Assembly (NCBI GenBank): GCA_021462845.1
Contig: JAJTXU010000024.1
Coordinates: 1 to 33,563, forward strand
Reading direction: 5' to 3'
DNA: 33,563 bases
Source of the DNA: Anaerolineales bacterium
GTDB taxonomy: Bacteria; Chloroflexota; Anaerolineae; Anaerolineales; Villigracilaceae
Part shown: piece after piece, positions 1-33,563 of the stretch
Layout of the letters: every line of letters starts with the position of its first letter
How positions within the stretch are numbered: position 1 is the stretch's first letter
The notes under the pieces: model-generated
The model's database searches: none
Told to the model about the DNA's origin: nothing
Seen by the model: the letters and a program-made list of their open reading frames with translations, nothing else
Translations under genes and position numbers: made by a program

Positions 1-714
1 AGCGGAAACGACCAGGCGGTGAAAGAGGAAGACCGTTCCCCCTTCTCCGGCGGCAAACGCGTGCTGATAGACAATCTGCTGACAAAAGATCAAACCGCCG
101 GGATCGCGCTCGTTTGCTATCTTCTTGGGAGTCTGGCGGGTTTATCCATAACGATGTGGCGCGAACCGAGAGCGCTCTGGCTTGGAATCGCAGGCGTTGC
201 GTTGGCATACTTCTATCACGCGCCGCCGTTCAAACTTTCGTATCGCGGATTGGGCGAAGTGGCAGTCGCCGCAACGTATGGCCCGATCATTGGCGCGGGG
301 ACGTATCTCGTTCAGCGTGGCGCGATCTCGGCAGAGATCATCCTCGGTTCGAGCCTGCTTGGAATTCTGATCGGCGCGTTCCTACTCGTCAACGAATTTC
401 CAGATTACCACGCAGACCAAAGCGCGGACAAAAAGACAATCGTTGTGCGGCTGGGAAGAAAAACCGCCAGCCGAGTGTTTGCGGGAATCGTCGCGATCCC
501 GTTCGTTGCTTTGCTTGTTCTGCCGTTTCTGAATTATCCATTCACCCTCTGGCTGGGATTCATCGCGGTGGCGCCGGCGTTTTCGGCGGTCAAACGCCTG
601 TTGCGCAACCCAGAGACAACGACTCAGATCATCTCTGCGCAGGCTGGCGCATTGTTGACATTTCTACTTTTCGCGCTTGGGACCGGCGTTGGGTTCTTGT
701 TAACTCATAGTTAG
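1..714 (+). CDS. UbiA-family prenyltransferase, 5'-truncated by window edge
   Basis: This is the C-terminal 237 residues of a polytopic UbiA-family enzyme. The family joins a polyprenyl chain to an aromatic acceptor, for example in MenA-type menaquinone synthesis. The reading frame is open from base 1 and starts with SGNDQAVKEEDR, which matches the end of the family's first Asp-rich motif (NDxxDxxxGND). The GTG at position 19 is therefore an internal codon and the real start lies upstream. The second Asp motif, NEFPDYHAD, is visible near bases 391-417, and several hydrophobic segments follow. A menaquinone role would fit the quinone-reactive NrfD-type complex downstream, but that is inference; heme or chlorophyll prenylation cannot be excluded from this fragment. 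Confidence 0.85.
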   Translation, partial: SGNDQAVKEEDRSPFSGGKRVLIDNLLTKDQTAGIALVCYLLGSLAGLSITMWREPRALWLGIAGVALAYFYHAPPFKLSYRGLGEVAVAATYGPIIGAGTYLVQRGAISAEIILGSSLLGILIGAFLLVNEFPDYHADQSADKKTIVVRLGRKTASRVFAGIVAIPFVALLVLPFLNYPFTLWLGFIAVAPAFSAVKRLLRNPETTTQIISAQAGALLTFLLFALGTGVGFLLTHS

Positions 715-767
715 ACAAACCATGGAACAAGATTTATCTTGCTACTTGCTCGTTGTTTCGATACGCA

Positions 768-789
768 ACCGCAAAGTGAACTTTGCGGT
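768..789. repeat. 9-bp palindromic hairpin upstream of the DUF411 gene
   Basis: A perfect inverted repeat, ACCGCAAAG and CTTTGCGGT around a TGAA loop, lies between the prenyltransferase stop and the next gene. No T-run follows, so a rho-independent terminator is not well supported. It is preceded by TTTCGATACG, a motif that recurs in the palindromes at 15980-16028 and 16074-16120. It is probably a degenerate dispersed repeat or an mRNA-end hairpin. Confidence 0.5.
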
Positions 790-815
790 ACGAAGTTCCA
801 AAGAAAGGAATTCAA

Positions 816-1265
816 ATGAAAAAACCGTTCATCCTGTTCGTTATACTCTTCATCTTGTTGAGCGCGTGCGCAAGTGAAAATTCAGGCGGGATTCCCATCA
901 CCGTCTATCGCTCGCCTACCTGAGGTTGCTGTGGCGACTGGGTGCAGTACGTCGAAGAGAACGGCTTTGATGCGACCATGAAAAATGTGCAAGATATGGG
1001 TCCCATCAAAATCCAATATCAGGTGCCTGTCGAACTCCAGTCGTGCCACACTGCCATCGTGGATGGCTACGTGATCGAAGGACATGTTCCAGTTTCCGAA
1101 ATCAACCGCCTGCTTGCGGAGAAGCCAGATGCTATTGGCTTAGCAGTCGCGGGGATGCCCATCGGCTCGCCCGGAATGGAGACAGCGGGCGTGGCAACTC
1201 AACCGTACGAGGTGATCTTATTTTTCGCCGATGGCAGGTGGGATGTGTATGCCAGTTACCCGTAA
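816..1265 (+). CDS. DUF411/CopG-like lipoprotein, candidate selenoprotein (TGA at codon 36)
   Basis: Read through TGA 921-923, this ORF encodes 149 residues. It has a lipoprotein signal (Cys18 in LLSAC), then SPT-U-GCCGDW at residues 33-42, then the DUF411 (COG3019) hallmarks SCHTAIVDGYVIEGHVP (Cys77, His78, His90) and GMPIGSPGME (about 113-122). The family normally has CGCC where this gene encodes UGCC, so the TGA sits exactly on a conserved redox or metal-binding Cys. ATG 816 has a good AAAGGAA ribosome site at 804-810. The only later in-frame start, GTG 942, has none and would remove the signal peptide and the CxCC motif. A SECIS-like hairpin follows the TGA. CopG-type proteins act in periplasmic copper handling; here the protein would sit on the outer membrane face. 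The alternatives are a nonsense mutation or a sequencing error. Confidence 0.8.
933..953 (+). promoter_or_regulatory. Candidate bacterial SECIS element
   Basis: The strand folds as GGCG-ACTG, loop GGTG (941-944), CAGT, one bulged A (949), CGTC. This is an eight-pair stem with one G-U pair and a single bulge. Seventeen bases separate the TGA (921-923) from the apical loop, and the loop begins with GG. These features match the general rules for bacterial SECIS elements as I recall them: loop 16-37 nt after UGA, a G in the first two loop bases, and a short upper stem. The hairpin lies wholly inside coding sequence, as bacterial SECIS elements do. The fold was done by eye. Confidence 0.65.
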
Positions 1266-1390
1266 AAAAATTCGGACACGTCTTTTATGACATTTGTCAC
1301 TGCAAAGAGGACAGAATTTAACTGTCTATTAATCTAGCGCTCACATAGAATTCAGGACGTAACTTCTCTCCATGCTCGTATTTGATCTGT

Positions 1391-1417
1391 TTGAACAAGT
1401 GTGGCAACAACTATGCT
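1391..1417 (+). promoter_or_regulatory. Possible promoter of the decaheme cytochrome gene
   Basis: TTGAAC (1391-1396) and TATGCT (1412-1417) resemble -35 and -10 boxes with a short 15-nt spacer. Transcription would begin about 24 nt before the start codon and leave room for the AAAGGAG ribosome site at about 1433-1439. Match quality is moderate only. Confidence 0.3.
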
Positions 1418-1447
1418 AAGGACTGAAAACTGAAAGGAGATGCCACG

Positions 1448-3631
1448 ATGAAGTTGAAAAACGTACTGATTGCTATTGGAGCGACTCTCGTCTTCGGGGT
1501 TATTATTACTGCCTGCGGTTCCACCCCGACAGCCGCTCCGACCGAACCGCCCACTCCCACCGAAATCCCTGCTCTCATTCCAGATACTCCCTATCTGGCG
1601 GAGTGGCAAGAATCGGGTCATGCGGATGTGGCAAGCGAGCCCTTCCGTCATTGGGATGGGGAAGACCCAGCCGAGGTGCCTGCCTCGTGCGCAAAATGCC
1701 ACACCACCACAGGCTACCAGGATTTTCTCGGCGTAGATGGGAGCGAACTGTCCAAGGTGGATGCCGCCGTCCCTGCGAGTGAAGCGCAAGGCATCCAGTG
1801 TGTGGCTTGTCACAATGCCGTAACGATCTCCAAGACAACGGTCACCTTCCCTTCGGGCATGACGGTTACCGCAGGCGACGATACGCGTTGCATGGAGTGC
1901 CATCAAGGACGCGAGTCGAAAGTTAGCGTGGATGCCCAGATCGAAGAGTTTGCCGCTACCGATCCCGATGCAGTAGTGGCGCCGATCAAGGACGATCAAG
2001 GCAACGATGTGTTCTTCGGCTTCCGCAACGTGCATTATTATGCCGCGGCGGCAACGCTCTATGGCGGCAAAGCCATGGGTGGATATCAGTACGAAGGTCT
2101 CGCCTACGACTCGAAAAATCAACATGTGGAAGGTTTTGATTCATGCATCGGTTGCCATGATCCGCACACGTTAGATGTGAAGGTGGAAAGTTGCGCGGAA
2201 TGCCACGATGACGTCAAGACTGTCGAAGATTTGACGGATGTCCGTATGATTAGTTCGGCCAGTGACTACGATGGCGATGGCGACGTGGAAGAGGGCATGT
2301 ACTACGAGGTGGAAGGCTTGCGAGAAGTTCTGTATGCCGAAATTCAGGCATATTCCGCGAATACTGCCGGAGCCGCGCTGGTATATGATTCGTCCGCATA
2401 TCCATATTTCTTCAACGACACCAACGCCAATGGCGCTGTAGATGAAGGAGAAGCCGCGTTCCCGAACGCTTATTCCACCTGGACCCCGCGCTTGTTAAAA
2501 GCCGCGTACAACTATCAAGTATCGCTCAAAGATCCCGGCGCATACGCGCACGGCGGCAAATATATGATCCAATTGATGTATGACTCGATCGCCGATCTGG
2601 GCGGCGATGTGAGCGGGCTCGCCCGCAGTGACGCCGGTCACTTTGCCGGGGATACCGAAGCGTTCCGACATTGGGATGGCGAAGAAGAAGGCAATGGAGT
2701 AGTTCCATTTGGTTGTGTGAAGTGCCATACGGCGACCGGCCTGCCCGATTTCCTTGCGGCAGGAGGATCGAACATGGTCAACGCAACCGGCACAACGACC
2801 ATAGTTGGGCTTGGCCCGGCTCCATCCAGCAATGGGTTTGCCTGCGCCACATGCCATCTTAGCGAATCGTTCCCCGATCGATATACCGTCAATTCGGTTA
2901 TCTTCCCCAGCGGCAAAACGGTCAGCTACGGCGGCAAGGATGCGGATGGGAACTTCCTGCCGGACGACTCAAATTTGTGCATTTCCTGCCATCAAGGGCG
3001 CGAATCTACAACCAGCATGAATAACGCTCTGCGCGGCAAAGACCTCGACACTGTGGACGCGAAGATCCGCTTCAAGAATATCCATTACTTTGCGGCAGGC
3101 GCAACACTCTTCGGCGCAGATGTGCAAGGCGCGTACATGTACGAAGGCAAAGAATATGCCGGCATGAACCTGCACGCCTCTGAAGAAGGGAAAGCCAACA
3201 AGTGCCAGGATTGTCACGATGTTCACGCGCTCGAACCCAAGGTTGAATCTTGTGAGACCTGTCACGATACCACCGACCCAACTACCATCCGCGAGACAGA
3301 CGTGGATTACGATGGCGATGGCGATGTAGCCGAAGGAATCAGCGGCGAAATCGCCACATTGACCGAAGCGCTTTACGCGCAGATGCAGGCATATTCAGAA
3401 GCGCACGGCGGGATCATCTCATACGATCCGCTCGCCTATCCGTACTTCTTCGGCGCTGACGGGAAAGGGTACGCCGCCTGGACGCCACGACTCGCCAAAG
3501 CCGCATTCAACTACCAGTACGTTCAGAAAGACCCCGGCGCATTTGCCCACAACCCGAAGTTTGTCATCCAGTTCCTGATCGACTCGATCGAAGACCTCGG
3601 CGGCGACGTTAGCAAGTACACGCGCCCATAA
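1448..3631 (+). CDS. Decaheme c-type cytochrome lipoprotein with duplicated pentaheme modules
   Basis: This 727-residue exported protein has a lipobox ending at Cys23 (VIITAC) and a Pro/Thr-rich linker. Ten CxxCH heme sites start at residues 81, 118, 148, 233, 249, 423, 466, 511, 586 and 602. The protein is an internal tandem duplication: each half carries FRHWDGE, CxKCHT, CHQGRES, a F-[RK]-N-[VI]-HY block, a DYDGDGDV acidic loop (about 273-280, repeated near 620) and a closing ATP-free block with WTPRL and KDPGA[YF]AH. The acidic loops look like Ca-binding loops. It is probably tethered to the outer face of the membrane and conducts electrons to or from an extracellular partner. A terminator-like hairpin follows it, so it may be transcribed separately from the heptaheme-FeS-NrfD genes, although it probably works with them. 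I do not recognise a specific enzyme activity. Confidence 0.92.
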   Translation: MKLKNVLIAIGATLVFGVIITACGSTPTAAPTEPPTPTEIPALIPDTPYLAEWQESGHADVASEPFRHWDGEDPAEVPASCAKCHTTTGYQDFLGVDGSELSKVDAAVPASEAQGIQCVACHNAVTISKTTVTFPSGMTVTAGDDTRCMECHQGRESKVSVDAQIEEFAATDPDAVVAPIKDDQGNDVFFGFRNVHYYAAAATLYGGKAMGGYQYEGLAYDSKNQHVEGFDSCIGCHDPHTLDVKVESCAECHDDVKTVEDLTDVRMISSASDYDGDGDVEEGMYYEVEGLREVLYAEIQAYSANTAGAALVYDSSAYPYFFNDTNANGAVDEGEAAFPNAYSTWTPRLLKAAYNYQVSLKDPGAYAHGGKYMIQLMYDSIADLGGDVSGLARSDAGHFAGDTEAFRHWDGEEEGNGVVPFGCVKCHTATGLPDFLAAGGSNMVNATGTTTIVGLGPAPSSNGFACATCHLSESFPDRYTVNSVIFPSGKTVSYGGKDADGNFLPDDSNLCISCHQGRESTTSMNNALRGKDLDTVDAKIRFKNIHYFAAGATLFGADVQGAYMYEGKEYAGMNLHASEEGKANKCQDCHDVHALEPKVESCETCHDTTDPTTIRETDVDYDGDGDVAEGISGEIATLTEALYAQMQAYSEAHGGIISYDPLAYPYFFGADGKGYAAWTPRLAKAAFNYQYVQKDPGAFAHNPKFVIQFLIDSIEDLGGDVSKYTRP

Positions 3632-3653
3632 CGTTGCGCCGAACATCCAAGAG

Positions 3654-3684
3654 CAAGGCGGCGGTACAGGTACCCGCCGCCTTG
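3654..3684 (+). terminator. Strong hairpin after the decaheme gene
   Basis: CAAGGCGGCGG (3654-3664) pairs perfectly with CCGCCGCCTTG (3674-3684) around a 9-nt loop, and TTGTTGTTA follows. The stem is very stable but the T-tract is interrupted, so this may be a partial terminator that sets the ratio of the decaheme mRNA to downstream genes. Confidence 0.7.
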
Positions 3685-3814
3685 TTGTTAGACAATGTCG
3701 ATGGAGATGACGTTTATTGTCCTAATTGATGACAGTCTACACTAACTCATAAAACAATCAACCTGTACCATTGATCTCGGATCAATCCACCCTGATTACG
3801 GGAGATGCCCTACA

Positions 3815-4636
3815 ATGAAACCAACAAAATCCTTGTTTTTCCTCGCCAGCCTAATTGCCCTGTCTATAACGCTCGCCGCGTTGGTTTTTGTCCCTTCTCA
3901 AAACGTTTCCGCGGTTGAGCAACGGGCTGTTCAAAACCCAAACGAATGCACGGACTGTCACGATCTGGCATACAACTTGTGGGAACACAGCCCTCACCGT
4001 GAGGCGAATGTCAGTTGTACGGTCTGCCATAAACTTGCAGATACCTCCGGCAAACATCCCGACACGGCAAAATTCACAATCGAGAATGAAAGCGACACGT
4101 GTATCGCCTGCCACTCCAATGTAACAGATAAAGATGTTGCCGGGCAGATGGCGATTAGCCAACACGGTCAAATGGGCTTGAAGTGTGTCAGTTGCCATGA
4201 ACAACACTCACAAGGTATGAAACTCGCCGATGGATCGAATACGGTTTGCGAGAACTGCCACAAGGATGAAATGAACGTCACGCTCAAATCGACTCATTTC
4301 GCGGCGGGCTTGACCTGTGAAAACTGCCACATGGGACGGGAGAACGACCACACCATGATCGTCTCGGTTGCCTCTTGCGAGTCGTGCCATAATAACCTCC
4401 ACGAGGCAAAGGTTATGCGTGACGCGGGACTCGAGATCAAGGCAATGGGCAACATCGATACCCCGGCTGAAAACACTCCTGCGCCTGCCGAAATCGTGGA
4501 AGAACCGTCGGAACCCGTACAAGGCGGCGTGGCATTGCCCAACTGGCTATATGTGTTGGGCGGGTTCATCTTTGGCGGCGTGATCGCTTGGGCGCTCATC
4601 GGCAAAGAGCCGGGCAAGCCCTCCTCTTCCGAATAA
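3815..4636 (+). CDS. Membrane-anchored heptaheme c-type cytochrome
   Basis: This 273-residue protein has an N-terminal signal or anchor (about residues 5-30). Seven CxxCH sites start at residues 45, 68, 96, 124, 145, 168 and 188, and many spare His residues could serve as distal ligands (for example SPH, HFAAG, NDHT). A Pro/Glu-rich linker (about 215-238) leads to a C-terminal transmembrane helix (about 241-263) and a short cytoplasmic tail. The start ATG is preceded by GGGAG at about 3800. The next two genes encode an FeS subunit and an NrfD-type membrane subunit, the usual partners of cytochrome subunits in Nrf-, Qrc- and Hmc-like complexes. Its likely job is to move electrons between the FeS/NrfD pair and the decaheme lipoprotein. 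The order of electron flow is inferred. Confidence 0.9.
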   Translation: MKPTKSLFFLASLIALSITLAALVFVPSQNVSAVEQRAVQNPNECTDCHDLAYNLWEHSPHREANVSCTVCHKLADTSGKHPDTAKFTIENESDTCIACHSNVTDKDVAGQMAISQHGQMGLKCVSCHEQHSQGMKLADGSNTVCENCHKDEMNVTLKSTHFAAGLTCENCHMGRENDHTMIVSVASCESCHNNLHEAKVMRDAGLEIKAMGNIDTPAENTPAPAEIVEEPSEPVQGGVALPNWLYVLGGFIFGGVIAWALIGKEPGKPSSSE

Positions 4637-4672
4637 TACGCGCGTCGTTCTCGAACTTCACGGAGACTCACT

Positions 4673-5509
4673 ATGACCGAGCATGAGACTAAACCAACTT
4701 CTCAAGAGGAAGATAACAAGACTTCACGCCGGGATTTCCTCAAACTGGCGGGGGCGCTGGTGGGAGCCGCCGCGCTGACCCAACTTCCCATGGCGAGAAA
4801 GATGTCCGCCGCCCGCGCCTCGGGAGGCGGAGATGGAACCGGTCATCAATGGGGAATGCTGATCGACATCAACCTGTGCATCGGTTGCCAATACTGTACC
4901 TTTGCTTGTAACGCGGTCAATAATCTCGCCGACGATATGCGTTATTGCGTAGTTACCACCGAAACCACGCGATCAGGCGAAGAATTCTTCCTCTCTCGCC
5001 CGTGTATGCATTGCGACGAAGCCCCCTGCGTGCAAGCCTGTCCTGTAGCCGCGACACGCAAACGCCCAGATGGCATTGTAGAAATGGATTACGACCGCTG
5101 TATAGGATGCAGATATTGCATGGTCGCCTGTCCGTACGATGCGCGCGTGTTCAATTGGAAGGAACCGATCGAACTCAGCCCGCAATCGCCCACGTTTGGA
5201 TATCAGGAAGTGCCAAACCGTCCCCGCGGCGTGGTGGAAAAATGCACATTTTGCTCGCACCGCATCGATGCAGGGCTGGAGCGGGGTCTTGTTCCCGGCG
5301 TCGACCATCAAGCGACTCCCGCGTGCGTGGTTGCCTGCCCCACCAACGCGCGCATCTTCGGCGATATGAACGAAGCGACCAGCCCGATCTCCGTCGCCCT
5401 CGCGGAAGCGACAGTCACCTTGCGCCTGCGAGAGGAACTCAGCACAGAACCTCGCGTTTATTACATCCCGCCCGAATCGCATACAGATAATCCCTTCCAA
5501 GGAAACTAG
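4673..5509 (+). CDS. Tat-exported four-[4Fe-4S] ferredoxin subunit, NrfC/DmsB type
   Basis: This 278-residue iron-sulfur protein has a twin-arginine signal (SRRDFLK, Arg19-Arg20, then a hydrophobic stretch). Four cysteine sets are visible: 69/72/75/79, 111/114/119/123, 143/146/149/153 and 191/194/218/222. This is the arrangement seen in NrfC, DmsB, TtrB and QrcC subunits. Such subunits wire an NrfD-type membrane protein to a catalytic or heme subunit. The Tat signal places it on the outer face, together with the cytochromes. It lies 36 nt after the heptaheme gene and ends 2 nt before the NrfD gene, so it is clearly co-transcribed. No molybdopterin catalytic subunit is encoded nearby. Confidence 0.93.
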   Translation: MTEHETKPTSQEEDNKTSRRDFLKLAGALVGAAALTQLPMARKMSAARASGGGDGTGHQWGMLIDINLCIGCQYCTFACNAVNNLADDMRYCVVTTETTRSGEEFFLSRPCMHCDEAPCVQACPVAATRKRPDGIVEMDYDRCIGCRYCMVACPYDARVFNWKEPIELSPQSPTFGYQEVPNRPRGVVEKCTFCSHRIDAGLERGLVPGVDHQATPACVVACPTNARIFGDMNEATSPISVALAEATVTLRLREELSTEPRVYYIPPESHTDNPFQGN

Positions 5510-5511
5510 CC

Positions 5512-6777
5512 ATGCAAACGGACATTCACATTCCCAGGTTTCGGTTCGGCAAAAAAAACGTGGATATCTTCCCATACTGGGTTGGGCTCCTCTCATTGGG
5601 GATTTTGTTCGGAATGTACGGCGCGTTCATTGTGCTACGAGACGGGTTGGATGTCACCGGTTTGACGAACAAGGTGCCGTGGGGGTTATGGGTTGTGATG
5701 GATTTAGCCTCGATCTCGCTCGGCGGTTCCGCTTTTGTGTTCGGAGTGATCGTCTACCTCATGAAGCTCAAACGGTTTGAAATCGTGGCAAAACTGGCGG
5801 TGTTGCTCGGCTTTCTGGGGTACACCACCGCCGGAATGGTTATCTGGTTCGACTTGGGTCAGCCGTTCCGCTTCTGGCACCCGATGGTGTTCTGGCAACC
5901 CCACTCCCTGCTTTGGGAAATCACCATGTGCGTGATCCTATACCTTGGCGTTCTCTCGGCAGAGATTTTGCCGGTTGTTGTTGAACATTCGTTTTTCTAC
6001 GAGCATTCCCTGCACAAGCGCTACCCGATCATTAAGAAACTGGTAGAACTTGCCAAGAAACTCGCGCACTGGCTTCACAAACTTGTGCCTGTCCTTGCCG
6101 TGGTCGGACTGACGCTTTCCCTGCTTCATCAGGCATCGCTTGGCGCGTACTATTCCGTGCTCAACGGACGCGGCGTGTGGTTCAACCAAAGCGCTCCCGT
6201 TCAATTCGTATTTTCCGCCATGAGCGGCGGGATCGCATTCTTGTTTTTCACGGGCGTCATCATGTTTCGCGTGATGCGCCCGGGCTTGGTCAAGGATGAA
6301 ATTCTGTACGATGTAGCGCGTCTCTCCGGCGGCGTCACTTTGTTGCTTACTTACCTGCGGCTATGGGACTGGGCGGTGACGTACTACTATTCATTTGACG
6401 TGAACATTGCCCTGCAAACCGAAGCATTGAACGCCGTTGCCCCATATTCGTCGACATTTTGGATCGGGCAAATTCTGCTTCCGATCATTGCCGGCGCAGC
6501 GATGTTCTCGGCAAAGTCGATCAAAAACTTCCGATACCTGATGGTTTTTTCTCTCTTCCCCATGGCGGCGGCTGTCCTCACCCGTTGGAATTACAATTTT
6601 GCGGGGTTGATCGCCATGCCCACGTACGATCCATACACGCCGATCATCCGCATCAGTTCCTACACGCCAACTTGGCCCGAGTTCGCCATTGCCACTCTGG
6701 TCGTCAGTTATTGGCTTATGGCATTCAGTTTCGCCGCCCGTTACCTGCCTTTCAAAGGTCCCGACGCCGCGCATTAA
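5512..6777 (+). CDS. NrfD/HybB-family quinone-interacting membrane subunit
   Basis: This 421-residue polytopic protein has about nine to ten hydrophobic segments. Segments such as WGLWVVMDLASISLGG and GMVIWFDLGQPFRFWHP are characteristic of the HybB/QrcD branch of the NrfD/PsrC family, which exchanges electrons with membrane quinones. It starts 2 nt after the FeS gene and is the last gene of the cluster, followed by a clear terminator at 6807-6831. Together with the FeS protein and heptaheme cytochrome it would form a quinol-to-cytochrome (or reverse) oxidoreductase. Whether it is electrogenic cannot be read from the sequence. Confidence 0.92.
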   Translation: MQTDIHIPRFRFGKKNVDIFPYWVGLLSLGILFGMYGAFIVLRDGLDVTGLTNKVPWGLWVVMDLASISLGGSAFVFGVIVYLMKLKRFEIVAKLAVLLGFLGYTTAGMVIWFDLGQPFRFWHPMVFWQPHSLLWEITMCVILYLGVLSAEILPVVVEHSFFYEHSLHKRYPIIKKLVELAKKLAHWLHKLVPVLAVVGLTLSLLHQASLGAYYSVLNGRGVWFNQSAPVQFVFSAMSGGIAFLFFTGVIMFRVMRPGLVKDEILYDVARLSGGVTLLLTYLRLWDWAVTYYYSFDVNIALQTEALNAVAPYSSTFWIGQILLPIIAGAAMFSAKSIKNFRYLMVFSLFPMAAAVLTRWNYNFAGLIAMPTYDPYTPIIRISSYTPTWPEFAIATLVVSYWLMAFSFAARYLPFKGPDAAH

Positions 6778-6806
6778 CGGATACAGAACCAGGTTACAGC
6801 ACATCT

Positions 6807-6831
6807 CCGCCTCCAACTGATTTGGAGGCGG
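6807..6831 (+). terminator. Rho-independent terminator of the cytochrome/NrfD operon
   Basis: CCGCCTCCAA pairs with TTGGAGGCGG (10 bp, loop CTGAT) and is followed by TTTGATTTATT. It lies 30 nt after the NrfD-gene stop. Confidence 0.85.
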
Positions 6832-6945
6832 TTTGATTTATTCACGGATGTTACGCAGTTGGGGTCGAATTGGCTCTCGTAATGCGACCCTTCGATACAC
6901 TCAGGACAAGCATTCATGTCGCTCTTGTGTAAGAATGGCTAGAAT

Positions 6946-6991
6946 TGCGAGATAAATCTCGCAGTACGGTCTTTACTGACGCAAGACAGTA
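6946..6991. other. Two small hairpins between convergent genes
   Basis: GCGAGAT/ATCTCGC (6946-6952, 6955-6961) and TTACTG/CAGTAA (6972-6977, 6986-6991) lie just beyond the 3' end of the minus-strand lipoprotein gene. They may be mRNA 3'-end structures for that gene. Neither is followed by a good T-run on the minus strand. Confidence 0.35.
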
Positions 6992-6999
6992 ATCTCTGC

Positions 7000-7968
7000 T
7001 TACCGGAAAAAGGTCGCATACAACGATTGCGCAAACTCGAGCATGACCTGTTCATCGACAGAGGTTGGCTGATCTCCTCCAACGCCGAAGAGTTCCAGCG
7101 TCACGACCATACGATCCGCCGCCATGACCGGGTCCGAAATGTCCAAACTCACCTGGCTGTATTCTTTAGTCCATGCAAAGAATTGTTTCTGTTCTGTCGC
7201 GGATAACAGATCTCCAAACGTTTTCATCGTCGCTTCAGGTTGCTGGGAGCGGCAATTGCTCCCATACACTTCACCGGAGAGAAAGACGGTCAACTGGTCG
7301 CAGAACCCGGCGATGCCGCCATCCCGCGTCCAGGTGAGCGCAAGCGTGGCAGGTTGCACGCGACGGCCGTCTTGGCTCGTGTGGTATTCAAATTCCAACC
7401 CATTCGCTTTCAACACGATGATCTTGCCGGGGGACACCACTTGAGCGCACATCTCATCCCACACGGCAACGCCGAGACAAGAATCGGGGAACTCAACATC
7501 CTTACTGCTTACAACAACAATATCATCCACATCCAACCCAAGATTGGATGCAAGTTGCGCGGCGACGGTTTCCTCCACCGCACCGAGAGAGGTCTCGCCG
7601 ACCTGCGCTATCTGACTGCCGCTTTTGTTCGTGTGTAGTTCATATTGTTCATCACCCGCTTGTAAAATGATTTTATAGCCCGGCACGATGGCTTCTGTGC
7701 ACATTACGCCCGGCTGTTGAACGCCGAGACAGCCATCGGGCCACTCCACCGCCTCAGTGGAGACAACGCTGATTTGATTGGCAGGCAGGTTCAACGTCGC
7801 GGACAGATGCGAGATCGCCGCCTGCTCGGCAGGCGTCAAATCTATTTGCGGCGTCGGCGTGATTTGTTCATCATCCACCGGGAAAAGAGATTGCTGTGTC
7901 GGATTCGCCGCCGAAGCACAGGCGGAAAGAATCAAGATCAATACCAAAACTAACAATATGCGTTTCAT
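7000..7968 (-). CDS. Lipoprotein with two WPDGCLG-type repeats
   Basis: This 322-residue lipoprotein has its lipobox Cys at residue 17 (ILSAC). Two related domains of about 65 residues (about 55-120 and 135-205) each carry an LSATLNL/LASNLGL helix, a conserved [WF]PD[GS]CLG motif, a second Cys ([MV]C..[AV]), a P-G-x-[KI]-I strand and a final [YF]E[LY]HT. The paired Cys residues in each repeat could form disulfides outside the cell. The C-terminal third (about 210-322) is a separate domain that starts with LTWTRDGGIAGFCD. I recall similar repeats in cyanobacterial and Chloroflexi exported proteins but know no function. AAGGAG precedes the ATG. It is divergent from the lipoprotein gene at 8036, sharing a 67-bp spacer. 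Confidence 0.85.
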   Translation of the reverse strand: MKRILLVLVLILILSACASAANPTQQSLFPVDDEQITPTPQIDLTPAEQAAISHLSATLNLPANQISVVSTEAVEWPDGCLGVQQPGVMCTEAIVPGYKIILQAGDEQYELHTNKSGSQIAQVGETSLGAVEETVAAQLASNLGLDVDDIVVVSSKDVEFPDSCLGVAVWDEMCAQVVSPGKIIVLKANGLEFEYHTSQDGRRVQPATLALTWTRDGGIAGFCDQLTVFLSGEVYGSNCRSQQPEATMKTFGDLLSATEQKQFFAWTKEYSQVSLDISDPVMAADRMVVTLELFGVGGDQPTSVDEQVMLEFAQSLYATFFR

Positions 7969-8022
7969 TCAAACTCCTTGACCAAAGGACGTGACCGTCA
8001 TCCAGAATGTTCCATATGCCTG

Positions 8023-8028
8023 TATAAT
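8023..8028 (+). promoter_or_regulatory. Consensus -10 box for a possibly leaderless mRNA
   Basis: A perfect TATAAT ends 7 nt before the ATG at 8036, so transcription would start at or next to the start codon. No ribosome-binding site precedes that ATG, which agrees with a leaderless transcript. No convincing -35 box is seen at the expected distance. Confidence 0.45.
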
Positions 8029-8035
8029 CGCGAGC

Positions 8036-8653
8036 ATGCGAAACAAATTTATTTTGGCGCTTGCGTTGATTGTAACCGCGTGCGCGCCGAAACCCGATCC
8101 AAACATTCAGATTCAAGTTGCAGTCGCGTCGACCCTTGCGGCTATGCCTACGAACACATCCGAACCGTTAGCGCCGATTCCCACGCCGTACCCATCTGCT
8201 ACGCCGTTTGATCTTGCAGGCTTGTTCTGCGAATATCAATTTTGTGTTGGACATCCGCTCGATATGGCGTTCTATGATGTGAGCGCGCAACAAAACCCCG
8301 CCTCGCCAAGCAGTTATTCGCAAGGTTTGCTCGCCGCATTCAACGGAAACCTCTTCATACAGATGATCTGGCAACTCGCGCCCGGCGCGGCTGACCCGCA
8401 ATTTTTACTGGATCTGATTCTCGAAGAAGGACTCGACACCCGCTTCGGCGCTCTGGACGTGAAATTGATTCGCGATATGAACGTGGTCTACACCCCGATC
8501 ACCTCCACCGCCTCTCCCCTGCTCCCCAACGGAGCCGCAGCAGCATGGACGTGCGGCGACCGCGTCTTTGCGTGGAAGGCGTACGCGCCAGATGAAACCT
8601 CAGCCCCCGCGTTGTTTGACGCGGCGATATCGCGTTTTCAATGCAATCGGTAA
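8036..8653 (+). CDS. Exported lipoprotein of unknown function
   Basis: This 205-residue protein has a compact lipoprotein signal with Cys16 in LIVTAC. ATG 8036 is preferred to the longer GTG 7991 because it puts the positively charged n-region (MRNK) directly before the hydrophobic core. A Thr/Pro-rich linker (about 40-60) precedes a globular part with LFCEYQFCVGHPLDMAFYD (two Cys, possibly a disulfide) and a later AAAWTCGDRVFAWK. I do not recognise the family. It is divergent from the lipoprotein at 7000-7968. Confidence 0.8.
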   Translation: MRNKFILALALIVTACAPKPDPNIQIQVAVASTLAAMPTNTSEPLAPIPTPYPSATPFDLAGLFCEYQFCVGHPLDMAFYDVSAQQNPASPSSYSQGLLAAFNGNLFIQMIWQLAPGAADPQFLLDLILEEGLDTRFGALDVKLIRDMNVVYTPITSTASPLLPNGAAAAWTCGDRVFAWKAYAPDETSAPALFDAAISRFQCNR

Positions 8654-8684
8654 AAACATTCAAGAGACACGAGAGGAAAAAACC

Positions 8685-8924
8685 ATGGTTCACGAAAACG
8701 ATCTGAAAGTATTGCGAGACCGCATCAAGCAATTGGAAGAAAACCTGAAAGTTGTGTACAGCAAACTCGACATGCCATATCCCGAATTCGCCGACCCGAT
8801 GCAATCACCACAGGTTCAAGCCGCCTTGCGCCGCGGAGACAAGGTCGAGGCGATCAAGGCGTATCGCGAACTGACCGGCGTAGGGTTGGCAGAAGCCAAG
8901 GATGCCATAGACAACGCGTTGTAA
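8685..8924 (+). CDS. Small protein with ribosomal L7/L12 C-terminal-like segment
   Basis: The protein has 79 residues. Residues 5-28 form a coiled-coil-like helix (LKVLRDRIKQLEENLK) and residues 47-79 read ALRRGDKVEAIKAYRELTGVGLAEAKDAID, very like the factor-binding C-terminal domain of L7/L12 (KxxxIKxxRxxTGLGLxEAKxxV). The flexible N-terminal dimerisation part of true L7/L12 is missing and the gene is far from the rplJL locus, so this is not the ribosomal stalk protein. The start at 8685 is chosen because GAGAGG lies just upstream and the longer frame overlaps the previous gene. Function unknown. Confidence 0.8.
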   Translation: MVHENDLKVLRDRIKQLEENLKVVYSKLDMPYPEFADPMQSPQVQAALRRGDKVEAIKAYRELTGVGLAEAKDAIDNAL

Positions 8925-8996
8925 CACATCGCCGCCAACCCCGCGCCCTCCGTATGCTATACTTCACTAAAATTAAGTAGAACGAGGAGAAATAAC

Positions 8997-9329
8997 ATGC
9001 CACCCACTGTCCGCGAATTGATGACCGAGACCATCAAGACCGCCTTCCAGCCTGATAAAGCCAAAGGCGTGGATACGATCATGCAATTCATTTTTACAGG
9101 GGCGCAGGCATCCAATTGGTATGTGGTCATCAAAGACCAGAAGTGCGAATCGACCGAGGGTTTGCATCCCGCCCCAAAGATGACGATGACCGTCGACTCG
9201 GAGGATTACCTCAAGATCTCCACCGGCGAACTGGACGCCACCATGGCGTTCATGAAGGGGAAGGTCAAGGTGAGCGGCGACATGGGGGTCGCACTTGGTA
9301 TGGGCAAGTATTTCGTCTTCGGAAAATAA
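8997..9329 (+). CDS. SCP2 sterol-carrier-domain protein
   Basis: This 110-residue stand-alone SCP2 domain shows the usual order: N-terminal helix, WYVVIKDQKCES strand pair, PKMTMTVDSEDYLKISTGELDATMAFMKGKVKVSGD and a closing MG.. helix. SCP2 domains bind hydrophobic lipids or acyl chains in a tunnel. GAGGAG at about 8983 supports the ATG. The protein has no signal peptide, so it acts in the cytoplasm. The ligand is unknown. Confidence 0.88.
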   Translation: MPPTVRELMTETIKTAFQPDKAKGVDTIMQFIFTGAQASNWYVVIKDQKCESTEGLHPAPKMTMTVDSEDYLKISTGELDATMAFMKGKVKVSGDMGVALGMGKYFVFGK

Positions 9330-9363
9330 ACCTCAGCGAACAGGGCGGGAAAGCGCGGTGTGG

Positions 9364-9747
9364 ATGTTCCCGAAACAAAGCGGAGGGACGACCAACGCGG
9401 CTCAGGAGGTGCGATCTCTGCCCGCCAAACTCCCCGCCCTCATCAAGCAATGGAGTTCCTCATCGTCCACGACAAGCGCGACGGCACTGGTCGCTGTGCC
9501 TGCCAAGAAGAAGACTTCGGTGAAGAAGAAGGCTGTTGCAAAAAAGGCTAAGAAGGTTGCAGCGAAAAAGAGGAAACCCGTCAAGCGAAAAGCGAAGAAG
9601 GTAGTTCGCAAGACAACGGCGAAGAAAAAGACAATTGCAAAGAAAGTCGTATTGAAAAAACGGAAAACTATCAAGCGGAAGGTGAAGAAGTCTGCTCGTA
9701 GGACTTCGGCGAGAAGAAAGACGAGTGCGAAGAAGAAAAAGAAGTGA
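9364..9747 (+). CDS. Lysine-rich histone H1-like protein
   Basis: The last 85 residues are a Lys/Arg/Ala repeat with no acidic residues (AKKKTSVKKKAVAKKAKK and similar units), typical of bacterial histone-H1-like nucleoid proteins. The first 40 residues are Ser/Thr/Pro-containing and unrecognised. The start is uncertain: ATG 9364 is preferred because the open frame further upstream overlaps the SCP2 gene, but GTG 9358 is also possible. The basic tail probably coats DNA or RNA. The coding strand is A/G-rich in the tail, which favours repeat slippage and length variation between strains. A clear terminator follows at 9755-9791. Confidence 0.65.
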   Translation: MFPKQSGGTTNAAQEVRSLPAKLPALIKQWSSSSSTTSATALVAVPAKKKTSVKKKAVAKKAKKVAAKKRKPVKRKAKKVVRKTTAKKKTIAKKVVLKKRKTIKRKVKKSARRTSARRKTSAKKKKK

Positions 9748-9754
9748 GTCAAAG

Positions 9755-9791
9755 AAAACTGCCTTTCCAAGTTTTTCGAGAGGGCAGTTTT
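9755..9791 (+). terminator. Rho-independent terminator after the histone-like gene
   Basis: AAAACTGCC (9755-9763) pairs with GGCAGTTTT (9783-9791); the stem is A-rich on the left and ends in TTTT on the right, then ATTC. It could work in both directions. Confidence 0.75.
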
Positions 9792-9857
9792 ATTCATTCG
9801 TTCATCTCATAATATCTAGATGTATAATCTGCCCAAAGGATGTTATAAAAGAATCCG

Positions 9858-9889
9858 CCGCATAAGTACCCCTACAGCGTCTTATACGG
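9858..9889. repeat. Imperfect hairpin at the left edge of the AT-rich patch
   Basis: CCGCATAAG (9858-9866) and CTTATACGG (9881-9889) pair with one C/A mismatch around a 14-nt loop. It lies where base composition changes from the lysine-rich gene region to AT-rich DNA. Function not known. Confidence 0.35.
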
Positions 9890-9962
9890 CAAAAAGTATG
9901 GTTAGTTCGGCGTTTAGCAACAGTAATGAGGAAGAATTACCATCAGATATACAAGAAACATT

Positions 9963-10406
9963 ATGACCTATATATTTACAGGCTTTTTCATTCATGATAT
10001 TAATTTAGGCAAGATTAATTCAACTGAATTAAGTCAAATAGATGGTGATTCTGTAATAAAAGAAATTGTAAAGCCATTTCATGGCTTGGGTATTCGCCTT
10101 CCGAATTATGACTACCTTAGACAAAAGACAAACGACATAAAAATTGACGAAATCAAAGATTGGGCAACAAGACTTGGTTTCTATGAAAAAAGGTGGATAT
10201 TTCTTGAGTATATATGCTGGGGCGGACAACTTGATTCTGTGATGGGGCTGGTTCATCATAATACTGGAGATTTTATAAATTTATCAAGTGATGATTATGA
10301 AGATGTGGATAAAGTATACACAGAATTAATGGTTCATTTTGGAGTTTCAGAAGACCACGCAATGGATTTTCCCCCATTTTACAGAAAGTTTTGGGGAACT
10401 TACTAA
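9963..10406 (+). CDS. Orphan AT-rich ORF, hypothetical protein
   Basis: This 147-residue soluble protein is rich in Asp, Ile and aromatic residues, with a C-terminal HAMDFPPFYRKFWGTY. I do not recognise it. It has no signal peptide or clear ribosome site. Its codons are much more AT-rich than those of its neighbours (for example many ATA, AAA, TTA), a sign of recent transfer. The attC-like element at 10478-10606 follows it, as in an integron gene cassette. Confidence 0.65.
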   Translation: MTYIFTGFFIHDINLGKINSTELSQIDGDSVIKEIVKPFHGLGIRLPNYDYLRQKTNDIKIDEIKDWATRLGFYEKRWIFLEYICWGGQLDSVMGLVHHNTGDFINLSSDDYEDVDKVYTELMVHFGVSEDHAMDFPPFYRKFWGTY

Positions 10407-10477
10407 ATTTATTGAAAGCAAAGTAAAATGCTCAATAGCTTTTTTGAAACTAAGTCTTCGAGAATCCATCAAAAAAC

Positions 10478-10606
10478 GCCCAACAAGGCGTGCAGTGGAT
10501 TGGCGGGAGTCTGCGTGACTTACAAACATTTTTCTGGCTTCGAGTTTTTTCTGCTTTCAGGCATTTTCCCAGCCCGCCCCACCATCACTAACGCAAACCG
10601 TTAGCT
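10478..10606. mobile_element. attC-like (59-be-like) recombination site
   Basis: The left end reads GCCCAAC (fits RYYYAAC), AAG, GCGT. The right end reads ACGC, AAACC, GTTAGCT (fits GTTRRRY except one base). So both the R''/R' and L''/L' box pairs of an integron attC site are present in the right order, with L boxes GCGT/ACGC complementary. Inside, GGCGGG (10502-10507) pairs with CCCGCC (10573-10578), giving a long imperfect palindrome of 129 nt, within the size range known for attC sites. It separates two AT-rich orphan ORFs. No integron integrase is in the window. Confidence 0.5.
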
Positions 10607-10645
10607 CGCTTCGCTCCAAAGCAATACAAAAGTAATACGAAGAAC

Positions 10646-11239
10646 ATGTCGGAAAAATATTCGGTCTTCAAAAATACAGATACCCTAAAAATAGTCCTTC
10701 CGTATAGAACAGAATGGAGTAAGGTCATTTTGGGTTTATTCGGAATCGGCATAGGGTTATTTATCTTTGCCCCAATTGTATTCAGCCCTCTATTGATTGC
10801 CTTCAAAGAAAGCAGGTTTGAAAATCTTGACCCGTTACTGTCGTTTTTTTCCTTTGGGATTTTGTTTATATTATCAACCTTTCTTGTTGAAATCCTTTGG
10901 CAGTCAATAGGCAAGGAAGTTATTGGCATTAGTAATGAGTTTGTAGTGATTCGCCACCAGATTTTTGGCATTGGCATCAGCAAGAAACTCTATCAAAATA
11001 AAATTGTGGGGATTTTTCTCGCTGAGACAAGAGAGCACCCCTCCACTTTTCGACGAAGTGAATTTCTAAGTTTTTATCGTGGCTATCTCGAAATCCGATA
11101 TAAGAATATTTTCAATGGCATAAGTGTGTATCGTCTTGGTTCAATTTTGGAAAAAGAAGACGCTGGAGAAATAATCACTATTTTGGAGAATAAATTCCCC
11201 AAAAACAAACCTGCTCCCAAAATCGCAGGCTACCGATGA
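10646..11239 (+). CDS. Orphan AT-rich membrane protein, hypothetical
   Basis: This 197-residue protein has two transmembrane helices (about residues 25-50 and 66-88) with a short loop between them. A C-terminal soluble part (about 90-190) contains alternating strands such as IGISNEFVVIRHQIFGIGISKK and YLEIRYKNIFN, which resembles a PH-like fold seen in small bacterial membrane proteins. That assignment is tentative. Base composition is AT-rich, like the ORF at 9963. The gene begins 40 nt after the attC-like site. Confidence 0.7.
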   Translation: MSEKYSVFKNTDTLKIVLPYRTEWSKVILGLFGIGIGLFIFAPIVFSPLLIAFKESRFENLDPLLSFFSFGILFILSTFLVEILWQSIGKEVIGISNEFVVIRHQIFGIGISKKLYQNKIVGIFLAETREHPSTFRRSEFLSFYRGYLEIRYKNIFNGISVYRLGSILEKEDAGEIITILENKFPKNKPAPKIAGYR

Positions 11240-11378
11240 ACAGCAGTGTCAAGGGTGGGAAAGAAAACTGAAAAGAAGAAGTTCCGCGCCGGGCAAAGCG
11301 TCGCATTCATTTAAACGCCGGTGACACAAGTCGCTAGACACTGATCTGCAAAGCACGGCACATGAAAGGGTTTTTGCA

Positions 11379-11735
11379 ATGAACAACAAATCCAACAATC
11401 GAGTCTTTGCGATGAAGTTCGCGGATGTCTATCCGCTGTACGTGCAAAAAGCGGAACGCAAAAATCGCACGCAAGCGGAGGTTGACCAAACCATCCGCTG
11501 GCTGACTGGCTATAGTCAAGCGGGGTTACGTCGGCAGATCGAGCGGGAGAATAGTTTTGAAACGTTCTTTGCGCAAGCGCCAGCCATGAATCCAAAACGC
11601 TCGCTGATCAAAGGGACGATCTGCGGCGTCCGCGTGGAGGAGATCGAACATCCGCTGATGCGGAACATCCGCTACTTGGATAAACTGATTGACGAACTCG
11701 CCAAGGGGAAAGCGATGGAGAAGATCCTGCGATAG
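11379..11735 (+). CDS. DUF2200 family protein
   Basis: This 118-residue protein carries the family pattern: [24 protein letters not shown], a WLTGYS segment near residue 42, ETFFAQAP, [47 protein letters not shown]. DUF2200 proteins are short, cytoplasmic and of unknown function, and are often transferred between bacteria. No partner gene is evident, and the gene lies just right of the AT-rich patch. Confidence 0.88.
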
Positions 11736-11847
11736 TAAAACGTTTCATCGAAAAAACTTCATTTTTGATAGCGTGTTGCTCTAAAAGACATTTCGCAAAG
11801 TACGACTTTGGAATTTTCTCGTTTTTGAACATCGAAAGGAGAATCGC

Positions 11848-12462
11848 ATGTCAAACTCTCGAAAAGTAGGCGGAATAGCCGCATTCGTCAACGCAGGTGT
11901 CGCAGCTGCAAGCCTGATAGTCGCGTTTGGCTTCATTGGCTTGGATGCTCTCACAGACAACGGCAAATTGATGGAATTGGCGATCAGCAATCCAACTCCG
12001 TTGTTCATTCAGGATATGTTGAAGCTTTTATCCGCTATCGTAGCGGTCGTTTTGATAATCGTCCTCTTCAACCTTTTGAAAATTCATGCGCCCAGATTGG
12101 CGATCGCCGCAACTGCAATGGGTTCGCTGGCAGTTGTATGTCTAGTGGTCAACGCGGGATTAAGCGCCTTTTTGGTTTCAAAGGCAGCCGGCCATACTCC
12201 CATGTCCGCAGAATCAATCAACCGTCTTAATGGAACAATCGCGCTATTGGGAATGGCGGTTATTTTCTTCAACGGTATTTGGTATCTCTTGATCAGCCGG
12301 TCTGCCCTGAGACAAAATCTATTCCCAAAGCCGCTGAACTACCTCGGCATGGGAATGGGCTTGCTCAGCCTCCTGCCCCCTTTAGGAATTCTGGTGTTGT
12401 TGCTTAGCATCATCTGGTCATTCTGGCTGGGACAAGTCTTAACCAAGGAACAATCAAGATGA
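11848..12462 (+). CDS. Six-helix membrane protein, DUF4386-like
   Basis: This 204-residue integral membrane protein has about six hydrophobic segments. It resembles DUF4386 through an N-terminal RKVGGIAAFVN, a central FFNGIWYLLISRSALRQNLFPK and a final helix ending IWSFWLGQVL. The ATG is preceded by AAAGGAG. Its stop overlaps the start of the CPBP protease gene by 4 nt, so both are translated from one mRNA. The function of the family is not known. Confidence 0.8.
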   Translation: MSNSRKVGGIAAFVNAGVAAASLIVAFGFIGLDALTDNGKLMELAISNPTPLFIQDMLKLLSAIVAVVLIIVLFNLLKIHAPRLAIAATAMGSLAVVCLVVNAGLSAFLVSKAAGHTPMSAESINRLNGTIALLGMAVIFFNGIWYLLISRSALRQNLFPKPLNYLGMGMGLLSLLPPLGILVLLLSIIWSFWLGQVLTKEQSR

Positions 12463-13313
12463 ACAACGCGAACTCCTCCTCTACCCCTCGCCCCTTTTCG
12501 CTGGGTCTATATCTATTGATCGTGTTTGTCCTCTCATGGCCCTTCCAAATTGCGAGCGCGCTCTGGGCAACCAGCCTGCTTTCACGTTACGCTTTGATCT
12601 CTACGGCAATGGTCATGGTGACCGTCGGATCATTCATCGCGGGGCGATATATTTTCCGCGACGGTTTTGCGGATGTCGGCTGGCGTTGGGGCAACTTGAA
12701 ACACTACTTGGCAGCGCTTGGTCTCGTATCGCTGTTGTGGATTATTCCAACACTGATTAGAATTTTAACGGGAGCGCTAGACCCATCTGCTCTGGACAAA
12801 ACCAAGTTCATTTGGTTGCTCATACTGCCGCTTGCCACGCTCATCCCCGGCTTCGGCGAAGAATTTGGCTGGCGCGGCTATATGCTCCCCCATCTGGCGC
12901 GCCGCCTGAGCGCCCGTAAAGCGGCTTTCTCGCACGCGCTTATTTGGTGGGTCTGGCACCTGCCTGTTTTGATCATCACCGGAATCCAAGCGGATGTGGC
13001 GGGCGGGATGGAATCGAACATGCCAGCCGCTGTATCCGTGCTTGTTACTGTGGTAGTCGTGGTTGTTGCAGGCGCAATCCCCTCGATCATGCACGGTATT
13101 GTCTTCGCCTATCTTTGGACACGAAGCGAAAGCATTGCGGTCGTGACTGTGTACCATGCCGCCTATGATGGCTTGCGCGATTCGCTTGCTATAGTCGCCG
13201 GTCTTCCGCCAATGGTGGGTTTATGGGCAAATGCGCTTTTGACTATTTTGGGAATCGCCTTTTTGTGGAAAGGTAACTGGCAAAAACTCGAAGAAATCTC
13301 AAAGCGAAACTGA
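12459..13313 (+). CDS. CPBP-family intramembrane metalloprotease
   Basis: This 284-residue polytopic protein has the three CPBP (Abi/Rce1-like) motifs: GFGEEFGWRGYMLP (Glu134, Glu135, Arg139), the HALIWWVWHLPVL helix (His159, His167) and IMHGIVFAYLW (His near 214). These residues form the active site in the membrane. Family members cleave prenylated or small peptide substrates and often act in immunity or signalling in bacteria. The gene is coupled by a 4-nt overlap to the upstream membrane protein, which may be a partner. It ends in TGA, showing that TGA is an ordinary stop codon in this genome. Confidence 0.92.
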   Translation: MNNANSSSTPRPFSLGLYLLIVFVLSWPFQIASALWATSLLSRYALISTAMVMVTVGSFIAGRYIFRDGFADVGWRWGNLKHYLAALGLVSLLWIIPTLIRILTGALDPSALDKTKFIWLLILPLATLIPGFGEEFGWRGYMLPHLARRLSARKAAFSHALIWWVWHLPVLIITGIQADVAGGMESNMPAAVSVLVTVVVVVVAGAIPSIMHGIVFAYLWTRSESIAVVTVYHAAYDGLRDSLAIVAGLPPMVGLWANALLTILGIAFLWKGNWQKLEEISKRN

Positions 13314-13339
13314 TTGCGCCATCTCGTTAATCGAATCTC

Positions 13340-13382
13340 TTCGCCTCCCGCCACAGGGACTCCATCTCGTCCAAACTCAACT
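13340..13382 (-). repeat. mazG 3'-end repeat, copy 1
   Basis: These 43 bases match the end of mazG (14887-14929) with 3 mismatches and no gaps. Read on the minus strand they encode LSLDEMESLWREAKR then FD and a stop, that is a MazG C-terminus with one Q-to-R change. It is one of three direct copies at spacings of about 951 and 596 bp. Confidence 0.85.
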
Positions 13383-13480
13383 TGTGGCTTTCTCATTATC
13401 GCTACACAAAACCAATTTCTGTACACGGATCGCGCGAACGACACGGAACTCTCCGTGAAAAAACGGAAAAAGATCCGTTC

Positions 13481-13507
13481 AATCCGTGTAATCCGTGTAA
13501 TCCGTGT
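13481..13507. repeat. Three tandem AATCCGTGT units
   Basis: Three perfect 9-base units lie head to tail, just before the gene at 13622. Related ACACGGA/TCCGTG pieces occur in the 60 bases before it. The array is too short for a CRISPR or a satellite. Length may vary between strains. Confidence 0.8.
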
Positions 13508-13621
13508 ACCTGAGAGATTGAATCTCAGACTTTGGGAAAGCCATGGCAAACCATCGGAAACTCGTTGCGTAATTTTTCTTTTTTTGGTTTGATTCCCAAC
13601 CATATCGCTTTCGGAGGAAAC

Positions 13622-14269
13622 ATGGCTAAACGTAAATCGCCCAAAGATGATAAACAACCTGAAACGAAAGACAACCCGCAGGTTAAGATAGCAATTATCA
13701 CGGGGATAGTCGCCGTCGTTACGGTGTTGATTACTGCGATTGGGGGACCAGTAATACTGAAAATTCTAGACCGTACTCCTGTGCCTCCTATCGCGGAACT
13801 GGAACCTGCTTCTACACAAATTCCATCCGCCGCTAAATCTGCGCTTCCCGACGTAACACAGTTCCCCTCAACTGCTCCAGCGGCTCAATATCCAATTCCA
13901 CTATCGGTAGACGCCGAGGTAAAGCTTAACGGAGCGCTCGGAGAAGTCGTCTACAAAATCTTAGAAACACAACTTGATTCCTATAACACAGAAAACCTTT
14001 CCTTGAAATTCTTGATACGCATGACGAATAATGGAGCTGTTGATCAACCATTCGGGTGGGATTTGAGTAGATTGGTCTTGCTGGCAGACGAAGTTCCATA
14101 CGAACCGGTAAATACCTTTGGCAGTACTACTATTGTGTCCAGCCAGAGCGCAAAAGAGGAAGAGTTCGTTTTCGTCTTTCCGATTACAGCCAAGAACCTC
14201 ACGCTCCGCATCTCTCATTATAAGGACTCAACCGATATACCCATTAACTTGAACGCGACAAAGCCATAG
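13622..14269 (+). CDS. Single-pass exported protein of unknown function
   Basis: This 215-residue protein has a charged N-terminus (residues 1-20), one transmembrane helix (about 22-48), a Pro/Ser/Thr linker (about 55-95) and an outer-face domain of beta-strand character (about 100-215) with LKFLIRMTNNG...QPFGWDLSRLVLLAD and KEEEFVFVFP. That domain resembles DUF4352-like Ig-fold domains, which is tentative. ATG 13622 is chosen over an upstream in-frame ATG because it has a GGAGGA ribosome site 3 nt away. It is the only gene between two copies of the mazG-end repeat. Confidence 0.75.
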   Translation: MAKRKSPKDDKQPETKDNPQVKIAIITGIVAVVTVLITAIGGPVILKILDRTPVPPIAELEPASTQIPSAAKSALPDVTQFPSTAPAAQYPIPLSVDAEVKLNGALGEVVYKILETQLDSYNTENLSLKFLIRMTNNGAVDQPFGWDLSRLVLLADEVPYEPVNTFGSTTIVSSQSAKEEEFVFVFPITAKNLTLRISHYKDSTDIPINLNATKP

Positions 14270-14290
14270 CCTTGGTTTTCATTCCTCCTC

Positions 14291-14333
14291 TTCGCTTCCT
14301 GCCACAGCGACTCCATCTCGTCCAAATTCAACT
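14291..14333 (-). repeat. mazG 3'-end repeat, copy 2
   Basis: These 43 bases match 14887-14929 with 5 mismatches and no gaps. On the minus strand they encode LNLDEMESLWQEAKR, a MazG C-terminus with one Ser-to-Asn change. The other differences are mostly silent, so this looks like the end of another strain's mazG rather than a random repeat. Confidence 0.85.
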
Positions 14334-14379
14334 TAGGCTGACTTGTATCTTACGTCAGTCTCTGATAATATAATCCAGA

Positions 14380-14613
14380 ATGTACTTCGAAATCATCGGC
14401 GAGATTACCGGCATCGAGGTCATTGCCAAAGGACGAGGTATTCAAGACCTTGCCCGTATTCGCAAGAAGTACGGTCCCGGTAACTGGCGCAAACTCAAAG
14501 GTCGCGCAACCGTCCGCATGGAGGATGGCAGCGTCCATTACGCCGAAATCCACTGGTATGAAGCGCACGGCATCGGACGAAGGAAATTCAAAATCAAACA
14601 AGTTCTAGATTAA
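14380..14613 (+). CDS. Small conserved basic protein, unknown function
   Basis: This 77-residue protein is mostly beta-strand and basic: MYFEIIGEITGIEVIAKG, a GIQDLARIRKKYG helix, NWRKLKG, then AEIHWYEAHGIGRRKFKIK. I recall similar small proteins in cyanobacteria and Chloroflexi but no function. Size, charge and pairing with the next gene (4 nt gap) would allow a toxin-antitoxin-like pair, but no known toxin motif is seen. It lies between mazG-end copies 2 and 3. Confidence 0.7.
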   Translation: MYFEIIGEITGIEVIAKGRGIQDLARIRKKYGPGNWRKLKGRATVRMEDGSVHYAEIHWYEAHGIGRRKFKIKQVLD

Positions 14614-14617
14614 TATT

Positions 14618-14854
14618 ATGAAAAACCCAATTCCTACCCAATTTGCCATTTGCCTAAAGAATAAAGGTAGTGACGATCTTGTCGTTCGGAAGGTCTATCA
14701 GATCATTCCCGATGAGACCGCCAAGAAGAAGGGATTGCTGCGAGTGGTTGATGAATCCGGCGAGGATTACTTGTATCCTGCCAACTTCTTCTTCCTGATC
14801 GCTCTCCCCCAGAAGATCGAACGAACATTGCAGCAACGAGCCGTCGCCGCATAA
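14618..14854 (+). CDS. Small conserved protein, unknown function
   Basis: This 78-residue protein follows the previous gene by 4 nt and is surely co-transcribed with it. Visible features are an FAICLKNKGSDDLVVRKVYQIIPD segment, a short GLLRVVDESGEDYLYPANFF beta segment and a basic C-terminus. The pattern resembles small one-domain proteins from cyanobacteria and Chloroflexi that I cannot name. It converges on mazG, with stop codons 20 bp apart. Confidence 0.7.
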   Translation: MKNPIPTQFAICLKNKGSDDLVVRKVYQIIPDETAKKKGLLRVVDESGEDYLYPANFFFLIALPQKIERTLQQRAVAA

Positions 14855-14873
14855 AGTCCGTTTGCCCAAGAGA

Positions 14874-15959
14874 TCACTCCCTTCGTTTCGCCTCTTGCCA
14901 CAGGGACTCCATTTCGTCCAAACTCAACTCCGATAAGTTCCGTCCCTGCCGGTTCGCGCCCTGCTCCACGTGCGCGAACCGCTTCTTGAATTTCGCATTC
15001 GTCCCTCTCAAAGCGGATTCGGCATCCACCTGTTTCCAACGCGCTAAATTGACCAACACGAAGAACAGGTCGCCGATCTCCGAGGCGAGTTCAAAATCGG
15101 TCTCGGCGCGTTTGATTTCTTCGATCTCCTCTTTCACCTTGTCCAGCACGTCGTCAATCTGATTCCAATCGAAGCCCACGCGGGCGGCGCGGTCTTGATA
15201 TTCCTGCGCCTGAGTCAACGCGGGCAATATCAGCGGCACGCCATCCAACAATCCCTTCCCCTCTTTCTTTCCCTTCCTTTCATCCTCTTTCAACTTCTCC
15301 CAATTCGCTAGCACCCCATCCACTCCATCCACTTCCACATCCCCAAACACATGCGGATGCCTGCGCACGATCTTCGAATGGATTCCCTGAATCACTTGCG
15401 AGACGTTGAACCGCTCTTCCTCGTTGGCGATCTGCGACTGCAAAACGATCTGCAACAACAGATCGCCAAACTCCTCGCGCATGTGACTGAAGTCGCCCGA
15501 GTCAATCGCGGAGATGGCTTCGTACGCCTCTTCGAGCAAATGCTTCCGCAACGACTCGTGCGTCTGCTCGCGGTCCCACGGACATCCGTTCGGCGCGCGC
15601 AGGTGGGCGACAATTTCAGCGAACGACTCGAACGATGTCCCTTCGCCGAGCGAGGGGATATACCAACAAGTTGAACTAGAGGAATCGAAATTCTCCAACC
15701 CTCCCAATTCTCTTTCGTCTTTCTTCTTTCCTTCACCCACCACGATCACACCATGTTCCTTGGGGAATACGGTCAGCAACACCTCCTTCACATGGGATGC
15801 CAACTCCGGTGAATCTACTCCAACGATCAACGCCGGAGCATCCGGCGGGAACGGCGGCACGTGCGCTGAGGCGAGAGTGGATGCGTCCAGCAAAGTCAGC
15901 CTCGAGGGTGGAGAGAGGCGGAGCGCGTCAAAAACGGAAGAGACGAGGGTGAAGTCCAT
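14874..15959 (-). CDS. mazG: MazG nucleoside triphosphate pyrophosphohydrolase
   Basis: This 361-residue protein has two all-helical MazG units. The first shows RAPNGCPWDREQTHESLRKHLLEEAYE with metal-binding Glu143, Glu144, Glu147, Glu163 and Asp166 (EExxE...ExxD). The second shows EEIEEIK followed by EIGDLFF. MazG cleaves (d)NTPs to monophosphates and pyrophosphate and can lower alarmone or damaged-nucleotide pools. The first 115 residues look like the C-terminal part of the tetrapyrrole-methylase domain of YabN-type fusions (PALIVGVDSPELASHVKEVL...VIVVGEG), without the N-terminal half that binds SAM. So the fusion is reduced and the methylase part is probably inactive. The 3' end is the parent of the repeats at 13340 and 14291. 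Confidence 0.93.
   Translation of the reverse strand: MDFTLVSSVFDALRLSPPSRLTLLDASTLASAHVPPFPPDAPALIVGVDSPELASHVKEVLLTVFPKEHGVIVVGEGKKKDERELGGLENFDSSSSTCWYIPSLGEGTSFESFAEIVAHLRAPNGCPWDREQTHESLRKHLLEEAYEAISAIDSGDFSHMREEFGDLLLQIVLQSQIANEEERFNVSQVIQGIHSKIVRRHPHVFGDVEVDGVDGVLANWEKLKEDERKGKKEGKGLLDGVPLILPALTQAQEYQDRAARVGFDWNQIDDVLDKVKEEIEEIKRAETDFELASEIGDLFFVLVNLARWKQVDAESALRGTNAKFKKRFAHVEQGANRQGRNLSELSLDEMESLWQEAKRRE
14887..14929 (-). repeat. mazG 3'-end repeat, copy 3 (inside mazG)
   Basis: This is the intact mazG coding end (LSLDEMESLWQEAKR) and the apparent parent or newest member of the three-copy repeat set. It lies 5 codons or fewer from the mazG stop, a position typical of integration sites that rebuild the gene end. 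Confidence 0.8.
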
Positions 15960-15979
15960 GAAAATCTCCTAATAACATC

Positions 15980-16028
15980 GGTGGTTGAGTAGTCCCACAC
16001 GCTCTTTGTGGGACGTATCGAAACCACC
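15980..16028. repeat. Dispersed palindrome, copy A
   Basis: GGTGGTTGAGTAG and CGTATCGAAACCACC flank an inner hairpin TCCCACA/TGTGGGA (15993-15999, 16007-16013). The outermost GGTGGTT/AACCACC bases also pair. The same ends in inverted order occur at 16074-16120 with a different inner hairpin. This is a REP- or MITE-like family with fixed ends and a variable middle. Confidence 0.8.
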
Positions 16029-16073
16029 ATGTTACAAAAGTAATTCTTTCTCCAGAATTGTTATTGAATGTCT

Positions 16074-16120
16074 GTGGTTTCGATACGCCCTCCGCTATCG
16101 CTTCGGGCTACTCAACCACC
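16074..16120. repeat. Dispersed palindrome, copy B (inverted)
   Basis: GTGGTTTCGATACG and CTACTCAACCACC are the reverse complement of the ends of copy A. The middle (CCCTCCGCTATCGCTTCGGG) is different and forms a weaker GCCC/GGGC stem. The two copies could pair with each other over about 90 nt. Confidence 0.8.
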
Positions 16121-16140
16121 GGGCATACTTTAAAACATAA

Positions 16141-16178
16141 TCCGTAATTCGCATATTGTATCTCACGCGAATTACGGA
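16141..16178 (-). terminator. Terminator of the ribosomal operon
   Basis: TCCGTAATTCGC (16141-16152) and GCGAATTACGGA (16167-16178) form a perfect 12-bp stem with a 14-nt loop, 29 nt beyond the rpsI stop. In the minus-strand direction the stem is followed by TTATGTTTT. It probably ends the long ribosomal transcript before mazG. Confidence 0.65.
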
Positions 16179-16207
16179 TCACTGATCACTGATGACTATG
16201 TACTGGC

Positions 16208-16603
16208 TTAGCGCTTGGTATACGTCGGCGCCTTGCGGGCTTTCTTGAGACCCGGCTTCTTGCGTTCCTTGATGCGGGCGTCGCGGGTGAGCAAACCGTG
16301 CTTGCGCAGGGCGGAGACCCAATCGCCGTTGAGCGACACGAGCGCGCGGGCGAGTCCCAGTCGCACCGCTTCGGTCTGGCCGGTTGCGCCGCCGCCGTTC
16401 ACCTTCACGGTGATGTCGTATTTCTTCGCGTCCTGCCCCACCGCCGCGAACGCGCGCAGAATATCCTGCAGATCGCCGAGGCGCGGGAAGTACACAGCCG
16501 CTTGCTTTTCGTTCACCACAAAATTTCCCGAGCCGTCCATCAAACGGACGCGGGCGGTGCTTTCCTTGCGGCGGCCCACTGCTTCATAATATTGAACAGA
16601 CAT
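16208..16603 (-). CDS. rpsI: 30S ribosomal protein S9 (uS9)
   Basis: This 131-residue protein has the family signature: YYEAVGRRKESTARVRL at the N-terminus, GGGATGQTEAVRLGLARAL in the middle and the C-terminal KKPGLKKARKAPTYTKR tail. The final Lys-Arg reaches the P-site tRNA anticodon loop in the ribosome. It follows rplM by 17 nt, the usual L13-S9 pair, and is the last gene of the cluster. Confidence 0.97.
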   Translation of the reverse strand: MSVQYYEAVGRRKESTARVRLMDGSGNFVVNEKQAAVYFPRLGDLQDILRAFAAVGQDAKKYDITVKVNGGGATGQTEAVRLGLARALVSLNGDWVSALRKHGLLTRDARIKERKKPGLKKARKAPTYTKR

Positions 16604-16620
16604 GTCTTCTTCCTCTTTCG

Positions 16621-17061
16621 TTATGCCAGCGGCACAGGGTTATTCGTGCCGTGCGGATGATTCGGGCCGGCGTAAATTTTCAAACGCTTGAGCAATGAGC
16701 GTCCCATGCGGTTCTTCGGCAACATGCCCCACACCGCTTCACGCAGAACGCGGTCGGGATGCTGTTGCAACTGATCGCGCAGGCTGATCGCCTTATACCC
16801 GCCGGGATAATTCGAGTGGCGGTGATAGACCTTCGTGGTCATTTTCGATTTGGTCTTCGTGCCGGTGACGGCGACGCGCTCGGCGTTGATCACCACCACG
16901 AAATCACCCATCTCCACGCCGGGCGTGAAGGTCGGTTTGTTTTTGCCAAGCAAAGCGTGAGCGATGCGCGCGGCAACACGTCCCAGGATTTGCCCATCGG
17001 CGTCCACGATCACCCAATTGCGCTCGATCTCGCTTGCTTTCGGATAGTACGATTTGTACAC
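16621..17061 (-). CDS. rplM: 50S ribosomal protein L13 (uL13)
   Basis: This 146-residue protein shows WVIVDADGQILGRVAARIAHALLGKNK, GDFVVVINAERVAVTGTK, YHRHSNYPGG and VWGMLPKNRMGR, the standard uL13 series. L13 is an early-assembling 23S rRNA binder. It is 150 bp after truA, with a palindrome at 17146-17197 in that spacer, so it may have its own promoter. Confidence 0.97.
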   Translation of the reverse strand: MYKSYYPKASEIERNWVIVDADGQILGRVAARIAHALLGKNKPTFTPGVEMGDFVVVINAERVAVTGTKTKSKMTTKVYHRHSNYPGGYKAISLRDQLQQHPDRVLREAVWGMLPKNRMGRSLLKRLKIYAGPNHPHGTNNPVPLA

Positions 17062-17145
17062 GTTCGGTATCTCCGTTTCTTTCTTTCGATAATCTTCGAT
17101 AATTTCTTTTTTATATTGACTCTTGTTATTTCACGAAAAGGCTTT

Positions 17146-17197
17146 GTAGTAGCGACTTCAGTGGCTTCATTGCCCGAACGACTAAAGTCGTTACTAC
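17146..17197. repeat. 17-bp dispersed palindrome between truA and rplM
   Basis: GTAGTAGCGACTTCAGT (17146-17162) pairs with ACTAAAGTCGTTACTAC (17181-17197) with one wobble and one mismatch. The 18-nt loop contains a smaller GGC/GCC hairpin. It looks like a dispersed repeat of the GTAGTAGCGACTT type that I recall from Chloroflexi genomes. It could also end or stabilise the truA transcript. Confidence 0.7.
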
Positions 17198-17211
17198 GCT
17201 TTCATAATTTA

Positions 17212-17964
17212 TTAATACTTCACTTCGATGAGCGTCAGCCCATGCGCGGGAGCGAGACCAGACGGAAGCCCGCTTCGCTTCCTGTTCCCAGCCTGCCTCG
17301 CCAAACCTTCGGCAATCGCGTCCGGGCGAATCTTTCCCTGCCCCGCCGCGACCTGCACAAAGACCAGCCGCCGCACCATGCGATACAAAAAGGCATCCGC
17401 TTCCACTTCGAACCGCCATTGATCTTTTGCGATCCGATGCCATGTCGCTTTCTTCACCGTCCGCACCGTCGTCCCTTTTGGGGTGGTCGCTGAGCCGAAG
17501 GATGAAAAGTCGTGCGTGCCAGTCAACGCGCGCGAGGCTTTCTTCAACAGTTCGTCGTCGAGCGTGTGATTCACTCTCCACGCAAACCGCTCGCGGATCG
17601 GGTTTCTGAGCGCGTCGCAAAACAATTGGTAACTGTACGTCCGCGATGCGGCATCGAAACGCGGATGAAAATCATCGCGGACGATTTGCGCGTCCCAGAC
17701 CGAAATATCGTCGGGCAGTTTCGCATTCAACGCGCGGACGAGTTCGTCGCCCGTGTGAGTCCAGTCGAGGTCGCACGCGGCAACCTGCCCCGTCGCATGA
17801 ACGCCGGTGTCCGTCCTCCCCGAAAGAAGGACCGCGCGATCCGCCCATCCGAGTCCGCGCAACGCTTTTTCAAGTTCGCCTTGCACAGTTCGTTTCTTTG
17901 CTTGCCGCTGGCTTCCGAAGAAGTCCGTGCCGTCGTAGGCAAGAGTCAATTGGTAACGTGCCAT
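17212..17964 (-). CDS. truA: tRNA pseudouridine(38-40) synthase TruA
   Basis: This 250-residue enzyme isomerises uridines 38-40 in the anticodon stem-loop of many tRNAs. The catalytic Asp52 lies in SGRTDTGVHATGQVA. Other family blocks are LAYDGTDFFGSQRQ near the N-terminus, DFHPRFDAASRTYSYQLF, FSSFGSATTPKGTTVRTV and FLYRMVRRLV. Its place between rplQ and rplM is common in bacteria. Confidence 0.96.
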   Translation of the reverse strand: MARYQLTLAYDGTDFFGSQRQAKKRTVQGELEKALRGLGWADRAVLLSGRTDTGVHATGQVAACDLDWTHTGDELVRALNAKLPDDISVWDAQIVRDDFHPRFDAASRTYSYQLFCDALRNPIRERFAWRVNHTLDDELLKKASRALTGTHDFSSFGSATTPKGTTVRTVKKATWHRIAKDQWRFEVEADAFLYRMVRRLVFVQVAAGQGKIRPDAIAEGLARQAGNRKRSGLPSGLAPAHGLTLIEVKY

Positions 17965-17972
17965 TTACATCT

Positions 17973-18054
17973 TTGTCACTCTGAGGGAGCGGTGTTTGCG
18001 ACCGTAGAGTCTCGCTTGTTGTGTCCGAGATTCTTCGCTTCGCTCAGAATGACA
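17973..18054. repeat. Dispersed inverted repeat between rplQ and truA
   Basis: TTGTCACTCTGAG (17973-17985) and CTCAGAATGACA (18043-18054) are near-complementary ends around a GC-rich middle that includes GAGATTCTTCGCTTCG. The CATTCTGAGCGAAGCGAAGAATCTC sequence type is a dispersed repeat known to me from several bacterial groups, including Chloroflexi. It occupies nearly the whole 98-bp spacer. Confidence 0.75.
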
Positions 18055-18062
18055 TGCCGCGC

Positions 18063-18440
18063 TTATTCTTCCACCAATTCCAAAATCACCATTTCAGCCG
18101 AATCGCCCATGCGCGGACCGAGTTTCAACACGCGGGTGTAACCGCCGTTGCGGGTGGCATAGCGCGGCGCAATTTCGTCGAACAACCGTTTGATAAGCTG
18201 GTTATCGCCGAGTTTGGAAATGGCGAGGCGGCGCGCATGGACTTTCTGATCGGGCGTCGCGTCCGCGCTATTGCGGGCGAGAGTGATCAGCCGTTCGGCA
18301 TCGCCGCGGATGGCGGCGGCTTTCGCCTTTGTGGTCTGGATGCGCTCGTGCGTAAAAAATTGTTTGATCAGGTTGCGGCGCAGCGCGGTACGCGCGCCCG
18401 TCGAACGACCTAATCGGTAACCGGATACTTGATGTCGCAT
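18063..18440 (-). CDS. rplQ: 50S ribosomal protein L17 (bL17)
   Basis: This 125-residue protein matches bL17 closely: MRHQVSGYRLGRSTGARTALRRNL, THERIQTTKAKA, then YTRVLKLGPRMGDSAEMVILELVE. It lies 6 nt after rpoA, the standard end of the alpha operon. Confidence 0.97.
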   Translation of the reverse strand: MRHQVSGYRLGRSTGARTALRRNLIKQFFTHERIQTTKAKAAAIRGDAERLITLARNSADATPDQKVHARRLAISKLGDNQLIKRLFDEIAPRYATRNGGYTRVLKLGPRMGDSAEMVILELVEE

Positions 18441-18446
18441 TGCAAA

Positions 18447-19415
18447 TTACTCCGCAGAATTCTTCTCGTCTTTGAGGTAGCCTTTTTCCTGCATCTTGAT
18501 TCGCAGTTCGTCGAGGCTCTTTTCACCAAAGTTCCGAATGGACATGACCGCGTTCTCGCCTTTTTCGAGCAGGTCGAGCACATCGCCAACCGTGGTGATA
18601 CCGGTGCGCTTGAGCGAATTGAAGACGCGCACCGAGAGGTCGAGCGATTCGACCGGGGTGTCGGCAATCTCGCTGCTCATGCGACTCCCGCTCACTTCTT
18701 TTTCGATGGCGACGGTAAGCGTTTCCTCGCTAACCCCGGCGATATAGCGCAAGTGGTCGATCACCAGTTTCGCCGCCGTGCTGAGGGCGCGCTCGGGCGA
18801 AACGGTCCCGTCCGTCCAGATTTCAAGGTTCAATTTATCGTAGTTCGTGCTCTGCCCCACGCGAGCTGATGTCACTTCCCAATTCACACGCTTGACCGGG
18901 CTGTAGATCGCATCGATCGGCAGTTCGCCGATCGGCATGTGCCCGCTGCGTTCGTTGGCGGGTGAATAGCCGCGTCCGCGTTCGATGGTGAACTCAAGGT
19001 CGAGTTTAGTCTTGGGGTTATCGACCGTAAACATGAACAATTCCGGGTTCACGATCTCTACCTCCGCGGGGGTGATGATATCCGCCGCAGTGACTGTCCC
19101 TTCGCCGCGCACTTCCAGGTGCATGCGGGTGCTGTCCACGCCGTCCAGCTTGATGCGCAACTGCTTGACCTGCAACATCACCTGAATGACATCCTCGCGC
19201 ACGCCGGGGATCTCGCTGAATTCATGTAACACATCCGCGATCCGAATCGCGGTAACGGCGGCTCCCTCCAGAGAGGAGAGCAACACGCGTCGGAGAGCGT
19301 TTCCCAGCGTAACGCCGTAGCCGCGCTCCAATGGGCTGATGACAAACTTGCCATAGTTTCGAGCTTCAGCCTCACGCTCGATCTTAGGCATAACCATATT
19401 CGTAATACCCGTCAC
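18447..19415 (-). CDS. rpoA: RNA polymerase alpha subunit
   Basis: This 322-residue protein has the N-terminal dimerisation domain (FVISPLERGYGVTLGNALRRVLLSSLEGAAVTAIRI) and the C-terminal promoter-contact domain (LDLSVRVFNSLKRTGITTVGDVLDLLE...IRNFGEKSLDELRIKM). The GTG at 19415 is chosen because GAGGTG lies just upstream; an internal ATG (MVMPKIERE) is a weaker option. The C-terminus is short and acidic. It is transcribed with rpsD, rpsK and rpsM. Confidence 0.97.
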   Translation of the reverse strand: MTGITNMVMPKIEREAEARNYGKFVISPLERGYGVTLGNALRRVLLSSLEGAAVTAIRIADVLHEFSEIPGVREDVIQVMLQVKQLRIKLDGVDSTRMHLEVRGEGTVTAADIITPAEVEIVNPELFMFTVDNPKTKLDLEFTIERGRGYSPANERSGHMPIGELPIDAIYSPVKRVNWEVTSARVGQSTNYDKLNLEIWTDGTVSPERALSTAAKLVIDHLRYIAGVSEETLTVAIEKEVSGSRMSSEIADTPVESLDLSVRVFNSLKRTGITTVGDVLDLLEKGENAVMSIRNFGEKSLDELRIKMQEKGYLKDEKNSAE

Positions 19416-19480
19416 GGTTCACCTCTATAAATTCCAGTTTTTTGCCGCTACGAGATACCCGGCGGCGCCAATACAAACTA

Positions 19481-20131
19481 CTACCGTGAGTAGTATTCAA
19501 CTATCAATTGTTCGTTCAAGATCCCGTCGATCTCGGAACGGTCCGGCAGGCGTTGGATCGAACCGGTCAACGATTTCGTATCGCGATTTAGCCAGCTGGG
19601 CGATGTGCGGGCATCGGCAAGATCGCCAACCCCCTTGAAATAAGACAGGGCGCGCGAACCGCCGCGCACAGCCACCACATCGCCTTCTTTGAGGAGCATG
19701 GATGGCACATCGGTGCGGCGTTCATTCACAGTAAAGTGACCATGGGTTACCAGCAAGCGGGCTTGCGAGCGGCTGGAGGCGAACCCCAAGCGGAAGACTA
19801 TATTATCCAGCCGCGATTCGAGAATCTGAAGCAGATTCAACCCCGGCAGGCCGCGGCGGCTGGAGGCGGTTTCAAAGTAGCGGCGGAACTGTCGTTCCAA
19901 CACGCCATACACGCGGCGAGCGCGTTGTTTGGCGCGCAACTGGCGAAGATAATCGGATTCGCGTCCGGTGCGGCTCGGACCGCCGCGACCGCCGGTTTTA
20001 CCGTGTTGACCGGGAGCAAAACTGCGACGTTCGAACGCGCACTTCGGAGTGAAGCAACGTTCGCCTTTCAAATACAATTTCTCGCCTTCGCGCCGGCAAA
20101 GTTTACATACCGGAGAAAGATTTTTCGACAT
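19481..20131 (-). CDS. rpsD: 30S ribosomal protein S4 (uS4), zinc-finger form
   Basis: This 216-residue S4 has four Cys at 9, 12, 26 and 31 (CKLC...C....C), the zinc-binding C+ form. The S4 RNA-binding domain follows (LESRLDNIVFRLGFASSRSQARLLVTHGHFTVN). S4 starts 30S assembly and in many bacteria represses the alpha operon. The gene lies 65 bp before rpoA. Confidence 0.96.
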   Translation of the reverse strand: MSKNLSPVCKLCRREGEKLYLKGERCFTPKCAFERRSFAPGQHGKTGGRGGPSRTGRESDYLRQLRAKQRARRVYGVLERQFRRYFETASSRRGLPGLNLLQILESRLDNIVFRLGFASSRSQARLLVTHGHFTVNERRTDVPSMLLKEGDVVAVRGGSRALSYFKGVGDLADARTSPSWLNRDTKSLTGSIQRLPDRSEIDGILNEQLIVEYYSR

Positions 20132-20154
20132 AAATAACTATCCTCTTTAACTGA

Positions 20155-20559
20155 TTACACGCGCCGCTTCTTGGGCGGACGACAACCGTTATGCGGAATC
20201 GGCGTGATATCCGAGATCAAACGGACTTTGAGACCCATCGCCTGCACCGCGCGGATGGCATTCTCGCGACCGGGACCGGGTCCTTTTACGTACAACTCAA
20301 CCTCTTGAACTCCGAGTTGTTGCGCGGCTTTAATCGCCTGCTCGGCGGCAAGACGAGCCGCGAATGGAGTGCTTTTACGCGAACCTTTAAAACCCGCCGA
20401 ACCGGCGCTCCCCCACGCAATGGTATTGCCTTCCATGTCGGTGACGGTGACGATGGTGTTGTTGAACGATGCAAAGATATGCACCTGTCCAGCCGAAAGG
20501 GCGCGCTTGGCTTTCTTGGCGCCCGTTGTGCGGCGCGTGGAACGTACGCTTTGAGCCAT
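20155..20559 (-). CDS. rpsK: 30S ribosomal protein S11 (uS11)
   Basis: The 134-residue protein has the family pattern [53 protein letters not shown]-like (here [17 protein letters not shown]) and [15 protein letters not shown]. It binds 16S rRNA at the platform. It follows rpsM by 15 nt. Confidence 0.97.
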
Positions 20560-20574
20560 AATTCTTCTGCCTCG

Positions 20575-20961
20575 TTACTTCTTCGCGCCGCGGCGACGAC
20601 CGCGACCGGCGACGGTTTTCTTGGTGCCCTTGCGAGTGCGCGCATTGGTCTTCGAGCGCTGACCGCGGACAGGCAAATTGCGACGATGGCGCAAGCCGCG
20701 ATACGAGCCAATTTCGATGAGACGCTTGATACTCATCTGGACTTCGCGACGCAGATCGCCTTCGACCTTGTAATTTTTGCTAATAAACTCGCGCATCACT
20801 TGCACATCCGCCTCAGAAAGGTCCTTCACCCGGGTGTCGGGGTTTACCTTGGTCTGGGCAAGGATGTTGCGCGCGCGCGTTGGTCCGATCCCAAATAAAT
20901 AGGTCAGACCCACTTCTACCCGCTTGTTGCGGGGCAAATCAACGCCTTCAATTCTCGCCAT
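20575..20961 (-). CDS. rpsM: 30S ribosomal protein S13 (uS13)
   Basis: This 128-residue protein shows [26 protein letters not shown], a long helix, [26 protein letters not shown] and a basic tail that contacts P-site tRNA. It starts 7 nt after the rpmJ stop. Confidence 0.97.
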
Positions 20962-20968
20962 GTTAACT

Positions 20969-21082
20969 CTATCCCTGTCGTTGCTTGTGTTTAGGATTTT
21001 CGCAGATGATGAATACTCTGCCTTTGCGCCGAATCACTCTGCATTTGGCGCAGCGTTTCCGTATGGATGGTGAAACTTTCAT
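20969..21082 (-). CDS. rpmJ: 50S ribosomal protein L36 (bL36), zinc form
   Basis: A 37-residue gene, found by reading the minus strand between map and rpsM. The protein starts [11 protein letters not shown] and ends NPKHKQRQG. The zinc ligands are Cys11, Cys14, Cys27 and His32, the normal C+ L36 set and length. The ATG lies at 21080-21082 and the TAG stop at 20969-20971. It is the gene normally found just upstream of rpsM. The next gene upstream is map; infA, which usually lies between them, is missing. Confidence 0.95.
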
Positions 21083-21168
21083 TTCAATTGACTCCTTACA
21101 ACTTTCATAAAACAGCCGAAGTTTTGATTATACACGCACGTTTTTTATTCGTCTAGCCGAAAGACGGA

Positions 21169-21939
21169 TCACGGGACAGTCAGGATTAAGGGGTCTCCTT
21201 CGGTGACAGCGACCGAATGCTCAAAGTGCGCTGTCAATGATCCGTCTGCCGAAACCACTGTCCAGTGATCGGGCAGGATGCGTGTTTGCTCTGTTCCAAT
21301 CAGGACCATGGGTTCGATGGCTATTGTCATGCCCGGTTTGAGAGGCAGTCCCGCCCCGGCTTTGCCGTAGTTCGGCAATTGGGGACCTTCGTGCATCTGC
21401 CTGCCCACACCGTGGCCGGTGTATTCGCGCGTGACGAAATAGCCGTTACTTTCCACATGTTTTTGTATCGCCGCAGATACGTCGCCCGTGCGGTTGCCCA
21501 CACGCATCTTTTCGATGCCGAGCGCCAACGCTTCTTCTGTGACCTTCAGCAGGTTGCGGGCTTCGGGAGAGATTTCTCCCACCCCGGCGGTCAAAGCCGA
21601 ATCCGCTACCAACCCGTTGAGCACGGTTCCGCAATCGATCGAAACAATGTCGCCCTCTTTTAGGATCCGTTTCTTGCTCGGGATCCCATGGACGAGTTCG
21701 CGGTTGACGCTCACCGTGATCGATGTCGGAAATGGCGGATGCCCATAACCTTTGAACGGTGATACACACTTGTGTTTCCTCAGCACATCCTCAGCAGCCG
21801 CGTTGAGATCGGCAGTGGAAACACCCGGTTTTAAAAGCGCTCGTACAGTCGCCAATACTTCTGCATTGATTCGCCCGGCTTCGCGCATGGTCTGCAGTTC
21901 AGCCTGGCTCTTAAGGTGAATCTGGCGAGCCCAACTCAT
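21169..21939 (-). CDS. map: Methionine aminopeptidase, type I
   Basis: This 256-residue enzyme removes the initiator Met from new proteins. The five metal ligands are visible as Asp102, Asp113, His176, Glu209 and Glu240 (VSIDCG, VADSALT, GHGVGR, AIEPM, HFEHSVAVTE), plus the substrate-side His84. The start overlaps the adk stop by 4 nt, so it is coupled to adk. No extra N-terminal zinc-finger domain is present. Confidence 0.97.
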   Translation of the reverse strand: MSWARQIHLKSQAELQTMREAGRINAEVLATVRALLKPGVSTADLNAAAEDVLRKHKCVSPFKGYGHPPFPTSITVSVNRELVHGIPSKKRILKEGDIVSIDCGTVLNGLVADSALTAGVGEISPEARNLLKVTEEALALGIEKMRVGNRTGDVSAAIQKHVESNGYFVTREYTGHGVGRQMHEGPQLPNYGKAGAGLPLKPGMTIAIEPMVLIGTEQTRILPDHWTVVSADGSLTAHFEHSVAVTEGDPLILTVP

Positions 21940-22592
21940 GATCTGGTTTTCAAGGCTTCCATCAGATCCTGCGTCACTTGATCGATGGCCTGTAATCCAT
22001 TAATTTCTACCAACTTGCCGTGATCGCGATAATATTTGATCAACGGGGTTGTTTGCTCCATATACACTTCGATGCGACGCGTCACGGTTTCCGATTTGTC
22101 GTCATCGCGTTGATACAACTCCGAGCCGTCGAGGTCACATCTGCTTGCTATTTTTGGCGGGTTGGTCTTCTCGTTGAAGATGTGACCGCTTTCGCGGCAG
22201 GTCCAGCGCCCGCTCAGGCGGCTGATCAACTCATCGCGCGGGGCAATGATCTGCGGAACGACATTCACGCGCCCATGGAAGGTCTGGAGCATTTCTTCCA
22301 GCGCGGTCGCCTGCGCCGGGGTGCGGGGAAAACCGTCCAAGATAGCGCCAGTTTCACAGTCGGGACGAGCGAGACGGTCCTTAATCATCGCGATGGTCAC
22401 GTCATCCGGTACCAAGTCTCCCTTGCTCATGTACGTTTGGGCAAGCTTTCCCAGATCGGTTTGGTTCTTAATGTTCTCGCGGAAGAGATCGCCCGAGGAG
22501 ATGTGGGCAAGCCCAGTCCGCTCGGATAAACGATTTGCCTGCGTGCCTTTGCCAACTCCGGGTGGTCCGATGAGGACAATATATGTCGGCAT
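21936..22592 (-). CDS. adk: Adenylate kinase, long form with mixed LID ligands
   Basis: This 218-residue enzyme catalyses AMP + ATP = 2 ADP. The P-loop is GPPGVGKGTQ (9-18), with DGFPRTPAQ and the arginine-bearing RRIEVY. In the LID, the positions that bind zinc in many bacteria are Cys132, Ser135, Cys152 and Asp155 with the exact C-x2-x-x16-C-x2-D spacing. So one Cys of the usual C-C-C-D set is a Ser. This may weaken or remove zinc binding. It follows secY by 14 nt and overlaps map. Confidence 0.97.
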   Translation of the reverse strand: MPTYIVLIGPPGVGKGTQANRLSERTGLAHISSGDLFRENIKNQTDLGKLAQTYMSKGDLVPDDVTIAMIKDRLARPDCETGAILDGFPRTPAQATALEEMLQTFHGRVNVVPQIIAPRDELISRLSGRWTCRESGHIFNEKTNPPKIASRCDLDGSELYQRDDDKSETVTRRIEVYMEQTTPLIKYYRDHGKLVEINGLQAIDQVTQDLMEALKTRS

Positions 22593-22606
22593 AACAGGAC
22601 TCTTCT

Positions 22607-23980
22607 CTAGCTGGTTAGAAGTTTTATATCTTCGTAGCGGTTTTTCAGTTCGGATTCGATATTGGCAACCGTATCACGAACCACGCCGACCACGATCAAC
22701 AGACCCGACGACGATACCAGAAACAACCCGGCGTTATTGCTCGCCGGTGGATAAACCACTTGAATGAGAAATGGCATGATCGCTACGATACCCAGCAAGA
22801 GCGCGCCCGGCAATGTAATGCGGCTCTGAATGCGGCTCAGATATTTTTGAGTTGGCGCGCCTTCCGGCACGCCGGGAATCTGAATGCGCTGGCGTTTTAA
22901 GTTGTCGCCATAATTCTGCTGGTCGAAAATGACGGTCGTGTAGAAATAAGTGAAGGAAACGACCATGAGGAAATACAACGACCAGTAGCCCCACGAGTTT
23001 GCGCCGCTGGCATTGAAAAAGTTCACGACGCTCGTCGAAAAATTCGCCACCCATTGAGTTTCGGAGGTGACAAAATAACTTGCCACGATCGCGGGGAATT
23101 GCAGGATGGCGCTCGCGAAGATCAGCGGGATCATGCCGGAGAGGTTCACCAACAGCGGCAGAAAAGGCTGAGGAGTCTTAATCGTCCGTCCGCGTTGGAT
23201 GGCTTGGAACACTTGCGCCTTTTGGGCGAACATGATCGGCACATTGCGGCGCCCCTGCTGAACGTACACGACAGCAACCACTGTGAGAATGATGACCACT
23301 ATCATGATCGCGAGCAACACCCAACGATTGGTTTCATCTAACAAAATGACCTGGATGTTCTGCGGGATCTGCGACACGATGCCTGCAAAGATGATGAGCG
23401 AGAGTCCCTGCCCGCGGATACCGTATTCTGAGATCAACTCTCCAAGCCAGATGGCGAACATAGTGCCTGCGGTCATCACTAGCAATGTAGTGAGCGATGA
23501 TAGCCACAGGTCAGGCGTGAAGCCGAACGGGATGATAGTTTGCGAAGCGATGGAATTGAATATATTGATCTGTCCGATCGCTGAAAGCATCGCCATCGGC
23601 ACGGCAAGATAATACGTCCACTTCTCCATCCATTGGCGGCCCTCGCGCGGGTTATCTTCCATGCGCTTCTGCAACGCGGGGATGATCGGGATCAGCAATT
23701 GCAGGATGATCTGCGCCGTGATATATGGGTACACACCCATTGAGAGAAGCGAGAAATTCGAAATTGTGCCGCCAGAGAGCAGGTTTAGGAAATCGAGAAA
23801 GTTCCCAGACCGGCTCTGCTGAAGGAACGCCTCCAACGCGGCGCGATCCACACCCGGGGCGGGAACGTTTGCGGCGATGCGAAAGATCAACAGGATTCCA
23901 AGCGTGATCAGCAATTTCCGGCGAATATCTTCCGATGTCCACAAAAATCGCCAAGCGGATGGTTTGTTCTTTTCAGCCAT
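22607..23980 (-). CDS. secY: Protein translocase channel SecY
   Basis: This 457-residue protein has ten transmembrane helices and the expected motifs, such as the first-helix LGILLIFRIAANVPAPG, the plug region and GVYPYITAQIILQLL in helix 2, and the C-terminal GLLIVVGVVRDT. It is the central channel for Sec export and membrane insertion, needed for the many exported lipoproteins encoded at the left of the window. It lies 16 nt after rplO, the standard spc-operon place. Confidence 0.97.
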   Translation of the reverse strand: MAEKNKPSAWRFLWTSEDIRRKLLITLGILLIFRIAANVPAPGVDRAALEAFLQQSRSGNFLDFLNLLSGGTISNFSLLSMGVYPYITAQIILQLLIPIIPALQKRMEDNPREGRQWMEKWTYYLAVPMAMLSAIGQINIFNSIASQTIIPFGFTPDLWLSSLTTLLVMTAGTMFAIWLGELISEYGIRGQGLSLIIFAGIVSQIPQNIQVILLDETNRWVLLAIMIVVIILTVVAVVYVQQGRRNVPIMFAQKAQVFQAIQRGRTIKTPQPFLPLLVNLSGMIPLIFASAILQFPAIVASYFVTSETQWVANFSTSVVNFFNASGANSWGYWSLYFLMVVSFTYFYTTVIFDQQNYGDNLKRQRIQIPGVPEGAPTQKYLSRIQSRITLPGALLLGIVAIMPFLIQVVYPPASNNAGLFLVSSSGLLIVVGVVRDTVANIESELKNRYEDIKLLTS

Positions 23981-23996
23981 GAAGTTCCTCGGATAC

Positions 23997-24461
23997 CTAC
24001 TCGGATGCGGCGATCAGTTCCACACTGCCGCCTGCTTTTTCGATCTTGGCTTTGGCGCCCGCGCTCACGCGATGCGCGCGGACTTTGAGACCTACGGTCA
24101 TTTCGCCGCGACCTAAAATTACCACTGGGTTGCGGGGATCGCGTAACAAATGGGCTTCGGTCAATGTTTCAGGCGTAACTTCCGCGTCTGCTTTGAAGGC
24201 TGTGGAAAGCTGGTCCAAATTCACTTCGTTGTAGTCGACGCGATTCAGCGGGGTAAATCCCTGACCGCGCATGAACGGCAAGCGACGATAGAACGGCAGG
24301 TTGCCGCCCTGACGGTACATCTTACCGCCTTCACCGGAGCGCGAACCTTGACCCTTGGTGCCGCGACCGGCCGTCTTGCCCTGCCCTGCAGAGATGCCGC
24401 GACCGACGCGCTTGCGATTCTTTTTGGAACCCGGGTTTGGCGCTAATTCATGAAGTTTCAT
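23997..24461 (-). CDS. rplO: 50S ribosomal protein L15 (uL15)
   Basis: This 154-residue protein has the glycine-rich N-terminus (MKLHELAPNPGSKKNRKRVGRG, GKTAGRGTKGQGSR), GGNLPFYRRLPFMRGQGF and the C-terminal AHRVSAGAKAKIEKAGGSVEL. It follows rpmD by 3 nt. Confidence 0.97.
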   Translation of the reverse strand: MKLHELAPNPGSKKNRKRVGRGISAGQGKTAGRGTKGQGSRSGEGGKMYRQGGNLPFYRRLPFMRGQGFTPLNRVDYNEVNLDQLSTAFKADAEVTPETLTEAHLLRDPRNPVVILGRGEMTVGLKVRAHRVSAGAKAKIEKAGGSVELIAASE

Positions 24462-24464
24462 CGT

Positions 24465-24668
24465 CTATCCTACTTCTTCCACGTGAACCAAGTGGACGAT
24501 CTTATTGATCATCCCACGAACGGCTTCCGTGTCTTTATGTTCAATGGTTTGTTGCAAGCGGCGCAAACCCAATGCCCGCGCGGTTGCGCGCTGATCTTTG
24601 GTATAGCCGATTGGGCTTTTCACCAACGTTACAAAAATTGTTTTGCCCTGTGATTCCTTTTTAGGCAT
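24465..24668 (-). CDS. rpmD: 50S ribosomal protein L30 (uL30)
   Basis: This 67-residue protein reads [55 protein letters not shown], the short bacterial L30. Its start overlaps the end of rpsE by 8 nt, which suggests translational coupling. Confidence 0.96.
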
Positions 24669-25206
24669 GTTGCTTCCTCCGTTCCCAAAACGGCAAAAGA
24701 TCGTTTACGTTCTTTCCGCGCCGCGCGGCTTCCTCCGCCGGGGATCGCAACTGACCGAGCGCGTCGAATGTAGCCTGCACCACGTTCAACACATTCGCGC
24801 TTCCCTGCGATTTGGTGAGGATGTCGCGCACGCCGGCAACTTCAAGCACGGCGCGCACGCCGCCCGCCGCGATCACGCCGGTTCCGGGAGAAGCGGGCTT
24901 GAGCATTACTTTTGCGCCAGCCACGCGTCCCAGCACCTCGTGCGGGATGGTGGTACCGGAAAGGTTGACAACCTTCATCTTCTTGCGGGCGCGCGTCGAT
25001 GCTTTGCGCATCGCATCCGGTACGGCATTTGCCTTACCCACACCCATCGAGATCGTTCCCTTCTTGTCGCCCACCACAACAGTTACGCGAAACTGAAAGC
25101 GGCGACCGCCTTTAACCACCTTCGCCACGCGCGCAATTTCGATCACACGCTCTTCGAATTGGTCCTGTGCTTCAAAATCCTGTTGATTTTTATTGTAATC
25201 TGCCAT
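24661..25206 (-). CDS. rpsE: 30S ribosomal protein S5 (uS5)
   Basis: This 181-residue S5 has an N-terminal dsRNA-binding part ([31 protein letters not shown]) and the C-terminal [38 protein letters not shown]. It helps set decoding accuracy. The N-terminus is a short charged extension ([16 protein letters not shown]). Confidence 0.97.
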
Positions 25207-25221
25207 TTGTTCTCCACGAAC

Positions 25222-25587
25222 CTAAAACTGCAAGCCGCCTTCGCGCGCGCCATCAGCCAACGCTTTCACCCGACCCACATAACGAAACCCGCCGCGGTCG
25301 AACACAACGGCTTGGATGCCCTTGCCCTTTGCGCGTTCAGCAATCGCCTGCCCGATCATTTTTGCCTGCTCGGACTTCTTCATGCCTTTTACTTTCGCGC
25401 GCAAATCCTTATCCACAGTGGATGCGGAGGCGAGCGTACGTCCCGCGCTATCGTCGATGATCTGCGCGTAAATCGCAGACAGACTCTTGAACACGTTCAA
25501 GCGCGGACGTTGAGCTGTGCCCGCCATATGTTTGCGGACGCGCGCATGCCGGCGGGTTCGCGCCAACAATCGTGATTTATTCGCCAT
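25222..25587 (-). CDS. rplR: 50S ribosomal protein L18 (uL18)
   Basis: This 121-residue protein has the basic N-terminus [41 protein letters not shown] and the C-terminal [26 protein letters not shown]. It carries 5S rRNA into the large subunit. It follows rplF by 3 nt. Confidence 0.97.
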
Positions 25588-25590
25588 GGC

Positions 25591-26139
25591 TTACTTGGCT
25601 CCTTTCGCGGCTTTACCAGCCTTGCGGCGGACTCGCTCACCCGCGTAGCGGATACCTTTGCCATGATACGGCTCTGGCGGGCGCACACCGCGAATTTCAG
25701 CGGCGGTTTGCCCAACCACTTCGCGGTCGAATCCCTGTACCTTGATCTGGCGGGTTTTCAAATCCACTTCGAAGGAAATGCCGGCAGGCGGTTCCACTTT
25801 GACTGGGTGCGAATAGCCCACAAACAACGCCAGGTTCTTCCCTTCCATTTCAGCGCGGTATCCCACGCCTTCCACTTCAAGCACCGTCTCAAAGCCGGCG
25901 CTGACGCCGCGCACCATGTTGGCAATCACTGCGCGAGTGGTGCCGTGGAGGGCGCGTTCAGCGGGGTGATTCGAATTGCGCTTCACCACAACCTGCCCAT
26001 CCTCCATCGCAATAGCAATGTGCGGCGAGAATGTGCGTTTCAGTTCGCCCTTCGGGCCCTTTACGTGTACATCTGATCCCTGCACAGTGACCTGCACACC
26101 GCCTGGGATCGCCACGGGTAATCGTCCAATACGAGACAC
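25591..26139 (-). CDS. rplF: 50S ribosomal protein L6 (uL6)
   Basis: This 182-residue protein has two related beta-rich domains. The N-terminus reads MSRIGRLPVAIPGGVQVTVQG and the C-terminus carries the L6 signature GVRPPEPYHGKGIRYAGE. It sits at the base of the GTPase centre. It follows rpsH by 14 nt. Confidence 0.97.
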   Translation of the reverse strand: MSRIGRLPVAIPGGVQVTVQGSDVHVKGPKGELKRTFSPHIAIAMEDGQVVVKRNSNHPAERALHGTTRAVIANMVRGVSAGFETVLEVEGVGYRAEMEGKNLALFVGYSHPVKVEPPAGISFEVDLKTRQIKVQGFDREVVGQTAAEIRGVRPPEPYHGKGIRYAGERVRRKAGKAAKGAK

Positions 26140-26153
26140 TTAAACCTCCTGCC

Positions 26154-26567
26154 TTACCACACTTTACACAGGATCTCGCCGCCCACGCCGAGTTGTCGGG
26201 CGCGCGCGCCGGTCATCACGCCTTTGGGTGTCGATAGGATGGCAACGCCGATCCCGGAAAGCACCCAGGGGATGTCCTGCTTCTTAGTGTAAATTCTTCG
26301 TCCGGGCGTGCTTACGCGTTCCAGTCCGGAAATAACCGGTCGTTTCTCGCGGCGTTCGCCCACATATTTGATCTTTATTCGCAAAGTCTTATGAGCGGCA
26401 GGTTCGCCGTCCACCACCTCGAATGTTTCGAGATATCCTTCATCCTTGAGTATCTTTGCGATCTCCAGTTTGAGCTTGGAACTCGGCATTGCAACCAGCG
26501 CGTGCCCTGCCAACACGGCATTGCGCACGCGGGTGAGCATATCGGCAATTGGGTCGTTTATAGACAT
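26154..26567 (-). CDS. rpsH: 30S ribosomal protein S8 (uS8)
   Basis: This 137-residue protein shows [39 protein letters not shown] and the C-terminal [34 protein letters not shown]8 is a central 16S rRNA binder and, in other bacteria, the spc-operon repressor. It follows rpsN by 13 nt. Confidence 0.97.
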
Positions 26568-26580
26568 GCTATCACCTCGC

Positions 26581-26763
26581 CTACCATGAAGACTTCACAA
26601 CGCCGGGGATTTTGCCCTGCAACGCGAGTTCGCGGAAACAGATGCGGCACAAGCCAAAGCGGCGGATATACCCGCGCGGTCGTCCGCAGCGCACACAGCG
26701 GTTGCGGACCTGGCTTGGATGCGCCCGTCGGGTCTCTCGATATTGCATACATTTCTTCGCCAT
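26581..26763 (-). CDS. rpsN: 30S ribosomal protein S14, short zinc form (uS14)
   Basis: This 60-residue S14 is the type Z form. Cys23, Cys26, Cys39 and Cys42 (CVRC and CRIC) bind zinc, and the C-terminus [17 protein letters not shown] matches the family. It is not the long zinc-free S14 of proteobacteria. It lies between rplE and rpsH with 3 and 13 nt spacers. Confidence 0.96.
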
Positions 26764-26766
26764 AAA

Positions 26767-27315
26767 TTATGCTTCCTTCTTGCTGAACGGCATTCCAAGC
26801 AACTGCAACATGGCACGCGCCTGGTTATCATTATTCGCGGTGGTCACAATCGTGACTTCCATCCCGCGCAATTTGTCGATTTTGTCGTACTCGATCTCCG
26901 GGAAGATCAACTGGTCGCGCAAGCCCAAGGTGTAATTGCCGCGCCCGTCGAAAGCGTTAGGCGACACACCGCGGAAATCGCGCACACGTGGCAGAGCCGT
27001 TGTCATCAGGCGGTCAAGGAACGCCCACATCTTATCGCCGCGCAGGGTAACTTTGGTTCCGATCAAGCGGCCTTCACGCAGTTTGAAGTTCGCAATGCTC
27101 TTGCGCGCCTTGGTCATTACCGGTTTCTGCCCGGTGATGATGGTCAGATCGTTAACGGCGGCTTCGAGGGCTTTGGGGTTATCCATTGCCTCGCCCATGC
27201 CGATGTTGATCACGACCTTATCCACGCGCGGCACTTGCATGACGTTCTTAAATTCGAACGATTTGCGCAATGCTGGAACAACGTCGCTGTTGTATTTTTC
27301 CTGTAATCTATTCAT
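26767..27315 (-). CDS. rplE: 50S ribosomal protein L5 (uL5)
   Basis: This 182-residue protein has [41 protein letters not shown] and the C-terminal [26 protein letters not shown]. It contacts 5S rRNA and the P-site tRNA. It follows rplX by 18 nt. Confidence 0.97.
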
Positions 27316-27333
27316 TCTTCAAATACTCCGCGG

Positions 27334-27672
27334 CTAGGCGATGATCGCCTGGCAATCTTTGTTCTTGCAGACGCGGTGCGCGCCATCCTCGTCGCGTTTG
27401 ACGCCGACCCGCGTGGGTTCCTTGCACGTCGGGCAGACCAGCATCACGTTCGAGATGTGAATCGGTCCTTCGAAGTGAATCCGCCCGGGGTTGATGTTGC
27501 GGTTCGATTGCGTCTGCACCTGCCGCTGGTGTTTGGTGCGGATATTGACACCCTGCACGATCACGCGGCGCGTATCGAGGATCACGTTGATGACTTCGCC
27601 GCGCTTGCCTTTGTCTTCGAGGCGCCCGCTGATGACTTGCACGGTATCGCCTTTGCGAATCTTGACTTTCAT
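27334..27672 (-). CDS. rplX: 50S ribosomal protein L24 (uL24) with zinc-ribbon Cys
   Basis: This 112-residue protein has the KOW motif at the N-terminus (KVKIRKGDTVQVISGRLEDKGKRGEV) and the GGIHxxEG-like GRIHFEGPIHISNVMLVCP. Four Cys (80, 83, 102, 107) form a CxxC...CxxxxC set at the C-terminal end, consistent with a zinc ribbon. L24 is one of the first proteins in 50S assembly. Confidence 0.96.
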   Translation of the reverse strand: MKVKIRKGDTVQVISGRLEDKGKRGEVINVILDTRRVIVQGVNIRTKHQRQVQTQSNRNINPGRIHFEGPIHISNVMLVCPTCKEPTRVGVKRDEDGAHRVCKNKDCQAIIA

Positions 27673-27690
27673 TCTGATTAATCCTCCAAC

Positions 27691-28062
27691 CTAGAGCACT
27701 TCCGGAGCCAGTGAAACGATCTTCATGAAGCCTTTTTCACGTAACTCGCGCGCAACAGGACCAAAAATGCGCGTGCCTTTGGGGTTTACGCCATCGGCAT
27801 CCAACAACACAGCGGCGTTATCGTCGAATTTGATGTATGAGCCGTCTTCGCGCCGCCATTCTTTCGAACAACGAACGATAACCGCGCGCACTTTCTCGCT
27901 CTTCTTTACACCGCCTTGCGGGGAAGCCGATTTCACCGAGGCGACGACCACATCGCCGATACTGCCATATCTTCGGGTTGAGCCGCCCAGCACGTGGATC
28001 ACGAGCAGTTCGCGCGCGCCGGAGTTATCAGCCACTTTGAGACGGGATTCGTGCTGGATCAT
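27691..28062 (-). CDS. rplN: 50S ribosomal protein L14 (uL14)
   Basis: This 123-residue protein is close to the standard 122. It reads [28 protein letters not shown] and later [65 protein letters not shown]. It forms part of the subunit interface. It follows rpsQ by 3 nt. Confidence 0.97.
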
Positions 28063-28065
28063 CGC

Positions 28066-28353
28066 TTATTCCTCCGCCTTCAAGTCTGCGACGCCGGTAT
28101 CTGCCGTGCGCACTTCACGCTTGACGATGGATTCAACCACCCAGCGTTTCGTGCGAGACAATGGCTTGGATTCAACCAACTCGACCTGATCGCCAACCTG
28201 GCAACCGATCTCGTCATGCGCTTTGAAACGCTTGCTCGAATGGACGACCTTGCGGTACAAGGGATGACGGAAGACCCGCTTCACCTCGACTACGACCGTC
28301 TTGGTCATCTTGTTGCTGGTGACCACACCAGTCACGCGACGACGATTGTTCAT
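28066..28353 (-). CDS. rpsQ: 30S ribosomal protein S17 (uS17)
   Basis: This 95-residue protein has [62 protein letters not shown]. The acidic tail ([13 protein letters not shown]) is somewhat longer than usual. Its start overlaps rpmC by 4 nt (ATGA). Confidence 0.97.
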
Positions 28354-28571
28354 GCTTCACCTTCCTTGGCTTCCGCGGCTTGTTGCTCGCGTAAAATGGT
28401 CAACATGCGGGCAATCTCGCGGCGCAGAATTCGCACGCGGCTGGTGTCGGTTAACTGGCCTGTTACCTGTTGGAACCGCAACTTCATTAATTCATCGCGC
28501 GCGTCGGTCAGTTTGCCTTCGATCTGGCCAGGCTGATCGTTACGCAAATCTTTCGCTTTGACAGCCTTCAT
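28350..28571 (-). CDS. rpmC: 50S ribosomal protein L29 (uL29)
   Basis: This 73-residue protein is an all-helical L29 ([40 protein letters not shown]). It forms part of the tunnel-exit ring where SecY and trigger factor dock. Both ends overlap neighbours by 4 nt, giving tight coupling of rplP, rpmC and rpsQ. Confidence 0.97.
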
Positions 28572-28990
28572 GCCTGTTCTCCTTCATGCCGCGCAACGAC
28601 CTTGGTCTTGATTGAGAATTTATATTGCGCATTCTTGAGCGCCTGAACAGCCGTGGCAGAATCCAGACCGCCCACCTCGAACATGATACGCCCAGGCTTG
28701 ACAACCGCCACATAATATTCAACATTCCCTTTTCCGGAACCCATGCGGGTTTCGGGTGGCTTGTGTGTGAACGGCTTCGCCGGGAAGATGCGAATCCAGA
28801 CTTTTCCACGACGCTTCATCTCGCGGACGATGGTGCGGCGCGCGGCTTCGATTTGTCGCGCAGTCACCCAACCGGGCTCGAGCGCCTGTAAACCGAACTC
28901 GCCGAAACTGACCTCCGCGCCGCGCAGGGCTTTGCCCCGCATACGACCGCGCATTTGCTTGCGCCACTTTACACGTTTTGGCATCAACAT
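28568..28990 (-). CDS. rplP: 50S ribosomal protein L16 (uL16)
   Basis: This 140-residue protein has [87 protein letters not shown] 28990 is chosen because GAGG lies 8 nt upstream and the length then matches L16. The frame is open to 29056 but that would overlap rpsC. It sits next to the A-site tRNA. Confidence 0.96.
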
Positions 28991-29021
28991 AATCACTACC
29001 TCAAAGACGACTCTGAATTTG

Positions 29022-29771
29022 TTACTGGCTGACGTACACGCCTTCAGTCGCCTCAACCTTTTCTTCTATTTCGGGCTTCGCTTCGCCCTTATAGATCCAG
29101 ACTTTTACACCGATCTGACCGTATGTGGTGGTCGCCTCAGAGATGGCGAAATCCACATTCGAGCGCAGGGTTTGCAATGGGACGCGTCCCTCGCGCAACC
29201 AGACATCGCGCGACATTTCCGCGCCGCCCAAGCGACCACCTACCATGATCTTGATGCCCTCGGCACCTTGCTTCATGGCTTGCTGTATTGCGCGCTTCAT
29301 GGCGCGGCGATAAGCAATACGGCGTTCGAGTTGGTCGGCAATGTTGTGCGCAACCAGCATCGCGTCGGTATCAGGCGAGCCGATCTCTTTGATATCAAGG
29401 TCGACCTTTTTACCAACCAGCGCTTCCAGCCCCGCGCGGATCTTTTTCACGCCTTCGCCCTTGCGTCCAATCAAAATGCCAGGCTTGGCGGTGTGAATCG
29501 AAACCTTGATCTTGCCGGGGTAGCGTTCTACTTCTACCCGGGAGATGCCTGCCTTACGGTTCTTCACTGTATCGGGCAGGTCTTTGCGCAATTTGCGAAC
29601 TTCCGCGCTTTTAGCGGCGCCGCCCTTCGATGGGATTCCGAGCAAAAGATTGCGAATGGCAAAATCCTGGTGAAGGTGTTGGCGATATTCGGCGCCCTCA
29701 GCGAACCAGCGCCCCTGCCAACCCTGATTGATTCCAAGCCGCATTCCAATCGGATGAACTTTACGACCCAT
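29022..29771 (-). CDS. rpsC: 30S ribosomal protein S3 (uS3)
   Basis: This 249-residue protein has the N-terminus [26 protein letters not shown], the KH domain with [21 protein letters not shown] and the C-terminal [30 protein letters not shown] and VWIYKGE. It forms part of the mRNA-entry site. It lies 31 nt before rplP. Confidence 0.97.
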
Positions 29772-29780
29772 AACTTCTCC

Positions 29781-30134
29781 TTATGACTCCGGTGACGCCC
29801 CGCGCTCGCGCAGGACCACAGTGATATGCGAATTGCGGCGAAGAATCGGCTTGAAACGTCCACGGGCGCCGAAACGCCTCCACTTGCGTGTGGGAGCCTC
29901 GTTCGCAAAGATCTGCGCTACGAACAGGTCGTCGCGGCTGATGCCGAGATTTTCTTCCGCATTGGCAACCGCGGAAGCCAGCAATTTTCGCACCGGTAAT
30001 GCCGCGGCTTTGTTCACAAAACGGAGCATTTCGAGCGCGTCGTTCGCATCCTTGCCTCGCACGAGATCAACGACCAGCCGCACTTTTTGCGCAGACATCG
30101 GAAGAAACTTCAAGTGTGCTTGAATATCATGCAT
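29781..30134 (-). CDS. rplV: 50S ribosomal protein L22 (uL22)
   Basis: This 117-residue protein has AHLKFLPMSAQKVRLVVDLVRGKDANDALEML, and the loop KWRRFGARGRFKPILRRNSHITVVLRE that reaches the exit tunnel (the site hit by macrolide-resistance changes in other bacteria). It lies 9 nt before rpsC. Confidence 0.97.
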   Translation of the reverse strand: MHDIQAHLKFLPMSAQKVRLVVDLVRGKDANDALEMLRFVNKAAALPVRKLLASAVANAEENLGISRDDLFVAQIFANEAPTRKWRRFGARGRFKPILRRNSHITVVLRERGASPES

Positions 30135-30146
30135 GACTCAAATTCC

Positions 30147-30434
30147 TTATGATGCCGCGGGCGTGGCGGCTTTCTCGCCAATGGTATGGCCGCGGAAAGT
30201 GCGCGTGGGGGCAAATTCGCCCAGGCGGTGACCAACCATATTTTCGGTGATGTAGATCGGCACATGCCGTCGTCCGTCATGGACGGCGATCGTATGACCA
30301 ACCATCTGCGGGAAGATCACACTGGCGCGGCTCCAGGTGCGAATCACTTTCTTTTCGCTTTTCTGATTCATCGCTTCGATTCGCTTTAACAGCTTGGGTT
30401 CCACGAAGGGACCCTTTTTCAATGATCGTGACAT
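30147..30434 (-). CDS. rpsS: 30S ribosomal protein S19 (uS19)
   Basis: This 95-residue protein has [76 protein letters not shown]. It binds 16S rRNA in the head with S13. It lies 16 nt after rplB. Confidence 0.97.
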
Positions 30435-30450
30435 TCTTACCTCAACTCAA

Positions 30451-31287
30451 TTAGCGGCTCGTCTTGGAGCGACGGCGCACGATATACTGATTCGTCTTCT
30501 TGTTACGACGGGTCTTGTAACCCAGAGTGGGCTTGCCCCACGGACTCTTCGGTCCGGGTAAACCAATGGACTGGCGTCCTTCACCACCGCCATGTGGATG
30601 GTCGCGCGGGGTCATAGCCGAACCGCGCACTGCCGGGCGGATGCCTTTGTGGCGCTTGCGTCCTGCTTTTCCGAGTTTGATATTTCCGTGATCGAGATTA
30701 CCGACCTGACCGATCGTCGCATAGCAAGTTTGGCGGATCAGGCGCACTTCACCGGAAGGCATGCGTACTTGCGCAAAATCGCCTTCTTTGGCAAGTAATT
30801 GCGCCGCGCCGCCCGCAGAACGCACTAATTGACCGCCGCGCCCATCCTGTACCTCGATGTTATGGATGAGCGTGCCGACTGGGATGTTGGAAATCGGAAG
30901 CGAATTGCCGGAACGAATTTCGGCTCCCGCGCCAGCCATGACTGTATCGCCAACCTTCAAGTCGAGCGGGGCTATGATGTAACGCTTCTCGCCATCCGTG
31001 TAATGCAATAAGGCAAGGCGGGCTGTGCGGTTGGGATCGTACTCGATCGCCGCCACTTTGGCGGGAATGCCACGCTTGTCGCGTTTAAAATCCACTAGGC
31101 GGATGAATCGGCGATGTCCACCGCCGCGATGGCGAACGGTAACGCGTCCGTAGGCGTTTCTTCCGCCGCTTTTACGAAGCGGAACCAACAACGAGCGTTC
31201 CGGTTTGGACTTGGTGATCTCGTCGAATGTGTAACCGGTCATCCCGCGGGTGCCCGGTGTTACGGGTTTATACTTTTTGACTGGCAT
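30451..31287 (-). CDS. rplB: 50S ribosomal protein L2 (uL2)
   Basis: This 278-residue protein has [28 protein letters not shown] and the C-terminal block [22 protein letters not shown], which carries the His implicated in peptidyl transfer support. The residues before the HPHGGGEG motif (TPRD) differ from the usual NPVD. Its start overlaps the rplW stop (TAATG). Confidence 0.97.
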
Positions 31288-31589
31288 TATTGCACACCTT
31301 CAAAGATTTGCAGGGTCTGGCCCTCTGCCAACGTGACGATCGCTTTCTTGACGCTGGCTTTACGAACCAATACACGGCGGCTTCGCATTCTACGGCCGCG
31401 CTTGGCGGAGGTGTTGATGATGTTGACGCGTTCTACTTTCACATCGTATAAGGTTTCAACGGCATCCTTCACGGACTTGCGCGTGGCAAAATCTGCAACG
31501 ACAAACGAATACTGATTCAATTTACCGGAGAGATAGTTCGATTTCTCTGTAATTAGGGGACGGCGCAAAATATCGTATACAGTAGGCAT
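31287..31589 (-). CDS. rplW: 50S ribosomal protein L23 (uL23)
   Basis: This 100-residue protein reads [56 protein letters not shown] then a basic loop [28 protein letters not shown]. It is the main docking protein at the tunnel exit for trigger factor and SRP. Confidence 0.97.
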
Positions 31590-31598
31590 ATCGGTCTC

Positions 31599-32228
31599 CT
31601 ATCCTAGATTCGCCGTCAGGGCATCGATTGCCTTCACAGGCAACACGAGTTTGTCATAGTTGAACAGATCGCGAATATTCAGGTAACTAGCAAGCAACAC
31701 TTTGGCATCTTCGAGATTGCCAATCGTCCGCATGGCAACTTCATATGACTGGTCTTTTTGCGGAAGAACAACCAGGGCAGACTTATCGCCCACAAGATTG
31801 TTCAAAGCCTGCATCATAACTTTTGTCTTCGGCTCGGAAATAGCCAGTTCATCCACAACAACCACGCCCGCTTCCTTTGCTTTTACAGAAAGGGCGGAGC
31901 GCAAGGCGGCATGTCTCATTTTCTTAGGCATGCGTTGTTCATAACTGCGCGGGTGCGGAGTATGGATGCGACCGCCTCCCACCCATTGCGCGGCGCGGCG
32001 CGAACCTTGGCGGGCGCGGCCCGTTCCTTTTTGCTTCCAAGGTTTTGCGCCGCCACCGGCAACTTCGCCGCGGACTTTGGTATCGTGCGTGCCAAGGCGC
32101 GCATTCGCCAGCTGGCGCTGGTATGCCTGGTGCATCAAATCTACATTAATGGGGGCTTCGAAGATCGCGGCGGGAAGTTCCACTTCGCGAAGCTTCTTAC
32201 CTTCGAGGTTGAAAACGTCTACTTTCAT
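31599..32228 (-). CDS. rplD: 50S ribosomal protein L4 (uL4)
   Basis: This 209-residue protein has the long basic loop RGEVAGGGAKPWKQKGTGRARQGSRRAAQWVGGGRIHTPHPRSY that lines the exit tunnel. In E. coli L4 represses the S10 operon. It lies 19 nt after rplC. No separate leader hairpin was found just before it. Confidence 0.97.
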   Translation of the reverse strand: MKVDVFNLEGKKLREVELPAAIFEAPINVDLMHQAYQRQLANARLGTHDTKVRGEVAGGGAKPWKQKGTGRARQGSRRAAQWVGGGRIHTPHPRSYEQRMPKKMRHAALRSALSVKAKEAGVVVVDELAISEPKTKVMMQALNNLVGDKSALVVLPQKDQSYEVAMRTIGNLEDAKVLLASYLNIRDLFNYDKLVLPVKAIDALTANLG

Positions 32229-32247
32229 CTCATCAAGTCCTTTGCGC

Positions 32248-32874
32248 CTACTGCTTGCGCGCCTCTTTGATCATCACAACGCCGCCTTTGCCTCCGGGCA
32301 CAGCGCCGTGAATGCCAAGCAGGTTACGTTCCGCGTCCACCATGATCACTTTCATGGCAGAGACGGTAACGCGGTCACTCCCCATGTGACCAGCGCCTCG
32401 CGCGTTTTTGAACACGCGGCCGGGAGTGGTTCCCGATGAACGTGAACCGGGAGCGCGGTGGCGGTCGGATTGACCGTGCGTTTTCTTGCCGCCGCCGAAG
32501 TGATGGCGTTTAACTGCACCGGCAAATCCCTTGCCTTTGCTTGTGCCGATCACATCTACTTTTTCGCCGACTGTGAATACATCAACCGTCAGTTTGTCGC
32601 CAACATTGGCAGCTTCCTTCGACCGAAATTCGCGCAGAAAGCGAAGCGGCGGCAGATCATTCGATTTCAAATGCCCCAGTGCGCCTGCCGACAATTTCTT
32701 AGGGTGAAGTTCTTCAAACCCAACCTGAATCGCCGCATACCCATCCCGATCCTGTGTGCGTACCTGTGTAATGTAACATGGCCCAGCTTCGATGATCGTC
32801 ACAGGATACGCGACGCCTTTCTCATCGAAGATCTGGGTCATGCCGATCTTCCGTCCAATAAGCCCTTTTAACAT
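32248..32874 (-). CDS. rplC: 50S ribosomal protein L3 (uL3)
   Basis: This 208-residue protein has MLKGLIGRKIGMTQIFDEKG and the loop KRHHFGGGKKTHGQSDRHRAPGS that reaches the peptidyl transferase centre. ATG 32874 is preferred because AAGGAG lies 10 nt upstream and the protein then starts like other L3s. A TTG at 32880 is also in frame. A 191-nt spacer separates it from rpsJ. Confidence 0.97.
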   Translation of the reverse strand: MLKGLIGRKIGMTQIFDEKGVAYPVTIIEAGPCYITQVRTQDRDGYAAIQVGFEELHPKKLSAGALGHLKSNDLPPLRFLREFRSKEAANVGDKLTVDVFTVGEKVDVIGTSKGKGFAGAVKRHHFGGGKKTHGQSDRHRAPGSRSSGTTPGRVFKNARGAGHMGSDRVTVSAMKVIMVDAERNLLGIHGAVPGGKGGVVMIKEARKQ

Positions 32875-33065
32875 GCTCAATTTTCTCCTTCAAAAGATTT
32901 TACGAGACTGTCAGCCCGGGCTTGGGCTGCATCATCTCCGGACAACGCAGTAAACGATCTGACGAGACGTTCGGGGTTTGATGGTCCCGGACAGGTTCGT
33001 TCTTGCGCTGGCGAAAATCGAGAGCAGAGATTCAACGTGCGGTCTCTACTCTCGAGTACGACCAA
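32875..33065 (-). promoter_or_regulatory. Structured 191-nt spacer between rpsJ and rplC
   Basis: Spacers elsewhere in the tight part of this cluster are about 3-31 nt. This one is 191 nt and GC-rich. It contains the 13-bp hairpin at 33019-33056, a smaller CAGCCC/GGGCTG hairpin (32912-32917, 32924-32929) and the AAGGAG site of rplC. It could be an internal leader or attenuator for the genes from rplC on. A 62-codon frame with a TTG start runs through it but lacks a recognisable product. Confidence 0.45.
33019..33056 (-). terminator. 13-bp hairpin with TTTT, possible attenuator after rpsJ
   Basis: On the minus strand TCGAGAGTAGAGA pairs with TCTCTGCTCTCGA (one T-G wobble) around a 12-nt loop, then TTTT follows. 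It lies 10 nt beyond the rpsJ stop. It could reduce read-through into rplC or end a tuf-rpsJ transcript. Confidence 0.5.
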
Positions 33066-33374
33066 CTATATTTTTATTTCAATATCCACACCCGCTGGGA
33101 GGGATAATCTCATCAACATGTCAATCGTCTTTGAATCGGGATCGAGAACATCAATAAGACGATTGTGCGTGCGGATCTCGTAATGCTCGTGCGAGTCCTT
33201 GTCTATGAATGTTGAGCGGCGTATTGTAAACCGTTCAGTCTTGGTTGGCAAGGGTACAGGGCCCACAACATGCGCGCCACTGCGTTCGGCGGTTTCGACG
33301 ATTCGTTTGGCGGTCGAGTCGAGCACGCGATGATCGTACGCTTTGAGACGGATGCGGATCTTTTGTTTCGTCAT
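33066..33374 (-). CDS. rpsJ: 30S ribosomal protein S10 (uS10)
   Basis: This 102-residue protein reads [65 protein letters not shown]. It is also the NusE antitermination factor in other bacteria. It starts 8 nt after the tuf stop. Confidence 0.97.
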
Positions 33375-33382
33375 GACATCGC

Positions 33383-33563
33383 CTATTCAATGATCTTGGT
33401 AACGACACCGGCGCCGACGGTGAGGCCGCCTTCGCGGATGGCGAACTTGGAGCCTTGTTCGAGAGCCACAGGAACAATGAGTTCCACCGTCAGGTTCACG
33501 TTGTCGCCCGGCATCACCATCTCGACGCCTTGCGGCAACTCGATGTTGCCCGTCACATCCATC
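33383..33563 (-). CDS. tuf: Elongation factor Tu, C-terminal fragment (window edge)
   Basis: Only the last 59 residues are inside the window. They read [56 protein letters not shown] and stop (TAG 33383-33385), which is the end of EF-Tu domain 3. The 5' part lies to the right. The tuf-rpsJ linkage is usual. Confidence 0.97.

Follow-up and report, generated by a model that had tools for sequence, protein, structure and literature searches.

The in-frame TGA at positions 921-923 of the stretch analysed here (the window: positions 1-33,563, forward strand, of contig JAJTXU010000024.1 from Anaerolineales bacterium assembly GCA_021462845.1) is best explained, with good confidence, as the selenocysteine (Sec) codon of a CopG-type lipoprotein whose function is likely to be linked to copper. 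Judged by sequence comparison, it is highly probable overall that this gene encodes a Sec-containing DUF411 protein, and the selenoprotein family that it would represent, apparently unreported so far, is very likely real. The gene has the following layout.

804..809, plus strand: ribosome-site-like AAAGGA, 6 nt ahead of the ATG, seen in the sequence
816..1265, plus strand: complete gene for a predicted 149-residue, Sec-containing DUF411/CopG-type lipoprotein; ATG-to-TAA frame with TGA read as Sec
858..869, plus strand: LSAC, which we take to be the lipobox, codon 867-869 being that of the lipidated Cys; seen in the sequence
921..923, plus strand: TGA, putative selenocysteine 36, opening the motif UGCC; sole in-frame stop, with TGA or TGY exclusively at this site in 143 + 58 distinct homologues
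924..932, plus strand: GCC of UGCC (Gly37, Cys38, Cys39), invariant in 54 sequences
1044..1052, plus strand: Cys77-His78-Thr79, putative metal site, invariant in 54 sequences
1152..1178, plus strand: GMPIGSPGM block with Met114 and Met121, both invariant in 54 sequences; compare the CxCC and two-Met site of CopG (PMC7558416, in the part available)

From the ATG at 816 the frame passes through LSAC, the TGA at 921-923, U-G-C-C, SCHTA, DGYVIEGHVP and GMPIGSPGME to the TAA at 1263-1265. A preliminary description had claimed that this TGA is the only stop within an otherwise complete DUF411 lipoprotein frame, and the claim is borne out, together with its ribosome-site-like AAAGGA, lipobox and later motifs. 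The read-through product matches PF04214 (DUF411, whose COG is presumably COG3019) at 8.6e-28 (96.3 bits; curated cut-off 27) and CopG (PDB 6wis) by sequence at 1e-30; U36 aligns with the first Cys of the CopG CxCC motif, as the same description had proposed, and the window's protein has UxCC instead of the all-Cys CxCC. Searched as a pattern, the arrangement has a single match in the window, and 100 shuffles yield none. DUF411 is matched by all 54 aligned members (E up to 0.001), among which U36, G37, C38, C39, W42, C77, H78, T79, Y85, E88, G89, H90, L100, G108, M114, P119, G120 and M121 are invariant.

Automatic gene calling had been expected to return a fragment at 942-1265, and an ORF listing (table 11) indeed yields just that 107-residue fragment. 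The same result would follow if the TGA were a true stop, whether in a decaying gene, through a sequencing error or with a restart at GTG 942 that gives a shortened protein, and this explanation may also appeal to two TGA-bearing genomes in which Sec machinery went undetected and to one homologue with a second in-frame stop. It is nevertheless very improbable: the same codon occurs in more than 100 genes from separate records, the residues directly upstream of the TGA are conserved throughout the family, and, in four members of the window's genus, the 12 upstream codons differ by 2 to 7 synonymous versus 1 to 3 other changes. Together with the Sec-specific RNA structure described below, this recurrence and upstream conservation led to the rejection of both a pseudogene and a sequencing error; the latter is no explanation for the same codon in more than 100 records from many phyla.

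The extent of TGA conservation was assessed with searches that used the Pfam domain downstream of codon 36, and because the Pfam match spans residues 74-121, these searches are blind to the codon itself. The preliminary description had allowed for the case that all close homologues carry Cys and this strain alone a stop; in the 301 genomes of the window's order, which gave 24 matches, TGA is found in 15 of the 21 readable copies and Cys in 6. (The three unreadable matches are L026, of odd sequence, L040, cut by a contig end, and L041, below threshold; the 15 TGA copies include L039 despite its second stop.) Another 400 genomes sampled from the phylum added one TGA copy (L044) and the Cys copies L043 and L047, with L045 and L046 unclassified and one further match below threshold. 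A DUF411 match was present in 91 of 162 genomes of an acidobacterial order, and the 86 that could be classified divide into 41 with TGA and 45 with Cys, with no other codon (from the 91, G777, G786 and G812 were not fetched, and G744 and G796 were unclassifiable).

A DNA pattern scan of genome contigs returned at least 119 loci, and 111 of the 119 among the matches listed are TGA-DUF411 genes; the remaining 8 are chance matches, and with 8 repeats (among them L066, identical to L039) set aside, 103 loci are new, some of them ended by the locus edge. Since the pattern itself selects TGA, the frequency of the TGA form can be read only from the Pfam-based counts. By record title, which for metagenome bins can be wrong, the at least 103 new loci derive from Pseudomonadota (25), Acidobacteriota (18), Chloroflexota (15), Actinomycetota (14), Gemmatimonadota (8) and, in smaller numbers, seven more phyla, giving 12 phyla in total with 4 loci unassigned. 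In the full comparison of 143 distinct TGA and 58 distinct Cys genes, a third codon never occupies the site. As a single change turns a Cys codon into TGA but into no other stop, the absence of TAA and TAG counts as only mild evidence.

Several individual loci from these searches deserve mention. The isolates Helicobacter brantae and H. cholecystus (L080, L136) carry the TGA form and SelB, and the TGA form is also present in a Parendozoicomonas isolate (by record title). Two metagenome bins with the gene are labelled Bordetella parapertussis (L050, L061), and these labels look doubtful. Two differing TGA-DUF411 copies share a genome or contig in three cases (L030 and L042; L113 and L160; L119 and L156). 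In L039/L066 the second in-frame stop lies ahead of SCHTA, reflecting decay or an assembly error.

The host genome (4.17 Mb in 362 contigs, 94.6% complete) was searched for selA, selB, selC and selD, which the preliminary description had named as the genes to look for, and all four were found: tRNA-Sec scores 64.5 bits and has a TCA anticodon, and SelA, SelB and SelD are matched at 9e-137, 2e-108 and 8e-105, respectively. The host SelD (L018, G000:C343, about 1501-2433) contains an in-frame TGA of its own within GUASKL and is therefore itself a probable selenoprotein. Two hallmarks of a bacterial selenoprotein are present, namely SelA, SelB, SelC and SelD in one genome and an in-frame TGA where homologues have Cys, and UGA 921-923 would be decoded as Sec by the SelA/SelB/SelC/SelD system of the cell. 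If UGA instead encoded a standard residue (Trp or Cys), by a change of the genetic code or by near-cognate readthrough, the full product would be accounted for as well, as it demands read-through and nothing more. Such decoding is extremely improbable, given that ordinary genes of the window, for example those for adenylate kinase and MazG, also terminate in TGA, that Sec machinery co-occurs with the gene, and that at this position relatives show Cys but in no case Trp; a code change was rejected on these grounds.

The association between the TGA form and Sec decoding extends across genomes. In the scan of the window's order, SelB passes the cut-off in 12 of the 14 TGA genomes, and the other two (G019, G032) have SelA; SelB exceeds the cut-off in 33 of the 36 genomes of this order tested overall, and its presence in nearly all of them means that the comparison does not discriminate there. 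Among 50 TGA genomes from the pattern loci, a subset picked by hand for spread over several phyla, SelB was detected in 43, and of the seven SelB-negative genomes, four have a tRNA-Sec above 60 bits and one more has SelA, so that SelB, tRNA-Sec or SelA is present in 48 of 50. In the other two (G691 and G706), SelB, SelA and tRNA-Sec are all below the cut-off. The TGA-DUF411 gene of G706 (L128, CP070792.1) has no other stops and lies on a Gemmatimonadota record titled as a chromosome.

For the acidobacterial order, 40 of 41 TGA genomes compared with 31 of 43 Cys genomes have SelB or SelA (Fisher p = 0.0016; 84 genomes, G719 and G789 having had no SelB test), while SelB alone, at 32 of 41 versus 29 of 43, gives no significant difference (p = 0.33). 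Significance therefore required SelA, for which the search covered the SelB-negative genomes and only five SelB-positive ones (of which G829 is without SelA), and SelB was counted here at E up to 1e-60, which includes the Cys genome G718 although its match is below the curated cut-off. In the phylum, G492 and G554 (copy without a stop) have SelB, and G498 and G434 (Cys) are without it. G246 and G250, which belong to the same genus as the window and have the Cys form, retain SelB and tRNA-Sec, and the Cys form is consequently not simply a mark of a lost Sec system.

The distribution of the two forms on a tree of 200 of the 201 proteins, calculated with the codon-36 site masked, requires at least 18 changes between Sec and Cys, or at least 7 when branches with support below 95 are collapsed; 100 label shuffles require at least 45 (15 collapsed). 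Within the window's genus, Sec copies (L020, L022-L024) and Cys copies (L027, L028) form one clade with a support of 99. As far as this tree goes, the Sec and Cys forms have been swapped repeatedly.

RNA structure 3' of the TGA also distinguishes the Sec genes. Compared with synonymous shuffles that kept protein and codon content fixed and took in 140 of the 143 Sec genes, the 45 nt after the TGA show an excess of structure in Sec genes (mean z -0.84, t -7.7, n = 140), and the same 45 nt in Cys genes give z -0.18 (t -1.5, n = 58; Sec-Cys difference p = 0.0005). A smaller preceding run, on 114 Sec genes and 8 Cys genes, agreed on the excess after the TGA. Among the 17 segments scored in Sec genes, the one adjacent to the TGA gives the lowest value, with weaker dips at other places (-0.29 at 129); structure dips are present in Cys genes as well (z -0.53 at 75).

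Column covariation among the Sec genes points to the same region. The five best overlapping stretches constitute one helix, which pairs columns 13-22 with 28-37 (numbered from the T of TGA as 0); its best score is 9.7 versus 5.3 for the next unrelated stretch and derives mainly from pairs 17-33 and 16-34 (z 5.1 and 3.1), with statistics only partly corrected for shared ancestry. This helix is outside the eight best covarying stretches in the Cys genes. Six or more consecutive helix pairs can form in 74 of 143 Sec versus 5 of 58 Cys genes, and pair 17-33 in 93 of 143 versus 18 of 58. On this comparison, the structure appears to be both family-wide and specific to Sec genes. The helix is absent from the window's own gene, and when the 15 Chloroflexota genes are taken alone a different diagonal ranks first. 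Folding of the single sequence places another structure directly behind the TGA.

932..954, plus strand: candidate SECIS-like hairpin with a single bulged A in its stem; from single-sequence folding only

The bacterial SECIS (bSECIS) model describes a stem-loop some 16-37 nt after the UGA with a G near the start of the loop. In the candidate hairpin, whose register differs from that of the family-wide covarying helix, the GGUG loop occupies 941-944 and begins at the 18th nucleotide after the TGA. The segment 930-955 folds at -9.7 kcal/mol (z -1.89), with 8 of 200 shuffles folding equally well, and the 45-nt stretch of this gene folds weakly better than its shuffles (z -1.19). Decoding is probably assisted by a hairpin shortly 3' of the UGA, and this one is a candidate for the SECIS element of the gene.

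Turning to the protein, the predicted structure (pLDDT 92.6, with C in place of Sec) overlays on the CopG structures 6wje and 6wis at 1.3-1.4 Å, with an rmsd of 1.4 Å over 125 alignment columns at 43% identity. The five best matches among solved structures are all CopG, and the next are redoxins with E above 0.03. The structures 6WIS and 6WJE are presumably those of the Vibrio cholerae protein. V. cholerae CopG, a DUF411 (PF04214) protein, has the same fold and its CxCC motif at the same position; the differences are that the first Cys of CxCC is Sec here and that the window's protein is a predicted lipoprotein. According to the available part of PMC7558416, CopG holds a tetranuclear copper cluster by means of CxCC and two Met residues, aids copper resistance under anaerobic conditions and is proposed to oxidise Cu(I) and hand copper on.

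The product of the window's gene would accordingly resemble CopG in being a thioredoxin-fold protein, carried as a lipoprotein with a U-G-C-C motif on the outer face of the membrane, with Sec36 replacing the first Cys of the copper-cluster motif of CopG. Sec36, Cys38, Cys39, Cys77 and Met114/Met121 would most likely bind Cu(I) and/or exchange electrons with copper. A role in copper for the Sec-DUF411 protein is putative but rather likely. A more tentative proposal, to which slightly less than even weight is given, is that in a widespread natural protein the selenolate of Sec36 directly coordinates a multinuclear Cu(I) cluster; Sec36 might then tune the affinity or the redox potential of the cluster, a suggestion just as tentative, and lineages could conceivably switch between a Se and a S ligand with selenium supply or with the copper/oxygen regime, which is put forward with the same reserve.

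Alternatively, the selenoprotein could be real but serve chiefly as an oxidoreductase of the thiol/selenol-disulfide type, taking part, for instance, in the maturation of cytochrome c or the reduction of extracellular proteins, and not in copper chemistry. The thioredoxin/glutaredoxin fold and weak matches to glutaredoxin models are in keeping with such an activity, and the Sec position in the DUF411 form is that of the nucleophilic Cys of redoxins. The glutaredoxin-like (seleno)proteins concerned, Uxx-star (NF041212) and YruB-type (TIGR02196), share a weak sequence likeness (best E about 6e-4), but their models match only 4 and 10 of the 54 members, respectively, and not the window's protein. 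Against an oxidoreductase stand the five top solved structures, all CopG, with a sequence match to the same protein, and the invariance of His78, His90, Met114 and Met121; it is considered rather unlikely, though not negligible, and the gene neighbourhoods bear on it from both sides. In the window, the DUF411 gene lies between the following neighbours.

19..714, plus strand: UbiA-type prenyltransferase, upstream
1448..6777, plus strand: two multihaem cytochromes c, a DsrO-like Fe-S protein and an NrfD-like membrane protein, downstream

The downstream genes probably constitute a quinone-cytochrome electron transfer module; the DsrO-like Fe-S protein scores above its NCBIfam cut-off. The position of the gene ahead of multihaem cytochromes is compatible with an oxidoreductase, and in four members of the genus, the window's genome among them, the DUF411 gene is followed by a relative of the first cytochrome. 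With UbiA and a multihaem cytochrome/Fe-S/NrfD set as neighbours, supplying or protecting respiratory metalloproteins is a possible function. Further along, at 21936-32228, the minus strand of the window encodes adenylate kinase, SecY and the ribosomal proteins L2 and L4, which form a section of a ribosomal protein cluster.

For 118 loci, the neighbouring genes up to three ORFs away in both directions were clustered by similarity, with one member per cluster checked against Pfam for the first five clusters and five members checked for CusF. The most frequent are sensor histidine kinases (11 loci), followed by multicopper oxidases (9), P-type ATPases (6), CusF (5), outer-membrane efflux proteins (4), the multihaem cytochrome (4) and others. 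A multicopper oxidase, CusF or heavy-metal P-type ATPase is nearby at 16 of the 118 loci, a minority by raw count. For the ATPases of L033, L037, L124 and L167, the top-scoring models are heavy-metal/copper ATPases, L037 being below the cut-offs. Copper neighbours recur in Betaproteobacteria, some Chloroflexota and some Acidimicrobiia (by record title), which argues against an oxidoreductase. Three of four plasmid records place the DUF411 gene beside genes for CueR, a heavy-metal ATPase, CopC/CopD or CusA/CzcA; the fourth, beside genes for cytochrome c, DsbE and TlpA, is of the kind that an oxidoreductase would lead one to expect. PADLOC gave no match, and the pattern scan of viral contigs gave one, which is not DUF411. 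In the copper-linked reading of the Sec protein, the physiological role would be copper homeostasis or the supply of copper to respiratory cuproenzymes.

The preliminary description did not recall the DUF411 Sec form as an established selenoprotein family, and the sources consulted here contain no description of it. PMC13188914 (May 2026) counts 119 selenoprotein families and subfamilies by its own reckoning, and the available part of its Table 1 has no entry for DUF411, PF04214 or UxCC. A term search for DUF411 in PMC12013277, PMC9312934 and PMC5029168 gave no hit, no publication linking DUF411 with selenoprotein or selenocysteine was found in a search of mostly open-access papers, and wider searches of the same papers, including CopG with copper and selenoprotein, offered nothing fitting by title. 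The window's protein is matched by no NCBIfam model (June 2026); for other family members there are only weak redoxin matches and one chance-like match. Metal-linked Sec proteins of bacteria are nevertheless known: the accessible part of PMC13188914 describes CopZ-family 2Fe-2S proteins, the SO_0444 Cu/Zn efflux transporter, a MerT-like protein and MbdU, which belong to other families with the motifs GxUC, CU, UxC and others, none of them, in that part, DUF411.

The bacterial selenoproteome would thus gain a widely distributed family, found in 12 phyla by record title. Gene finders that read UGA as a stop would shorten these proteins, and since the window's copy is listed as a 107-residue fragment, such copies are probably annotated in truncated form. 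In this family, Sec would be placed in the metal motif of proteins for which a copper-protein structure has been solved, which makes the part of selenium in copper chemistry open to experiment, and matched natural Sec/Cys pairs exist for such experiments, including in the window's own genus.
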